In this document: positions 1-47,187 of the stretch, piece after piece
Position numbering within the stretch: position 1 is the first letter of the stretch
Layout of the letters: each line of letters starts with the position of its first letter
IMG/VR virus record: IMGVR_UViG_3300047324_000048
Location: 1-47,187 of that record
Strand: one strand, 5' to 3'
DNA length: 47,187 bases
Origin: a virus
Position numbers and translations under genes: made by a program
The notes under the pieces: generated by a model
What the model was told of the DNA's origin: nothing
The model's input: only the letters and a program-made list of their open reading frames with translations
The model's database searches: none

Positions 1-551
1 AGAATGTCGCGCACCGCCGCGCGATCGTCTTCCGACCCGCCAGAAGGGGCTCTGTCGGGCGTTGCTTGGACCTGTGGCTGCGGCCCGGGCCTGCTCCCGG
101 CATTGCCGTCATCGTCCTCCGGCGCAACGCCTGAGAGCCCCTGGAGCGCGTAGCGGCGCGCGTAGGTGATGGCCGAGCCAACGCCCTGCGGGTCGGTCTT
201 GACCGGCTTCAAGGTGAGCGCCGAGCGCACGCGCTGCCCCGTGCGGTGCAGCAGAATCGTTTCGACGCGCACCAGGCCGTCCGAAGTGGTATGGGGCGGC
301 TGGAGGATCGCGATGCCGGCGGCCTGATAGGCAGGCTGCACCGCGTTGATGACGGCGGCCAGGTCGGCGTACTTGGACTTGAAGGCGGGGTTCACGTTGT
401 TCTTGATGACGTCGCCCATGTTGCCGGCGGCGTCGACCAGGGCGGAAGCGATAGCATCGCACGGATCGGAAAACACCAGAGAATCTTGGACGATCGTCGG
501 CTTGCCGTCGTTGGCCTCGTCGAACAGGTCGTCGATGTTGGGTGCGCTCAT
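1..551 (-). CDS. erf: ERF-family single-strand annealing protein (C-terminus cut by window edge)
   Basis: ERF proteins bind and anneal single-stranded DNA in phage homologous recombination, often circularising the incoming genome. The visible 183 codons start at the ATG at 551-549. Residues about 52-75 read NPAFKSKYADLAAVINAV and residues 122-145 carry GSAITYARRYALQGLSG followed by an acidic EDDDGN stretch; these are the hallmark blocks of the ERF superfamily. A Pro/Gln-rich linker begins near residue 152 and the gene leaves the window before its C-terminal domain. The start overlaps the upstream stop as ATGA, so translation is probably coupled. Its natural partner would be the PD-(D/E)XK exonuclease at 45485-46621. 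Family call is firm; the missing end is the only gap. Confidence 0.9.
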   Translation of the reverse strand, partial: MSAPNIDDLFDEANDGKPTIVQDSLVFSDPCDAIASALVDAAGNMGDVIKNNVNPAFKSKYADLAAVINAVQPAYQAAGIAILQPPHTTSDGLVRVETILLHRTGQRVRSALTLKPVKTDPQGVGSAITYARRYALQGLSGVAPEDDDGNAGSRPGPQPQVQATPDRAPSGGSEDDRAAVRDI

Positions 552-805
552 AGACTAGGCTCCTTGGTGGGAACGGTGTTCCCAAGACGGCGTTGGAGGT
601 TCGTGAGGGCTTCGACGGCTTCGGTCGTCGTAGCGATCGCGCTGTTGACGTTGTGGGCCGTGACAAGCAGCTCGTCGCAGGGCTTTTCGTAGAGCGGGTG
701 CTCGGCGTAGACCGACAACACGCGCTGCACCTCGATCAGCTCGTCACGGGCCCGCTCGATCGGTTGGATCAGCGCAACGACCGTTGCGGCGTACGCATGG
801 GTCAT
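548..805 (-). CDS. hypothetical protein, 85 aa, mostly helical
   Basis: I do not recognise a family. The 85-residue product is predicted by eye to be almost entirely alpha-helical: an N-terminal segment around IQPIERARDELIEVQRVL, then a second helix rich in Ala/Thr with NLQRRLGN near the end. There are no cysteines, no signal peptide and no membrane segment. It sits directly upstream of the ERF gene with an ATGA overlap at 548-551 and is itself overlapped by the 62-residue gene at 802-805. That points to co-translation in the recombination operon and a possible accessory role there, but this is inference from position only. Confidence 0.75.
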   Translation of the reverse strand: MTHAYAATVVALIQPIERARDELIEVQRVLSVYAEHPLYEKPCDELLVTAHNVNSAIATTTEAVEALTNLQRRLGNTVPTKEPSL

Positions 806-990
806 TGGCGCGCCATGTTTCGGACCTGCACCCCGGCTAGCATCCGGCCGGCGTTGCTGAGTACCAGCGTGCGGTACGGGCGCTCGTCGCCCGCGTGCGA
901 GTAGTAGCGCCAGGTGGTGACTGTGGCGGTCGCCGGCAAATCACGCCAGGCCGTAGCCGCCGCATCGAAAGCGTTATTCATAAAACTCAC
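802..990 (-). CDS. hypothetical protein, 62 aa
   Basis: Small protein of unknown function, starting MSFMNNAFDAAATAWRDLP and containing a Trp-Arg-Tyr-Tyr patch near residue 27 and a basic GDERPYRTLVLSNAGRM segment. A short beta-strand-rich fold is plausible. The ATGA overlap at 802-805 with the following gene and a gap of only 31 bases to the RusA-like gene upstream place it in the recombination operon. No motif supports an activity. An upstream purine-rich stretch could act as a ribosome site but is weak. Confidence 0.65.
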   Translation of the reverse strand: MSFMNNAFDAAATAWRDLPATATVTTWRYYSHAGDERPYRTLVLSNAGRMLAGVQVRNMARQ

Positions 991-1021
991 TTTAGCTTTA
1001 GCGACTAGCGGAAGTCAAGGC

Positions 1022-1387
1022 CTAGCCTGTTCTTCCGTAGTCGAGCGGGTTGACCTCGCGGGCCGTCACCTCGATGCGTTCGCCGCCGCCGTCCCAGCGT
1101 TTGGCGATCGCCCCATCGATCACGCGGGAATCGAACGCGAAGACGATCCCTTGCATGGCGTCCATCGCGGGCTTGGCGGCGTTGTCCCGGTCGAGCCGCG
1201 AATTCCAAACCGTCAAATCCACGGCGACCCAGGGCGGCATCGTCCACGCGGCCAGCCGCGCCGCCGCAAACGCTAGGGACCGTACTCGCTCGGCGTACAC
1301 CTGTGCCTCTTTGGGCTTGTAGGGCCTTGCAGTAGCCCCGTTTTCTCGGGCAAGTGTTGTGTGCCGGACGGCGCGGTTTCCGCTCAC
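1022..1387 (-). CDS. rusA: RusA-like Holliday junction resolvase
   Basis: RusA endonucleases are small dimeric resolvases that cut four-way DNA junctions, in phages usually clearing branched intermediates before packaging. The 121-residue product has the expected length. The central segment at residues 55-100 holds the family pattern: VDLTVWN as a beta strand, RDNAAKPAMDAMQG with the conserved D-N, Lys72 and Asp76, then FDSRVIDG. These acidic residues and the lysine correspond to the metal-binding active site known for RusA. The N-terminus is basic. It lies between the ERF side of the operon and the DnaB-type helicase, a usual place for a phage resolvase. Start chosen as the first ATG of the frame. 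Confidence 0.85.
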   Translation of the reverse strand: MSGNRAVRHTTLARENGATARPYKPKEAQVYAERVRSLAFAAARLAAWTMPPWVAVDLTVWNSRLDRDNAAKPAMDAMQGIVFAFDSRVIDGAIAKRWDGGGERIEVTAREVNPLDYGRTG

Positions 1388-1419
1388 TAGCGGGCCAGGA
1401 ATGACGAAAGACAGGGTTT

Positions 1420-1584
1420 TCAGTGGGGCTCCATCGCCAGCAGGCGGTTGCGTAGGCCGTCCAGGCGGCGGGTGAGGTCCGCGATCGTGGCGTCTTGCGC
1501 GTCGATCGTGGCAATGAAGCGTTGGTAGTCGCTCGCCTGGACGTCGCGGAGTGCGGCGATTTCTTCGGCGTCGAACGGGGTCAC
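1420..1584 (-). CDS. hypothetical protein, 54 aa, coiled-coil
   Basis: Short gene starting at GTG 1584-1582, which overlaps the DnaB stop codon as GTGA. The product is one long amphipathic helix: after an acidic start (TPFDAEEIAAL) comes a heptad-like stretch ending in DLTRRLDGLRNRLLAM, typical of a small dimeric coiled coil. No enzymatic motif. Position immediately downstream of the helicase suggests translational coupling and perhaps a helicase-associated accessory role, which is inference. It is the reading-frame portion left between helicase stop and the RusA start. Confidence 0.6.
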   Translation of the reverse strand: MTPFDAEEIAALRDVQASDYQRFIATIDAQDATIADLTRRLDGLRNRLLAMEPH

Positions 1585-2606
1585 GTCAATCCCTCCATGA
1601 GCATCGCGTCCAGCGCAACGTCGTCGACGGTCGGGCGCCGCTGCGTTTGTGCCGTGCGTGGCTTGCGGTGGCAGCAGGGGACGAGCCTCTCCTCCTCCGG
1701 GGCCATATCCCAAAAATCCATCGTTTCGCCAACCCAATGCGCGTGCGCCCGGAATGGTGGGCCGCCCCGGTTCTTGCTCACGATGATCTCGCAAATGCGG
1801 TCGCGGCTCGGGTTGCCGTAGTACGGGCGCCACAGCAGAATGGCGCGATCGGCGCGCTGGCTGATACGCGTGGTGTCCTGGAAGTGGTCGTTGCGCGGCC
1901 GACCGATGGCGTCGCCCTTGAGCTGCGAGAGGAGCACGACCGCGATGCCGGATGCTTTAGCAAACCGCCCGAGATACTCGACGATCTTCGAGGCGTCCGA
2001 GCCCGGCTGCCACCCGGCGATTTCGCGGGCGTGGTCGATGATGAGGACCGCCGCGGACAGGTCCTCAGCGTACTTCGTGAGCGCCTTCACGGAGCGATCG
2101 GCACGGTTCTTGGGCGCGGGAACGTGGAGGTCCATTTCGGCCAGCGCCTTGCGGGCTGCGCGATAGTCGTCGGTCTGCCGCACCCGCTCGTTGAGCATCG
2201 TGGAACGGCCGGTGAGCATGAGCTTACACAGACAGGCATCGCGGATTTCCTCGCGGGTCATTTCGAGCGTTTGCAGCACCACCCGATGCTCCCGCGAGTT
2301 CGCCAGCGCGATCTTCGTGCCCAGCGCCGTCTTGCCGTGCCCCTCACGGGCGCCGATCGCGAGAAGGTCGCCCGGCTTGAACCCGTGCATTTTCTCCATG
2401 ATCGCCGGGAGGCCGATCGAAAACGGCGTCACCTCGGGCTCGATCGATTCGGGTATCGCCGCGATGCGGGTATCGTCCGGCTCGTATTCCGCTCCCTTGC
2501 CCAGGAGCAGGTTGAACGCCTTGAGGCTCTCGGCCGCGCGGTTTGGGTCGTTGAGGATCAGCGCATCGAGTTCGAGTTCGGCTTTGGAGGCGTAGGGCCG
2601 CATCAT
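1581..2606 (-). CDS. dnaB-like: replicative DNA helicase, DnaB-type RecA core
   Basis: Hexameric helicase that would unwind DNA at the phage fork using ATP. The 341-residue protein has only a short N-terminal region before the RecA-like core, unlike host DnaB, which has an extra N-terminal domain. Walker A is at residues 85-93 (GAREGHGKT), the Walker B strand AAVLIID ends in Asp191, and VVLLSQL with Gln228 is the DnaB sensor strand. A basic segment SKNRGG near the C-terminus fits the DNA-binding loop and arginine-finger area. It overlaps the initiator gene upstream by ATGA (2603-2606), so initiator and helicase are made together, as in phages that load their own helicase. Confidence 0.9.
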   Translation of the reverse strand: MMRPYASKAELELDALILNDPNRAAESLKAFNLLLGKGAEYEPDDTRIAAIPESIEPEVTPFSIGLPAIMEKMHGFKPGDLLAIGAREGHGKTALGTKIALANSREHRVVLQTLEMTREEIRDACLCKLMLTGRSTMLNERVRQTDDYRAARKALAEMDLHVPAPKNRADRSVKALTKYAEDLSAAVLIIDHAREIAGWQPGSDASKIVEYLGRFAKASGIAVVLLSQLKGDAIGRPRNDHFQDTTRISQRADRAILLWRPYYGNPSRDRICEIIVSKNRGGPPFRAHAHWVGETMDFWDMAPEEERLVPCCHRKPRTAQTQRRPTVDDVALDAMLMEGLT

Positions 2607-3379
2607 GCTTGCGCCTCCCGGTAGTCGGGCTCCCGGAAGTCGGGATGGAGCGGCACGTCCCCAGGAAGGTCGGGGAAATCGGGGCCGTCAGGATCGCTGC
2701 CCCACGGCCCGCGCACGACGCTCGACGGGCCTTTCGCCAGGAGGTTCTGCACGTAGTCCATCCGCCGGCAAGGACCGCCCAGGGAAGTGGACTTGCGTTC
2801 CCAGGCATCAAGAATCTGCTCGTAGCTCGCGCCGGCCTTAGCCATATCGGCCACGATCTGCCGATTGATCTTGACCCACCGGGTCCAAGTCATCCCAACC
2901 AAGGTCGGTTCAATGCTTGGCCTCACCGCCTCCAGGAAGTCTTTCGCCACCACGTTCTCAGGAGCGTTAAAATCAAAGCGCAAGGCTGGCTTTTTACGAG
3001 CGGGCTGCTTTGCTGCTGGTTGTCGTATCTCAGGTTTTGCTTGAGCTAATCCTGGTAGACGAATACCAGGTATCTCAGTATCAGGCAAAGCCTTAGATTC
3101 GAGAATAGAGATACAATTACGTGCGCGCGAAGGCGCGTCGGGGTTGCGTCGGCGTTGCGTCGGCGTTGCGTCGTTTGTGCTCGTTTCGTGCGTCGGCTCT
3201 GCGTCGGAGTTGCGTCGGCGACGCGTCGGAGCGAATTTGGCAAGCCACCCCCGCAAGGCTGATTCTGTGAACGAAAGCCCTTGGTCGCGCAGCGCTCTGC
3301 CGATGGATCGGACGGACGGTTCGAAGCCGCGGGACTCGTAGAATTGCCACAAGGCGATGGCCTCTTGTTGTGGGTTCAT
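2603..3379 (-). CDS. replication initiator or helicase-loader protein with internal origin repeats
   Basis: The 258-residue protein has an N-terminal helix-turn-helix (about residues 8-48, SVRSIGRALRDQGLSFTES then a basic recognition-like helix). A low-complexity Arg/Asn/Thr linker follows at about residues 50-86, encoded by an 11-bp iteron array, then a basic hinge with Lys/Pro, and a C-terminal helical domain (VGMTWTRWVKINRQIV onward) with an acidic Pro/Asp tail. This architecture matches lambda O-like initiators, which bind iterons lying inside their own gene and recruit helicase. The DnaB-type gene follows with an ATGA overlap. I see no DNA polymerase or primase motif. The role as initiator is inference from architecture, repeats and neighbour. 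Confidence 0.65.
   Translation of the reverse strand: MNPQQEAIALWQFYESRGFEPSVRSIGRALRDQGLSFTESALRGWLAKFAPTRRRRNSDAEPTHETSTNDATPTQRRRNPDAPSRARNCISILESKALPDTEIPGIRLPGLAQAKPEIRQPAAKQPARKKPALRFDFNAPENVVAKDFLEAVRPSIEPTLVGMTWTRWVKINRQIVADMAKAGASYEQILDAWERKSTSLGGPCRRMDYVQNLLAKGPSSVVRGPWGSDPDGPDFPDLPGDVPLHPDFREPDYREAQA
3039..3229. other. candidate replication origin
   Basis: The iteron array is flanked on its left by a stretch at about 3039-3120 that is clearly richer in A and T than the surrounding coding DNA. That stretch holds two inverted repeats: CCTGGT/ACCAGG at 3051-3070 and GTATCTC/GAGATAC at 3070-3114. Iterons beside an A+T-rich unwinding element within the initiator gene is the lambda-type origin arrangement. 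The DnaB-type helicase gene lies just downstream. The origin call is inference; the repeats and composition change are seen directly. Confidence 0.55.
3135..3229. repeat. 11-bp iteron array inside the initiator gene
   Basis: GCGTCGG recurs at 3135, 3146, 3157, 3190, 3201, 3212 and 3223, with GCGTCGT at 3168, every one exactly on an 11-bp grid. The slot at 3179 is degenerate. Most copies are preceded by TT or a close variant, giving a unit of about NNTTGCGTCGG. The period is not a multiple of three, so it is not explained by a simple codon-repeat expansion, and it places each site on nearly the same face of the helix. This is the usual form of initiator-binding iterons. Confidence 0.75.
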
Positions 3380-3440
3380 TTTGCCAAAGACACGGCGGTA
3401 ATCCGCTCGTGGTCGAGGGTCACGAAAGGGGGTTCGGACA

Positions 3441-3478
3441 AAAGCAAAACCTCCACAAAGTTTGCGTTCGTGGAGGTT
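3441..3478 (-). terminator. hairpin with T-rich tail, candidate terminator or attenuator on the minus strand
   Basis: AACCTCCAC (3448-3456) and GTGGAGGTT (3470-3478) form a perfect 9-bp stem with a 13-base loop. Read on the minus strand the stem is followed by TTGCTTTTG, a short broken T tract. It lies in the 246-base gap between the HNH gene and the initiator gene, so it could terminate or attenuate transcription entering the initiator-DnaB-ERF part of the operon. I saw no gene in the rest of this gap (3380-3625). Confidence 0.5.
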
Positions 3479-3625
3479 GCCTAAAGGGTGCCGAGCGCCC
3501 GAGACTTTGGCGCGTCCGGTGGCCCAATCGCTAGCCTTCGCGGACGCGATTGATCTCTTGCTAGACGCTACCCTGGCCGGGGCGGCGCTGGCACCTCGTA
3601 TGCTACTACCCGCACGCTTGCTGCG

Positions 3626-4003
3626 TCAACCGTCCGGCGGCATTTTTCGCACCGGCAGCACCTTGGCGACCGCCGCGATCGCGTCCCAGGCGGCTTGCTC
3701 CAGCGCCGGCGGCACGCGCACTTTCAAGCCCTTGGCGAGCGCCGGGTCATCGAAGGCTACGTGGCACCTGCGGCAGGCCCAGGCCACGACGTCCGGGTGT
3801 TCCCGGGCCTTGCCGCATTGCGTGCGCGGATAGATATGGGCGGCCTCCTGGCCGTGGTGGGCGCAGCGCACCCACCCTACGGCCTGGGCCACGAGCTCGA
3901 ACTCGCACCGCCCGCGGGCGCGGTTGTAGGCGTGGATGCGCTGTGCGTTGGCGGCCTTGGTGACGCCGGGTTTGATCCGCCGCCGCATCCTGGTGCGTTT
4001 CAT
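3626..4003 (-). CDS. HNH endonuclease
   Basis: HNH proteins use a beta-beta-alpha metal finger to nick or cut DNA; phage versions often assist packaging or are homing-type nucleases. The 125-residue product, starting at ATG 4003-4001, has a very basic N-terminus (MKRTRMRRRIKPG). It then has GRCEFE with the first cysteine, CAHHGQEAAHIYPR carrying the His pair of the catalytic strand, CGKAREHP, and WACRRCHVAFDD with the last Cys-Cys-His group. The four cysteines give the usual structural zinc site. An in-frame extension upstream exists, but the ATG at 4003 overlaps the previous stop as ATGA and is the better start. The gene sits beside replication genes rather than the terminase, so a recombination or replication role is as likely as packaging. 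Confidence 0.8.
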   Translation of the reverse strand: MKRTRMRRRIKPGVTKAANAQRIHAYNRARGRCEFELVAQAVGWVRCAHHGQEAAHIYPRTQCGKAREHPDVVAWACRRCHVAFDDPALAKGLKVRVPPALEQAAWDAIAAVAKVLPVRKMPPDG

Positions 4004-4143
4004 GCGTCCTCCGGGAATCCGTCGACGAGGAACCCGTCGATCGCGGTGAGGTCGCCCGTAGGGGTGTGGCAGGCGCATGTGCAGTCCCGGCCGTCGTTGA
4101 GCATGTGCATACCCTGGTCGCAGTCGCGCTGGCAGGGGCTCAT
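4000..4143 (-). CDS. small Cys-rich protein, 47 aa
   Basis: A 47-residue gene between the helicase and the HNH gene, coupled to both by ATGA overlaps (4140-4143 and 4000-4003). The N-terminal half is cysteine-rich (SPCQRDCDQG, then RDCTCACH), giving five cysteines and nearby histidines that could hold a zinc ion. The C-terminal half is acidic and ends in FPEDA. No known family recognised. The double overlap and consistent operon direction are the main support that it is translated. Confidence 0.65.
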   Translation of the reverse strand: MSPCQRDCDQGMHMLNDGRDCTCACHTPTGDLTAIDGFLVDGFPEDA

Positions 4144-5852
4144 CGTCCGAACGCCTTATCGAGCAGGACCGACGCCTGGCCCTTGGTCATCCCCTCGGGG
4201 ATATCGTCGCGGGTAGCGAACACTTTTTTCTTGAGCAGCCAATGTATCTGGCTCGCGGTCGGCGGGTCGCCGCGCCACTTGGCCTCACGGTCGATCAGGC
4301 GGCCGACGTCCGGGAACCTGGTAGCGATGAACCGATCTGCCGCGCCGAACGCGTCTTCGATCGTGCCGACCGCTGCGGTCACGCATTGCCACGGGTTGCG
4401 CTGACCATCCCGGAAGTACGTCTCGTATTGCCCCAGGGTGTTGGCCCGGATCGCGATATCGAGTTGCTTGCCGACCGATATGCCGTAGGTGTCGGGAGCG
4501 GTTGATATCCAGGCGTATTTCGAGTTCGCTTCGACGACGGGATCGAGCGCCGTTGCGCCGAGCAGGTCGACCGTGAGGACGTCGACGCCCGCCGCCAAGC
4601 GCTCCATGAGGTCCGCGAGCTGCGCGGCGCTCAGGCATTTCTTTGCGAGTCGCGGGTCGATCGATTCGTACTTGCCGGCGGTGGCGAACAGGTCGTCCCC
4701 CTGGGCGTCAAACTCCGCGGGCAGCCCGGCGAGGGTGGCGGCCGAGACGCAGGTCGCCTTGCGGGTAACGTCCTGAACGTCGATGATGAGGCAGTCGGTC
4801 TTGCCGTCGGCAAGGCGCAAGCCGCGGCCGACCATCTGCGTAAGCAGCAGCGAGGATTTCGTGGGCCGTCCGAGCACGATGGCGCTCACGCTCGGAACGT
4901 CGAAGCCCTCGGTGAGGACCCCGAAGTTCGTGAGCACCTGGAGCTCGCCGCGGGCGAAGGCGGCCAGGTCCGCTGCGCGGTCCTCCTTGGGCATCGCGCC
5001 CCAAATCGGCGCGGCCCTGAACCCGGCCGATACGGCGAGCGAGGCGAGCTCGTGCGCGTGCTCGACGCCGGCCGTGAACACGATGGTCTGCCGATCGGCG
5101 CAGTAGTCCCGCAGCGCCTTGGCGATGAGCAGGTTGCGGGCCTCGACGTTCACGGCCTCTTGGAGCTCGCCTTGGGCGAAGTCGCCGGCGCGCGTCCTAA
5201 CGGCCGACAGGTCGACCGAGGTCTGGAGCCGGATGCCCCGAGGGCGAACGAGGTAGTCCCGGGCCACCAGCTCGCGGATGCCGTACTCGCACGCGATGCG
5301 CTGATAGACGTCGCCAAGCGGCTTGCCGTCCGTGCGGTTCGGGGTGGCCGTCACGCCAACGAGGCGCGTCCGGCCCTCCATGCAGCCGAAGTAGTCGAGT
5401 ATGTCCAGGTAGCTGTCGGCGGTCGAATGGTGCGCCTCGTCGACGATGATCAGGGCGAAGGCGTTCGGGGCAAAGTCTGCGCGGCGGCGATCGTGGAGCG
5501 TCTGGACCGACGCGACGACGACCGAGCGCTGAAGCGGGTTGGAGAAGGCGAACAGGCCGTCCCCGCTATGCCGGGTGGCACGGCGGGCGGCCTGCTCGAT
5601 CTCCACGTGGAGGGCCGGGTCGACCATCGCGATTTTCGCGGCGGCCTGGTCGAGGAGTTCCTCGCGGTGAGCGAGCACCAGGGCGCGCTCGCCCGGCTTT
5701 AGGGTGGCCTCGATGAGCGCGGCGAACAGGATCGTCTTGCCCCCGCCGGTGGCCATCACCGCCAAATCCCGGCTGACGCCGGGCGGCGGGTTGAGGAGCT
5801 TGTCGAGGGCGTCGGCCTGGTAGTCGCGCAGGCTTTGGAACGTGGCGGTCAT
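4140..5852 (-). CDS. SF2 DEAD/DEAH-box helicase
   Basis: Superfamily 2 helicase of 570 residues, starting MTATFQSLRDYQADAL, where the Q/RDYQ block marks the usual N-terminal motif. Walker A is TGGGKT at residues 35-40, the DEAH box is at 138-141, motif III-like VTATPNR is near 168-174, and motif VI QMVGRGLR is at 339-346. This is the layout of phage UvsW-like or restriction-type SF2 helicases, which remodel branched DNA and R-loops in recombination-dependent replication. The C-terminal ~150 residues contain no further motif I recognise. A longer in-frame extension upstream lies over the neighbouring gene; the ATG at 5852 forms ATGA with that gene's stop and is preferred. Confidence 0.88.
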   Translation of the reverse strand: MTATFQSLRDYQADALDKLLNPPPGVSRDLAVMATGGGKTILFAALIEATLKPGERALVLAHREELLDQAAAKIAMVDPALHVEIEQAARRATRHSGDGLFAFSNPLQRSVVVASVQTLHDRRRADFAPNAFALIIVDEAHHSTADSYLDILDYFGCMEGRTRLVGVTATPNRTDGKPLGDVYQRIACEYGIRELVARDYLVRPRGIRLQTSVDLSAVRTRAGDFAQGELQEAVNVEARNLLIAKALRDYCADRQTIVFTAGVEHAHELASLAVSAGFRAAPIWGAMPKEDRAADLAAFARGELQVLTNFGVLTEGFDVPSVSAIVLGRPTKSSLLLTQMVGRGLRLADGKTDCLIIDVQDVTRKATCVSAATLAGLPAEFDAQGDDLFATAGKYESIDPRLAKKCLSAAQLADLMERLAAGVDVLTVDLLGATALDPVVEANSKYAWISTAPDTYGISVGKQLDIAIRANTLGQYETYFRDGQRNPWQCVTAAVGTIEDAFGAADRFIATRFPDVGRLIDREAKWRGDPPTASQIHWLLKKKVFATRDDIPEGMTKGQASVLLDKAFGR

Positions 5853-6289
5853 GCACCCTCCCCGTACCAGAAGTGACCAGCGAACGCGGCCAGCGCATCG
5901 CGTTCCTCGCGGGTCGTGCGGTGCTCGGTCCAGGGCGTGCCCCAATCCTGCCATTCCAGGCGCGGCTCGCCCTCCGGCTGGCCGTAGTTGTCGAGGTCGC
6001 CGACGATGCGCAGCGCCGGGCCGCCCGTCGAGAGCAGGATTTCGTATTCGGCCGCGGAGCACTCGCCGTCATCCGTTCCGGGGACGTACCATCCGCTGCG
6101 GACCAGGACCGAAAGCGGGTACTCGTCGATCTCGCGTTCGAGCTTCTCGATGATCTCGCTCTGCTCGGTCGTGTGCTCCTCATGCTCGCAGTCGCCGTTG
6201 TCGCACGCCCGCGCGACCCCCAGGCTACGCATGATTTCGGCAATCGTTTCCAGGTGCGCCTTCGCGTTGTCGATCGCGTCTGTTGGCAT
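5849..6289 (-). CDS. conserved-type phage hypothetical protein, 146 aa
   Basis: Protein of 146 residues resembling a widespread uncharacterised phage family, with a central block around PLSVLVRSGWYVPG, then AEYEILLSTGGPALRIVGDLD and a C-terminal QDWGTPWTEH motif. The N-terminal third has CDNGDCEHE, a possible metal site, followed by a helix. There are no membrane segments. It is translated just before the helicase, sharing ATGA at 5849-5852. Its start codon is preceded by GAGGGAG at good spacing and by a strongly structured leader (6296-6368), so its translation may be regulated. Function unknown. Confidence 0.75.
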   Translation of the reverse strand: MPTDAIDNAKAHLETIAEIMRSLGVARACDNGDCEHEEHTTEQSEIIEKLEREIDEYPLSVLVRSGWYVPGTDDGECSAAEYEILLSTGGPALRIVGDLDNYGQPEGEPRLEWQDWGTPWTEHRTTREERDALAAFAGHFWYGEGA

Positions 6290-6295
6290 TCGAGT

Positions 6296-6368
6296 TCTCC
6301 CTCTGCGCCTAGTGGCGCCGGAGCGTCCTGCCCGAGTCGAACGGGCGAAACCCTTGGACGCGCAGAGG
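6296..6368 (-). promoter_or_regulatory. structured 5' leader with competing stems over the ribosome site and a tRNA T-arm-like hairpin
   Basis: On the minus strand CCTCTGCGC (6368-6360) can pair with GCGCAGAGG (6308-6300), which covers part of the Shine-Dalgarno GAGGGAG of the 146-residue gene. The alternative is two inner hairpins: GCGTCC/GGACGC (6361-6356 with 6328-6323) enclosing GCCCG-TTCGACT-CGGGC, and GCGCC-ACTA-GGCGC just before the ribosome site. The last hairpin and the outer stem use the same bases and exclude each other, as in a translational switch. The TTCGACT loop on a 5-bp stem looks like a tRNA T-arm. The pairings are visible; regulation is inference. Confidence 0.4.
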
Positions 6369-6397
6369 CCCGGCCCCCGGAGGGACCGGGCAGAGGT

Positions 6398-6604
6398 TCA
6401 GCGCCGCTTGTACTCGTCCCACAGGCACGCGAGGCTCATCATCAGGGAATCGCCCGCGAGCTTGCCGCAGGCTTCGCACCGCTCCACGCCCATCACGCTA
6501 TGAATGGGCCCGCCACATTGGCAGTTGAACGCGGCGCAAGGGTCCGCGCTCCCGTGTTGGACCTCGGTGCGCTTCGCCGCCACAGCGTACTCCGTGAAGG
6601 TCAT
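6398..6604 (-). CDS. small zinc-ribbon-like protein, 68 aa
   Basis: The 68-residue product has a central Cys-rich part: CAAFNCQCGGPIH followed by VERCEACGKL, giving paired CxC and CxxC knuckles about 15 residues apart, a typical treble-clef or zinc-ribbon spacing. The C-terminal helix is SLMMSLACLWDEYKRR. Likely a nucleic-acid or protein adaptor, but no family is recognised. It overlaps the upstream 38-residue gene by ATGA at 6601-6604, so the two zinc proteins are the first genes of the leftward operon. Confidence 0.7.
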   Translation of the reverse strand: MTFTEYAVAAKRTEVQHGSADPCAAFNCQCGGPIHSVMGVERCEACGKLAGDSLMMSLACLWDEYKRR

Positions 6605-6717
6605 GCCGACACCTCAAGCGGCTCGGCCTCGTAGCGCGTCCCACACGCCCAGCAGTAGACATAATCGCCCGCGATGGAGCCGTTAAACACCCCGCACTCC
6701 GTACAAGCAGTTACCAT
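6601..6717 (-). CDS. mini zinc-ribbon protein, 38 aa
   Basis: Only 38 codons, but well supported. The ATG at 6717-6715 follows an AAGGAG Shine-Dalgarno at seven bases, the product carries two CxxC knuckles (ACTECG and YCWACG) 13-14 residues apart as in rubredoxin-like zinc ribbons, and its stop overlaps the next start as ATGA. It is the first gene of the leftward replication operon, right behind the promoter at 6780-6809. Proteins this small are often overlooked; a role in regulating host or phage nucleic-acid enzymes is possible but unproven. Confidence 0.7.
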   Translation of the reverse strand: MVTACTECGVFNGSIAGDYVYCWACGTRYEAEPLEVSA

Positions 6718-6732
6718 CGTTTCGCTCCTTAT

Positions 6733-6772
6733 GCGCCGCAGAGGGCGCGGTCCAAACCGAAGAAACCTTCGG
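6733..6772 (-). promoter_or_regulatory. 5' leader hairpins of the leftward operon
   Basis: Two small hairpins lie between the promoter and the first gene: CCGAAG-AAAC-CTTCGG (6757-6772) and GCGCC-GCAGAG-GGCGC (6733-6748). If the promoter at 6780-6809 starts transcription about seven bases after its -10 box, the first hairpin sits at the very 5' end of the mRNA, a known stabilising arrangement. The second lies just before the AAGGAG ribosome site. Confidence 0.4.
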
Positions 6773-6779
6773 CCCGCCC

Positions 6780-6809
6780 ATCATAACACACCAGGCCTCG
6801 CTTGTTCAA
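6780..6809 (-). promoter_or_regulatory. promoter of the leftward replication operon (extended -10)
   Basis: On the minus strand TTGAAC (6809-6804), an 18-base spacer, and TATGAT (6785-6780) form a sigma-70-type promoter. The -10 box is preceded by TGT, giving the extended TGnTATGAT form. It lies about 60 bases upstream of the first gene of the operon. Confidence 0.6.
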
Positions 6810-7373
6810 TAGGGAACGCACGTTCGGTCGAGATCGACCCCGCCCCCGCCGCCGCCACATGCGTGTCCACCCTCAGACCCCCAGACCCAATCCCCCGCAT
6901 CCTCACAAGCTCCAGCAAACCCACCAGCACAAGCAGCGATCCCAAAACCCTCGCGCGCGTGCCCCAGCACCCAGCAGCCAACCGCTAACCGCCAACCAGC
7001 CACAACCAGCAGCCAGCACCACCCCACAGCGACAGCCCGCCTCGCCCTTGCGAAACCGCGCGAAAGCCAATGGTTGCAAGGGTTTTCGCCGTGCGCCTGG
7101 CTGTTGTTACCTATGGTACCGGGCGGCTGCGCCGGCGCGGGCGTGGGCGGGCGATCGCGGCACGGGCGGGTGCGCAACCCCCCGGCGCCGGCGCGCGATC
7201 CGGGGCGACCAAAACCGCGGTCCTGCTCAAATCTGCGTAGCGTGGGAAACCGAAAAAAAGAAGCAGCGCAAGAAATGACGGCAACGCCAGCGAAAGGCTC
7301 GAAAATGACGGGCTCTGACAAGGTTTTTTGGTTGGCTGGCGGCGTACGGCGGGCGCGTGGACCTGGGCGCTGC

Positions 7374-7562
7374 ATGGTGGATGCTGAGGTGGCGGAGGTG
7401 GTTCGTCGGCGGGTGGTGGTGGTGAAGGTGGAGCGTGGTGCGCGTTGGTATGGGATTGCGGAGTCGGTTGGGGTTTCGGCAAGTCGGTTGCGTGGGGCGA
7501 TGCTTCGTGGTCGCCGGATGAAGTCGGAGCTGGCGGTGCGTCTGCTGCTGTGGTCGCTGTGA
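7374..7562 (+). CDS. small helix-turn-helix regulator, 62 aa
   Basis: The 62-residue product begins MVDAEVAEVVRRR and has a helix-turn-helix of Cro/XRE style at residues 25-52: WYGIAESVGVSASRLRGAML, with Gly-Val-Ser at the turn, followed by a basic RGRRM and a C-terminal helix. The frame is open further upstream, but coding appearance begins at this methionine. The gene lies at the boundary between the divergent operons, the usual site of a Cro-like switch protein. Its stop codon TGA is the first part of the 11-bp repeat array at 7560-7603, so that array is the obvious candidate operator. Regulation is inference. Confidence 0.55.
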   Translation: MVDAEVAEVVRRRVVVVKVERGARWYGIAESVGVSASRLRGAMLRGRRMKSELAVRLLLWSL

Positions 7563-7603
7563 GGGTGTTGTGAGGGTGTTGTGAGGGTGTTGTGAGGGTG
7601 TTG
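7560..7603 (+). repeat. four tandem 11-bp direct repeats, candidate operator
   Basis: TGAGGGTGTTG is repeated perfectly at 7560, 7571, 7582 and 7593. The array ends just before the expected -35 position of the promoter at 7626-7633, one repeat per helical turn, directly downstream of the small HTH gene. This geometry fits binding sites for a repressor or activator of the rightward early operon. Confidence 0.65.
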
Positions 7604-7625
7604 GGGGACTTGCGTGGGGTTGGTT

Positions 7626-7633
7626 GTTATGGT
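7626..7633 (+). promoter_or_regulatory. extended -10 promoter of the rightward early operon
   Basis: TGTTATGGT (7625-7633) is an extended -10 element closely matching the TGTTATGAT of the divergent promoter. No clear -35 box is seen, which extended -10 promoters can tolerate, and the 11-bp repeats occupy that area. The expected start point is only about five bases before the ATG at 7645, so the first gene may have an almost leaderless mRNA. Confidence 0.4.
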
Positions 7634-7644
7634 AGCGTAGCGGC

Positions 7645-7995
7645 ATGACGAAAGCGAAAGGTTCTGCGGTGGAGCGGGAAGTGCCCGTGGGGGCTGCGCC
7701 GAATGACGGTCGCCCGGGTTACGCCACGGGTGAGGTGCGGACGGTATCGGATGCGTGGGTGCGGCCGGCGCCTGGTGACTACGTGAAGTACGGCGAGTTT
7801 GGTCCTGGGCGCGACAAGACGGGCATCTATGCCGGGGCGGTCAACGGTGCGGCGGTGGTGGTGAGCGACGCGCATGACGAGATCGTGTTTTGCGTGGAAC
7901 AGGCGCTCACGGTGTTGTACCGGTCGTTTTACAGCCCGGTCTTTTACAACGGCCAGCGTAAGCCGATCCCTGCGGCGATGCGCACGGCGGGGTAG
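7645..7995 (+). CDS. hypothetical protein, 116 aa, first gene of the early operon
   Basis: Protein of 116 residues, unknown family. The N-terminal third is basic and disordered (MTKAKGSAVEREV), the rest looks beta-rich, with GDYVKYGEFGPG and a GIYAGAVNGAAVVVSDA segment that resembles a small SH3- or KOW-like barrel. It contains the peptide NDGRPGYAT, encoded by a 28-bp sequence that recurs almost exactly at 10032-10059 in another early gene. No good Shine-Dalgarno precedes the ATG, and the likely promoter start is only a few bases upstream. Role unknown; as the first early gene it may act on the host. Confidence 0.65.
   Translation: MTKAKGSAVEREVPVGAAPNDGRPGYATGEVRTVSDAWVRPAPGDYVKYGEFGPGRDKTGIYAGAVNGAAVVVSDAHDEIVFCVEQALTVLYRSFYSPVFYNGQRKPIPAAMRTAG
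7702..7729 (+). repeat. 28-bp repeat, copy 1
   Basis: Begins AATGACGGT and ends TTACGCCACGG. It matches 10032-10059 at 27 of 28 positions (C at 7711, A at 10041). Both copies are read in the same frame and give NDG(R/S)PGYAT. Confidence 0.8.
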
Positions 7996-8240
7996 TGGTG
8001 GAGATACATTTTAGCGACCAGATGGGCTCGAAGCTGTGCCGGGTCAACGGGGTGCCGATCGTGGTGCGCCGGTCGAGTGCGGCCGGGTTCGATGGGTGGG
8101 TCGCCTACCGAGCCGACCGCAACGGGCGCTCGAATGTGTATCGGCAGCCGGAGGCGGCGGTGCGCTGCCTGCTGGGGATGTACGACCGGCCGCACATGGG
8201 CCTCATGCGCCGCGTCAACCGAGCGCTCGCGCATGCCTAA
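7995..8240 (+). CDS. hypothetical protein, 81 aa
   Basis: Starts at GTG 7995, overlapping the preceding TAG by one base (a second GTG lies at 7998). The 81-residue product is basic, with VEIHFSDQ at the start, a VNGVPIVVRRSS strand pair and DGWVAYRADRNGRSNVYR, ending in an Arg-rich helix. It looks like a small alpha-beta DNA- or RNA-binding protein, but no family is recognised. It is one of five short tightly packed early genes; neighbouring genes overlap by eight and four bases. Confidence 0.6.
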   Translation: MVEIHFSDQMGSKLCRVNGVPIVVRRSSAAGFDGWVAYRADRNGRSNVYRQPEAAVRCLLGMYDRPHMGLMRRVNRALAHA

Positions 8241-8421
8241 CACGATTGTGTTGACCGTAGAAGTTCCAAAGCTTGGGGAGTCCGAGCAGCGGCTCAAAGT
8301 CCGCATTCGCAATAACGCGGAAGCCGAGGGGTTCGCGCTGTTGCGGCCCACCCACCCGGCTGTCAACCAGCTCGTTGTGTTGCTTGACTCCTTGTTTGTG
8401 GACCTGGAGCAAGGCCCATGA
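8233..8421 (+). CDS. hypothetical protein, 62 aa
   Basis: Starts at ATG 8233 inside the end of the previous gene and ends with an ATGA overlap into the next. The 62 residues start MPNTIVLTVEVPKLG, which looks like a beta strand, then KVRIRNNAEAEGF and a hydrophobic helix NQLVVLLDSLFVDLEQ. No cysteines or signal peptide. Function unknown. The tight overlaps on both sides are the main reason to accept it. Confidence 0.6.
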   Translation: MPNTIVLTVEVPKLGESEQRLKVRIRNNAEAEGFALLRPTHPAVNQLVVLLDSLFVDLEQGP

Positions 8422-8687
8422 ACGATCGCGTTCCTGACCCCAACGTGCTCATGCGGCACGTGACGCACAAGGCCAAGATGCAGCGCACCCTGGGCGACTT
8501 GGAGGTGAGCGATACCGCGATCTTGGTGGTCAAGCAGGGCGGCCGGCTGCTGATCTACGGCTGCGGCGCGGAGGCGGATTCGGCGACCGCGGCGATGGGG
8601 CTGCTGGCCTGGGGGCAAAACGAAGTCTACGCCTCGCTGCTCAAAGTGTGGGAGCAGAACAACGATGGAGACGACGATGGAGCCTAA
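8418..8687 (+). CDS. hypothetical protein, 89 aa
   Basis: Coupled to the previous gene by ATGA (8418-8421). The 89-residue product has an N-terminal helix, then two beta strands TAILVVKQGGRLLIYG, a CG-containing turn, and a helix around TAAMGLLAWGQNEVY, ending in an acidic NNDGDDDGA tail. This is a compact alpha-beta domain with no recognised family. Early-operon location suggests a host-takeover or regulatory task, without direct evidence. Confidence 0.6.
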   Translation: MNDRVPDPNVLMRHVTHKAKMQRTLGDLEVSDTAILVVKQGGRLLIYGCGAEADSATAAMGLLAWGQNEVYASLLKVWEQNNDGDDDGA

Positions 8688-8690
8688 ACC

Positions 8691-9029
8691 ATGAGTCTTC
8701 TGGCCCTGCTCCTGATCGGAGCACCAGCCGGGCTGCGGCCGCACTTCGCCACGCAGTACGACTGCCCGCCACGCTTGAGCGTTCCGTGCGAGCGGTTCCA
8801 CGGTCGCGTCGGCCGGCCAGGGGAGAATTGCTTTTTTGAAAACGCGATCGTGCGCGACCCGCACTACGGCTATCTTGTGGGCGGCCAGAGCCTGACCGTG
8901 GTAACGACACAAGGGCCCGAACCCAACGAGTACACGGTCGAGTGGTGGAACCTCACCAACGCCGTCGTTCCCATCCATGCGTTTGAAGCCTTAGCTTCCG
9001 GGTCGTGCGTCCCAAACACCCTGCCATGA
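8691..9029 (+). CDS. hypothetical protein with short hydrophobic N-terminus, possibly exported
   Basis: 112 residues. The first 17 (MSLLALLLIGAPAGLRP) resemble a minimal signal peptide lacking a strong positive n-region. After it come paired cysteines (YDCPP, VPCERF, ENCFF, GSCVP), consistent with disulfides in an exported protein. The last half contains TVEWWNLTNAVVPI, beta-rich. No family recognised. It starts three bases after the previous stop and ends just before the start of the winged-helix gene and the end of the antisense zinc-finger gene at 9035. Confidence 0.55.
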   Translation: MSLLALLLIGAPAGLRPHFATQYDCPPRLSVPCERFHGRVGRPGENCFFENAIVRDPHYGYLVGGQSLTVVTTQGPEPNEYTVEWWNLTNAVVPIHAFEALASGSCVPNTLP

Positions 9030-9841
9030 GCGGCCTAATCAACGACGTCGAGCACCTCCACGGCGACGGCTCGGCGCCGAGCCTTGAGGTGGTCGGCGAT
9101 CACGTCGGCTTCCTGGAGCCGCCGCCGGACCGTCCGCATGACGCGGCAGGGGCGGCAACTCCCCAAGGCCAGGTTGACCGGATCGGCCAGGACGGCGAAA
9201 CAGAATCGGCATCCGCTTGGCTCGTTGACACCAGCCTTCGGTACGACCATTGCAACGCGCTCGCGCCGTATGTCGAGCCCTTCTCGACAGCGCTTGCTAC
9301 AGGTGACGGGGACGACGAGCCCGGGACCGACGCGGGGAGTAAAGAGGCGGCCGCAACGGCAGAGGCGCTCGATCGCCCGCACCGCTGGACGCCTGCCGGG
9401 TATGCCGCTTGGGTCGCTCACGTTAGGCCCAGGGTAGCACAGCCGACCAAGAAACGAATCCCCCGCCCGCTCTACCCGGAGAAGGTCGCCCAGACCGACT
9501 TGCTGCGCGTGCTGCGCGCGATCGGCCGATTCGTCCACCGCTACGGGTTCTGGCCGCAATGCGGCGAGATCGTGGCGCTGCTGCGCGCGCACTTCGGTGC
9601 GGTGCAATACTACCTGCGCGAACTGGAAGAAAAAGGGCTCATCATCCACGTGTCGACCGAGAGCCGGCGCACGTGGCAGATGCTCAAAGAGGGCTGGACC
9701 GTGCTCGGTCTGGAACCCATCGAACCGTGGAACCCACACCCCCGCCGCCGGATGAGCCGGGTGGCCCGCAAGATTCTCGCTGAACTGGCCGATATCGAAG
9801 CGGCCGAACGGAACGCCCGCCAAGGAGAACCGCATGGCTGA
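9026..9841 (+). CDS. LexA-like winged-helix protein; true start uncertain
   Basis: The clear domain lies at residues about 155-225: an N-terminal helix LLRVLRAIGRFVHRYG, then FWPQCGEIVALL, a recognition-type helix QYYLRELEEKGLI and a wing. This is the same pattern as the DNA-binding domain of LexA. A basic C-terminal helix follows and the stop overlaps the next gene. The frame is open back to ATG 9026, which makes ATGA with the previous stop, giving 271 residues. The first ~130 residues look structureless and lie opposite a convincing zinc-finger gene on the other strand. A short version starting at TTG 9500 or GTG 9509 is the alternative. Confidence 0.5.
   Translation: MSGLINDVEHLHGDGSAPSLEVVGDHVGFLEPPPDRPHDAAGAATPQGQVDRIGQDGETESASAWLVDTSLRYDHCNALAPYVEPFSTALATGDGDDEPGTDAGSKEAAATAEALDRPHRWTPAGYAAWVAHVRPRVAQPTKKRIPRPLYPEKVAQTDLLRVLRAIGRFVHRYGFWPQCGEIVALLRAHFGAVQYYLRELEEKGLIIHVSTESRRTWQMLKEGWTVLGLEPIEPWNPHPRRRMSRVARKILAELADIEAAERNARQGEPHG
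9035..9421 (-). CDS. antisense zinc-finger protein, 128 aa
   Basis: On the minus strand, from GTG 9421 to a stop at 9035, the product has two zinc knuckles. The first is LCRCGRLFTPR then VTCSKRCRE, the common bacterial CxCG...TCSxxC finger. The second is SGCRFCFAVL then GSCRPCRVM, a C-x2-C-x14-C-x2-C ribbon. A basic helix RTVRRRLQEADVIADHL follows. It ends five bases past the stop of the preceding plus gene, fitting the gap neatly. An extended -10-like TGCTACCCT lies nine bases before the GTG. It may be an inserted regulatory gene. The plus frame over the same DNA is also open, so only one is likely real here. Confidence 0.5.
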   Translation of the reverse strand: MSDPSGIPGRRPAVRAIERLCRCGRLFTPRVGPGLVVPVTCSKRCREGLDIRRERVAMVVPKAGVNEPSGCRFCFAVLADPVNLALGSCRPCRVMRTVRRRLQEADVIADHLKARRRAVAVEVLDVVD

Positions 9842-10139
9842 AAGCCCGGACGTCACGCAAGAGCAGGCCGCTGCCGTCGTCAATCTTCTCCGGCGCAAGC
9901 AAGGCCTCACGGTCAACCCGCGGTTGCTGCCGGACCAGGATTGGGACACGCTCAACGACATGCTCGCGACGTGCGTGCAGGCACTCCGGTACGGCGGCAC
10001 CGCCGTGCTGGTCGTACGGATGCCCGATGGTAATGACGGTAGCCCGGGTTACGCCACGGTGGGGTTCGGTGAAGAGAGCCCGGCCGACGCCGCGGAGTTG
10101 CTTCGAGGTGCCGCCGCGGCGCTGGATGGCGGCCCGTGA
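9834..10139 (+). CDS. hypothetical protein, 101 aa
   Basis: The start overlaps the winged-helix gene by eight bases and the stop overlaps the next gene as GTGA. The 101 residues begin with a helix (DVTQEQAAAVVNLLRRKQG), continue with PRLLPDQDWDTLNDML and a strand pair TAVLVVRMPDG, and end with a helix AAELLRGAAAAL. The segment NDGSPGYAT is shared with the first early gene through the 28-bp repeat. A small alpha-beta protein of unknown role. Confidence 0.6.
   Translation: MAESPDVTQEQAAAVVNLLRRKQGLTVNPRLLPDQDWDTLNDMLATCVQALRYGGTAVLVVRMPDGNDGSPGYATVGFGEESPADAAELLRGAAAALDGGP
10032..10059 (+). repeat. 28-bp repeat, copy 2
   Basis: Partner of 7702-7729, one mismatch in 28 bases. See that entry for the shared peptide. 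Confidence 0.8.
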
Positions 10140-10453
10140 CCGAATCGATCGGCTGGGTCATCGCCACGCTTGCGCTCGCCGGATGGACCGCCACGTTGGT
10201 CTTCCTGAGCAAGGCCCTGCTGCCGCTAGCGAACGCTTTCAAGGTCCAGGTCGGGATTGACGAGTTTGTGAACAAACAACTGACCACGCTGTTGGACCGG
10301 CGCGATCAAATCGAGCAACGCAAAAAGATGGCGTCCAAACCTCCTGAGCCCAAAGAGCAACCGGTGTCGGAGGCCGAGCGCGAGATTCAACGCCTGTTCG
10401 GCCCGCAGCCATTCGTTGCCGAGCAGCCCGACGCGCTTGAGGTCGTGACGTAG
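10136..10453 (+). CDS. small membrane-anchored protein, 105 aa
   Basis: Starts at GTG 10136 within GTGA. Residues 6-32 (IGWVIATLALAGWTATLVFL and following) form one membrane span, followed by a helical segment with NKQLTTLLDRRDQIEQRKKM that is likely a coiled coil, then a Pro/Glu-rich linker and an acidic C-terminal tail. A single N-terminal anchor with a cytoplasmic coiled coil could suit a lysis accessory or superinfection-exclusion protein, but the early position before the terminase does not decide. No family recognised. Confidence 0.6.
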   Translation: MTESIGWVIATLALAGWTATLVFLSKALLPLANAFKVQVGIDEFVNKQLTTLLDRRDQIEQRKKMASKPPEPKEQPVSEAEREIQRLFGPQPFVAEQPDALEVVT

Positions 10454-10454
10454 G

Positions 10455-11027
10455 ATGCCCCGCCGCCGCAACGAGGAGCAAGAGCCACCTGGGATGGACC
10501 TGGCGATCCCCCGGCCGACGTCGCATGTGGATATTGACCCCTACGCCCCGGCCATTGGCGCGGTGCCGCACAACGTCCAAACACAAAAGCGTCCGCTTAA
10601 ACGCAAACTGACGGCCATTGAAGAACAAGAGCGCGCTGCGCTTGAGCTGCAAAGCCGGATGCGGGTGGAACTGTACCACCGGTTTCTTGACGCGATCGCC
10701 GATGTGCAGGGCAACAAAGTCTTGGCCCTCGCTGCCGTCTTTAACATCACGGTGGACGAGGTGCGCGCGAACTACGATGATCTGCTGGCCGAGGTGTACG
10801 CCGGGCGCGCGAGCTCTTCCGTGACGAAACTCTTGGAGCGAGCGGACCTGGACCTGGCGGCCAGGATTACGGTGCTGCGCAAGCACGTGTACTCGGACAC
10901 CCCGGCCGCTTCGCTCAAGGCCCTGGACATGATCGATCAGATGGCCGGCGCACGCTCCGAACGCGGCAGCTTTGAGAACTTTCTTCTGCTTGTCAAAAGC
11001 CAGGGAGAGGTTTCACGTGGAACATAG
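10455..11027 (+). CDS. terS-like: putative terminase small subunit or related DNA-binding protein
   Basis: 190 residues. The N-terminal 50 are basic and proline-rich. A mostly helical part follows: an EEQERAALELQSRM helix, a FLDAIADVQGNKVLALAAVFNITVDEV stretch resembling the helix-turn-helix of small terminases, and helices LLERADLDLAARITVLRKHV and SLKALDMIDQM. The last ~25 residues contain a Ser/Glu-rich segment. Small terminases bind pac or cos DNA and deliver it to the large subunit. Position shortly before the large terminase and the length fit this role, but motif evidence is modest. Its last six codons overlap a parS-like palindrome. Confidence 0.5.
   Translation: MPRRRNEEQEPPGMDLAIPRPTSHVDIDPYAPAIGAVPHNVQTQKRPLKRKLTAIEEQERAALELQSRMRVELYHRFLDAIADVQGNKVLALAAVFNITVDEVRANYDDLLAEVYAGRASSSVTKLLERADLDLAARITVLRKHVYSDTPAASLKALDMIDQMAGARSERGSFENFLLLVKSQGEVSRGT
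11009..11024. promoter_or_regulatory. parS-like palindrome
   Basis: GGTTTCACGTGGAACA matches the bacterial ParB/Spo0J site TGTTNCACGTGNAACA at every fixed position except the first. It lies over the last codons of the putative small terminase gene and directly touches the -35 box of the promoter at 11025-11053. No ParB gene is in the window, so host ParB or a phage protein encoded elsewhere would be the reader. Confidence 0.5.
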
Positions 11028-11053
11028 ACAGTGGAAGCCTTGCTTGGTATAAT
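11025..11053 (+). promoter_or_regulatory. near-consensus sigma-70 promoter
   Basis: TAGACA (11025-11030), a 17-base spacer and TATAAT (11048-11053), with TGG before the -10 giving an extended -10 as well. This is the best promoter in the window. The expected start point is 11060-11061, which coincides with the ATG at 11061. Confidence 0.75.
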
Positions 11054-11060
11054 CGGCGGC

Positions 11061-11273
11061 ATGGATACGAAAGAAGCCGGCCGATTGGGCGGCACGAAAG
11101 TCTACAAAACGTACGGATCGGAGTTCTACGCCGCGATCGGTCGTAAGGGCGGTGAGGCCACGAAGGCGCGCGCCGCCTTGGACCCCGAGTACTTTCACCG
11201 CATTGGAAAACTCTCGGGCGAGAAGGCCAAGCAACGGGCGGCGGCGCGCAAAGCACCTACGGAGGGCAAATGA
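11061..11273 (+). CDS. KGG-repeat protein, 70 aa, possibly leaderless
   Basis: The 70-residue basic protein has three KGG-type repeats (EAGRLGGTKVY, IGRKGGEATKA, IGKLSGEKAKQ), the motif of general stress proteins such as YciG/GsiB. Each repeat has the pattern of an alpha helix ending in Lys/Arg-Gly-Gly. A basic tail follows. The ATG at 11061 sits at the predicted transcription start of the promoter just upstream, so the mRNA may have no leader; a GTG at 11031 would lie inside the promoter and is not preferred. The stop overlaps the next start as ATGA. In phages such proteins are uncharacterised; DNA binding or protection is a guess. Confidence 0.65.
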   Translation: MDTKEAGRLGGTKVYKTYGSEFYAAIGRKGGEATKARAALDPEYFHRIGKLSGEKAKQRAAARKAPTEGK

Positions 11274-11821
11274 CCAGCATCCCCGACCTGAGCAAACTTC
11301 GCGGCCAGGGCGCCGCGGTGAAACCCGTCGAGAAGTTCCAACTCAAGATTCACGGCCTGGCGCCGGAGGATATCTACCCCAACGGCGATCGCTACGTCGT
11401 CGAAACGATCGAGGTTGACGAAGCGATGGAGTTCGGCTCGCTGCTCGTGGTGAGCGGCCTGGGCGACGTCCCGGACGCGCAGCGCAAGCCCTGGGAGAAG
11501 GGCATGGTCGAGAAGCGCGGCGTCTTCCCGGCGGTGATCGTGACGGTGGGCAACGGGCACCTGCTCGGCCTGCCCGATTGGCCGAGCCGTGGAGCCGGCA
11601 CGGGCGAAATCATGGCACCCTCCCGGTCAAAAGCCGAGGTGCCGATGTTCTTCGAGAGCGGCCAGGTGGTCTTCGTGGACTACAACGCCAAGGGCCGGTC
11701 GCTGCGCATGATCGGTCGCGAAGTCCGCATCGTCAACCAGATCGACGTCTTGGCGTCGCTGCCCATCGAGAAGGTTCGGCTCGAACGCCACGACGGCGTT
11801 TGGGTGCAGGTCCAGGGCTAG
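11270..11821 (+). CDS. GroES-like co-chaperonin fold protein
   Basis: 183 residues. After a ~20-residue tail, the body shows the GroES arrangement: an early beta strand region with LLVVSGLGDVPD, the AVIVTVGNG strand in place of the GroES VVAVGNG, an insert, then SGQVVFVDYNAKGRS and GREVRIVNQIDVLA, which aligns with the GroES core from the barrel strand to the DILA end. Some phages (T4 gp31 type) encode such a co-chaperonin to fold capsid proteins with host GroEL. The mobile loop is not obvious, so chaperone function is likely but not certain. Its TAG stop overlaps the terminase stop in the CTAG at 11818-11821. Confidence 0.55.
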   Translation: MTSIPDLSKLRGQGAAVKPVEKFQLKIHGLAPEDIYPNGDRYVVETIEVDEAMEFGSLLVVSGLGDVPDAQRKPWEKGMVEKRGVFPAVIVTVGNGHLLGLPDWPSRGAGTGEIMAPSRSKAEVPMFFESGQVVFVDYNAKGRSLRMIGREVRIVNQIDVLASLPIEKVRLERHDGVWVQVQG

Positions 11822-13893
11822 ATATTGGCGAGGTCGGGGTGCGAGCGGCTTGGGGTGTAGATGCCGCTCGGCCCCTTGAACCAGGCGTCAAACTCCTGGC
11901 GCGCGACCTTCTCCTCGGCCTCCACCTTCACGCGTAGCCCCGAGTACGGATCGTCGGCGATGCAGAGCGCGATGCAGAGCGCGTCGTAGTGGTCGTCGTG
12001 GCCGCGGCTGGCCTTGAACGCGCCGGATGGCTGGCGGGTAAGCCCGCGTATCTCGGCCATCGTCTTCTTGTCGGTGATAATCAGCTCGGGCGCCGGCGAC
12101 CCGGTATGGCGGTCGCGATGGCACGCAAGCGCGGTGAAGGTTTGATCCATGAGCGGCCGAGTCTTCTCGGTGGTTTCCCAGCCAGGGTAGCGTGAGGGCT
12201 CGGGGATATCGGCGTCGTAGCGTTTCCAATAGTGGACGTTGTGCAGCCCGGCGTCGATGAGCGTGCGCACGAATTGGTAGCCCATGCCCTTGGTTTCCAC
12301 CGCGTAGTACGGGCGCTGGTAGAAGTAGTAGGCGAAAATGATCTGCTGGCGCATCACGTGCTCCGGCACGCGCGCCTCGTAGGTCGCCACGATCTTGCGG
12401 TCGCGGTAGCGGATGATCTGCGCAACGGAGGCGTCGGAGTCCCGGCTCTCGTAGGCGATGTTCGTATCGATCGCCATGACGTACCGCTCGTCGTTCTGCG
12501 GCGGCGCGTACAGCCGCCATTCTTGCCAATCGTTGCGCGCGTGGTGGTCGAATTCGTCGCGGTCCCGAAAGAGCCCGGTGGCCATCGGATCGCGCCCCTG
12601 CCGAGTGAGCGCGTCCATGCAGTCACGGTCAAACGGCGCGGTGCCGGAGTCTTGGAACGCCCCCTCCACCGTCGTGAGGTACTCCTGGCGGAACGTCAGG
12701 AGTTTCATTTCTTGGGTTGGGAAGCTGTAGCCGTCGATCTTGCGCCGACGCCAGAACGCCCGCTCGGTTGAAAGCCCAAAGCGGTCGCGGTTTTCGATCT
12801 CCTCCTCGCCACCGTACTTGGCAATCTTGCCCAGCGTGCTTTCCGTCTCGCCCCGCTGTTCTTTGGTCAAGCGCGGAATTTCCCCGCGTGGGGTGGCTTT
12901 CGATCGGCAGGAGTACTCTTCGTGCAGCCGCCAGGGCCAGAAGGCCGGCACGAACACGCCCGGATAGCCCTTGGCAACGCAGTCGGGTAAGCCGAGCACG
13001 CCGTCCAGAATCTCTTGGACCGACAACTCCCCTTTCCAACTCTCGATCCGCTTCATCCATTTTTTGTTCGCGTCGACCGCTTCTTCGACCATCGGCCAGT
13101 AGCACGTATCGAACCCGTTGGGGGTCGTGTCGATCACGAGCATCGAGTTCGGGTTGAGCGGCATGGCCGAAATGATGCCGGCTTGCACCGCGAGCTGCCG
13201 CTCCTCGCTCATGTGCGCAAACTCGGAGATTTGTACAAATCCCGGCGGCACGCCGCGGAACGAAGCGGGCACCGTCGTGCGGATCGCAGAGTTCAACCCC
13301 GGCTGCTCCATGCGCTCTTTGGGGTTTGGGTTGTCGAAAACGATGTGCGAGAGGTTCTGAATCCGTCGCATTGGCTGGAGCCAGGACGGCAGGCCGTTGA
13401 GCATCGTCCCTAAGCGGGTGGCCTGCTCGCGCGCAACGTCGTCGTCGTCGACCAGGATGAACGCCCGCTTGTTATCGTCCATGCAATAGTGCAGGCCGGT
13501 GGCGATGAACCACAGGGAGAACCCAAGCTGGCGGGCTTTCACGGAGCACGTTCGGACCGGCAGGCCGTTGCGCCGCTGGCTCTCCATCGACCAATCGAGC
13601 ATGGCCTGGCCGGCAAAGGGTTCCATCAAGACCAGCTCTTGCATCTTGTTGGCGACGTAGAAAAAGTTTGAAATCGCGAACATGCGGCTGGTGACGAACT
13701 GCTTGGTGAGTTCCATGCGCCAGATATTTTCGTGCTCGGGCGGGGCATCAAGCGTGCCGTAGCGGTGCTTGAGATAGCGCGCAACGGTCATCCGCTCGGT
13801 CGGTGCATACAGGCTTTTCACCGTCTCAGGGTAGCGCGCTAGACAGGGCGGTGCAAGGAATCGTATCCTTGAAAGTGCAAGCAGTCGCTCCAT
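11818..13893 (-). CDS. terL: terminase large subunit
   Basis: Packaging motor of 691 residues if started at ATG 13893, or 657 at ATG 13791. The ATPase part has a P-loop variant KARQLGFS (119-126), the Walker B-like strand FVQISEFAH (220-227) and the coupling motif DTTPNG (255-260). The nuclease part has VMAIDTNIAY with the first aspartate, YYAVETKGMGY with a Glu, and a final HDDHYDALCIAL carrying the metal-binding aspartates. Both halves are intact. It is transcribed against all neighbouring plus-strand virion genes. Its start is 21 bases from the next gene on the other strand, so divergent promoters must lie inside the coding sequence. No clear Shine-Dalgarno decides between starts. Confidence 0.9.
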   Translation of the reverse strand: MERLLALSRIRFLAPPCLARYPETVKSLYAPTERMTVARYLKHRYGTLDAPPEHENIWRMELTKQFVTSRMFAISNFFYVANKMQELVLMEPFAGQAMLDWSMESQRRNGLPVRTCSVKARQLGFSLWFIATGLHYCMDDNKRAFILVDDDDVAREQATRLGTMLNGLPSWLQPMRRIQNLSHIVFDNPNPKERMEQPGLNSAIRTTVPASFRGVPPGFVQISEFAHMSEERQLAVQAGIISAMPLNPNSMLVIDTTPNGFDTCYWPMVEEAVDANKKWMKRIESWKGELSVQEILDGVLGLPDCVAKGYPGVFVPAFWPWRLHEEYSCRSKATPRGEIPRLTKEQRGETESTLGKIAKYGGEEEIENRDRFGLSTERAFWRRRKIDGYSFPTQEMKLLTFRQEYLTTVEGAFQDSGTAPFDRDCMDALTRQGRDPMATGLFRDRDEFDHHARNDWQEWRLYAPPQNDERYVMAIDTNIAYESRDSDASVAQIIRYRDRKIVATYEARVPEHVMRQQIIFAYYFYQRPYYAVETKGMGYQFVRTLIDAGLHNVHYWKRYDADIPEPSRYPGWETTEKTRPLMDQTFTALACHRDRHTGSPAPELIITDKKTMAEIRGLTRQPSGAFKASRGHDDHYDALCIALCIADDPYSGLRVKVEAEEKVARQEFDAWFKGPSGIYTPSRSHPDLANI

Positions 13894-13914
13894 CGCGGCA
13901 GCGGAAAGGTTCGT

Positions 13915-15234
13915 ATGAAGGCACGTTCCTGGCGACAAGCGTGCGCCATGCTCCTTGCGGTGCTCGGCGTGGGCGCCGTAGCGTTGGGGCAAAACTACCC
14001 GCCGGCGGTTCAGAAAGGTTTCACCCTCACAACGGCTTCGCCGTCGTATATTGTGAGCGGCCTCAACGGCCAATCCAACTGCACCGTGACGATCGCCAGC
14101 GGTGCGACCTACGGCAGCGGCACGTTGTCGTTCTACACCTCGGGCGACAACGGCACGACCTACACCCTCACAACCGGCATCCCCGATCTGGGCAACCCGA
14201 CCTCCGGGGGGTCGCAGACGACCACAGGCAGTCCGGTCAAATACACCGTGCCCACGGCCGGGCAGACCAACCTGGAATTGATCCTCGCCGGTTCAACCGG
14301 AGCGAGCGTGTCGGGAACGGTCAACTGTAACGCGGGCGTGGCCCGCATCGGCGGCGCTGGGGGCGGCGGGCCAACGCCGACCCCCCTGCCATCGAGCTTG
14401 ACGTTTTCAAAACTCGTCTGCACGACGCCGGTCTTGTGCAGCCCAAGTACCGGCCCGACGCCCGCGGTAGGCTTTACAAACGGCCCGTCGTTTACCACGC
14501 TCACGCTGCCCGGGATTACGAACGCCGGGCTCCTGGGCACGACGGCCTCCGGGCAGGTTGAGAGCGTGGCGTTCCCCACCCCTGGACCGTTGACTGGCGG
14601 CAATTGCTGGCAGATCACCACGACCACCCCCGGCCCGGTCTATCAGGGCAACTACACCTGCGCGACGCCCTACCCAACGCCAAGCGTCAACGCGACGGCG
14701 ACGGCCTGCGGCACGGCCGTATCGGCCTCTGGGCTCACGGTATCGGTGCCGGTGTGTCCAAGCCCGTATCCCACTCCTACCGCTTTCGCGACGGCTACCT
14801 CGTGCGGCGCTCCGGTCGCGGCCTCGGGCCTGACGATCAGCGTGCCGGTATGCCCATCGCCCTATCCCACGCCGACCACGCCCGTGCTGCGCGCGAAACT
14901 TGCGATTGCGCTCGGAGCGAACCCCGGCGTCCAACAAACGTCTTTCACGTTTCCGGTACAGCAGATCGTTGGCTACACCGCCGGCGAGATCACTGAACTG
15001 CGCGTAGCGTGCGCAACCACGGGGACCAGCAGCACGACGTTTTCGGCGACCGATGTGACGAGCACCACGACTATCGGCACCATCACGCTCACCTCGTCCT
15101 CGCTCACCAACACCGTGACCCTGGGTTCACCGTATGCGTTGACTGCTGGGCACGTGCTTACCATGTCGGTCACGGCGGCGGGCGGACACGGCAACTGCTC
15201 GTTGATCGCCGAAGGTCAGCAGCAAGCGTTCTAA
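13915..15234 (+). CDS. exported repeat protein with Pro-Thr spacers (virion or surface protein)
   Basis: 439 residues. Residues 1-26 are a classical Sec signal peptide (RSWRQ, then AMLLAVLGVGAVALG), cleavage likely after Gly25. A beta-sandwich-like domain follows to about 145, bounded by single cysteines (NCTVTI to NCNAG), then a Gly/Pro-Thr-Pro linker. Two ~33-residue repeats come next, ending in CPSPYPTPT with cysteines spaced for disulfides, then a C-terminal beta domain. GGAAAGG precedes the ATG. A similar first domain is in the protein at 20174-22105. Signal peptides are rare on virion proteins, so this may be secreted to the cell surface or assembled in the periplasm. No known family. 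Confidence 0.7.
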   Translation: MKARSWRQACAMLLAVLGVGAVALGQNYPPAVQKGFTLTTASPSYIVSGLNGQSNCTVTIASGATYGSGTLSFYTSGDNGTTYTLTTGIPDLGNPTSGGSQTTTGSPVKYTVPTAGQTNLELILAGSTGASVSGTVNCNAGVARIGGAGGGGPTPTPLPSSLTFSKLVCTTPVLCSPSTGPTPAVGFTNGPSFTTLTLPGITNAGLLGTTASGQVESVAFPTPGPLTGGNCWQITTTTPGPVYQGNYTCATPYPTPSVNATATACGTAVSASGLTVSVPVCPSPYPTPTAFATATSCGAPVAASGLTISVPVCPSPYPTPTTPVLRAKLAIALGANPGVQQTSFTFPVQQIVGYTAGEITELRVACATTGTSSTTFSATDVTSTTTIGTITLTSSSLTNTVTLGSPYALTAGHVLTMSVTAAGGHGNCSLIAEGQQQAF

Positions 15235-15995
15235 TGCGCGCACTGTTCATCGCTCTGGCCCTGCTCCTGGCGACCGCGCAAGCCGCGAGCGCGTCGGCTT
15301 TCTCGACCTATGTGCTCTCGCTCAACCCGAGCGTGTTTTACGAGCTTGACGAAACGACCGGCACGATCGCCTATGACGCATCGCCAAATGCGGACAACGC
15401 AACCATCGAAACGCCTGGGTCAATCACGCTGGGCGTGCCGGGGCTTGACGGTAGCGGCGGCACGGCCTACAACTTCGGCGCAACAAGTTCGTATGTAAGC
15501 ACGGCTGCCGCGTTGTCGCACGTCGGCAACCAGACGTTCATCTTCATCATCAGTGCGTCGACCTATACGATTTCGACGTACCAAAACATCGTGAGCGTTC
15601 GCAACGCTTCGGCTGGGATTCAGAACGGACACCCAGCATGCGGCGGCGATTACAACGGCGGGGTCGGCCTGGTCGCGTCCGGGTACGTCCTTACCGCTGG
15701 CACGCCGCACTTTCTCGCGCTGGTCGGCAACGGGATTACGTCCTCAGCGAGTTTGGACGGTGGCCCGCTCTCGGTTATTAGCAGCAGTGTACAGTGTGCC
15801 GGTTCGCAAAGCGTTGGCGGACCCGTTCGCATTGGTGCAGGCTACTACGGGTCAAGTTCATTCGTTGGCGTGGTCGATGACGTGGCGATCTTCCCGGCTG
15901 CGTTGACGAATAGTGAGCTATGCGAAATGGCCTCGCTCGCCGGGTACGGGCAGAACTGTTCCGTTGGCGACGGCCTGTTTTTGGGGAGCTGGTAG
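15234..15995 (+). CDS. exported LamG / concanavalin-like lectin-domain protein
   Basis: 253 residues. A textbook signal peptide covers residues 1-22 (MRALFIALALLLATAQ, cleavage near ASA). The rest has the LamG jelly-roll pattern: SVFYELDETTGTIAYDAS (the usual YrLdE...DsSG opening), TAYNFGATSSYVS, QTFIFIISA, PHFLALVGNG, SASLDGGPLS and a closing FVGVVDDVAIFPAALT. LamG domains bind carbohydrates, so it could recognise or bind the host envelope from outside or within the periplasm. The start ATG overlaps the previous TAA by one base, and the endolysin follows directly. Confidence 0.75.
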   Translation: MRALFIALALLLATAQAASASAFSTYVLSLNPSVFYELDETTGTIAYDASPNADNATIETPGSITLGVPGLDGSGGTAYNFGATSSYVSTAAALSHVGNQTFIFIISASTYTISTYQNIVSVRNASAGIQNGHPACGGDYNGGVGLVASGYVLTAGTPHFLALVGNGITSSASLDGGPLSVISSSVQCAGSQSVGGPVRIGAGYYGSSSFVGVVDDVAIFPAALTNSELCEMASLAGYGQNCSVGDGLFLGSW

Positions 15996-16448
15996 ATGCC
16001 GCAATTAAATAATGCTGGGCTGGAACTCATCAAGAGCTTTGAAGGGTTCTCGCTGACCGCGTACCCCGATCCGGGAACCGGCGGCGAGCCGTTCACGATC
16101 GGATGGGGCCATACGGGCGGCGTGCAGCCGGGCGAGGTCATCACCGTCGAGCAAGCGCAAGCGTTTCTCGAATCCGACTTACAAACGGCCGAGGAGTGCG
16201 TGAGCGGTGCGCTCACCCGCGATGTGAACCCCAATCAGTACGCGGCCCTCGTGAGCTTTGCGTACAACGTCGGGTGCGGGGCGTTCGAAGGTTCTCGGGT
16301 GTTGTCATGCACGAACGCCGGGGATTGGCAAGGCGCGATAGCCGACTTTGCCCATTGGGTCAACGGCGCGAACGGCCCGCTTCCTGGCCTAATCCGGCGC
16401 CGCGCAGCCGAAGCCGCTCTCTACGCAACCGACTTGCCGAAAGACTAA
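15996..16448 (+). CDS. endolysin, GH24 lysozyme (muramidase)
   Basis: T4-lysozyme-like enzyme that cuts the glycan backbone of peptidoglycan. The 150-residue protein matches the family length. The catalytic triad is visible: Glu16 in KSFEGF, Asp25 in AYPDPG and Thr34 in FTIGWGHTGG, spaced as in T4 E11-D20-T26 with a small insertion. The C-terminal half has the usual NQYAALVSFAYNVGCGAF and GLIRRRAAEAALY helices. There is no signal peptide, so it needs a holin, possibly one of the membrane proteins at 31130-32024. The ATG directly follows the LamG stop. Confidence 0.9.
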   Translation: MPQLNNAGLELIKSFEGFSLTAYPDPGTGGEPFTIGWGHTGGVQPGEVITVEQAQAFLESDLQTAEECVSGALTRDVNPNQYAALVSFAYNVGCGAFEGSRVLSCTNAGDWQGAIADFAHWVNGANGPLPGLIRRRAAEAALYATDLPKD

Positions 16449-16463
16449 GAAAGGACCTGGTTT

Positions 16464-17282
16464 GTGAATATCCTGCGGAATCTGTGGAACAACGTCAACC
16501 GGCCGCTCCCGGCATGGCTGACCTTGACGTTGATTCTTGGGGCAAGCGCCGTGGCGGCGGTGCCCACCTATACTGGCCAAATCGCGGCGTACACCACCAC
16601 GGCGGGCACTGTCCCACTGACGGTTAAGGGCGCGTCTACGGGCACGGCCAACTTGGCAAACTTCAACAACAGTAGCGGCAGCAATCTCGCAAACATCGAC
16701 TACCTCGGCGATGTAACCGCGGTCGGAGGCACGTTCAGTGGCGGTTTGTCGGTCAGCGGCGGAAAACTGTATGTAACTAACGGCGGCATTTTGCAAACGA
16801 GCGGCGCATCGACGAACCTCATGCAACCGATAGCGCTGGATGGGTTAGGCGCTGTGTCTCTTCGAGCGTGTTGCTCGCTTTCGGGAATCGGTAGCACCGG
16901 GCCGTTAGAGTCGACCACGACCACGACGGCCACCCCCGGCCCGGTGCCACCGTGTTTCGGCTTTTCGGGCAACGCTTGCCCATACGCAACGGAACATATC
17001 GTCCACGGCATTATCACGGACACGTACAGCGGCAGTTGTACCGCGCACACGACTTGCACGATGACCAATGGGGGAGTAGCGGGACAAACCTTAACGGGAG
17101 CGGCAGTGTTTACGAGCGCCTCAACATACGTCTGCTCTGGCATCGACGAAAACACCAACGCGCTCCTGGTCGCGCTCCCGGCTTCCGGGACGGGGTTCTT
17201 TTACGCTACGTACAACGCGGCAAACAGCACAATCTCGGGCAGCACGGCGGCATCGATCGTAACCCTCTGCGAGGGGCACTAG
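16464..17282 (+). CDS. exported or membrane-anchored fibre-like protein, 272 aa
   Basis: Starts at GTG 16464 behind an AAAGGA ribosome site. Residues 18-33 (AWLTLTLILGASAVAA) form a signal peptide or anchor after a basic-polar N-terminus. The next part reads like phage fibre or tailspike beta-helix sequence, with NFNNSSGSNLANIDYLGDVTA and GGTFSGGLSVSGGKLYV. A Cys-pair (RACCSL) and a Pro-Gly linker follow, then a C-terminal beta domain with cysteines in pairs. Resembles a tail-fibre fragment fused to a signal sequence. No specific family recognised. Confidence 0.65.
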   Translation: MNILRNLWNNVNRPLPAWLTLTLILGASAVAAVPTYTGQIAAYTTTAGTVPLTVKGASTGTANLANFNNSSGSNLANIDYLGDVTAVGGTFSGGLSVSGGKLYVTNGGILQTSGASTNLMQPIALDGLGAVSLRACCSLSGIGSTGPLESTTTTTATPGPVPPCFGFSGNACPYATEHIVHGIITDTYSGSCTAHTTCTMTNGGVAGQTLTGAAVFTSASTYVCSGIDENTNALLVALPASGTGFFYATYNAANSTISGSTAASIVTLCEGH

Positions 17283-17284
17283 CG

Positions 17285-18118
17285 TTGATCGAGTGGCTGC
17301 GGCGCATTGTTGATCCGCGTGGACCGCTCGGTGCGGTCCTTTCGCCAGCCGACGTTTACAAAGAACGCGCTGGCCTTCCCGTTGCCACGCCGCACGCCGC
17401 CCGCCCGTTTGGGACGACGGCTGCGGTGGAGCGCGCTCTCGCCCCCGCGCGATTCGTTTCCGTCAACGACGCGGCGCCCGGGCCAAAGGTGCGAGCCGTG
17501 TCGGCGTTCATCGAAGAAGAATGGGCGCCCGTCTACGCGACCGCCAAGACGCTGGCTGAGGTGCAACGCTTGGCGGCCAGCGGGCCAACGCTCATCGGCT
17601 GGAGGGTGTCGCAGCGCCCTCGATCGCCGCACTGCGACTGCACGACCGCTCGATTCACCAAGCGTGGTGACGAGTGGGTACACGAAGCCTGCGGTCGCAC
17701 CGGCCAGCACCTCACCGACGAGGAGTTCATCGAAATCGCACAAACGCTCTCGATCCAGGCCAGCGACGAGTACTACAACGGCCTCTATCCGACCATCCCG
17801 GGCGGTACGGACGAAATCGTGATCGACGGCGAGTTGCTGCGCGGCCAGCCGACTTACGATGCCAATGGCAAGATGACGCACGACGGCATCGTGCGCGGTA
17901 CGGTCATCAAGCACGGTCGGACGGAGTACCGCGAGAAAACGAAGGGCATGGTGCTGTGGGATAAGGGCGTCGTCAAAGAACGTGAGAAGGCGATTGCCGC
18001 CGAGGCCGCTGCGCCCATCGCCAGCGTCAAGGAAGCGCTGGAGGCGACTGCCGGAGCGGTGCTTCCCATGCGGCGGGCGTTGCCGAACCCGCGCTACGAT
18101 CGGATGAGCGCGGTCTAG
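17285..18118 (+). CDS. hypothetical protein preceding the portal, 277 aa
   Basis: Starts at TTG 17285 three bases after the previous stop, with GAGGGG as ribosome site. The first 80 residues are polar and Ala/Arg-rich. A metal-site-like HCDCTTARFTKRGDE...HEACG lies near residues 115-140, followed by a helical middle and a strand-rich end with VIDGELLRGQPTYD. The last ~70 residues are a long Ala/Glu helix (EREKAIAAEAAAPIASV). Located directly before the portal, so possibly a head-assembly or portal-associated protein. No family recognised. Confidence 0.6.
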   Translation: MIEWLRRIVDPRGPLGAVLSPADVYKERAGLPVATPHAARPFGTTAAVERALAPARFVSVNDAAPGPKVRAVSAFIEEEWAPVYATAKTLAEVQRLAASGPTLIGWRVSQRPRSPHCDCTTARFTKRGDEWVHEACGRTGQHLTDEEFIEIAQTLSIQASDEYYNGLYPTIPGGTDEIVIDGELLRGQPTYDANGKMTHDGIVRGTVIKHGRTEYREKTKGMVLWDKGVVKEREKAIAAEAAAPIASVKEALEATAGAVLPMRRALPNPRYDRMSAV

Positions 18119-18119
18119 C

Positions 18120-20177
18120 ATGAGTTCCGTTTTCGGGGCCGATGCCACAACACTGACGCAGCCGGCGGCTGGATGGTTTGGCGGGCAACCCCCGGACCAG
18201 GGCGGCCCGCAGATTCAGCGTTCGCGCAAAGAGAGCCCGATGGTGAAGTGGGCTCGCGAAACGCGCGCGACGCTCAAGCGCGAGCGGCAGGCGGCGACCG
18301 AGGACATGCGCCGCAACACGAACCTTGCGCGCGGCGGCACGCCCTGGTGGCGCGACCGGCCGAAATGGAAGATCGGCACGAAGCTGAATTTCTGTGCGAC
18401 CGTCCCGCTTACGTGGACGGCCATTCTTTGCGATGCGAAGCCAAGCGTGTCGTACTCAACGATCGACCCGAAGAAGCAGTACCTCGCCGACCTGGCGACC
18501 GCGGCATGGAACAAGGCCTTCACGGACGGGATGTTTGAGAAGAAAATCCACGACTGCATCTTGAATTCGCGCGTGCAAAAGAGCGGCTACCTGCGGCTTA
18601 CGTTCGACCCGATTGGTCACGGCGGCAAAGGGCAGCCCGTGCTCAAGATGATCCGCGGCATGGACGTCTACATGGACCGCAATGCGTCCAACGTCTACGA
18701 CGCCGAGATCATCCACTACGACACGAATGAGAGCTACGGCTCCATCTGCGCGCGTTACCCGCACGTACGCGAGAAACTCCAGCACAAGTACGAGCGCAAC
18801 CGCGACCAGGACGACGGGCAGAACGCGAGTTTGCTTGCGTTTCCGGCTTCGTACACCATGCCGACCGGGCTCACGGTCACGACGCCTTCATACGCCGGCT
18901 CACCGAACCCGCCGGACAGCGCAAGCGGTTCCTCGGGGCTGCAAGTGTGGGAGTTCTGGACCCGGCCGCGCAAGACCGTCGAGGTCGATCGCATCCAATG
19001 GCTCTCCTCGGGCGACCCGGCCACCCGGCCGAAAATGTTCAAGACGATCGATCCGGCCGACGCGGAGCCCATGCGCCGGATCGTGACCGAAGGCAATGTC
19101 ATCTACGAAGTCCCCGAGTCGATCGCCGACGCGCTCGCCGCCGCGCAGGGCTTCGGCGGGATCAAAATCCTCTCGGACGTTGCGGCGCTGGAGTGCATTA
19201 CCGAACCGGCGAAATATCCGCTGTACCCGAACGGCCGGCTGGTGACCATCGTCGACCAGGATATCGAAGCCGACGATCGGATGAGCCCGCTGGGCTATAT
19301 CCCGTTCGTTCAGATCAGCGCCAACTCAGACCCGGCAGGCGGCCAGTATGGCCCGTGCGACGTCGACCTGATTGCCGACGTCTACGAGCAACTCGTGCGG
19401 CTCGTTTCGCTCGTTCACGACAACGCGAACCTCGCCGGCAATTCCATCTGGCGTATCCCGATCGCGGCGGAAATCTCCAACGACGATATCACCAATGCGC
19501 CGGCGAGCATCCAGCGCGAGGACCTGCTCTGTCTCAAGTACGGCAAGCGGGAACCGGCGCCAGACATGCCGCCGTACATCGCAAACCACATCAAGTTCCT
19601 GGTCGATCAAATCAAAGAACTCTCGGGGCTCTCGGACGTCATGTTGGGCAAGATGGCGCCCAAGCAGCAAATCTCAACGGAAACCATGTCGATGCACCAA
19701 GAGGCGTCCGGCGTGCGGTTCCGGGATGGCCTCTCGTCCGTGTCCGAAGCGATGCAGATTTTGGGCGAGCAGTTCCTTGAACTTATGGCCCGGTTCTACA
19801 CCGAACCCGTGGTCGTGCAGGTCAAGAATGCCGCGGGCGTGCGCGAGGGCGTGCCGTTCTTGGGGACCTACCTCACCGAACCGTTCGTGGTTGAAGCGAA
19901 GGCCGGCAGCCGCCAGCCCAACAGCCCGAGCGCTCGGCTGAACACGATGCTAAACATGAAGAACGCTGGCGTGCCCGTATCGATCGATACGGTCTTTGCG
20001 TTGCTGGAAGAGATCGGCTCCATCCCCTCGGCGGCGGCGGCTATGCGGCTGATCGAGACGCAGCGCGCCGACCCGAAGCAGGCGTGGAAAGTTTTGGGTT
20101 TGGCGCAGCCGGGGCAGCAGCAATCCAAGAAGCCCGGGTCACGGAGTTCGAAGAAACAAGGAGCGGCAGCGGGATGA
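18120..20177 (+). CDS. portal protein, P22-like
   Basis: Dodecameric DNA gateway of the capsid, 685 residues, close to P22-type portals. Recognisable blocks: an N-terminal basic helix, WWRDRPKWKIGTKLNFC, LRLTFDPIGHGG with the strand of the wing, a CITEPAKYPLYPNG turn, DIEADDRMSPLGYIPF and YEQLVRLVSLVHDNANLAGN (stem helix). GLSDVMLGKMAPKQ and MHQEASGVRFRDGLSSV follow (crown helices), then an unstructured basic tail. It starts just after the previous gene and its stop overlaps the start of the next by ATGA. Placement ahead of the scaffold-capsid genes is standard. Confidence 0.9.
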   Translation: MSSVFGADATTLTQPAAGWFGGQPPDQGGPQIQRSRKESPMVKWARETRATLKRERQAATEDMRRNTNLARGGTPWWRDRPKWKIGTKLNFCATVPLTWTAILCDAKPSVSYSTIDPKKQYLADLATAAWNKAFTDGMFEKKIHDCILNSRVQKSGYLRLTFDPIGHGGKGQPVLKMIRGMDVYMDRNASNVYDAEIIHYDTNESYGSICARYPHVREKLQHKYERNRDQDDGQNASLLAFPASYTMPTGLTVTTPSYAGSPNPPDSASGSSGLQVWEFWTRPRKTVEVDRIQWLSSGDPATRPKMFKTIDPADAEPMRRIVTEGNVIYEVPESIADALAAAQGFGGIKILSDVAALECITEPAKYPLYPNGRLVTIVDQDIEADDRMSPLGYIPFVQISANSDPAGGQYGPCDVDLIADVYEQLVRLVSLVHDNANLAGNSIWRIPIAAEISNDDITNAPASIQREDLLCLKYGKREPAPDMPPYIANHIKFLVDQIKELSGLSDVMLGKMAPKQQISTETMSMHQEASGVRFRDGLSSVSEAMQILGEQFLELMARFYTEPVVVQVKNAAGVREGVPFLGTYLTEPFVVEAKAGSRQPNSPSARLNTMLNMKNAGVPVSIDTVFALLEEIGSIPSAAAAMRLIETQRADPKQAWKVLGLAQPGQQQSKKPGSRSSKKQGAAAG

Positions 20178-22105
20178 GACTTGCGTTTGCGGCTTTGGTG
20201 GCCTCGGCGCTCTTGGCGCTCGCCCTCTGCTCGCAGCCCCGTGCGGTGATCGCTCAAGCCTCACCGATTACCTACGGGCCGACCACGTACACGCAGAGTA
20301 CGGCCATGCCCACGATCGCGATTGATCCAAGCTTCGATACGTGTACGTTCACGATCTCGGCGATCAGTGGAACGATCAGTGCTGTCCCCTACGCGACGGG
20401 GCCTGGTGGAACCGATCTGCTTTCACCACCTGGCACGCAAACTACAGCCGGAACGTACAGCGGCTCAACCGGGGCGTACACCTCGTTCTTTCTGCGCTTA
20501 ATCTTGCCGCACGTTGGCGGGTCCGTGACGGCAACGGAAACGTGCTATCGCGCAGCGCCCACGCCATCGCCATCGCCTACCCCAACCCCAATCCCGCCGG
20601 CCGCTGCGGTCACGGTGCTGCCGGGCATCAACCCGTGGCCTGTGACCTGCGTCACGGGGTGCCCGACGCCCATCCCTTTCCCCAGTGCGTTCTACGTGAC
20701 CGGGCCATTCCCAACGCCTATCCCGTTCCCGTCCGCATTCTTTGTTACGGGCAACTTCCCAACGCCGATACCCTGGAACACCGGCTCACCCCAGCCCGTC
20801 ACCTGCGTGTCCGGCTGCACGGGTTCCTACCCCACCCCGATCGCCAGCGTCTTCGTTAGCAATACGCCCGGCGTGGTCGTGCAGAACGCGACGACCGCGC
20901 CCTTTGCGACCTGGGTGCCGGTCAACGTCGCCTCGTCGGTTCCGCTCACCGCTACCGTCAACACGCCCGCGCCGTGCGGCACGGCAACGTGCAGCGTCCT
21001 CGTTTGGCCCGGCATTACGCCGTTCCCGGTGACGACGCCGCCGCCCATGACGATCACGCCGTTCCCCGGCCTGACTCCAGCGCCGTGCTCCACCGCAACG
21101 TGCTCGACGGTTGCGTGGCAGGGCGGCACCTGGACGGTCACGGTGAACACGCCCGCGCCGGTCGCGACGGTCTTTGTTGCGAATACGCCCGGCGTCACGA
21201 TCCAGAATACGCCCGGCGTGAACGTGCAAAACACGCCAGCGCCCTACGCGACGGCGACGACGCTCATCGCGCATTCGGACGTAAACATCACGGTGCCTTA
21301 TGGCATCGGTGCGTGCAGCCTTCAGCCGAGTACCGTGAACATCACCGTCACCGGAAACACCTCCGGCACAAGCACGTTCTTCGACCTGCCGGTTTACGAT
21401 CCAACGCAAAATCCCCCGTATCAGGCAAGCGGTGTTGTTTCCGCGTCGGGCGTGGGACTGTTCAGCGCAGCGGGCCTCAACACGCTGCAAATCGTCAACA
21501 ATACGGGCGCATCCGGGTCGTTCAGCCTCGCATGTCAGCCCGCCCCGCTCGCGGCGATGCCGAACATCTTCGCTTCGCCCGCGCCCGCATCGATTGCCAC
21601 GAGCGCCCCTGCGCTCAACGTCACGAATCAGCAGTACATCTACAACGGCGGAACGGCCTACCCACGCGCCGCCGCGCCCTCGCCTGCGCCCAGCGGATTG
21701 CCCGCGCTCGGCTACAACGCCGCAGGTGCAGCAGCGCCGATCATCTGCACGCAAAGCGCGTCGTCGAACGGGTTTACTTCCCCAGCTTCGCTCGTAGCTG
21801 GCGTGTCGGGAAAGCAGATTTACATTTGTGAGATCGACTTATCGCTGACGAACGTCGGGTCAGCGGCGGCTGGCTACACCGGCTCACTGGTATACAGTTC
21901 AAGCTCAAGCTGCACGTCGCCCACTACACTGAAAAGCTGGTATAACTATATCGCGAGTGCGGTGGGAGTTACGCAGACCAACTATGCGATTGGTAACGGG
22001 GTGGGCCTCGTCGCAAAACCCGTTCCTGCGGGTGACACGTTGTGCTCCGAAAGCAGCAGCGCGAACGAGTACATGTTCGTCAACATCATGTACGAGCAGT
22101 TCTAG
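20174..22105 (+). CDS. large exported repeat protein with Pro-Thr spacers, 643 aa
   Basis: Starts at ATG 20174, overlapping the portal stop. Residues 1-27 form a signal peptide (RLAFAALVASALLALAL). A Cys-bounded beta domain (DTCTFTI to TETCYRA) resembles the first domain of the 13915 protein. A PTPSPSPTPTP linker follows, then many short repeats with patterns such as PTPIPFPSAFYVTG, VTCVSGC, NTPGVTIQ and CGTATCS, and a C-terminal beta domain. Cysteines occur in close pairs, typical of oxidised, exported protein. It probably sits on the cell surface or virion. No family recognised, and such a gene between portal and scaffold is unusual. Confidence 0.7.
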   Translation: MRLAFAALVASALLALALCSQPRAVIAQASPITYGPTTYTQSTAMPTIAIDPSFDTCTFTISAISGTISAVPYATGPGGTDLLSPPGTQTTAGTYSGSTGAYTSFFLRLILPHVGGSVTATETCYRAAPTPSPSPTPTPIPPAAAVTVLPGINPWPVTCVTGCPTPIPFPSAFYVTGPFPTPIPFPSAFFVTGNFPTPIPWNTGSPQPVTCVSGCTGSYPTPIASVFVSNTPGVVVQNATTAPFATWVPVNVASSVPLTATVNTPAPCGTATCSVLVWPGITPFPVTTPPPMTITPFPGLTPAPCSTATCSTVAWQGGTWTVTVNTPAPVATVFVANTPGVTIQNTPGVNVQNTPAPYATATTLIAHSDVNITVPYGIGACSLQPSTVNITVTGNTSGTSTFFDLPVYDPTQNPPYQASGVVSASGVGLFSAAGLNTLQIVNNTGASGSFSLACQPAPLAAMPNIFASPAPASIATSAPALNVTNQQYIYNGGTAYPRAAAPSPAPSGLPALGYNAAGAAAPIICTQSASSNGFTSPASLVAGVSGKQIYICEIDLSLTNVGSAAAGYTGSLVYSSSSSCTSPTTLKSWYNYIASAVGVTQTNYAIGNGVGLVAKPVPAGDTLCSESSSANEYMFVNIMYEQF

Positions 22106-22107
22106 CG

Positions 22108-22194
22108 ATGGACACCAACGTGCTGTTGATCTTGGTGATGTTCGTCGCTTTCCCGGCTGCCGTCCTTATCGCACTCTTTAGGAGCGATCAGTGA
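22108..22194 (+). CDS. 28-residue single-span membrane protein
   Basis: A 28-codon frame, MDTNVLLILVMFVAFPAAV then LIALFRSDQ, begins two bases after the previous stop and shares GTGA with the next gene at 22191-22194. It is one hydrophobic helix with polar ends, like small membrane toxins, spanins or holin regulators. Perfect packing with both neighbours supports translation, though a Shine-Dalgarno is weak. Function unknown. Confidence 0.55.
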   Translation: MDTNVLLILVMFVAFPAAVLIALFRSDQ

Positions 22195-22451
22195 GTTACC
22201 ACCCTTGGGGACTGGCCACCACCCAAATCACCATGCCAAGCATCGTGTCATGCTGCGCTTGGGTCACATCCGTTCTTGGATCAAAAGCGACGTTTTCGAT
22301 CATTCGAGAGGACGGGAAGAACGCGGTCACAATCAAAGCTGGCGGGGTTGAGGTGCCGTTTGAAGACGTCATCGCCCAGCGCAAGTCCGGCGGCGCGGCG
22401 GGGTTGCGCTTGCTTTGGGCATCGCGTACACTAACCGCAGCCGGGCCGTAG
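22191..22451 (+). CDS. hypothetical protein, 86 aa
   Basis: Starts at GTG 22191 within GTGA. The 86 residues contain a hydrophobic N-terminal half with a CC pair (SIVSCCAWVTSVLG), then a beta segment SIIREDGKNAVTIKAGG and VPFEDVIAQRK. No recognised family. The 3' end overlaps the candidate promoter at 22404-22432. It might be a small virion accessory protein because it lies between portal-linked and scaffold genes. Confidence 0.5.
   Translation: MSYHPWGLATTQITMPSIVSCCAWVTSVLGSKATFSIIREDGKNAVTIKAGGVEVPFEDVIAQRKSGGAAGLRLLWASRTLTAAGP
22404..22432 (+). promoter_or_regulatory. candidate late promoter 1
   Basis: TTGCGC (22404-22409), a 17-base spacer, TACACT (22427-22432). The sequence CGCGTACACT around its -10 matches candidate promoter 2 before the capsid gene (GCGCGTACACT), which raises confidence in both. 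It would serve the Pro-rich, basic, scaffold and capsid genes. Confidence 0.4.
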
Positions 22452-22470
22452 AGGCACAGAGGGGGAACGA

Positions 22471-22956
22471 TTGACCGCAGGACCAGGACTACCGATGGGC
22501 CCAGGCCCCTCACCGGGGCCCGGTGGACCGCAACTAGGTGGGCTCCCTGGGCTACCAGGCGGGGCTACTCCCCCACCGCCGCCGGTGGCGCCGCCACCTC
22601 CGGTTCCGGCTGCACCCCCGCCCGCAGGCGCTTCAAACCTGCTCGCCGGAATGCTCACCGATTTGCCAGCGCATCTGTCGCCGGGCTGGCAGCTCGTCGA
22701 CCTGGCGATCCGGGTGCTCAAGAGCGCCAAGCGTTCGACCGATTTCCAGCGCACGCCCAACATCGTTGCGGTCCTCGAAAAAACCACCGACGATCTCAAC
22801 GTACTGCTTTCCAACAAGACGGCGAACATCGGTGGGAGGAGCTCCCCACCAAGCGCGAAACCGTCTAGTGGGGATAGCGGTGGAAGCCCGGTGTCTACGG
22901 ATGCCGATTCGCAACCGCCGCAAGACCCGGGCGATGATTCGTCCGGGGCGTTCTAA
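22471..22956 (+). CDS. Pro-Gly-rich protein, 161 aa
   Basis: Starts at TTG 22471 behind AGAGGGGG. Residues 1-50 are a proline-glycine-rich tail (GPGPSPGPGGPQLGG and PPPPPVAPPPP runs). Residues about 55-115 form a helical domain (ASNLLAGMLTDLPAHLSPG, then LAIRVLKSAKRSTDF and NVLLSNKT), and the C-terminus is Ser/Asp-rich and disordered. Similar helical domains appear in small head proteins near portals, but no family is certain. A basic, virion-associated gene follows. Confidence 0.55.
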   Translation: MTAGPGLPMGPGPSPGPGGPQLGGLPGLPGGATPPPPPVAPPPPVPAAPPPAGASNLLAGMLTDLPAHLSPGWQLVDLAIRVLKSAKRSTDFQRTPNIVAVLEKTTDDLNVLLSNKTANIGGRSSPPSAKPSSGDSGGSPVSTDADSQPPQDPGDDSSGAF

Positions 22957-22982
22957 AGAGATAGAGAGGAGGTGAAATAAGC

Positions 22983-23111
22983 ATGGCTCGTGGCCGTAAG
23001 AAAGGCAAGCTTAAGGGTGGCCTCATGGCGCACCTGGAAGGCTTCAAGAAAGTCAAGAAGGCTTCTCGCAAAGGCGCCCGCAAGGGACGTAAGCGCTCGA
23101 AGAAAGGTTAG
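22983..23111 (+). CDS. very basic 42-residue DNA-binding-type protein
   Basis: 42 residues, about half Lys or Arg (MARGRKKGKLKGG, HLEGFKKVKKASRKGARKG), resembling a histone H1 tail or a phage core protein. It carries the strongest ribosome site in the window: AGGAGGTGA seven bases before ATG 22983, so it is probably made in large amounts. Placed between the portal block and the scaffold, it may condense DNA in the capsid or neutralise scaffold charge. It is short but unmistakably a real gene on signal strength. Confidence 0.7.
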   Translation: MARGRKKGKLKGGLMAHLEGFKKVKKASRKGARKGRKRSKKG

Positions 23112-23132
23112 TCGAGGGGCGAGAGATACAAC

Positions 23133-23158
23133 CGAGGGACCTCGCAAGGGGTCCCTCG
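23133..23158 (+). other. strong hairpin downstream of the basic-protein gene
   Basis: CGAGGGACC (23133-23141) and GGTCCCTCG (23150-23158) form a perfect 9-bp stem with an 8-base loop, 21 bases after the stop at 23111. There is no T tract after it, so it is not a classic terminator. It may stabilise the 3' end of the upstream mRNA or be part of a larger structured element with the tRNA-like sequence that follows. Confidence 0.55.
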
Positions 23159-23163
23159 CTCCA

Positions 23164-23242
23164 TGCGGGCGGCGGGCTGGCAGTCCGACCAGGTTTCATA
23201 GGCCAGGGGAAAGCCGCGTTCGATTCGCGGGCTACGCAACCA
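23164..23242 (+). other. tRNA-like element (degenerate), T-arm followed by ACCA
   Basis: CCGCG-TTCGATT-CGCGG (23214-23230) is a perfect tRNA T-arm with the GTTCRANYC signature, followed by GCTACGC, A and ACCA at 23239-23242. Counting back 79 bases gives weak counterparts for the other arms: a CGG/CCG D-stem with GG in the loop, a CAT anticodon loop with one mismatch in its stem, and an acceptor with about five of seven pairs. U8 is missing. It looks like a decayed tRNA or a tRNA 3'-end copy such as an attachment site, not a working tRNA. Confidence 0.3.
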
Positions 23243-23270
23243 CACTTCTGCCTCTACGAAAGGGACCAGA

Positions 23271-24560
23271 ATGGCCGTTGATTCCAAAGGCGTCTCCGTT
23301 CAAGAGCACGCTGCCAAGGTCCGTGACGAGCTCATTGCCGCGGGCAAAATCCAACCGGACGACAAATCCCACCTGGGTGACAAAGCCCTCCCGGCCTTTT
23401 CCGCCGGCACCGCCACGCTTGACGCAAAAACCGGCAAGCCGGTGGTCAAGGTCACAAAGCCTGGCCCGTTTGCGGACGGCAAAGTGGCGCTTGAAGGCGA
23501 TCGCAGCGCCGATGCCGTTGCAGGCGACCGGGGGAACCCCGACCCGCCTGCCCCGACCAAGGCCGATGCGGCGCCCACCCCGACTGCCACCGATCTGGCG
23601 GCCGATGCCGCAGCGCAGGCGATGGTTGATGCGTTTGCCGATGCGGCAGACTTTGAGTTTGAGGACCCGGACCTCAACGTGAAATACCCCATTCGGGTTC
23701 CGAAGGCATACCTTGAATCGGCGAAGCGGGGCTACGGCCGGCGGGCCGCGCTCGATCGCACCATGTCGTTTTACAAAAACGCCGATCCCGTGGTCCGGGC
23801 CCTCATTGAAGACGGCCGTATGCAGCAAATTCTTCCGCTCTTGCAACGGGCATTTGACGACCCGGAATACGGCGAGTATGTCTACCAAGGGTACGAAAAG
23901 CGGAAGAAAGGCGAATCGCTTCTGCAAGCCGCAGCGCGTGAAGCAGCAGCAGCCGCACCGCCAGCGCTCAACCCGGGCGACGAGGAGTTACTCAACGATC
24001 CGATCCTCGGGCCGCGGTTCAAGCAAATGCAGCAACTCCAAGAGCGGCTTGATCGATTTGAAGCCGAACGAGTGGAGCAAGCGCAGGCAGCGCAGCGTCG
24101 GGAAGAGCAGCAGCGCCAGGTGGCCACCCAGATGATCGCTGCCCATCACGACCTGGCTACGGCGTATCCCGGGCGGTACAACCCCGGCATGGGCCCAAGC
24201 GACCCGCGCTGGCAAGAGGTGGTGAAGTACGCAAACGATAGCGGGTACGCGCAGGTGTACGGGTTGCGGGCTGGGATCGTCTTTGCGGCTCAGGCGATTG
24301 CACAAATCGAACAGGAGCGAGAAGCGATCTCGGCTTCTCCCACGGCCACGACGCTGCAACAGGTCGAGGCGCGACAGCTTGCCCTGGCGCGGCAAGAAGC
24401 TGCGGCTGGAGCCAGTGCCGTGGGAACGGGTGGGCGCGGCCCGGACCCTGGGCCGCGAACGTACCAGCGGCCGGAACGGATGCGGCAGGACGGCACCCTC
24501 AAGCCGGTCGAGGAGTACATGAGCGAGGTGCAGCAGGCGCTCGAAGCCTCCCGCGCGTAG
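23271..24560 (+). CDS. putative scaffolding protein
   Basis: 429 residues directly before the capsid gene. Composition is that of a scaffold: Ala/Gln/Glu/Asp-rich, no cysteines, a disordered acidic N-terminal third, then an acidic FEFEDPDLNVKYPIRVPK patch and a globular segment. Long coiled-coil helices follow (FKQMQQLQERLDRFEAERVEQAQAAQRREEQ region at about 255-285, broken here for length), with a charged C-terminal helix PVEEYMSEVQQALEA. Scaffolds organise coat subunits and leave before DNA entry. AAAGGGA precedes the ATG. Other options, such as a protease-scaffold fusion, are unlikely because no Ser protease motif is seen. Confidence 0.7.
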   Translation: MAVDSKGVSVQEHAAKVRDELIAAGKIQPDDKSHLGDKALPAFSAGTATLDAKTGKPVVKVTKPGPFADGKVALEGDRSADAVAGDRGNPDPPAPTKADAAPTPTATDLAADAAAQAMVDAFADAADFEFEDPDLNVKYPIRVPKAYLESAKRGYGRRAALDRTMSFYKNADPVVRALIEDGRMQQILPLLQRAFDDPEYGEYVYQGYEKRKKGESLLQAAAREAAAAAPPALNPGDEELLNDPILGPRFKQMQQLQERLDRFEAERVEQAQAAQRREEQQRQVATQMIAAHHDLATAYPGRYNPGMGPSDPRWQEVVKYANDSGYAQVYGLRAGIVFAAQAIAQIEQEREAISASPTATTLQQVEARQLALARQEAAAGASAVGTGGRGPDPGPRTYQRPERMRQDGTLKPVEEYMSEVQQALEASRA

Positions 24561-24595
24561 CTTCTTTTGAGCGGACGGGGGTAGCACCTGGACGA

Positions 24596-24632
24596 CGAAG
24601 GCGGTAGGGCGCTTGACGCCTTGCCGCCTTCG
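24596..24632 (+). other. long perfect-type hairpin before the capsid gene
   Basis: CGAAGGCGGTAGGGCG (24596-24611) pairs with CGCCTTGCCGCCTTCG (24617-24632) over 16 pairs, two of them G-U, with a 5-base loop. It overlaps the -35 of candidate promoter 2. The intergenic stretch 24561-24807 otherwise holds no gene. No T tract follows, so it may be an operator dyad or an RNA element rather than a terminator. Confidence 0.6.
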
Positions 24633-24642
24633 CGCGTACACT
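24613..24642 (+). promoter_or_regulatory. candidate late promoter 2, capsid gene
   Basis: TTGACG (24613-24618), an 18-base spacer, TACACT (24637-24642). Shares CGCGTACACT-type -10 context with candidate promoter 1. It would give a leader of about 160 bases before the capsid ATG at 24808, where GAGAGGA provides the ribosome site. Confidence 0.45.
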
Positions 24643-24807
24643 GCTGGCGAAGATTCTCGGCCCCTTGGCGGCAGCGGACGCGAAAGCCCCGCACTCGGCC
24701 CTCCAAGACGCACCGTGGCTCACTAGGCAACCTCCCGAGTACCCGTCCCATCGGACTGCTCGCCCGGCACGCCAAGCGTCACTTACCGTTTTGAGAGGAT
24801 TTCCTAT

Positions 24808-25827
24808 ATGCCAGCCGGCCTTGGTGGCTACGATCAAGATTCCGCGATTCTCGCGGAAGAGTTCGCCCCTTACGTTTCAGACGCGGTGTTTATCGGCAAC
24901 CGCGTCGTTCGCACGCTCTGGGATAAAGCCCAGCGCCACAACGAAGGCCGCTTCCTGGCCATGCCGATTCTGTCCGCGAAGAACGATACGGTCGTCAACT
25001 TCGGACAGTACGACGTCATGCCGAGCGGCCCGCAGTCGATCTACTCGGTGGCCTCGGTCCCGTGGTCGTGGTACGCCGGCGCCGTGTCGCTCGACTACAT
25101 CACGGCTCGCCTGGTGCGCGGCCCCAACATGCGCGTTGACAACCTGACCGTTCAAGTCGAGGACGTCATCGGATCGCTCACGGACCGCCTGGGTCAGGAC
25201 ACCTGCTCCTTCACCAAGGGGCCGTCGACCGAGCACGGCAACCCGCTCGTCGGCATTCCCGAAGCCTGCGACGACGGCACGAACTACAACGTCTACCTGA
25301 ACATCGCGCGGCTCGGGGCCAACAGCTTCGTGAATTGGAAGGGTCAAACGATCTTTCTGAGCAGCGGCGGCATCGGTAGTGCGACGAACGACGTATCTCG
25401 CGCTGCGGTGCTGCGGAACTACGCCGCCGTGACGGTCGGCGATGCGACCCCAACGCACATCATGGGCCACCAGCAAATCGTGTCCTCGTACATGTTCTCG
25501 ATGGACGCGCAGGTGCGGCTCTCGCCGGGCGATTCGGCCAACCCCTACCTGGGCAACCCGCACACGCTGGGCGCGCAGTGGATCGGCGACAACCACTTCG
25601 ACACGATCGCCAACGGTTCGGACTACGGCTACAACTTCTACTACGTCAACGCCAATCACACGAAGTACCGCTACTTCGGCGAGAAGGGCTTCGACTACAT
25701 CCCGTGGCTCGACACGCCCAACGTGCTCGAAAAGACCTGCCGCTACGTGGTCGGCCTCGCCTGCGCCTCGGACAACCCGCGGCTTAACGGCGTCATCGGT
25801 CCTTGTAACGACCTCGAAAACCTCTAA
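24808..25827 (+). CDS. major capsid protein
   Basis: 339 residues, of HK97/P22 coat-protein type by position and composition. N-terminal helix region AILAEEFAPYVSDAVF, then a long loop and WSWYAGAVSLDYITARL (spine helix region), a central domain with SFVNWKGQTIFLSSGG, and AAVLRNYAAVTVGDATP leading to NANHTKYRYFGEKGFDYIPW. The residue mix (few Lys, many Asn/Gly/Tyr) is typical of coat proteins. It follows the scaffold gene and has its own candidate promoter and a strong GAGAGGA site. No second coat gene is seen. Confidence 0.8.
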   Translation: MPAGLGGYDQDSAILAEEFAPYVSDAVFIGNRVVRTLWDKAQRHNEGRFLAMPILSAKNDTVVNFGQYDVMPSGPQSIYSVASVPWSWYAGAVSLDYITARLVRGPNMRVDNLTVQVEDVIGSLTDRLGQDTCSFTKGPSTEHGNPLVGIPEACDDGTNYNVYLNIARLGANSFVNWKGQTIFLSSGGIGSATNDVSRAAVLRNYAAVTVGDATPTHIMGHQQIVSSYMFSMDAQVRLSPGDSANPYLGNPHTLGAQWIGDNHFDTIANGSDYGYNFYYVNANHTKYRYFGEKGFDYIPWLDTPNVLEKTCRYVVGLACASDNPRLNGVIGPCNDLENL

Positions 25828-25849
25828 AGGCGAAGGAGAACGAACAACC

Positions 25850-26071
25850 ATGTCAGTGAAGCGAGGCGTTCCAAGTCGGGAGCGCGGGGGCAAAACGGTC
25901 GGCCCGGATTACCCGGAGCGCAACTACCGCAATCCGTTCGACGCCGGGCTCGATCACGAAAGCGGCAGCGAGGATCAGAAGACGCTGGGTAGCCCGAGCT
26001 CGACGCCCACGGGCGTCGGCATCGAGTTTGGCCGCAACTACGACAAGTATTGGGAAGGGGGCGACAAGTAA
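25850..26071 (+). CDS. hypothetical protein, 73 aa
   Basis: Starts at ATG 25850 behind AAGGAG. The 73-residue product is hydrophilic and disordered-looking, with a basic start (VKRGVPSRERGGK), an acidic middle (GLDHESGSEDQK) and an aromatic end GRNYDKYWEGGDK. Typical of small head-associated genes following the coat gene. Its stop TAA overlaps the next ATG. Function unknown. Confidence 0.6.
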   Translation: MSVKRGVPSRERGGKTVGPDYPERNYRNPFDAGLDHESGSEDQKTLGSPSSTPTGVGIEFGRNYDKYWEGGDK

Positions 26072-26688
26072 TGGCTCTCCGTCGCCTCTACAATCTCTAC
26101 ATGGCTTCGGGCAACCCGTCGTATTTGACGGGGCTTCAAGCCGGCGGGGCCGCCACGCAAGTTTCCGGCACCACGCCCAATCCGATGATTGGCACGCCGC
26201 GGCGCGAAACGGAAGAGCAGGAAGTGCTTGACGTCACCGCGTCGGGCACAACCGTTCAGCCGGCGGTGCAAGGCGCGCTCTTGGTGCAAGACCTCACGGT
26301 GCAGAGCCTCAACAAGGCCTCGCAGGGTGGCGGCGCGTGGCGGCAATCGGCAACGGCCAACGCGCGCATTCCGCGCGGCAAGTACGGCATCGTGATGATT
26401 CCCGGATACAACGACCCCGATTTCGCGGCTGCTACGGCAACGAGCGGGACGAGTTCTGGGCTCAAGGCGCAAGTCGTGCTGGACGGGCCGTGTATGGCCC
26501 TGGCCGTAACGACGAACACGGCCACGATCGTGCCGGGCTCGCTGCTGACCGCGGACGGTGCTGGGCACTTGCGCTTGGCGCCTTCTGGCACGCTCAACTC
26601 GGGCGAAGTGCTGGCCGTGTCGGCCGGCACGCTGCCATGGTCGACCTCCACGGCCACGCTCATTCCCGTTGATGTTGGCGGCTACTAA
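26071..26688 (+). CDS. head decoration-like protein, 205 aa
   Basis: Starts at ATG 26071 (TAATG overlap) rather than the in-frame start at 26050, which would lie inside the previous gene. The C-terminal half has the pattern of phage decoration proteins of the DUF2190/trimeric type: KAQVVLDGPCMALA, IVPGSLLTADGAGHLRLA, GEVLAVSAGTLPW and a final strand. The N-terminal half is Thr/Gly-rich and probably extended. Likely attaches to the outside of the coat lattice. No cysteine cross-links (one Cys). Confidence 0.6.
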   Translation: MALRRLYNLYMASGNPSYLTGLQAGGAATQVSGTTPNPMIGTPRRETEEQEVLDVTASGTTVQPAVQGALLVQDLTVQSLNKASQGGGAWRQSATANARIPRGKYGIVMIPGYNDPDFAAATATSGTSSGLKAQVVLDGPCMALAVTTNTATIVPGSLLTADGAGHLRLAPSGTLNSGEVLAVSAGTLPWSTSTATLIPVDVGGY

Positions 26689-27422
26689 TGCCGATCGTTG
26701 AAGGCAAGCAGTGGTCCGCAACGGACCCAACGTGGCACCCCGGCACGCAGCGCGGTGTCGAGCAATCGCTTCAGCAGGACCCGCTCGGCAACCGCGCGGG
26801 CGAGAAGTTTGACGTTCCGGCGAACTACCGGATTCCTGATTGTCGGGTGTACGCGATTAACCACTCGCGCACGCGCCCGTGGAAGCGGATTGCCGTGGCC
26901 GTGTCGGCTCAACGCGGCGCGGAAGACGCGCTGGTGTACGACAAGAAGCTCGCGCAAGTCTACAACGTCGACACCTTGATCCAGCGTGTTATCAAGGGCC
27001 AGGACATGAACCGGTATGTTAAGGACGTCAAGCCGGTAGCGTTCTCGTTCTCGCTTGGCGGTCGCACGTTTATCATTCCGCCGGCCATGAGCGACGCCGA
27101 GGCGCCGCCGCGGATTGAAGTGCCCGAAGGCGCGTGGGATTTGTTCATGGGCAACTACGATCGGATGAACCCGCGCGGCAATAGCTCGGACGAAATGGAA
27201 AAGCAAACGGCCGAGCGCGTTTGGATTTCCAAACGCTGGAAGATGCGGGCGAACCCGGTCTTTTCAGCAGTCGTGGACGGCAAGCCGATGCCGGTGAGCC
27301 ACCAGGGTGGCCGAGGTGAGAACGAGTTCGGCTTCATCGAGTTCGTGCGTGAGACGCAGCATGTGGGTGCAATCCCGCTGGATCGCGACACGTTGCGGGC
27401 GCTCGATATGGTCGAGGTGTAG
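26688..27422 (+). CDS. hypothetical structural protein, 244 aa
   Basis: Follows the decoration protein with a TAATG overlap. The product begins MPIVEGKQWSATDPTWHPG and contains NYRIPDCRVYAINHS, a helix KKLAQVYNVDTLIQRVIKG and a beta region VAFSFSLGGRTFIIPP. The end has RVWISKRWKMRANPVF and EFGFIEFVRE. No family recognised. Position among head genes and lack of enzyme motifs suggest a head-completion or minor capsid protein. Confidence 0.6.
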   Translation: MPIVEGKQWSATDPTWHPGTQRGVEQSLQQDPLGNRAGEKFDVPANYRIPDCRVYAINHSRTRPWKRIAVAVSAQRGAEDALVYDKKLAQVYNVDTLIQRVIKGQDMNRYVKDVKPVAFSFSLGGRTFIIPPAMSDAEAPPRIEVPEGAWDLFMGNYDRMNPRGNSSDEMEKQTAERVWISKRWKMRANPVFSAVVDGKPMPVSHQGGRGENEFGFIEFVRETQHVGAIPLDRDTLRALDMVEV

Positions 27423-27424
27423 TC

Positions 27425-27700
27425 GTGGCTCGGCGGGGCACGCGGGTTTCGATTGTGGTGGGACTCGAAGCGGAATCACAAGAGCGGGCTCGCCCTACGG
27501 GCAGCCTTCTCTTTGCCGACCCGTCGACGGCGGAAATGACCCGGAACATCCACCCCTTCAACGACCCGCATTCGCGCGGGTACACCGAGGGGGCGGATGC
27601 TCACGGGATCAATTCGGTCACGGCACGCGATTCGATCTACCGCAAGCCGCGCTGGTACGAGAACAAGTCGTCGGAAGATTCCGAAGACGTCGACGGCTAG
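27425..27700 (+). CDS. hypothetical protein, 91 aa
   Basis: Starts at GTG 27425, two bases after the previous stop. Hydrophilic protein with a basic start (ARRGTRVSIVVG), a middle with FADPSTAEMTRNIHPFNDPHS and an acidic end (SSEDSEDVDG). It shares the Arg/Gly/Asp-rich, disordered style of the 73-residue gene at 25850. Probably a small virion or assembly protein. Function unknown. Confidence 0.55.
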   Translation: MARRGTRVSIVVGLEAESQERARPTGSLLFADPSTAEMTRNIHPFNDPHSRGYTEGADAHGINSVTARDSIYRKPRWYENKSSEDSEDVDG

Positions 27701-27711
27701 GGCAGTGGACC

Positions 27712-27906
27712 ATGCCGCTCACGCCTGGCGCTCCGGTGGGTTCAACGATCCGGGAGTTCCGAACGGGGCGCACGTACGCGCGCACTCGTAAGAAGTTCGG
27801 GAAGAAGCGCGCACAAAAGCAAGCCCTGGCGATCGCGCTGAAGAACGCGCGGCAGCCCCCCCGCAAGAAGCGCCGTAAGGTGCATCGCAAGATGGTGAAA
27901 CGCTAA
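27712..27906 (+). CDS. small very basic protein, 64 aa
   Basis: 64 residues, with a neutral start (PLTPGAPVGSTIREF) and a strongly basic body (RTRKKFGKKRAQKQALAIALKN, NARQPPRKKRRKVHRKM). The helix RAQKQALAIALKN resembles short DNA-binding helices. Many phages encode such proteins near the head-tail genes, probably binding packaged DNA. Its stop TAA shares an A with the next ATG. It is a second basic protein, besides the 42-residue one at 22983. Confidence 0.65.
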   Translation: MPLTPGAPVGSTIREFRTGRTYARTRKKFGKKRAQKQALAIALKNARQPPRKKRRKVHRKMVKR

Positions 27907-29063
27907 TGGCCGTTGGCGTTCCTGTTGGCTATTCCGGCGCGTCGGCGGTCCAGATGGTGCGCGACCTGCTTGATGAGCCGACCCTGCCCTCCGATGCGAC
28001 GATCCTCTCGTTCCTCAATGCCGGGATCGAGCAAGTGGAAATGCGCCTCAACGGGATCAAGAAGATCGCGTTCTACCCCACGGTGGCCAACCAGACCACG
28101 CTCCAGCTTGACAACGATATCCAAGAGATCATCGCGTGCAACTTTTCAAGCGGAGCGGCCGGCCCAAACGGCAACATGGGCTCGGCCTCGCCGTTTGCGC
28201 AAGGGGCACTGGTCTATCCGATGTTTCCACTTTCGGAAGGCACGTTCATGGACGCGGCGGCCGGGTTCCCGGCCGTAGGCTTCGGGCCGCCGCAATACTA
28301 CCTGCTTTATCAGGACGAAGGTAGCAATCCGAATACGACGTTGCCCCCGCCGCCGCCGGCGTTGGTCGTGGCGGTAGCTGGCAACTCCAACGGCTTGCCG
28401 CTGGCCTTTGTGCTGACGTACGTCAACGCGAACGGCGAAACGACCGCTTCGCAGCCGCCTACCGTTTTGACGCCGCTCAAGAACCAATCGGTGTCCGTGT
28501 TCTCGCCGCCAGCCGAAGCCAACGCGACCGGCTGGAATTGCTACGTGAGCGAAAACGGCGGGCCGTTTTACTTGAACAACCCGACCCCGATCGCCCTGGG
28601 TACGCCGTGGGTGTTCCAGGAGGTCGCTCGGTGGGACTACGCGGCGTGGGACGAGGCGATCTGGCCCGGCACCTACTCGATGATCAAGCCTCCTACGGAG
28701 AATACGGCGACCGGCGTTGGGCAAGGCGGCACGCTTTACATGCAGGTCTACCCGGCCGCGATGATCGGGCAGGTCAACGTCTACTACCGCGCGCGCCCGC
28801 TGCTGTGGGCCGATACGAGTTCGAGTTCGTGGACGAACCTCGACACGATGGCGCAGGAGCTGGCCATCATCGAGGGGTGCATCCGCACGCTGAAAAACCG
28901 GTCGCGCATGGATGAGGTCGATGCGTGGGTGAGTGAGCGCGACAACAAGATTACGGAGCTGTCCGAAGCGATTGCGCGCCGCACGCGTCCGAAGTCCGGT
29001 GTTGTGCGCGATGTGCGCGATCGCGCCTACCCCGGCTCACCCTGGTGGGGGACGAGCGCATGA
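27906..29063 (+). CDS. head-tail adaptor-like protein with inserted Ig-like domain
   Basis: 385 residues. The N-terminal helices (AVQMVRDLLDEPTLPSDATI, FLNAGIEQVEMRLNGI) and C-terminal helices (AQELAIIEGCIRTLKNRSRMDE, ITELSEAIARR) match the layout of P22 gp4-like adaptors. The middle, about residues 145-235, is a beta-rich insert with PLAFVLTYVNANGETTAS, likely an Ig or FN3-type domain, flanked by poly-Pro. Adaptors close the portal and join the tail hub, here the next gene. The start overlaps the basic-protein stop by TAATG. Confidence 0.6.
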   Translation: MAVGVPVGYSGASAVQMVRDLLDEPTLPSDATILSFLNAGIEQVEMRLNGIKKIAFYPTVANQTTLQLDNDIQEIIACNFSSGAAGPNGNMGSASPFAQGALVYPMFPLSEGTFMDAAAGFPAVGFGPPQYYLLYQDEGSNPNTTLPPPPPALVVAVAGNSNGLPLAFVLTYVNANGETTASQPPTVLTPLKNQSVSVFSPPAEANATGWNCYVSENGGPFYLNNPTPIALGTPWVFQEVARWDYAAWDEAIWPGTYSMIKPPTENTATGVGQGGTLYMQVYPAAMIGQVNVYYRARPLLWADTSSSSWTNLDTMAQELAIIEGCIRTLKNRSRMDEVDAWVSERDNKITELSEAIARRTRPKSGVVRDVRDRAYPGSPWWGTSA

Positions 29064-30712
29064 GCGGGCTTACGCTCTACGGGCGGTTTCAAAAGAGTAG
29101 CCGCGTCTCCACCGACTTTGGCATCTACGGATTCCAAGGTGGGCTCAACGTCAAGGACCTGCCCGAACAGGTGGGGCCGAACGACCTCACGATCGCGCTC
29201 AACGGTTACTTGCGGCCGGGAGGTGGGTTTGCATCGCGCTACGGCATGGAGTTGCGCAACACGCTAGGATCAGGACCGATCCAGGGCATCTTTCGGTACT
29301 ACCGCGCCATCGTGAACGGTTCAAGCGTGCCGCCGACCGCGCGCACGATCGTGCAAAGCGGCACTACGCTCTATTGGGCAGAGCTCGGCACGGTGATCGG
29401 TACGGTCGCTTCGGGCAGCCAGCCGTTCACGGCGGTGCAAATTCAGAACCCCAACGACAAGTATTACCCCAATGGGCTCACGGACTGCGCGGTGATCTGC
29501 ACGGGCGCCGGCGGCCCATACGTTTACGACGGCGTGCGGCTGTACGTTCCGGCTGGCTGGGCGGCGGCGAGTGGTGCCAGGTGGTGTGCAGTGGTGAACG
29601 GGATACTCTGGTTTGGCGGCATCCCAGGTTACCCGAACCAAATCTTCGGCACGGGTACGGGCGAAGAGGATGACGGCTCCATGCAGAGTCTCCCGGCCGA
29701 ACGCAACTTTGTGTATACGAGTTCCGTGGTGGGCTTGTGCGCGGTTGGCACGGGTGCCACCGCCGTGCTGGCCGTTGGGCGCACCACAGGCATCACGGTC
29801 CTCTCGGGCACCGGGTCGACGAACTTCTACCAGCAAGACTTGCCGATGGCCGATGGCGTCACCGCTGGGCGCACGATGGTTGCGCTCCCGAACGGGCAAC
29901 TGTCCTGGTTGGGGAATCAGGCCGTCTACATCACCGATACGCAGAGCGCGCCGCAGCCACTGTCGTACAAAGTCGAGCCGTATATTTTGAACGACCTCAT
30001 CATTGGCGGCTATCCGATCTCCGCGCGGTCAAGCTGCTTCTCCTGGGTCTACAACAATCGCTTGCATCTGGGGTATTACTCGGGCGGCGCCTACCCGGGC
30101 TACGGGGCCGTGCCGCCGGCAAACACGATCTTGGTCTATGACCTCATGCTGGGTGGCTGGACGGTCCTGCAAACGACGCCCGGCATTAGCTGCGCCACCT
30201 TGATGAATGCCCCCAGCGACCCGTCCCCGTGGGTGTGTTTGGTGGGGAGCTCCAGCTCGGCCAACGTCTACACGTGGGATGTTGAACCGGTGCTCGGGCA
30301 AACGGCGACGGATAACGGCACGCCGTTCACCGTCACGATGCAGACGAAGTATTTCAAGCTGGGCGAGCCCGGTACGGTCAAGGCGTTGCGCCGACAGTAC
30401 CCGGAGTTCTTCGCCTGCGGCACGCTCAACGTCAACGTAACTGCTGCGACCGACTACGGCACCTCGATCACGAACAACGAAGTGCTCTACCCCTTCGCTA
30501 GCACGGTGGCGCAATGGGATGTGAGCAAGTGGGACGAGGCCGTATGGGCGCCGTCCGCGAGCTTCGCCCCTATCGTTGCCCCCCAAACGCGCGTGGATTA
30601 CGATGGGGTAGCGGGGGATAGTTTCGCGTTCGGGGTTACGACCTCGGTCGCCAATCCGCCGTGGATGTACGGCGGTGTAACGGGCGTTTTCCACCAGAGA
30701 GGTAGGGTCTAG
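29060..30712 (+). CDS. tail-hub or tail-accessory beta-propeller-like protein (P22 gp10 type)
   Basis: 550 residues starting at ATG 29060 within ATGA. Repeated blade-like blocks, such as YVYDGVRLYVPAGW, GILWFGGIPGYPNQIFG, GTGATAVLAVGRTTGITVLSG and NNRLHLGYYSGG, alternate with strands and turns, as in the beta-propeller fold of P22 gp10. The N-terminus GIYGFQGGLNVKDLPEQVG is typical of this family. It would cap the adaptor and hold the tail needle or fibres. Confidence 0.65.
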   Translation: MSGLTLYGRFQKSSRVSTDFGIYGFQGGLNVKDLPEQVGPNDLTIALNGYLRPGGGFASRYGMELRNTLGSGPIQGIFRYYRAIVNGSSVPPTARTIVQSGTTLYWAELGTVIGTVASGSQPFTAVQIQNPNDKYYPNGLTDCAVICTGAGGPYVYDGVRLYVPAGWAAASGARWCAVVNGILWFGGIPGYPNQIFGTGTGEEDDGSMQSLPAERNFVYTSSVVGLCAVGTGATAVLAVGRTTGITVLSGTGSTNFYQQDLPMADGVTAGRTMVALPNGQLSWLGNQAVYITDTQSAPQPLSYKVEPYILNDLIIGGYPISARSSCFSWVYNNRLHLGYYSGGAYPGYGAVPPANTILVYDLMLGGWTVLQTTPGISCATLMNAPSDPSPWVCLVGSSSSANVYTWDVEPVLGQTATDNGTPFTVTMQTKYFKLGEPGTVKALRRQYPEFFACGTLNVNVTAATDYGTSITNNEVLYPFASTVAQWDVSKWDEAVWAPSASFAPIVAPQTRVDYDGVAGDSFAFGVTTSVANPPWMYGGVTGVFHQRGRV

Positions 30713-30714
30713 CC

Positions 30715-31125
30715 TTGGCGTTTTCCGTACCATATACGTTCTCACCGGGCCAAACGATCTCGTCCGCGCAGGTCGATGCGAACTTTGCGGCGATCGTTGC
30801 GGCGCTCAACTCAGGCGGCGGCGGCAGTTTCACCCCGTCGACCGGGTACGTCATCCTGCCCGGTGGGCTCATCGCGCAGTGGGGCATCGCCACGGGGGTG
30901 GCCGCGGATGGGGCGGCCGCCACGCCCGTTACGTTTGACTATACGTTCCCAACCGGACTGCTGGGCAAACCGATCTGCGGGATTTCCAACCCCTACCAAA
31001 CCGATCCGTGGTCACTCTCGGCGCCGCAGACCGACACCGAAACGGCGTCTGGGTTCAACGTCAATGTCGCTGGTGGCCCCGTGGGCTCAACGGTGACGAT
31101 CGGGTACTGGGCCGTGGGGTACTAA
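30715..31125 (+). CDS. short tail fibre-type protein, gp53-like C-terminus
   Basis: Starts at TTG 30715 behind GAGAGG. 136 residues. N-terminal SPGQTISSAQVDANFAAI is the common attachment peptide of phage fibres. The C-terminal domain starts GYVILPGGLIAQWG, the pattern of the T4-gp53-like or receptor-tip fold, followed by VTFDYTFPTGLLGKP and a final TVTIGYWAVGY. Likely a short trimeric fibre or needle tip for host recognition. Confidence 0.7.
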   Translation: MAFSVPYTFSPGQTISSAQVDANFAAIVAALNSGGGGSFTPSTGYVILPGGLIAQWGIATGVAADGAAATPVTFDYTFPTGLLGKPICGISNPYQTDPWSLSAPQTDTETASGFNVNVAGGPVGSTVTIGYWAVGY

Positions 31126-31129
31126 AGCG

Positions 31130-31375
31130 ATGTTCAAGCAACTGAAGTGGGCTCGCGTGGTGGCCTATATCTCGGGCGGCGGCCTGAGCAGCGTCTTTGC
31201 GCTGGGCGGCCCGCACTGGACGAGCATCGGTATGGCGATCGTCGGCGTTGCCGGCGCGATCGGCGCGCTCATGCCCGCGACCTCGATCGTCCAAGATTCA
31301 CCCGTGCTGGCAAAGAATGGTACGGGTATTGTCGGCACCAATCTTTCCCTCCCTCTCCCACCGAAAGGACCGTGA
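31130..31375 (+). CDS. small membrane protein, possible holin
   Basis: 81 residues, with one or two membrane spans: VVAYISGGGLSSVFAL and SIGMAIVGVAGAIGALM. The N-terminus is MFKQLKWAR (positive) and the C-terminal tail is polar and Pro-rich. Holin-like size and architecture, four bases behind the fibre gene and close to a second membrane protein at 31698. No recognised family, so the holin call is tentative. Confidence 0.5.
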   Translation: MFKQLKWARVVAYISGGGLSSVFALGGPHWTSIGMAIVGVAGAIGALMPATSIVQDSPVLAKNGTGIVGTNLSLPLPPKGP

Positions 31376-31379
31376 TCCC

Positions 31380-31694
31380 GTGGCTACCGTGAACATCGAA
31401 GTGGAAGTTCTGACCCTTATCAAGGACGCATACGAGGCCAACCCGGCCGCGATCTTGGCGACGATCCAATCGGCCGAAGGCGGCATCGAGGGGTTCGTGG
31501 CCAAAGGGCTGTCCGAGTTCAAGCCAGGCGGTGCGCTCGGGCTCGTCTACTCGGCCGTGGAGCCGGCAGTCGATTCGGCGATCAATAACCTCATCACGAC
31601 GCAAGGTGCGCCTTCGGTCGTGTACTCGCTCATCGACGCGCTCTTGGCAAAAGCGATCGCTTCGGCAACGCCGGCGGTAGCCGCCAAAACCTAG
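31380..31694 (+). CDS. hypothetical protein, 104 aa
   Basis: Starts at GTG 31380 behind AAAGGA. 104 residues, mostly helical: VEVLTLIKDAYEANPAAI, IEGFVAKGLSEF, GLVYSAVEPAVDSAINNL and a C-terminal Ala-rich helix. No membrane span, cysteine or motif. It lies between two membrane proteins of the probable lysis cluster, so a lysis accessory or tail chaperone role is possible. No family recognised. Confidence 0.6.
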   Translation: MATVNIEVEVLTLIKDAYEANPAAILATIQSAEGGIEGFVAKGLSEFKPGGALGLVYSAVEPAVDSAINNLITTQGAPSVVYSLIDALLAKAIASATPAVAAKT

Positions 31695-31697
31695 ACG

Positions 31698-32024
31698 ATG
31701 CCGGATGAAGATTCCCCGAAGGCCCCAGCAAACCGGCGGTGGAGCGATGTGCTCGACTTCCGCGTTTCGCAACTCGAAGACCAGCAGCGCGAGACAATCG
31801 CGCGGCAGCGGGAATTCGAAATGGGGTTAGTGCGGGTGGAAGGGAGTCTCGCCGTCATTGGCAAGGACGTATCGGAGATCAAAGACCAGGCGGCCAGCGC
31901 CGTGACGGTGGCCGAGGCGAATCGGTCGCAAAACTCTCGCGCCAATCGGCAGACGGTGTACGCTATTGCTGGCGGCGTCGTCACGGTCATCCTCACGGTG
32001 CTGGGCACCCACTTTTTGAAGTAA
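31698..32024 (+). CDS. XhlA-like coiled-coil membrane protein (lysis)
   Basis: 108 residues. Residues 18-90 form a coiled coil (VSQLEDQQRETIARQREFE, GLVRVEGSLAVIGKDVSEI), and the C-terminus has one span ending VYAIAGGVVTVILTVLGTHFLK. This N-out coiled coil plus C-terminal anchor matches XhlA-type lysis proteins and phage haemolysin families. The nearby 81-residue membrane protein could be the partner holin. Confidence 0.55.
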   Translation: MPDEDSPKAPANRRWSDVLDFRVSQLEDQQRETIARQREFEMGLVRVEGSLAVIGKDVSEIKDQAASAVTVAEANRSQNSRANRQTVYAIAGGVVTVILTVLGTHFLK

Positions 32025-32034
32025 AGGATCAATC

Positions 32035-32244
32035 ATGGACAACCCAAAGCGGGATAGCTGGAACTTCGACCTGCAACTGTTTTCGACGGCGATCGTCCTA
32101 AACGACAACGCCAAACGGTTGCTCTCGAACGCGATCAACTCCATTGGACCCATCTTGCCGGCTGGCTATTTGGAAGGCCTTGAAATGACGGCGGGCGGCT
32201 ACGAGACGCTGACGTGGAATACAGCGTTGCAGGCTTTTGAGTAA
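32035..32244 (+). CDS. hypothetical structural protein with NFDLQLF motif, 69 aa
   Basis: Starts at ATG 32035 behind AAAGGA. The N-terminus contains NFDLQLFST, a peptide often found at the start of phage virion proteins. The rest has AKRLLSNAINSIGPILPAG and a terminal beta part. It ends overlapping the next gene's TTG start by eight bases. It might be a small head or tail component, or the N-terminal piece of a protein split by the reading-frame change at 32237. Function unknown. Confidence 0.5.
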   Translation: MDNPKRDSWNFDLQLFSTAIVLNDNAKRLLSNAINSIGPILPAGYLEGLEMTAGGYETLTWNTALQAFE

Positions 32245-32620
32245 CGAGCACGGCACGCGCCGCCTCCCCGGTTCGACTCCTCACCCCCGGGCTGGAACGG
32301 CCCAGGGGGCGGCGGCGCTCCAAGCCTTGCAGTTGACCAAAACCACGGGCTTTCCGGTTACGCAACCCGTAACCTACGGCAAGCGGGTCGGCTCATTTTT
32401 GCCTATGCAAATCACGTTTGCTGCGGCCAACACCGATACGACCTTCACCGTGGGCTTAGACCGGTTGGTAAGCGTCGTGCAGGTCATCGAGAACCAGCAG
32501 GGCGGCATCGTGTATAACGGGTCCAATCAGCGAGCCGATTGGGGCCTTACCGCAAGCGGCCAGAACCAGGTCGTGCTGCGCGCCACGGTCGCGGGCACCT
32601 ACGGGGTGGCGTTTGGATGA
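32237..32620 (+). CDS. tail-fibre or receptor-tip-like protein, 127 aa
   Basis: TTG start at 32237. The N-terminal 25 residues are polar. Then QALQLTKTTGFPVTQPVTYG leads into a beta domain whose pattern FLPMQITFAAANTDTTFTVGLDRLVSV and NGSNQRADWGLTAS, ending VVLRATVAGTYGVAFG, resembles phage fibre-tip domains. It may be the main body of a split protein with the 69-residue gene upstream (in a different frame). No specific family. Confidence 0.5.
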   Translation: MSNEHGTRRLPGSTPHPRAGTAQGAAALQALQLTKTTGFPVTQPVTYGKRVGSFLPMQITFAAANTDTTFTVGLDRLVSVVQVIENQQGGIVYNGSNQRADWGLTASGQNQVVLRATVAGTYGVAFG

Positions 32621-33069
32621 AACCGGTGAGCATCGCGTGGGCCGAACCCTCGGACGCCGCAGAAATCCTACGCATCTTCGATGCGCGCGGGTTGCTTTTG
32701 CCCAAGGATGCGCAGTGGCCGAAAGATCGGGCGTATGTCGTTGCGCGGGTTGATGGGCGTATTGAAGCCTTTTGCGTGGTGGGCATGACCGAGATCGGGA
32801 TGCTGGTGAGCGAGTTGTGGTGCAACCCCACGCCGGTGGGCCGCAGCGCGCTGTGGCACGTGGTGCTATGGTACGAAGATCGCGCGCAAGCGGTCGCCGA
32901 TGAAACCCATACCCCCGTACGCTGCGGCGGGATGGTCAAGGCGGATAACCGCAAGCAACTCTCTGCGGCCTTTCGGCGCGGGTACGCGGTCTGCCCGGAG
33001 TGGGACTTTGCCGACGCCGTGGTGATTGCCAAAACCTTCTACCCACGCCCCCAGGAGATTGCCGTATGA
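32617..33069 (+). CDS. GNAT-type N-acetyltransferase
   Basis: 150 residues starting at ATG 32617 within ATGA. The fold pattern is GNAT: an N-terminal strand-helix with AEPSDAAEILRIFDARG, ARVDGRIEAFCVVGM (beta4 and the V-fold), LVSELWCNPTPVGRSALW in place of the acetyl-CoA loop (the R/Q-x-x-G-x-G/A signature is weak here, so cofactor binding is uncertain), and a final strand-helix. Phage acetyltransferases may modify host proteins or virion components. Role unknown. Confidence 0.55.
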   Translation: MKPVSIAWAEPSDAAEILRIFDARGLLLPKDAQWPKDRAYVVARVDGRIEAFCVVGMTEIGMLVSELWCNPTPVGRSALWHVVLWYEDRAQAVADETHTPVRCGGMVKADNRKQLSAAFRRGYAVCPEWDFADAVVIAKTFYPRPQEIAV

Positions 33070-33416
33070 GTGGTCTGTTCTCAAGCCCCGGAAAGCAGGC
33101 GCAGCAGGGCGCGAGCGGTTCGCAGGCCGCTGGGCAACCCGTGCTCAACCAACTCCAAAATTACGTCACGACGTCAGATCAACAACAGCGTGCGGTGATC
33201 GAAGGGGAGCAAAATCCGTTTCTCAATGCGCTGGCGTCAAACCGGCCGCAGGCGATCAACCCGGGCGACACGGCGACGTTCTACACCCCTGGTGGCCCAG
33301 GTGTGCCGTCTCCCGTAGCGCAGCCAAAGCCGCCGCCGCGTGCGCCCTACGCGCCCCGCAGCGTGGCGTCCGTGCCCAAGCAGCCCATGCCGCCGCCACC
33401 GCCCGGGAGCAAATAG
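33066..33416 (+). CDS. Pro/Gln-rich small virion-type protein, 116 aa
   Basis: Starts at ATG 33066 within ATGA. 116 residues: Ser/Gln/Ala-rich N-terminus (LFSSPGKQAQQGASG), QNYVTTSDQQQRAVIEGEQ helix, and a proline-rich tail (PKPPPRAPYAPRS, PMPPPPPGSK). Low-complexity composition is typical of ejection-type or assembly proteins. The stop is followed directly by the next ATG. Family unknown. Confidence 0.55.
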   Translation: MSGLFSSPGKQAQQGASGSQAAGQPVLNQLQNYVTTSDQQQRAVIEGEQNPFLNALASNRPQAINPGDTATFYTPGGPGVPSPVAQPKPPPRAPYAPRSVASVPKQPMPPPPPGSK

Positions 33417-34217
33417 ATGGCGACGAACAGCCTTGCAGGCGAGGTCAGCACGCCGACCTTCCAAGCCAGCGGCAACGTGCCAACGCAGCCCATGCCGTCG
33501 CAGCCGTCGCAGCCGATTGGTGGTACGCCCGCGCCCGCCCCGGGCACGGCGCTCAACCCATCAACGGGATCGATCACCGCTGGCTCGCCGTTGCCCGTAA
33601 CGGACTTCGGCCCGATTGCTTCGGTTGCGCCGACCTATGTCAACCCGATCCAAGCCAAGCAGTACATGCAGCAGTACTTGCAATATCTCAAGCAGGCGCA
33701 GGCGCCTGGCAACAAGCAGCAGATGCAAGCGCTCAACGATTCGCTCGCCGCACGGGGTATTACAAGCTCGGGCGCCGCTGGGCAACTGCAAGCGAACCTG
33801 CTGGGGCAGCAGGCAGCAGCGTACGCGCAAGGCGCTTCGCCGATCGTCAGTCAGGGTTTTGGGTATGCGCAGCAAGACACCACGGGGAACGCGGCGGCGG
33901 CGAACAATGCGTCGTTGGTCAACTCGCAGTATTACAACCAGGCCGTCAATACGGACGCGCAGGACTACAACAACTATCAAACGATGCTCGAAAATCAGGG
34001 CTACAACACGTACACCGATTTGAATAACGCTTATCTCCAGAGCTACGCGCCAAACCCCGGCGTGGAGAGCGCCTACGGCGCGGACCTCAGTGGGGTGCTG
34101 GGAGCGTACAGTGGTATCTACGACAGCGCGCTTGCCGGCGAAGGCGCCGCCGCTGGTGGCATCGGTCAGGGGCTTGGCACCTATTTCGGTGACACGGCGG
34201 CGGCGGGAGGCGGCTAG
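33417..34217 (+). CDS. putative DNA-ejection (internal virion) protein, 266 aa
   Basis: Follows the previous stop without a gap. 266 residues: Pro/Ser-rich N-terminus, then helices with QAKQYMQQYLQYLKQAQAPG and QMQALNDSLAARGITSSGAAG. Gln/Asn/Ala/Tyr-rich repeats follow (GQQAAAYAQGASP, NNYQTMLENQGYNTYTDLN), ending in a Gly-rich tail. Composition and position resemble P22 gp7-type or similar ejection proteins. The TAG stop shares its G with the next GTG. Confidence 0.5.
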   Translation: MATNSLAGEVSTPTFQASGNVPTQPMPSQPSQPIGGTPAPAPGTALNPSTGSITAGSPLPVTDFGPIASVAPTYVNPIQAKQYMQQYLQYLKQAQAPGNKQQMQALNDSLAARGITSSGAAGQLQANLLGQQAAAYAQGASPIVSQGFGYAQQDTTGNAAAANNASLVNSQYYNQAVNTDAQDYNNYQTMLENQGYNTYTDLNNAYLQSYAPNPGVESAYGADLSGVLGAYSGIYDSALAGEGAAAGGIGQGLGTYFGDTAAAGGG

Positions 34218-35617
34218 TGGCTGGGTTCTCGCCGCTCAACGCGCCCAACCCGTTGCTCTCCCAGGATAGCTACGGGCCGCAGATGCCTTCGGTGAACCTT
34301 GCTCCAGGGTACACGTTTCCGACCCCGGCCGGCTCGAACGTGCCCCCTGGGCCAAGCGCGCCGAACCCAAAGCTCGCGCTGCCCAAAAGCGCGAACATTC
34401 CGCCGCCTCCCAACCCCGCCGCGGCGCCGCCGAGGAGCGCATCCCCGCCCGCACCACCCGCGGCTGCTCCTGATCCAAGCGCGGATTCGATCGTACCGCC
34501 GCCAACGATGCAACAGGCGCAGTACCACGCCCCGAAACCCGGCATGGAGTACCTGGCTGCTGGGCTGGCGCTGCTCTTTCCCGGGGCACCGATCGCGCGG
34601 TTGGCCACGCAGTTCATAGCCGGGTCGCAACAGGGGGCCCAGCAGAGGTACGAACGCGAGCAGAAGCAAGACGATACGGCCAACCAGAACGCGACGGCGC
34701 AGTATCAGTACAAGCAGGCGCTCATTCAACGGGGCATCGACCCGAAGACGAACAAGCCGTTCGTGTTGCCGCCGGCTATGCAGAAAATGGCGGACGAAGC
34801 GTTGAACCCGAAGGCGCCTCTTGAGCAGGTGCTTGCGGCGCAGCGCGCGCTCGCAGGCTACTACGGCTCGATCGGCGCGACGGAGCCGGCCAAAGAGTAT
34901 GCCGACGACGCGAAAGCCTCGGCAGCGGCGCTTCAGAAGCAGCAGGACCAGGATCGGCAAGACTTCTTCGAGATGAAAAAGGAGGAGTACATCCAGGCGC
35001 ATGAGGACCGGCGCGCGGGCAATATGAACGATATCGAACGCGCACGGCTCAACGCCCAGGCTACGCATTGGGCGAACGAGGAGTGGGATCGCCGCTACGT
35101 CCCTTCGGCCGATACCGTTTACAATAGCCAGCACCCACGCAACAGCGAGGGTCAACCGAACGGGCCGAAGGCTCACGAAATGGCAACGAAGTGGCAGGGT
35201 GAATATCGCAACGCCCTGGAAACCGTAGACCCGCTCGCGGGCCAAACGCCGCAGCAGATCGCGGCGGCGGCGGCAAAGAATCACATGGACGTTGAACAGT
35301 ACCGAGCGGCGATGGCGGGCAAGCCGCCGAAACTTCAGCCGCAATGGCAACCGATCATCGACGCCTATCGGCAGCGGATTGAAAACTCGCCCGACCCGAC
35401 CGGCGAAGCGCAAAAGATCATCGCCGCTATTGAAAAGGACCCGGCGAAGGCCACCCCCGCGGGCGCCAATGGCGACGCCACCGGTATCCAAACGGTTATT
35501 GACCTTGTGCAGGGCGTTGCGGACTATACCGCTACGCGCAAGGGGGCATGGGGCGCCTGGGCAACGCCGAGCGGGGGAAGCAATGCCGCCGGGGGCCCTA
35601 CGTACCCGGGCCCGTAG
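34217..35617 (+). CDS. putative ejection protein, 466 aa
   Basis: Starts at GTG 34217. Residues 1-100 are Pro/Ala-rich and disordered. A membrane-like hydrophobic helix LAAGLALLFPGAPIARLA follows, then a Gln/Ala-rich coiled body with QGAQQRYEREQKQDD and AKASAAALQKQQDQDRQDFF, and a long helical C-terminal part. This is the composition of proteins injected with the DNA. It ends at TAG 35615-35617, but the overlapping -1 frame continues into a peptidase, so the two may be made as one fusion by frameshifting (see findings). Confidence 0.55.
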   Translation: MAGFSPLNAPNPLLSQDSYGPQMPSVNLAPGYTFPTPAGSNVPPGPSAPNPKLALPKSANIPPPPNPAAAPPRSASPPAPPAAAPDPSADSIVPPPTMQQAQYHAPKPGMEYLAAGLALLFPGAPIARLATQFIAGSQQGAQQRYEREQKQDDTANQNATAQYQYKQALIQRGIDPKTNKPFVLPPAMQKMADEALNPKAPLEQVLAAQRALAGYYGSIGATEPAKEYADDAKASAAALQKQQDQDRQDFFEMKKEEYIQAHEDRRAGNMNDIERARLNAQATHWANEEWDRRYVPSADTVYNSQHPRNSEGQPNGPKAHEMATKWQGEYRNALETVDPLAGQTPQQIAAAAAKNHMDVEQYRAAMAGKPPKLQPQWQPIIDAYRQRIENSPDPTGEAQKIIAAIEKDPAKATPAGANGDATGIQTVIDLVQGVADYTATRKGAWGAWATPSGGSNAAGGPTYPGP

Positions 35618-35964
35618 CGCACGCGATTCAAGCCGCGGGCGGCACCCCGCAATTGGCCGCAGCGGCGTCGGCGTTCCAAGGCTTCGATGAGTTTCCCATT
35701 ACGTCGGTCCACCGCACAAGCAACTCGGACGGCTCGGCAATCGGCGCCGGCCACCTCGAAGGGCGCGCGGTCGACGTCGCCGTACCGGATAGCAAAGAGG
35801 GGTTCGAGTACGTGGTGCGTGCAGCGCAGTCGGGGCAGTTCCAGAGCATCGGCACGAACCCGAAGTGGATTCCCGAATTGGAACGGTACTTCCCGAACGT
35901 ACACTTCTTCAGCGACTACAAGCAAACACACGCACATTTAGAGGTCGGGGATTGGAAGGGCTAG
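35548..35964 (+). CDS. M15-like D,D-carboxypeptidase / peptidoglycan endopeptidase
   Basis: Residues after about 23 form a small zinc peptidase: FPITSVHRTSNSDGSAIGAGHLEGRAVD (split here; zinc His and Asp lie in GHLEGRAVD), then an Asp-rich loop, and THAHLEVG at the end supplying the last zinc His. This matches the SxHxxGxAxD and HxH patterns of VanY/M15 D-Ala-D-Ala peptidases. Role: local peptidoglycan opening during DNA entry, as a virion lysin. The frame has an ATG at 35548 with a poor ribosome site, and lies -1 relative to the preceding 466-residue frame, so expression may be by frameshift. Confidence 0.7.
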   Translation: MGRLGNAERGKQCRRGPYVPGPVAHAIQAAGGTPQLAAAASAFQGFDEFPITSVHRTSNSDGSAIGAGHLEGRAVDVAVPDSKEGFEYVVRAAQSGQFQSIGTNPKWIPELERYFPNVHFFSDYKQTHAHLEVGDWKG

Positions 35965-35967
35965 GCG

Positions 35968-38900
35968 ATGGCTGACGATACCGAAGCCTGGGTGCAGAGC
36001 CTCGCCGGCCACGCGCCCGCTCCAACCCCGCCGCCAGCGGTAGGCGTCGCCGGACTGCACCTCCCGGACCCAGCGACAGTGAAGCCCGTGGATCGTCCGA
36101 CCGGGGACACCCATCGGGCGAGCCTTCTGCGCCAGGCCGTCGATGCGATCGACGTTCCCTATGCGTACGAACAAGCGCTTCTCGGCGCCGACCGCCCTTC
36201 CCATGCTCATCTTAACGCTGGCGATATTGTGGGACCCCTTGGGCACATAGCGGTGAACCTAGCAGACCCGCACGTGCGCGCACGTGTGGGACAGGTGACG
36301 CAAGACCTTCTGCAAGGCGGCCCTAGCGCCGTGGCTGAGAACGACTTGATCTTCACCCGTGGCTGGGCCGACCGGGTTCTTCAAGACGTCAACGCATCGG
36401 ATGCAGACCGCGCCACGGCCACGTGGGTGGTGAACCAGCCCTTCTGGAGCGGTATTGCTCAGGGGGCAACGGAGTTTATGAATCCGGCCAACGACGCTGT
36501 TGGCGGCGTGCTGGGTACGGCGGGCAAAATCCTCGTTCGGGAGAGCCCGGAAGTGGCGGGGATCGTCAAGGGCGTACAGGCAGCGCACGCTGCAACGACC
36601 GGGGCGGCGATGGGCGCAGCCGGCCGCACCGCCGCGCGGCTCACGGCTCCGGCGCGCGCACGGTTGATGCAAGCCGCCGGACGCGCGGCGGTGCGGGTCG
36701 CCCGTGCAACGCCGCTTGGCGCGCGGTTGTTTGACCGCGCTGCGCAGAAGGGGCCCGTGCAGACGGCCGGGGGTGAGGCGGCGCCGAGCGTAACGGATCG
36801 GCTGGGCGCTGCGGGCGTGCATGCTGCGGTCCGTCAAGAGGGCACCGCGCACCAGCTCATCCGCGAAAATCAGCAAAAGATCATGCCACTTTGGGACGGG
36901 CTGGACGTTGCGCAGAAGCAAGAAATGCTGCGCGTTTCCGGCCGGGACGCGGCCGGCAATCCGTTGCACGCGCGCAACCCGGAGATCAAAGACCCGGACC
37001 CGATCCCGCCTACGGCGCTTGATCGCGTGCGCGCGCGGCTCACGGGCAAGCCCGCCGTCCCTAGGCCGTCGATGACGATTCAAGAACGCGCAAACGCCTA
37101 TCGCGATTGGAAGATCGAGCAGGACCGGATCGCGCAAAGCCTGGGCATTCGGTTGGAGGACGAGATCAACCCAGCCACGGGTGAGGTCGAGCGCGGCACG
37201 GGCAACGTGTACGACCCCAACACGCACTTCAACATGAAGCTCTACGATCAGAACCCGCGCTTCACGGGGGATATCGAGAAGATCAACCAGCGCCTCAAAG
37301 GGCTGGCGCCGAACGAGGCGACCGGGCAGGGCATTGGCAAGGCCCGGATCGGCGTGGGCGATGAGGAGCATTCCCGGGCCAACCCGATCGTCAACGACGA
37401 GGCGTGGAACGACCTGCACGAAGACTTCGACCCTGCCTACCAGGCCAACCAACACATCATCGAATCGCAAACCCGGATCGCTAACGCCCGCGAGGCCCAG
37501 CGGCTCAACATGATGCCGTCGATCGATCCGGCGACCGGCAGGCAGCGCACGCAACGGCTGGGCGACCAGGCCGTTCCGCTCAACGTGCGCCAGGAAGCGC
37601 CGTACGAGTGGCAAGAGCTCGACCCGGCTACCGGAAAGATGGTCACGAAAACGGGCCAAGGCCGCGAGGCGCGCGACCTGCTCGATGCGCTGGAGAAGAA
37701 ACGGATCAAGGCCGGAGCGTGGGAGAAAACGCTTGCGGACCCAGCCGCGCAGGCGCACGCCGCGGCGGTGGGGCGACCGCTTGCGGACTTCAACACGCGC
37801 AGTATCACCGCGCAGCGCACGGGACCCTATCTTGCACGTGCGCGTCAGGCGATCGCCGCGCAGCGCCAGGTGCTCTCGGGGTTGCGGCGCGCGTCGAATC
37901 GCGCGGGTGGCTTGGCTCCCATCGCGCAGAACCTTGAGCGTAGCGGTGCGCGGATGGATGACGCGCTCCGTGCGAACATGAAGGCCGCCGGCGCCGCCGC
38001 GCGCCGTGCCCCGGAATACGAAAAGGCCGCGCAAGATGCCCAGGAGTACCACGCGCAGCTTCAAAAGGCGATCGACCACGCCCCCACGCCCACGAAGCGG
38101 CAGATCACCGAAGTCGCCCGGGCAATGTTCGAGCAAGACATGGACGAGTACGGTCGTGCCGCCGATGCGTACCATGGCGTTGCGGATGAGCTTCAGCGTC
38201 TTCCCGGCAATCGTGGTGGCATACGGCCGGATTGGATTCGTACAAGGGGCCCGAACGGCAAGTCGACTTGGAAGCTGGCTGGCGAGTGGCAAGAGCTGTC
38301 CGAGCAGCGCCCCAAGAGCCGGTTCATTGATTGGACGAAGCCCAAGGACGATGATCCCACCGGGCGCATTGATTCGAACATCGACGCAATCGCTACCGAG
38401 CGCAATTTTCTTGTACCCTTTTCCAGCGGCGACGAGTTGCGCGAGTGGCTTGAGCGGCACCCGACCCCGCCAAAGCCGCCCAAATATAGCCAGTATCTCG
38501 ATCGGGCACAACGCGAGATCACCGACATGTTCCAGCAAGCCGACAGGGCCGGCAAGCAGCGCATCCTGGAGCAGATCGGCATGCCCGATAAGGGGCCAGC
38601 CGAAGCGCTGTATCAGTTGCGGCGGCAGGTGGCCGAATTGAAAGCCGGCGCCGCCAGGGCCTCGAAAGAGGCCGAGAACCGCCGCTTTGCCGAGCGCGAG
38701 CTGGGCCCGGGCGCGCGCGCATCGGTTGCAGCACAGGCGCGCGCGGCGGCGGGCCTGTGGCAGACGGCGGTCGGGCTCGATGGCGATATCGCGCGGCTCA
38801 ACCGCGACATGCAGAAGGCCGTAACGAGCACGCGCGATCGGCTGGCGCAGCGCCGGGCGCTCACCGAAGCCAAACTCGCGATCAGCGCCCGGTTCAAGAA

Positions 38901-40527
38901 GTTCCAGAAAGACTTGATGGACGCAACGACGACGCCGCTTCGCGAGCGATCGATCAAGGTGCCCGAGGGCTACTCGCTGGAAGCCGAGCAGGGCTACGGG
39001 CATACCTACGAGTGGACGGACCCCGACCCGAACACCGGCAAGCGCAAAGTGCGGCCGATGGACTACGTGCGCGATAGCTCGCTCATCAACTACTCCAAGA
39101 CGTTGACCCCGCAAGCGCAGCAGGACTTGCATTGGGTGCTCAAGGCGATGGGGCTTGCGTCGACGTTGCAGCGCATGGGCATCGTCGCCTTGCCGTTCGT
39201 TCACGCATTCAATAACCTCGGGATGCACGGGCTCCAAGAGGGCGTGGCGCCGCAACGGCTCTACGATGTGTACCGCGGCGCGTACAAGCCCGATCCCGCC
39301 ATGATTGAAGAAATGACCGATTGGGGCTACCGTCAGGGCGCGGCGGAAGAAGCCTTCCGCATGGGCAAAACCGATGTGCATGGCACGACGGCGGGGCCGC
39401 AGCGCCGGGCGATCATGGCAAACCGGTTGGGCAATACCGTAGCGCGCAAGACGGGCGAGCGGGACCTGGGCGATGCGGCCGAATCGATCGCTCGGCCGGC
39501 GATGGCGGTTGCGGACAAGTTCTCCGGCGGCTACAACCGCATGAACCATTGGCTGTTCGGGCAGGTGCAGGATGGGATTGCCGCGTCGATCTACGAGCGG
39601 CTGCGCAAGCCTGTTGCGCAAGGCGGGGAAGGGCTCTCGCCGGGTGAAGCGGTGCAGCGCGTCCTTAAGGCGGTAAGCGACCCGGCGAACATCACGCCGT
39701 TCGAGCGCCGTGCTGGGCTCGACAAGCTGTTCTACTTCTTGCCCTGGATGAAGACCGTGGTGCCGTTTCAAATCAAGAAGGGCCTCATCGACCCGAAGTG
39801 GTGGACCTCTCAGGTGTCGGGCATCCGCACGAACAACGAACTCCAAGGCTACGATGATCCGTCGCAGCCGTTCACGATGACCCTGAGCCGCCCGGACGAT
39901 CAGGGCCGCGTGCGTCGGGCGCCGTTGTTCACTCCGCAACGGGTGCTCGGTGCGGCTTCGGACGCGGTGCGTATCCCCGCGGACCTCTACGAAGGGGCGA
40001 CGTCGGACGGGCGCGGGTACGAACGCGCACTTACCGATGCGATGGCGCCGTTTAACTACGTGGCCGGCCACCTCGTAGCGCCGGCGGAACTCGGGTGGGA
40101 GGGCGTGCAGGCCGGGCTTGCCGCGCGATCCCCGGAGGGCGCCGCGTCGTTGCCGCCCTACAACCCGTTCTCCGCACCGCCCGGATCGAAGTTCCCAACC
40201 GGCGCGTACATCGCCAATGCGCTGGCGGCCGGGTTGCTGTCGCCGGTGGAGAAGGCCGAATCGATCGGTCAAACGATGCAGGGCGCCTCACCGATGGACT
40301 ACCTCACGCAGCTCCCGGCCGACGCCGCCATGTCTCTCATTGGTTCGACGCCCTACTTAATCACGGAGCAGAAGACCGCGCTGGAGAAGCGGCTTGACGA
40401 CCGGCTCAAGAACCCGCTGGAGAGGCGGAACGAGGCGATGCTGCGCCGGGAATTGCTTGAGGCGCAGCAGGCGGGGGATGAGGGTGCGTACGAGGACATT
40501 CTGAAGCAGCTTGACGCCGCTCCCTAG
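35968..40527 (+). CDS. large internal virion / ejection protein, 1519 aa
   Basis: Largest gene in the window, GGAAGGG before the ATG. N-terminal ~110 residues are Pro/Ala-rich, followed by a helical region with hydrophobic segments and Ala-rich helices, a charged middle with many Gln/Arg/Glu heptads, and a C-terminal third with blocks such as FVHAFNNLGMHGLQEG, YNRMNHWLFGQVQDG and FLPWMKTVVPFQIKKG. That last block resembles the large polyvalent or internal virion proteins of podoviruses that form the DNA-delivery channel. No lytic or RNA polymerase motif was found. The large open frame on the opposite strand is a shadow. Confidence 0.7.
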   Translation: MADDTEAWVQSLAGHAPAPTPPPAVGVAGLHLPDPATVKPVDRPTGDTHRASLLRQAVDAIDVPYAYEQALLGADRPSHAHLNAGDIVGPLGHIAVNLADPHVRARVGQVTQDLLQGGPSAVAENDLIFTRGWADRVLQDVNASDADRATATWVVNQPFWSGIAQGATEFMNPANDAVGGVLGTAGKILVRESPEVAGIVKGVQAAHAATTGAAMGAAGRTAARLTAPARARLMQAAGRAAVRVARATPLGARLFDRAAQKGPVQTAGGEAAPSVTDRLGAAGVHAAVRQEGTAHQLIRENQQKIMPLWDGLDVAQKQEMLRVSGRDAAGNPLHARNPEIKDPDPIPPTALDRVRARLTGKPAVPRPSMTIQERANAYRDWKIEQDRIAQSLGIRLEDEINPATGEVERGTGNVYDPNTHFNMKLYDQNPRFTGDIEKINQRLKGLAPNEATGQGIGKARIGVGDEEHSRANPIVNDEAWNDLHEDFDPAYQANQHIIESQTRIANAREAQRLNMMPSIDPATGRQRTQRLGDQAVPLNVRQEAPYEWQELDPATGKMVTKTGQGREARDLLDALEKKRIKAGAWEKTLADPAAQAHAAAVGRPLADFNTRSITAQRTGPYLARARQAIAAQRQVLSGLRRASNRAGGLAPIAQNLERSGARMDDALRANMKAAGAAARRAPEYEKAAQDAQEYHAQLQKAIDHAPTPTKRQITEVARAMFEQDMDEYGRAADAYHGVADELQRLPGNRGGIRPDWIRTRGPNGKSTWKLAGEWQELSEQRPKSRFIDWTKPKDDDPTGRIDSNIDAIATERNFLVPFSSGDELREWLERHPTPPKPPKYSQYLDRAQREITDMFQQADRAGKQRILEQIGMPDKGPAEALYQLRRQVAELKAGAARASKEAENRRFAERELGPGARASVAAQARAAAGLWQTAVGLDGDIARLNRDMQKAVTSTRDRLAQRRALTEAKLAISARFKKFQKDLMDATTTPLRERSIKVPEGYSLEAEQGYGHTYEWTDPDPNTGKRKVRPMDYVRDSSLINYSKTLTPQAQQDLHWVLKAMGLASTLQRMGIVALPFVHAFNNLGMHGLQEGVAPQRLYDVYRGAYKPDPAMIEEMTDWGYRQGAAEEAFRMGKTDVHGTTAGPQRRAIMANRLGNTVARKTGERDLGDAAESIARPAMAVADKFSGGYNRMNHWLFGQVQDGIAASIYERLRKPVAQGGEGLSPGEAVQRVLKAVSDPANITPFERRAGLDKLFYFLPWMKTVVPFQIKKGLIDPKWWTSQVSGIRTNNELQGYDDPSQPFTMTLSRPDDQGRVRRAPLFTPQRVLGAASDAVRIPADLYEGATSDGRGYERALTDAMAPFNYVAGHLVAPAELGWEGVQAGLAARSPEGAASLPPYNPFSAPPGSKFPTGAYIANALAAGLLSPVEKAESIGQTMQGASPMDYLTQLPADAAMSLIGSTPYLITEQKTALEKRLDDRLKNPLERRNEAMLRRELLEAQQAGDEGAYEDILKQLDAAP

Positions 40528-41650
40528 CCAACGCCTCCAGCATCGCTTTGCAAACCGCTTTGCCCATTTTGCAGGGCCAAGAGTTGGCTATTGCCTGTCC
40601 TCGCTGCGTTTTCGTCATCCCGGCCCAATCGAACGAGTCGGGGATGGAGTGCGCGCGGGCCATTTCCAGGAGCGACGGGTTGCGGCAGCCGCCGAGTTTC
40701 GCCTGAGCCGAGCCACGGTACGAGTTTGCCAAGACGGAGCCTAGTACGTCCCCATCCGCGAAGCGGGTGTCCCCATCCGCGAAGCGGGTGTCCCTATCCG
40801 CGAAGCTCGCACTACGCATCGCGATCGGAGCGCAGTTATCGGGGCACTCCTCGCAAACGCCCACTTTTGAACCGAATGTCGGCTTGCCGCTGCCATTGTT
40901 CTTGGAACCGTGTGCCGACGTAGAAGTTAGACTTGGGAAAAATCCATCGTCGCCTACAACCGCCGAGCATTCCTCGCAAACGGTGATGAGTTTCCCGCTT
41001 CCGCGAACGTCATGCCCGTGCCATGACTGAGCGGTGAGCGTATCGAGCGTATCGAGCGTATCGAGCGTATCGTCGTAGTGTCCGTGGTTTCCGGCCTTGC
41101 ACCCGCTACGCTTTGCACGGATACGGGCGCACTCGTCGTGGTCCTTAATGTCCCGGATACGCAGCGGCCCCGGCGTCGGAATAACGTGGAGTAGGTAGTT
41201 CGAGTAAAACCAACGCTTGCGCGACGTAACGTCCCCGAAGTCGGCGGCGCAGAACCGCTCGGACCACGGTGCGTCGATGAGCCGCGACACCACGTTCTCC
41301 ATGATGTACGGCGTTTCGTTGCGTTCGCCGAAGCCAACCAGCCGAAGGAAGTCGGGCAGGCAGTTGCGATCGTCGTCGTGGCCCTTGCGTTTGCCGGCGA
41401 GGCTGAACGGTTGGCAGGGAGGACCGCCGATGATGAGGTCGTGCGGCGGAAGATCGGCGCGCTGCATCGTCTTGACGTTGGCGACCTGGGCCACGGGATG
41501 CCGCAGGTTCGCGTTGTATGCTTTGACCGCCGCGCTCCAACTATCAAAGGCTGCGACCACTTCGACCTCGATGCCAAGCTCGTCTGCGGCGTCGTAGAGG
41601 CCGGCGTCGGCGTTGCCGATTCCAGCGAACAAACTGACAACGCGGATCAT
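40406..41650 (-). CDS. DNA (cytosine-5) methyltransferase
   Basis: Adds a methyl group from SAM to cytosine C5. 414 residues starting at ATG 41650. Motif I is SLFAGIGNADAGL (residues 6-18), motif IV GGPPCQPFS with catalytic Cys79, motif VI MENV (117-120), motif VIII SRKRW (143-147), and motif IX/X is QAIANSWPCKMG near the end. The target-recognition area carries two CxxC groups (CEECSA, CEECPDNC) and short tandem repeats (TLD x4, FADGDTR-type x3). The final ~35 residues overlap the end of the 1519-residue gene on the other strand. Probably protects phage DNA from host restriction or controls expression. Confidence 0.88.
   Translation of the reverse strand: MIRVVSLFAGIGNADAGLYDAADELGIEVEVVAAFDSWSAAVKAYNANLRHPVAQVANVKTMQRADLPPHDLIIGGPPCQPFSLAGKRKGHDDDRNCLPDFLRLVGFGERNETPYIMENVVSRLIDAPWSERFCAADFGDVTSRKRWFYSNYLLHVIPTPGPLRIRDIKDHDECARIRAKRSGCKAGNHGHYDDTLDTLDTLDTLTAQSWHGHDVRGSGKLITVCEECSAVVGDDGFFPSLTSTSAHGSKNNGSGKPTFGSKVGVCEECPDNCAPIAMRSASFADRDTRFADGDTRFADGDVLGSVLANSYRGSAQAKLGGCRNPSLLEMARAHSIPDSFDWAGMTKTQRGQAIANSWPCKMGKAVCKAMLEALARERRQAASECPRTHPHPPPAAPQAIPGAASPRSASPAGS
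40748..40806 (-). repeat. 21-bp tandem repeat in the methyltransferase target-recognition region
   Basis: Copies at 40748-40768 and 40769-40789 are identical (GTCCCCATCCGCGAAGCG plus GGT on the plus strand); a third partial copy runs 40790-40806 with one change. Multiple of three, so the frame is kept and the protein shows three seven-residue repeats of FADGDTR type. Confidence 0.75.
41036..41071 (-). repeat. 9-bp tandem repeat, four copies, in the methyltransferase
   Basis: GAGCGTATC is repeated perfectly at 41036, 41045, 41054 and 41063 on the plus strand, encoding Thr-Leu-Asp x4 on the minus strand. Keeps the frame. Confidence 0.8.
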
Positions 41651-41805
41651 CGCTGCAAGCCCCTTGCCCGCTTTATCAGTGGCTGGTACTTCGCGATGAG
41701 CGCCTGCATTTCGTCCTTGTCGCAGCGGTCGCAGTCCGCTGCACATACGAGCAGCCTCGCAAGGTCGTCAAGCTCGACGTAGAGGACGATGATGGGTTTA
41801 TCCAC
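41647..41805 (-). CDS. hypothetical protein, 52 aa, two-Cys helix
   Basis: Starts at GTG 41805 behind AAAGGA and ends with an ATGA overlap into the methyltransferase. The 52-residue product has a strand-like start (DKPIIVLYVELDD), a cysteine trio VCAADCDRCDKDEM and a basic helix AKYQPLIKRARGLQR. Could hold a metal ion. Not recognised; its coupling to the methyltransferase suggests an accessory or regulatory role. Confidence 0.55.
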   Translation of the reverse strand: MDKPIIVLYVELDDLARLLVCAADCDRCDKDEMQALIAKYQPLIKRARGLQR

Positions 41806-41817
41806 GGGTCGGTCCTT

Positions 41818-42039
41818 TCACGGCGAACCGTCCGGCCCGGTCGGCTCGATCTGGTCGATGCTCTCGCGCAGGTCCGCGATCTGCTGCGGCGTGGGAGCGG
41901 CACTGAGCGATGACAGGGGGACGAACATCGTTTGGCCCTCGGGAAGCCTAACGATATAGTGTGTTGGTAAGGCGGTTGATGTTGCCAAGAACGTCGCGCT
42001 GACGTAGACGGGTTGCCCTGGCTCGTAGGTGTCGCTCAT
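41818..42039 (-). CDS. hypothetical protein, 73 aa
   Basis: 73 residues: beta-rich N-terminal part (YEPGQPVYVSATFLATS, HYIVRLPEGQTMFVPL) resembling a small SH3- or KOW-like barrel, then a helix PQQIADLRESIDQIE and a Pro/Gly end. Coupled by ATGA to the Dam gene upstream (42036-42039). No recognised family. Confidence 0.6.
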   Translation of the reverse strand: MSDTYEPGQPVYVSATFLATSTALPTHYIVRLPEGQTMFVPLSSLSAAPTPQQIADLRESIDQIEPTGPDGSP

Positions 42040-42509
42040 AGCGCATCACCGTTCGGGTGCCTGAAGATCACCACCGCACTTGGAAACGGCGCGCTATTCT
42101 TATGCCCGCCGAACTTCAGCCGACCGCGAAGAAACCGTATCTCACCCTTCATGCAGTAGTCGTGCCACCAGGCGGTGTCGGTGCGCGCCGGGAGCAAACA
42201 GACAACGGTCGCGCCCTTTTGCGCCTCCTCGTAAGCCTTATGAATCCATTGCTTGATTACGCGCCCGTAGGGTGGGTTCATCCAGCAGACGTTCCGCCTA
42301 CTAGAACTGCTTGTAAACGGAGCCTACGTTATCCACGAAAGACGCAGCGCGTTTTGATCTTTTGTAATGAAGTGTGGGCACTTTGCATTCTCGGGCGTCG
42401 CGCACACATCCAGCGTGAACCCGAACTCCGCGTCGAGCGCGGCGAATAACTTCTGCGGCGTTTCCCACTCCGGTGTGGCGCTTGAATAGTGTACGGCCAT
42501 GCGGCTCAC
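42036..42509 (-). pseudogene. Dam-type DNA N6-adenine methyltransferase interrupted by an in-frame amber codon
   Basis: The protein adds methyl to adenine N6. The first 61 codons (VHYSSATPEWETPQ, FTLDVCATPENAKC, DQNALRLSW) are the N-terminal and SAM-site half of the phage Dam family, then a TAG at 42326-42324 ends the frame. Without leaving the frame, 14 codons later the second half resumes with CWMNPPYGR, the catalytic (D/N)PPY motif, followed by GATVVCLLPARTDTAWWHDY and SAPFPSAVVIF. Without the TAG the gene is one 157-codon methyltransferase of ordinary length. Readthrough, a sequencing error and a true mutation are all possible. Confidence 0.75.
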
Positions 42510-43261
42510 GGTGCGTTCTCCAAAAGCGCGATGAGTAGGTCGGCCATCTTACTCCACGCCGCGCTCTCCGCCGCGTATGCCGCGTATGCCGCGCTCCGCG
42601 CCGCGCTCTCTGCCGCGTTTGCCGCGTATGCCGCGCTCTCTGCCGCGCTCCGCGCCGCGCTCTCTGCCGCGTTTGCCGCGTATGCCGCGCTCTCTGCCGC
42701 GCTCCGCGCCGCGCTCTCTGCCGCGCTCTCTGCCGCGTTTGCCGCTCTCCATGCCGCGCTCTCTGCCGCGCACCATGCCGCGTATGCCGCCGCGTTCCCC
42801 GCCGCGCTCGCGTCAACGGGCTCACCGTTGCCCCAGGCAGCACAGAGCCGCGCAATCTCTGCGACAGTATCCTTCACGATAGGGTGACCAATGCCCGGCG
42901 TTATCGAGGCGTCCGTCAATATGCCAGCGAGGAACTGCCACTGCACCAGCGACAGGTCCGCACCGGGGCGTATGGCGGCCATGAACCGCTGCGGCCATTC
43001 CATCGCTGCCTCGTTGGGCAAGTGCTCGAAGATACGGTCCTCTAGCCATGCGAGCGCCTCGGGAATGCCGAATCGCGGCTCGTACTCGGCATGGTTGCCA
43101 CTGTGGATCGTGCATCCGACCGCGCAGCCCTTGCCGTACTCCCAATACCGGCCCTTAACCAGTTGGTCGGCTTTGCGGTGCAGGTCTAGCTGCGCGAGGA
43201 TGGCGTCCTTTTCACTTTGCTCGCCGTGGTAGGCGATGAGTTTGGCGGTTGTCGTCGTCAT
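42506..43261 (-). CDS. Ala-rich repeat protein, 251 aa
   Basis: Starts at ATG 43261. The N-terminal ~170 residues look globular: a helical start (LIAYHGEQSEKDAILAQLD), KGCAVGCTIHSGNHAEYE with a Cys pair and histidines, and a helix LVQWQFLAGILTDAS. Residues about 170-240 are an Ala-rich low-complexity tract (AAESAARSAAESAAYAAN and variants) encoded by near-identical 15- and 9-bp units. A final helix closes the protein. Similar tracts occur in other phage hypotheticals. The globular part seems real; the repeat may act as a rigid helical linker. Confidence 0.6.
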   Translation of the reverse strand: MTTTTAKLIAYHGEQSEKDAILAQLDLHRKADQLVKGRYWEYGKGCAVGCTIHSGNHAEYEPRFGIPEALAWLEDRIFEHLPNEAAMEWPQRFMAAIRPGADLSLVQWQFLAGILTDASITPGIGHPIVKDTVAEIARLCAAWGNGEPVDASAAGNAAAYAAWCAAESAAWRAANAAESAAESAARSAAESAAYAANAAESAARSAAESAAYAANAAESAARSAAYAAYAAESAAWSKMADLLIALLENAP

Positions 43262-43461
43262 GCGTTCTCCTTTGTGGTGGTGGGGACGGATTGATCCAGG
43301 TGGATACTTGAGCGATTGTGCAGCCGCGCGTTTTCGTGAGCCATCCCCGGCACGCGAAAGGAGCGGCTCATCGTCTTGCAAGCATTGCAGATGACAACGT
43401 ACTGTGTCTTGCCGCGCTTCGTCGCGGTGTGCGCGACGTAGGCCGTTTGAACGTCCCTCAT
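43258..43461 (-). CDS. hypothetical zinc-type protein, 67 aa
   Basis: 67 residues, coupled by ATGA to both neighbours. VAHTATKRGKTQYVVICNACKTMSRSF (broken here) shows a basic part and one CxxC knuckle; further histidines HENARLHN follow. Could be a small zinc-binding or RNA-binding protein. Not recognised. Confidence 0.55.
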   Translation of the reverse strand: MRDVQTAYVAHTATKRGKTQYVVICNACKTMSRSFRVPGMAHENARLHNRSSIHLDQSVPTTTKENA

Positions 43462-43934
43462 TTGCTCTGCTCTCCACGCACGGCTTGGGGCTGAAACTCA
43501 TGCGAGTAAATGTGCGCCAAGAAATGCTCTTGCTGTGTGTACCCGCAATCGTCTACCACGCAACGGGTCTCTGGCTCGTCAATAATGGCGAGGAGTCTCG
43601 CCCCTGAGTAGCCACCGCGCTCGATACTCAGGCGTATTCGCTGGAGCTTTGAGTCCGCTGCATTACACTCGTCGCTCAGGTGCGACAGTTCGCTGCGCAG
43701 TTCAGCGAGATCGTCTATCAGTCGGTCCCGCTCTGCGCGCACGGATTCAAGTTCGCGCCGCACGTTCGAGAGTGTCTCATTCTCGCGCTGCAGGGTAGCG
43801 CGCTCGGCGCGCAGGCGTTCGATTTCGTCGACAATCTGATCGTACATGCCGCCGTAGTCTATGCGCGCGAGACGCTCAACGCGCGCTTTCTTACGCAGCC
43901 ACTCGATCATATCTTGCGCTGCAGTCTCAGCCAT
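43458..43934 (-). CDS. coiled-coil protein, 158 aa
   Basis: Residues about 30-110 form one continuous coiled coil (QIVDEIERLRAERATLQ, ENETLSNVRRELESVRAERD, LAELRSELSHLSDEC) preceded by a helix MIEWLRKKARVERLARI. The C-terminal ~35 residues have a CVVDDCGYTQQEHFLAH element with Cys/His, possibly zinc-binding. Likely a dimeric or oligomeric scaffold for another protein. Function unknown. Confidence 0.7.
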   Translation of the reverse strand: MAETAAQDMIEWLRKKARVERLARIDYGGMYDQIVDEIERLRAERATLQRENETLSNVRRELESVRAERDRLIDDLAELRSELSHLSDECNAADSKLQRIRLSIERGGYSGARLLAIIDEPETRCVVDDCGYTQQEHFLAHIYSHEFQPQAVRGEQSK

Positions 43935-43967
43935 TGTTGGGTCCCCGCTGGAGGTTGGTGTAGTCGC

Positions 43968-44120
43968 TCATGGCTTCGCTTTCTTTGGTGGGCTGGCGAC
44001 GGTGATGAGGCTGCGATTCTTGAGGCACCAATCCGCCAAGTCGGCTGCGGTGTCGGGCCAAGTGTCATTGTCAAGCTCGTAAATGCGAAGGAGCTTCTCA
44101 AACCGCTGCTGTTTTGTCAT
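43968..44120 (-). CDS. hypothetical protein, 50 aa
   Basis: 50 residues starting at ATG 44120, overlapping the upstream gene's stop by ATGA. Helical, MTKQQRFEKLLRIYELD then WPDTAADLADWCLKN, ending with a basic SPPKKAKP tail. No motif. Its packing against the neighbouring gene is the only support. Confidence 0.5.
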   Translation of the reverse strand: MTKQQRFEKLLRIYELDNDTWPDTAADLADWCLKNRSLITVASPPKKAKP

Positions 44121-44518
44121 GGTTTGGGTCCCTCCAGGATGCGGCGCGTGGCACAAATAGGCTTGTCGGGGCCGTGGTCGTGCGCCTCGGAGCAGAACAA
44201 GGATTGCCCGGCGTGCGGTTCGCAACACGCGGAGCAAATGTCGTAGAGCTTGGCACAGGTGAAGCCAATATCTTCAACCAACACAACATCCGGACCGTCT
44301 TTTCCGTCGTGGTCATGGTCGCACTCGTCGTAAATGCCGTAGGGCTTGTGGAGGTCACGCACGGCGTCTAGCTGCGCGGCTTGGGCACGCAACACGTTTG
44401 CGGCTTCGCGAACGAGGTACGCGCTCATCGGCTTGTCGTCGTCAATGTCTTTCGCGATCTGTGGCAGCGCATCGTTGACCAGGTACGCGGTAGGGTCGGC
44501 CTTCGCTTCGACGCTCAT
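44117..44518 (-). CDS. Cys/His-rich protein, 133 aa
   Basis: 133 residues from ATG 44518 (ATGA overlap with the 80-residue gene). N-terminal helical half (NDALPQIAKDIDDDKPM, SAYLVREAANVLRAQ), then DECDHDHDGKDG with a His/Asp cluster, and FTCAKLYDICSACCEPH with CFCSEAHDH-like ligands near the end. Six cysteines and several histidines suggest a zinc-stabilised C-terminal domain. The frame is open further upstream, but ATG 44518 is placed by the overlap. Family unknown. Confidence 0.6.
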   Translation of the reverse strand: MSVEAKADPTAYLVNDALPQIAKDIDDDKPMSAYLVREAANVLRAQAAQLDAVRDLHKPYGIYDECDHDHDGKDGPDVVLVEDIGFTCAKLYDICSACCEPHAGQSLFCSEAHDHGPDKPICATRRILEGPKP

Positions 44519-44757
44519 CGCGACACCTCTGCGGGAATGGCAGCGTGGAGCCCGTGACGAGGGCGCGGCGTGCTCCACTTGATGTAGAAGTCGCGGAGAA
44601 TGGGAGCGCCCTTGATCGCGTCAGCGTCGGGCCACCCATAGTGATCGCGCAACGCGGCTCGACACTCTTCTTCGGTGGGGACCTTAGCGAGGTCATCCAT
44701 TTGTCGCGCTTCTTCCGCGCGCAACGCCTTCAGTCGGCGACGTTTCGCCAGGCTCAT
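44515..44757 (-). CDS. hypothetical basic helical protein, 80 aa
   Basis: Coupled by ATGA on both sides. The N-terminal 30 residues are a charged helix (SLAKRRRLKALRAEEARQM), followed by EEECRAALRDHYGWPD and ILRDFYIKWSTPRPRHG. No motif of known family. Perhaps a DNA-binding accessory. The consistent operon packing makes translation likely. Confidence 0.6.
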   Translation of the reverse strand: MSLAKRRRLKALRAEEARQMDDLAKVPTEEECRAALRDHYGWPDADAIKGAPILRDFYIKWSTPRPRHGLHAAIPAEVSR

Positions 44758-45146
44758 CGCGACAGCTCCGAAAGAGCGGCAGCGGCTTCGCGCATGAGAG
44801 ATGCGCCCGCTTCATCGAACATTGCGGGTTCGTCCGTGTTGGCCTTTGCGTACTCAAGAAGTTCGGTGATAAGTTCCGCGTGGTCGCGAGGCGCGGAGGC
44901 GGGAATGGGGACGGGCCTATGATCTCCGCCGCAACCGCACTTAAAGAACGAGCAGAGCAGGCCGTGTGGATTGCCGCGAACCGAGCCGCACTCTAGGCAA
45001 ACCGTTCTGGAACAAACAATTTCACTTGCTGTAAAAAAGTGGTTCTCTTTACCGTGGAGACGATGGGGCTTTAAGCACGTCCCGCCTTTGCCGTCAGGAT
45101 AAATACAGTAGCCCTCAATAAGCGTGGTGTTAAAATCTGCGTCCAT
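44754..45146 (-). CDS. Cys-rich zinc-ribbon-like protein, 130 aa
   Basis: 130 residues from ATG 45146 with GAGAGGA upstream. First ~85 residues hold two or more zinc sites: YCIYPDGKGGTCLK, CSRTVCLECGSVRGN and CSFFKCGCGGDH. The C-terminal half is a helical, acidic tail (PRDHAELITELLEYA, EAGASLMREAAAALSEL). Probably a nucleic-acid or protein adaptor. Not recognised as a defined family. Confidence 0.6.
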   Translation of the reverse strand: MDADFNTTLIEGYCIYPDGKGGTCLKPHRLHGKENHFFTASEIVCSRTVCLECGSVRGNPHGLLCSFFKCGCGGDHRPVPIPASAPRDHAELITELLEYAKANTDEPAMFDEAGASLMREAAAALSELSR

Positions 45147-45495
45147 GTTCGAGTCCTCTCCGGTATGCGGCATCCATTTCTTTTTGAACCTGCTCTCGCG
45201 TCGGGGCATCCGTTACCACCTCTACCACCTCTGGCTCGCCGCGAGGCGCGGAGGCGGCTGGGTTCGGGCATTTCTCGCAAAGCCCGTGGTCGCAGATTGT
45301 GCGGCCTCTTTTGATGCACAACGGGCAGGGCGAACCGCACTTCGGGCAACACCCCGTGGCTTCGCTTACCGCTGGGGCAGCAACGCGACGATGGTGGCAA
45401 GCCGCGTACCCCCACTCCTTGCGGCACCCCGCGTCGTGCTCGTCATGGTCCGCGATTTCGCACCCTGGGAACGCGCAGGCTGGATCACTCATCAT
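45130..45495 (-). CDS. Cys-rich zinc protein, 121 aa
   Basis: 121 residues, starting with two methionines. N-terminal half contains many cysteines and histidines: PACAFPGCEIADHDEHDAGC, AACHHRRV, GCCPKCGSPCPLCIKRG and CDHGLCEKC, giving at least two four-cysteine zinc knuckles. A Pro/Ala linker and a helical tail (TREQVQKEMDAAYRRG) follow. Looks like a zinc-ribbon adaptor protein. It overlaps the exonuclease start region by 11 bases. Confidence 0.65.
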   Translation of the reverse strand: MMSDPACAFPGCEIADHDEHDAGCRKEWGYAACHHRRVAAPAVSEATGCCPKCGSPCPLCIKRGRTICDHGLCEKCPNPAASAPRGEPEVVEVVTDAPTREQVQKEMDAAYRRGLEHGRRF

Positions 45496-46621
45496 CTTCG
45501 TCGACCGCCTTGCCGATCGCGAACCGCGGCTTGCCCTGGGTGGTCGTCCAGAGCCCTTCCAACCGGGGATCGTTCTCGTACTTCTTCAGCTTCGGCTTGG
45601 ACATGCCGTTAAAGAGCGCGAACAGCTCGTCACCGAGCGCGTGGTAGGCGGCCGGGGTGTCCGCAATCGTCAAGGACGCCGCCGGCAGTTTGTAGGCCGC
45701 CTCGATCGTTTCGACGACCCCTTTGCCGTTTTTTCGTTCTACGGCCACCGGGCCGTTCGTATCGACCCACTTCTTGAGCGATGCCTTGCGGGTCTTCAAC
45801 GCCGCCTCAAGCACCAGGACGTCTTCGACCTGCTTCTTCGCATCGTCGATCGTGAGCGCTAGGTGCCCTTGCTCGCGTAAGGCGAGCGCTTCGACGCATT
45901 GCAGCGCGATCGGACAGTAGGAGCACGCCTTGCCCGGAGAGGGCGGGTACGCGCCGGAAGCGCGCGCGCGGCGCATCCGCTCATAGACGGCGATGGCTCG
46001 GCGGCGTACGTTGTCGTAGTCCCACGGCTTCATTTCGTACCAATCCGAATCTATCCCGAATCGCACGTACGCATTGCGGACCTTGATCCGCTCGTCGGGG
46101 TAACTCGTCTTGAGCATCAAGCCTTGGAGGTGGAGCTGGAACTCGTTCGCATCGCTCTGCTCGGCGCTCCACGAGCTCTTGTAGTCGGTGTTGCCGATGA
46201 AGGTTCCCTCGGCGTCCTTGTAGCGGCGTACGTCATCCAGGCGCCCCACCAGCGGCGGGATGCCCGGGGCAAGTTCAATCTCGATCCATTGTTCCAGCTC
46301 GATCAGCTCGCCCTCGTGGTGCTTGTAGCGCTTGGCGAACCCTTTGGCCATGACCATGACCTCGGGGAATCGTTCGGTGGTCGGCTCGTTGCTGCGCATG
46401 AAGTGGCTCTGGACGATATCGGCGGCGGCAGCCGCGTCGACGCCTGGGAGCCCGTGGTCTTCGCAATGCCGGACGATATCCTCGATCACGGCATGGATGT
46501 GCCGGCCGTCCAGCAGCGGCTCGGAGGGGATGGTCGCGACGCCTTCAAGGCGCTCTTGCTTATACCGCTTCGGGCACGTTTCAAATGCGTCGATTTGGCT
46601 GAAGCTGATATGCTCGCTCAT
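45485..46621 (-). CDS. PD-(D/E)XK exonuclease with Fe-S cysteines (RecB/Cas4-like)
   Basis: 378 residues. SFSQIDAFETCPKRYK holds the first cysteine (Cys16), HAVIEDIV follows (His44), then GRLDD (127-130) and NTDYKSS (144-150) as the PD-(D/E)XK core, and QLHLQGLML (162-170) as the Q-motif. CSYCPIALQC (233-242) supplies three more cysteines for a 4Fe-4S cluster. This is the RecB-family nuclease layout of phage exonucleases that pair with an annealing protein; ERF at the left end of the window is the likely partner. The C-terminal ~100 residues are a separate helical-beta domain. Confidence 0.85.
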   Translation of the reverse strand: MSEHISFSQIDAFETCPKRYKQERLEGVATIPSEPLLDGRHIHAVIEDIVRHCEDHGLPGVDAAAAADIVQSHFMRSNEPTTERFPEVMVMAKGFAKRYKHHEGELIELEQWIEIELAPGIPPLVGRLDDVRRYKDAEGTFIGNTDYKSSWSAEQSDANEFQLHLQGLMLKTSYPDERIKVRNAYVRFGIDSDWYEMKPWDYDNVRRRAIAVYERMRRARASGAYPPSPGKACSYCPIALQCVEALALREQGHLALTIDDAKKQVEDVLVLEAALKTRKASLKKWVDTNGPVAVERKNGKGVVETIEAAYKLPAASLTIADTPAAYHALGDELFALFNGMSKPKLKKYENDPRLEGLWTTTQGKPRFAIGKAVDEDDE

Positions 46622-47187
46622 GCTTTTGCCCCTGCATCGGCCTTGATCGAAGCCATCGCTCCCTCGTTGGTCGCGTAGAAATCGGGAATCGGCTTGTTGG
46701 GCCGCGAGGCGGCGTAGATCAACGCCCCCGCCGCCGCTGGACCAACGAGATTCTCAAGGACGCGCCCGCCTTCGCCGGCAAGCGCTACGGCCCAGCCCGC
46801 GCGGCAATGCGTCGTTTCGCAGGTGTGCCAATTGGTCATTTCGAGCGCGCCGCCCGCGTCGATCGCCGCGAGAATTCGCTCGTCGATGTTTTCAACGACG
46901 AGCTTCGTAGGGAGAACGGCGTCCCTGAGAACGGCGTCCCTGAGAACGGCGTCCCTGAGATCGGCGTCCCTGAGATCGGCGCCCGTGAGATCGGCGCGCG
47001 TGAGATCGGCGCGCGTGAGAACGGCGCCCCTGAGATCGGCGCGCGTGAGAACGGCGCCCCTGAGAACGGCGTCCGTGAGAACGGCGTCCGTGAGAACGGC
47101 GCCCGTGAGAACGGCGCCCCTGAGATCGGCGCGCGTGAGAACGGCGCCCCTGAGAACGGCGTCCGTGAGAACGGCGCCCGTGAGATC
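46618..47187 (-). CDS. pentapeptide-repeat protein, N-terminus beyond window
   Basis: The gene enters from the right edge with about 18 in-frame pentapeptides of A(V/D)LxG/xD type (ADLRG, AVLTD, ADLTR), which build a right-handed quadrilateral beta-helix of the kind that can mimic DNA. The repeats end at AVLPTKLVVENIDE. The C-terminal ~90 residues contain HTCETTHCRAGWAVALAGEG, a Cys/His-rich helical cap, and a tail. The stop is coupled by ATGA to the exonuclease start. Length, start and true N-terminus are unknown. It may inhibit a host enzyme such as gyrase, but no evidence decides. Confidence 0.75.
   Translation of the reverse strand, partial: DLTGAVLTDAVLRGAVLTRADLRGAVLTGAVLTDAVLTDAVLRGAVLTRADLRGAVLTRADLTRADLTGADLRDADLRDAVLRDAVLRDAVLPTKLVVENIDERILAAIDAGGALEMTNWHTCETTHCRAGWAVALAGEGGRVLENLVGPAAAGALIYAASRPNKPIPDFYATNEGAMASIKADAGAKA
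46912..47187 (-). repeat. 15-bp tandem array encoding the pentapeptides (continues past the edge)
   Basis: About 18 units of GAGAACGGCGTCCCT and near-identical variants, differing mainly at two positions (AC or TC, and the four bases after GGCG). The units are so alike that the array looks newly expanded, and the window ends inside it. Confidence 0.85.

Follow-up and report, generated by a model that had tools for sequence, protein, structure and literature searches.

Results and discussion

Organization of the putative replication region

The window analysed here is a whole virus record of 47,187 bp. On its minus strand, an open reading frame for a protein of 258 amino acids (positions 2603–3379), which is proposed to encode the replication initiator, directly precedes a gene for a DnaB-like replicative helicase (minus strand, 1581–2606; Pfam DnaB_C, E 1.2e-24; phrog_19). 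The initiator stop and the helicase start fall in a 4-bp overlap of the two genes, and no separate helicase-loader gene is present between them. No relative of the helicase was found in IMG/VR, and all of the 40 phage matches listed for it share less than 30 % identity; likewise, no relative of the portal protein was found in phages. Upstream of the initiator, a hairpin resembling a terminator (minus strand, 3448–3478) represents a possible transcription-unit boundary, detected by consensus scan only, with matches of this kind being no commoner than in shuffled sequence.

The putative initiator is composed of an N-terminal helix-turn-helix (residues 1–51, encoded at 3227–3379 on the minus strand), a linker predicted to be disordered, and a helical C-terminal domain. 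The predicted third helix (residues 39–46) contains E39 and R43. An AlphaFold2 model based on five sequences (the window protein and four relatives) places helices at residues 3–46 and 140–215, with three confidently predicted helices in the former segment, while nearly all residues from 53 to 137 have a pLDDT below 50; a model computed without the relatives was poorer. No Pfam or PHROG family matched the window initiator, and PHROG searches with this protein and its four relatives revealed neither phrog_2514/186 (G38P) nor the O family. A fold search with the five-sequence model retrieved nothing at E ≤ 0.001 from PDB or BFVD, and VIA-align of residues 1–56 gave unspecific rows at Z about 5 (Fur family and others). 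Since similarity to a known initiator family was not detectable, the assigned role rests on gene position, anatomy and the predicted helix-turn-helix.

Searches with the whole initiator yielded no close relative in IMG/VR, phages or 84,980 species genomes, and no relative was found with the C-terminal part as sole query. The helix-turn-helix as only query retrieved L315, and an alignment of the window protein with L315 retrieved L317, L318 and L319, all from IMG/VR. These four relatives share 29–37 % identity with the window initiator, and the helix-turn-helix of L315 is 55 % identical to that of the window at the protein level. In L315 and L319, too, a gene for a DnaB-like helicase lies downstream of the initiator. 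The records of L317 and L318 contain no match to the window helicase, and both may use a host helicase; in L317 the gene following the initiator (3645–4772) presumably encodes a DNA methyltransferase, as suggested by its N-terminal sequence TSPPYWGLRDYG, rather than a helicase.

Candidate iteron array in the putative initiator gene

An array of direct repeats extends from 3135 to 3229 on the minus strand, within the initiator frame in which a previous sequence-only reading had located it. On the coding strand the repeated unit reads CGACGC(A). Eight exact GCGTCG copies (plus strand starts at 3135, 3146, 3157, 3168, 3190, 3201, 3212 and 3223) follow a strict spacing of 11 bp, and the slot of the grid at 3179 is degenerate (GCTCGT). 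The core is followed on its 3' side by G in seven copies and by T in one, and preceded by T in six of the eight, the two outermost copies having C instead. TRF reported a period of 11 with 8.6 copies over the same 3135–3229, in agreement with the original description of eight GCGTCGG/T copies on an 11-bp grid of 95 bases with one degenerate slot. No second GCGTCG cluster was detected among all positions of this word across the 47,187-bp window, a record that is possibly incomplete. GC skew, which had been named as a means of checking the origin, proved uninformative, with no sharp inflection near 3.1 kb.

In a recoding test the protein was kept fixed and codons were redrawn from eight window genes (5000 recodings). 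None of these synonymous recodings placed eight cores on the nine grid slots (best recoding, seven), and none reached the lag-11 score of the window (34; recoded mean 23.2, sd 2.5). An independent grid statistic was likewise matched by 0 of 2000 recodings. Arg-Arg at the cores demands the codon CGA, which accounts for 18 of the 341 Arg codons in the eight window genes counted. The 11-bp period is not divisible by 3, so that the array passes through all three reading frames and thereby imposes a repeated linker (RRRNSDAEPTH ETSTNDATPTQ RRRNPDA). Such a linker would be tolerated because it is predicted to be disordered; the array and the adjacent A+T-rich part both map to this stretch of the protein.

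Arrays were found at the equivalent place in all four relatives, each with a core other than that of the window: GGACGC in L317 (gene positions 152, 185, 207, 229 and 240), GGAACA in L318 (173, 195, 206 and 217), ACCGCA in L319 (190, 201, 212, 234 and 256) and GGAAGC in L315 (150, 171, 193, 203 and 214). The phase is strictly 11 bp in the former three and about 10–11 bp in L315. Exact 6-mers on one 11-bp grid number five in L317, four in L318 and five in L319, in each case reached by 0 of 2000 recodings. In L315 only two cores share the exact grid, a count matched by 169 of 2000 recodings; the strict-grid result is weak here owing to the spacings of 21, 22, 10 and 11. By the lag-11 score alone, 71 (L315), 32 (L317), 69 (L318) and 395 (L319) of 2000 recodings attained the observed value, and the excess is modest for each relative singly. 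When the mean over the four relatives is taken (window excluded), the top four among lags 3–44 are 11, 22, 44 and 33. On this equal DNA period, the linker residues of the relatives are unrelated to those of the window. The sequence-only reading had staked its origin proposal on homologues also carrying a periodic array, with iterons conserved while residues vary. Repeats are present in four of four relatives and significant on the strict grid in three; place and phase are kept and the residues do vary, but the letters of the core change as well.

A+T-rich stretch and conserved 14-mer

The stretch at 3030–3119, proposed to represent a DNA unwinding element, contains 60 % A+T compared to a genome mean of 36 %, a value exceeded by none of the 47098 windows of 90 bp into which the genome was scanned. 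Both of the inverted repeats previously ascribed to an A+T-rich neighbour of the array were recovered: CCTGGTA-N6-TACCAGG (3051–3070; fold z −3.1), located inside this stretch, and GTATCTC/GAGATAC (3070–3076/3108–3114). The hairpin of the CCTGGTA repeat region is strong in three of the five sequences (window, L315 and L318), not in L317 and L319. In addition, a direct repeat GTATCTCAG occurs on the plus strand at 3025–3033 and 3070–3078, the GTATCTC part of which is found inverted at 3108–3114. An A+T excess is clear in L315 and small in L317, L318 and L319 (0.43–0.44 versus gene means of 0.35–0.39).

The block directly 3' of the array is nearly identical in all five sequences, comprising TTCGCGCGC in most and then the 14-mer GTATCTCTATTCTC (minus strand, 3101–3114; 11 of 14 pyrimidines). 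The latter is exact in the window, L315 and L317, and carries one mismatch in L319 and two in L318. Apart from it, the genes of the window and L315 share no exact match of at least 10 bases, and among shuffled linkers a longest match of length 14 between the two was obtained in 0 of 2000 cases. The joint GCCTTCGCGCGC between array and A+T-rich part (minus strand, 3123–3134) recurs as an exact 12-mer in L318 and in similar form in L315 and L317. The 14-mer is translated as CISILE in the window, and as VSLFS, VPLLS or VSLVS in the relatives, i.e. in another frame, which argues that the DNA and not the protein is conserved. Together with the arrays of other cores at the same place in the relatives, this supports the earlier claim of selection acting on DNA. 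A promoter or a DnaA-trio was considered as an alternative function of the A+T-rich 14-mer.

11-bp arrays in G38P-like initiator genes

When IMG/VR was scanned for three GCGTCG words at 11-bp spacing, 79 loci were retrieved; a similar scan of bacterial genomes yielded 115. No match to the window initiator's own sequence was found among the array-bearing loci. In 31 of the 79 viral and 10 of the 115 bacterial loci, the array is located in a G38P-like gene, directly after the winged helix. This second initiator family is homologous to G38P of phage SPP1 (29.9 % identity, E 3e-8), and 34 of 34 members hit phrog_2514. The array is accordingly not private to this phage, its core and its phase being shared with another family of initiators. 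At least four copies with diverged spacers were present in 29 of 81 arrays from the 11-bp scan (14 of them from G38P-like genes, 10 from a single actinophage gene class and 5 from other places), compared to 0 of the 38 loci from a control scan at 10-bp spacing.

Relatives of the G38P-like family were also gathered with the winged helix as query, the array being left out, and the best 80 of 459 (L234–L313) were analysed; the seeds came from the GCGTCG scan, and 15 of the 80 loci reside on contigs of that scan. Lag 11 alone ranked first in 53 of 79 linkers from these best 80 of 459, with 7 ties and 19 linkers favouring another lag, while in control parts of the same genes it was sole best in 10/80, 6/80 and 5/79. 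With the scan contigs left out, lag 11 was sole best in 39 of 64 testable loci and tied in 6. A+T content peaks at 0.58 some 80–120 bp past the winged helix (locus mean, 0.42).

In SPP1 gene 38, an A+T-rich run is preceded by five AACGACA-like units spaced on an 11-bp grid, and lag 11 tops lags 7–23. The origin repeats of SPP1 are termed 'AB boxes'. According to a paper on the SPP1 genome, gp38 binds the oriL direct repeats within gene 38 with nanomolar affinity, and the A+T-rich region is the unwinding element. For Staphylococcus aureus phage 80alpha, a G38P-like gene is reported that is not complementable in trans, which its authors took as a sign of an origin within the gene (background sources: PMC5615212, PMC6316719, PMC5499656, PMC11447400, PMC4488673).

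Of 12 named phage genes, that of SPP1 among them, six had lag 11 as best or joint best (SPP1, Sulfitobacter pCB2047-A, Vibrio 1.276.O, Enterococcus EH-TP1, Bacillus Pony and Pelagibacter HTVC202P), the signal of Pelagibacter HTVC202P being weak and its position in the linker not clear. Lag 22 was best with 11 a close second in Staphylococcus phi575 and SAP33; the G38P-like initiator gene of S. aureus SAP33 has one of the strongest arrays (lag 11, 39/44). In Anoxybacillus A403 lag 22 ranked best and lag 11 third, and in Bacteroides BS-TP2 lag 12 was best. In the G38P-like genes of Pseudoalteromonas SL25 (L322) and Vibrio 1.167.O (L323) lag 23 was best, a period of about two turns after the winged helix, as in lambda.

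Recognition helix and core

Covariation was studied in 43 of the 80 G38P-like loci, namely those with a core fitting [CG]GNN[AG]C in at least three grid copies. Their cores are GACGC (16), GGGAC (14), GAGAC (4), GATAC (4) and others (5). Loci with GACGC have E/D at position 73 and R at position 77 (16/16 each), those with GGGAC have K at 73 (13/14) and D/E at 77 (10/14), and those with GATAC have Q at 77 (4/4). The wing holds the locus's own core 48–49 bp before the linker in 40 of the 43 loci, compared to a mean of 11.5 and a maximum of 20 wing matches when cores were permuted between loci (2000 permutations). Further core copies are often seen in the wing at −60 and −72. With core copies in the wing, the G38P-like origin may reach into the folded DNA-binding domain and influence which residues occur there.

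In the window family, the two members with GACGC (window and L317) have the helix 3 motif ExxLRGWL in common, the GGAA members display DxDLFLWL (L315) and RxDLYAWL (L318), and L319 (ACCGCA) possesses another helix. The co-occurrence of an acidic-x3-Arg helix with GACGC in both families is suggestive, the window family contributing two sequences. Because related sequences are non-independent and z-scores consequently overstate independence, the covariation is taken as support and not as proof.

Comparison with known origins

Among known systems, SPP1 oriL resembles the window most closely, rather than the lambda origin. As in the window, the direct repeats of oriL reside inside the initiator gene, between the DNA-binding domain and the C-terminal part, on an 11-bp grid with an A+T-rich run on the 3' side and helicase genes thereafter. 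Differences lie in the DNA-binding domain (winged helix of ~105 amino acids in G38P versus helix-turn-helix of ~50 amino acids in the window protein, without detectable homology), in the G39P loader gene between initiator and helicase of SPP1, which the window lacks, and in the second array of SPP1 (oriR), for which no counterpart was found in the possibly incomplete window record. G38P-like initiators in general (phrog_2514/186, annotated 'DnaD-like helicase loader'), including those of Staphylococcus aureus SAP33, Bacillus Pony, Enterococcus EH-TP1 and Sulfitobacter pCB2047-A, share with the window the 11-bp arrays after the DNA-binding domain, and one clade among them also the GACGC core and the acidic-x3-Arg recognition helix. 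However, sequence similarity was not detected in any domain, and the core copies of the wing are absent from the window. By sequence, the window initiator is thus not a G38P; the region would belong to the kind of origin that lies within the initiator gene, as a new variant.

The lambda origin likewise lies inside the initiator gene, with iterons and then a 3' A+T-rich, strand-asymmetric stretch (gene O; PMC4488673), and is followed by an overlapping gene that serves helicase loading. In contrast to the 8–9 slots of 11 bp in the window, lambda has four iterons of 18–19 bp spaced 20, 24 and 23 bp, which places SPP1 oriL closer. The window lacks an O-type protein, and the gene after the initiator encodes the helicase itself rather than a loader. 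The label 'lambda-like' therefore suits location and layout, not the iterons. In plasmid origins of the RepA/pi type, initiator sites are directly repeated beside an A+T-rich element; these iterons typically measure about 17–22 bp, lie outside the rep gene and are read by Rep_3-type winged helices. No Rep_3-type Pfam match was obtained in the window.

Other repeats and 11-bp loci

Further tandem repeats were identified in the window. A perfect 11-bp repeat TGTGAGGGTGT with an unrelated core (7558–7603, 4.2 copies) is located in a region of short genes just before an ORF starting at 7645. A compound repeat with units GCCGCGCTCTCT/GCCGCGTAT (42558–42809) overlaps an ORF at 42506–43501 on the minus strand that matches phrog_3416. 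At 46912–47185, 18 copies of a 15-bp unit GAGAACGGCGCCCGT are found within an ORF running off the end of the record and matching phrog_31265 (function unknown).

About 20 of the 79 viral GCGTCG loci belong to one actinophage gene class (protein LTTQVRRIADAL), in which three to five GCGTCG copies with diverged spacers occupy an 11-bp grid close to where the coding sequence of a small protein AVVRALDALTTQVRRIADAL begins (L012, L018, L030, L041, L044, L046, L048, L049, L053, L057, L061, L066, L075; variants L011, L017, L022, L031, L052, L056, L063). Their coding is, presumably, Actinobacteria-like, and the repeats may be either a DNA array or a coding helix. The loci from bacterial genomes (L081–L195) include many perfect 11-mer tandem repeats with TGCGTCG, often outside an open frame; such repeats are present several times per genome in Chitinophaga sp. 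YR627 and are recurrent in Prevotella. A classification of all 11-bp GCGTCG loci as iterons was rejected, many of the bacterial ones being such perfect and often frameless 11-mers.

Alternative explanations

Binding-site arrays look alike whatever their use, and this one might act as an operator for autorepression by the initiator or by another helix-turn-helix protein, or as a partition or incompatibility site. The terminator-like hairpin just upstream of the initiator gene would be in line with an operator, and some plasmid iteron systems serve as operator and origin alike. Nevertheless, such functions are improbable: the array is situated about 150 bp inside the coding region, where it adjoins the genome's most A+T-rich stretch and the conserved, pyrimidine-rich 14-mer directly before the replicative helicase gene, and no ParA/ParB-like gene was recognised among the scanned ORFs, many of which lack a match. 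Moreover, the equivalent layout of SPP1 is a described origin.

Two further explanations are both very improbable. Were the linker motif DAxPTxxRRR selected as a protein repeat and the DNA period secondary, its presence in the second initiator family would be accounted for. Yet the cores are lost upon synonymous recoding, the motif needs the codon CGA (18/341), 11 bp is no codon multiple, the relatives have unrelated residues on an equal DNA period, and the 14-mer persists although its reading frame differs. A neutral process duplicating an 11-bp unit in tandem could draw on the many bacterial pattern matches that consist of perfect 11-mers and often lack an open frame, and on the perfect 11-mer array of the window itself (7558–7603). 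Against this, the core of the array at 3135–3229 is kept while its spacers differ, arrays with unrelated cores recur in place in the G38P-like family and in all four relatives, and at least four copies with diverged spacers are a property of 29/81 arrays at 11-bp spacing versus 0/38 in the spacing-10 control.

Proposed mechanism and conclusions

The region 3025–3229 is most probably a phage replication origin embedded in its own initiator gene, a reading to which we assign a probability of about 0.85. The array, its phase, the A+T maximum, the gene order, the recurrence with other cores and the out-of-frame 14-mer are established as sequence features. Binding by the helix-turn-helix, melting, helicase loading and origin activity are inferred from the anatomy and from SPP1 and lambda. 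One turn of B-DNA comprises about 10.5 bp, so that sites 11 bp apart lie nearly on one face of the DNA. Copies of the initiator would bind the CGACGCA cores via the N-terminal helix-turn-helix, one per helical turn, and the bound monomers would align head to tail on that face. The resulting row may wrap or strain the DNA such that the 3' A+T-rich, pyrimidine-rich stretch containing the 14-mer opens, where the helicase encoded by the next gene could be loaded by the C-terminal domain of the initiator or by a host loader.

On a broader scale, chances are about even that 11-bp iterons in the linker represent a general type of origin in tailed phages, so far without a name and shared by at least two initiator families that show no detectable homology to each other, in which the core drifts with the recognition helix while phase and position stay fixed and the linker is dictated by the DNA. 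In the literature searched, which covered few subscription papers, no account of phage initiator genes commonly sharing an 11-bp phase was found. If the design is general, the combination of GACGC with acidic-x3-Arg in both families would constitute a convergent recognition code. Since reader (recognition helix) and sites are carried by one gene, these loci form a natural co-evolution experiment, and the passage of the array through three reading frames cleanly separates selection on DNA from selection on protein. Most phage origins are unmapped, and an 11-bp array after the DNA-binding domain of the initiator would provide a simple sequence signature for them, detected here both in an orphan phage family and among the G38P-like initiators to which SPP1 and other named phages belong. 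If the design holds, replication origins and initiator DNA specificity would become readable from sequence in very many uncultured phages.

Follow-up and report, generated by a model that had tools for sequence, protein, structure and literature searches.

The uncultivated phage record IMGVR_UViG_3300047324_000048, analysed here over its whole length of 47,187 bp (the window), carries four genes, P1 to P4, whose products we strongly infer from their sequences to be exported and disulfide-paired. With moderate confidence, we assign these proteins a role at the cell envelope or beyond it at about the time of lysis, with masking of receptors or glycans as the most probable one; the specific reading that P1 to P4 represent a late-expressed, lysis-linked export cassette that masks receptors or glycans around lysis is tentative, and we put its probability at roughly 0.4. 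Exported phage proteins are usually treated as single morons or lysis proteins. Such proteins do have published precedents, i.e., Lom and Bor of phage lambda and the products of several Porphyromonas gingivalis phage genes (PMC10367356).

Probable late operon and gene content of the window

P1 (13915..15234, + strand) encodes a signal peptide, a Cys-bounded jelly-roll (residues 26-140), a PTP-rich linker with regular Cys pairs, and a C-terminal beta-sandwich, and is the first gene of a rightward operon from which the terminase gene diverges. P2 (15234..15995, +), a signal peptide followed by a LamG/ConA-like lectin domain (PF13385), is joined to P1 by the junction TAATG, in which the last base of the P1 stop codon is the first base of the P2 start codon. 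Directly 3' of P2 lies the gene for a T4-type phage lysozyme (15996..16448, +; PF00959, E 2.7e-40; PHROG 7, endolysin), which is without a signal peptide. P3 (16464..17282, +) has a GTG start and encodes a signal peptide with a conserved RPLPxW lead, a fibre-like low-complexity body and 8 Cys; directly after its stop codon comes a conserved gene for a non-exported product (17285..18118, +), which by tblastn synteny serves as a landmark for the terminase-to-portal position in relatives. The gene for the P22-like portal protein (18120..20177, +; PF16510, PHROG 156) follows, and its stop codon is overlapped by the ATG of P4 in the junction ATGA. P4 (20174..22105, +) combines a signal peptide, a Cys-bounded beta segment, PTPIP/NTPGV repeats and a C-terminal jelly-roll-like domain. 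P1 to P4, the portal gene and the major capsid gene are all on the same strand and, to judge from the overlapping and abutting genes, P1 to P4, the endolysin gene and the portal gene probably form one rightward operon; no promoter excess was found. P2 and P3 escaped the automatic gene caller, which also gave false signal calls (e.g., for a methylase at 40406), and the protein list was therefore checked by eye.

Sec signals

Signals were scored by a home-made rule (not SignalP) that considers charge, hydrophobic core and cleavage motif, with a cut-off of 9.3. The four Sec-signal ORFs that an earlier note on this DNA had placed at 13915, 15234, 16464 and 20174 were confirmed at these positions, with rule-based scores of 12.0 (P1), 11.9 (P2), 9.7 (P3) and 11.3 (P4); each has one N-terminal hydrophobic stretch, and under the rule all four show a charged n-region, a hydrophobic core and an AxA-type site. 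Controls were clean, as the rule called 3 of 4 known secreted proteins of E. coli while no soluble cytosolic E. coli protein reached 9.3, called only Lom, Bor, Rz and Rz1 among 29 lambda proteins, and called none of 18 T7 proteins. Lom, Bor, Rz and Rz1 are known to be exported or membrane-anchored. The same note had regarded such signals as unexpected among the neighbouring virion and lysis genes, and indeed none of the 15 other virion and lysis ORFs tested in the window carried one, bar the putative holin at 31130, which has an internal TM segment.

Cleavage probably occurs between G25 and Q26 in P1 and between A27 and Q28 (VIA before Q) in P4, and AxA/AxG cleavage-type sites, often with Q at +1, are found among the signal-bearing proteins. 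Inspection of the sequences of P1 to P4 of the window gave no canonical lipobox where a cut would be plausible. A possible origin of false signals, prohead-type cleavage at capsid N-termini (PMC10367356), was rejected, since P1 to P4 are not capsid proteins.

Cysteine parity

An even number of Cys is a tendency of proteins that are oxidised outside the cytoplasm (PMC7678975). Parity was therefore counted in complete signal-bearing ORFs chosen by signal and position and not by Cys. In line with the earlier description of the products as Cys-paired, P1, P2, P3 and P4 have 12, 4, 8 and 16 mature Cys, respectively, when sensible cuts are used. Taking this lineage and unrelated phages together, 35 of 37 signal-bearing proteins had an even mature Cys number by predicted cut, including 30 of the 32 Cys-containing proteins of the first set and all five (5/5) of the ORFs found later. 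The two odd cases, P4 and one protein of the relative G001, have a Cys beside a cut that is poorly placed; with the canonical site close by, both become even. With a cut fixed at residue 30, 32 of 33 were even; one of the later five, with a signal score of 7.3 (below 9.3), becomes odd when this cut is applied. By homology cluster, the count was 16 even of 17. Ten core virion families, used as controls across the lineage, gave 56 even and 59 odd proteins; the even-Cys excess over these controls has a Fisher p of ~1e-7, although the sequences are not independent, so that the count by cluster is more reliable. Cys content was 2.2%, as compared to 0.65% in the other virion proteins of the window.

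On the sequence evidence, the even-Cys pattern is the mark left by oxidative folding outside the cytoplasm. Ordinary capsid proteins of Agrobacterium phage 7-7-1 contain disulfide networks (PMC12796354), and hence Cys content alone is no proof of export. That phage, together with the location of P1 to P4 in the virion block, is what speaks for reading their N-termini as uncleaved hydrophobic segments of ordinary virion proteins assembled in the cytoplasm, a reading made highly improbable by the cleavage-type sites, the frequent Q at +1, the even-Cys pattern and the clean controls.

Domain architecture and structure models

Two products had been described as sharing Pro-Thr-Pro spacers and a Cys-bounded beta domain. 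The spacers are present in both (the products at 13915 and 20174), and each N-terminus has a Cys-bounded beta segment; the idea of a single family did not hold (profile comparison E values of 0.39 and 0.06). The assignment of one product as a LamG lectin stands, as P2 scores 29.5 bits for PF13385 against a curated Pfam cut-off of 27.6. The resemblance of P3 to a fibre was likewise seen, but P3 matched no family in PHROG or Pfam; homologs with a similar N-terminus occur in four other records, three of them distinct (G012, G015, G016 and G021). Across the tail profile families of PHROG and Pfam there was no match for P1, P3 or P4, an absence from these libraries that is not decisive, and no virion-anchoring domain was found in P1 to P4 with the same two libraries.

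In the AlphaFold model of P1, the N-terminal beta-sandwich has a pLDDT of about 55-85 (mostly 75-86), the linker is disordered, and a second beta-sandwich reaches ~60. Searched against the PDB, this model matched many kinds of jelly rolls, including XepA, YomS, a phage fibre tip and glycan-binding modules, with a Foldseek E value of 7e-4 but a TM-score of just 0.27 for XepA, and with Z 8.2 for the N-domain against YomS. For the P4 C-terminal domain, the model is all-beta (pLDDT 64) and its nearest Foldseek match is the KHP30 cement protein, which is not significant (E 0.011; Z 7.2); as all its fold matches are middling (Z <8), only the designation "jelly roll" was accepted from them. A PDB sequence search with the profile of this domain gave no match, nor did an IMG/VR search with full-length P4. 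The models thus support P1 and P4 as predicted beta binding modules, and nothing beyond that.

XepA of prophage PBSX is an exported protein with two beta-sandwiches that is encoded in a lytic cassette and is cytotoxic in plate assays (PMC6834076). XepA and YomS of Bacillus subtilis prophages (PMC6834076) resemble P1 as exported beta-sandwich proteins of a lysis cassette with a weak fold match, and the layout of P1, with linker-joined beta-sandwiches beside an endolysin, fits this type; P1 differs in its signal peptide, its disulfide-type Cys and its long Pro-Thr linker. It could be proposed, then, that P1 to P4 are lysis accessories, i.e., exported beta-sandwich proteins that aid envelope breakage or detachment in the manner of XepA, as suggested by the adjacency of endolysins in several genomes, by the XepA and YomS matches, and by signal-bearing phosphoesterases in relatives. 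Given a TM-score this low, a fold that matches many proteins, no sequence relation or match to XepA/YomS shown, and many relatives that lyse without such genes, we consider this proposal quite unlikely.

Related phages of the same lineage

Searches with portal and capsid proteins yielded 22 further records of one lineage, with capsids 59-79% identical, and a terminase scan added no further relatives. Core gene order is conserved across the lineage. Because the terminase gene directly precedes the post-P3 gene in three relatives (L001, L002 and L007), P1, P2, the lysozyme gene and P3 represent an extra block in the window. Behind the portal gene, where the window has P4, relatives have other lysis genes, and relatives without such exported genes have nothing of the kind in the same slots. 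Late-block exported genes were found in 7 of the 11 records >36 kb and not in the other four, with shorter records left aside.

Where such genes occur, they often lie beside an endolysin gene. Homologs of P1 and P3 lie behind a tail gene in distant relatives, once more beside an endolysin; in G016, an amidase endolysin gene comes after an uninterrupted row of five signal-bearing ORFs, with a P3 homolog placed before the amidase, and G009 encodes a signal with a single P4-type domain right behind the portal gene and a lysozyme shortly downstream. Three signal-bearing proteins, two of them LamG-like, are found in G001. Signal-bearing phosphoesterases (PF04185) in the blocks of G003, G016 and G021 point to action outside the cytoplasm. 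Comparison of gene order with relatives, which the earlier note had proposed, thus supports recurrence of the block but not a fixed position.

The P1 homologs downstream of the tail gene (G015, G016, G017 and G021) are 42-44% identical, with G-Q invariant at the cut, and IMG/VR matches to the P1 N-domain are confined to this lineage. This exported N-domain is retained while the remainder is swapped, being LamG-like in G015 and collagen-like in G016 and G017. A lipobox (LGGC/LAGC) stands at the cut in the homologs of G015 and G016; as P1 of the window is without it, surface anchoring is not general. These lipoboxes, the patchy distribution with modular adhesin domains, the integrases (PF00589) of G004, G020 and G023, and the Sec-signal genes reported for temperate P. 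gingivalis phages (PMC10367356) would be consistent with moron-type adhesins that alter host adhesion or aggregation, including in lysogens, in the manner of lambda Lom. We find this distinctly unlikely for P1 to P4, as integrase is absent from the window record and most relatives (records that may be incomplete) and as the genes sit inside a late operon and overlap at their starts, with no excess of promoters found.

Occurrence in other phages and host search

Via its G001 homolog, the P4 C-terminal domain, which is common to G001 and G009, also matches proteins of two cultured phages of Synechococcus, Yong-M4-211 and Ssp-JY42. In Ssp-JY42, the one that was read, a 138-aa protein (XAI96956.1) consists of a signal and a P4-type C-domain; its gene lies after fibre genes and before an M15 peptidase gene, and the gene that follows this ORF also opens with a signal-like stretch. 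Six more IMG/VR contigs encode the P4-type C-domain, with a signal in 6 of 6 and one to three extra signal-bearing ORFs alongside in each. Among cultured phages there was no match to P2, P3, full-length P4 or a homolog's P1 domain (L074), although the low-complexity filter may hide some, and there was one weak portal match. The claim that a phage exporting several adhesin-like proteins would be unusual survives with regard to export (signals, even Cys and recurrence in relatives) but not with regard to uniqueness, as about half of the relatives and several unrelated phages do likewise with different proteins. The outside roles that the note had offered (surface decoration, superinfection control, aggregation or extracellular assembly) are conjectural, and nothing positive turned up for the last.

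Some of these genomes bear on whether P1 to P4 are virion appendages folded in the periplasm, i.e., fibres, spikes or head decorations that are exported for disulfides and join virions at or after lysis. Virion-type tips occur in signal-bearing proteins that are tailspike-like in L088 (PHROG tail spike, E 5e-11) and, weakly, tail-fibre-like in L091 (PHROG, E 0.002); a signal-bearing run lies directly behind the major capsid and Bbp16-type genes in L089 and L090; the P4 C-domain model resembles the KHP30 cement protein; and a gp53-like 136-aa protein is the sole ordinary fibre found in the window. To our knowledge, exported and later-mounted virion appendages have no precedent in tailed phages, and the KHP30 cement protein, checked as one, is without a signal. 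P1 to P4 also show no virion-anchoring domain, lineage-mates retain normal fibres at the tail locus, and enzymes are among the block members, all of which leave appendages an unlikely account. The broader proposition that some tailed phages mount Sec-exported, disulfide-locked fibre, spike or decoration proteins at burst, and hence finish virion assembly outside the cytoplasm, is decidedly doubtful.

With regard to the host, a capsid scan of 84,980 genomes found one 3.3-kb contig in a Hydrogenedentes MAG, whose small size and isolation do not allow a host to be named, and tRNAs were of no help in host assignment. A T4-type lysozyme suggests a diderm host.

Proposed function and comparison with known systems

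We favour the lysis-linked export cassette because signals occur in P1 to P4 and in no other tested virion ORF apart from the putative holin, because of the even-Cys statistics and the higher Cys content, because the P1 N-domain is retained while tips swap, and because the same slots are empty of such genes in relatives that lack them; the link to lysis rests on endolysin adjacency in the window, in G009 (lysozyme), in G016 (amidase) and in the Synechococcus phage (M15 peptidase). P1 to P4 would be expressed from one rightward operon together with the genes for endolysin and portal, cross the inner membrane via Sec with removal of the signal, and undergo disulfide-paired folding in an oxidising space outside the cytoplasm, a predicted step that is strongly supported. 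The folded proteins would be modular, with a beta domain as the exported head, linkers that are rich in Pro-Thr and disordered, and tips of lectin or fibre type that can be exchanged (LamG, jelly roll or collagen-like, and tailspike in other phages). Late in infection and during lysis, these proteins may attach to glycans or receptors on the surface of the host itself. This would prevent progeny from adsorbing again to the dying cell and its debris, and would exclude late superinfection. An argument against a masking role is that proteins made late have little opportunity to be displayed on the surface during a lytic cycle.

T5 Llp-type lipoproteins are exported and have been proposed to mask the receptor and protect progeny. 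The cassette would share export and proposed receptor masking with T5 Llp and have a comparable effect to that of Llp on its receptor, but via several lectin-like proteins, and P1 to P4 of the window, having no canonical lipobox, are not predicted lipoproteins. Lambda Lom and Bor are likewise phage-encoded, carry a Sec signal and are found by the same signal rule, with lom located between tail genes; they are single genes, whereas here up to five consecutive lectin- or fibre-type signal ORFs lie by endolysin and portal genes in a late operon. Tail fibres and tailspikes resemble P1 to P4 in their modular beta tips and swapped C-termini, and some related ORFs have tail-spike or fibre profiles, but P1 to P4 have a signal peptide instead of a virion-anchoring N-terminus and dense paired Cys. 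In the P. gingivalis phages, several genes likewise use the host general secretion pathway (PMC10367356) and were reported on signal and +1 Gln only (PMC10367356); these phages are unrelated to the window phage and are temperate.

Here, the late region with virion and lysis genes contains, in several phage groups that are unrelated to each other, entire series of genes that are signal-bearing, disulfide-paired and of lectin or fibre type, and that carry no functional name. Either phages alter the envelope of the dying cell to a greater extent than assumed, or the periplasm is where parts destined for use outside are folded. The even-cysteine test may provide a cheap finder of such genes in other viromes.

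The window's virion block has at its right-hand end a gene for a C-5 cytosine DNA methylase (PF00145), at 40406-41650 on the minus strand. An M15-type peptidase match that falls below Pfam's cut-off lies at 35548-35964, just upstream of the gene for a 1519-aa protein; its product is possibly a second cell-wall enzyme beside the lysozyme at 15996. The window carries only one tRNA gene (tRNA-Met, 23167-23238) and most of the relatives scanned carry none, while 32 are arrayed at L070:1174-3930 in the 54.6-kb relative G015. A capsid relative, 72% identical, is encoded on a 3.3-kb contig (L080) binned in a Hydrogenedentes MAG, a placement that may reflect either a binning error or a hint of the host.

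Just ahead of their homologs of the window's signal-bearing protein at 16464, related phages G016 (L074:8243-8515) and G015 (L070:18697-18972) each encode a small signal-bearing protein of 90-91 aa with four cysteines, and these two proteins resemble one another. Phosphoesterases (PF04185) occur in the late blocks of G016 (L074:6539-7996, with a signal-like start), G021 (11408-12598, a copy of that in G016), and G003 (L053:15140-16549, lipoprotein-type). A further match to PF04185 lies at 19922-21055 in G003. Phosphate acquisition or an envelope function is a possible role for the phosphoesterases of these relatives.
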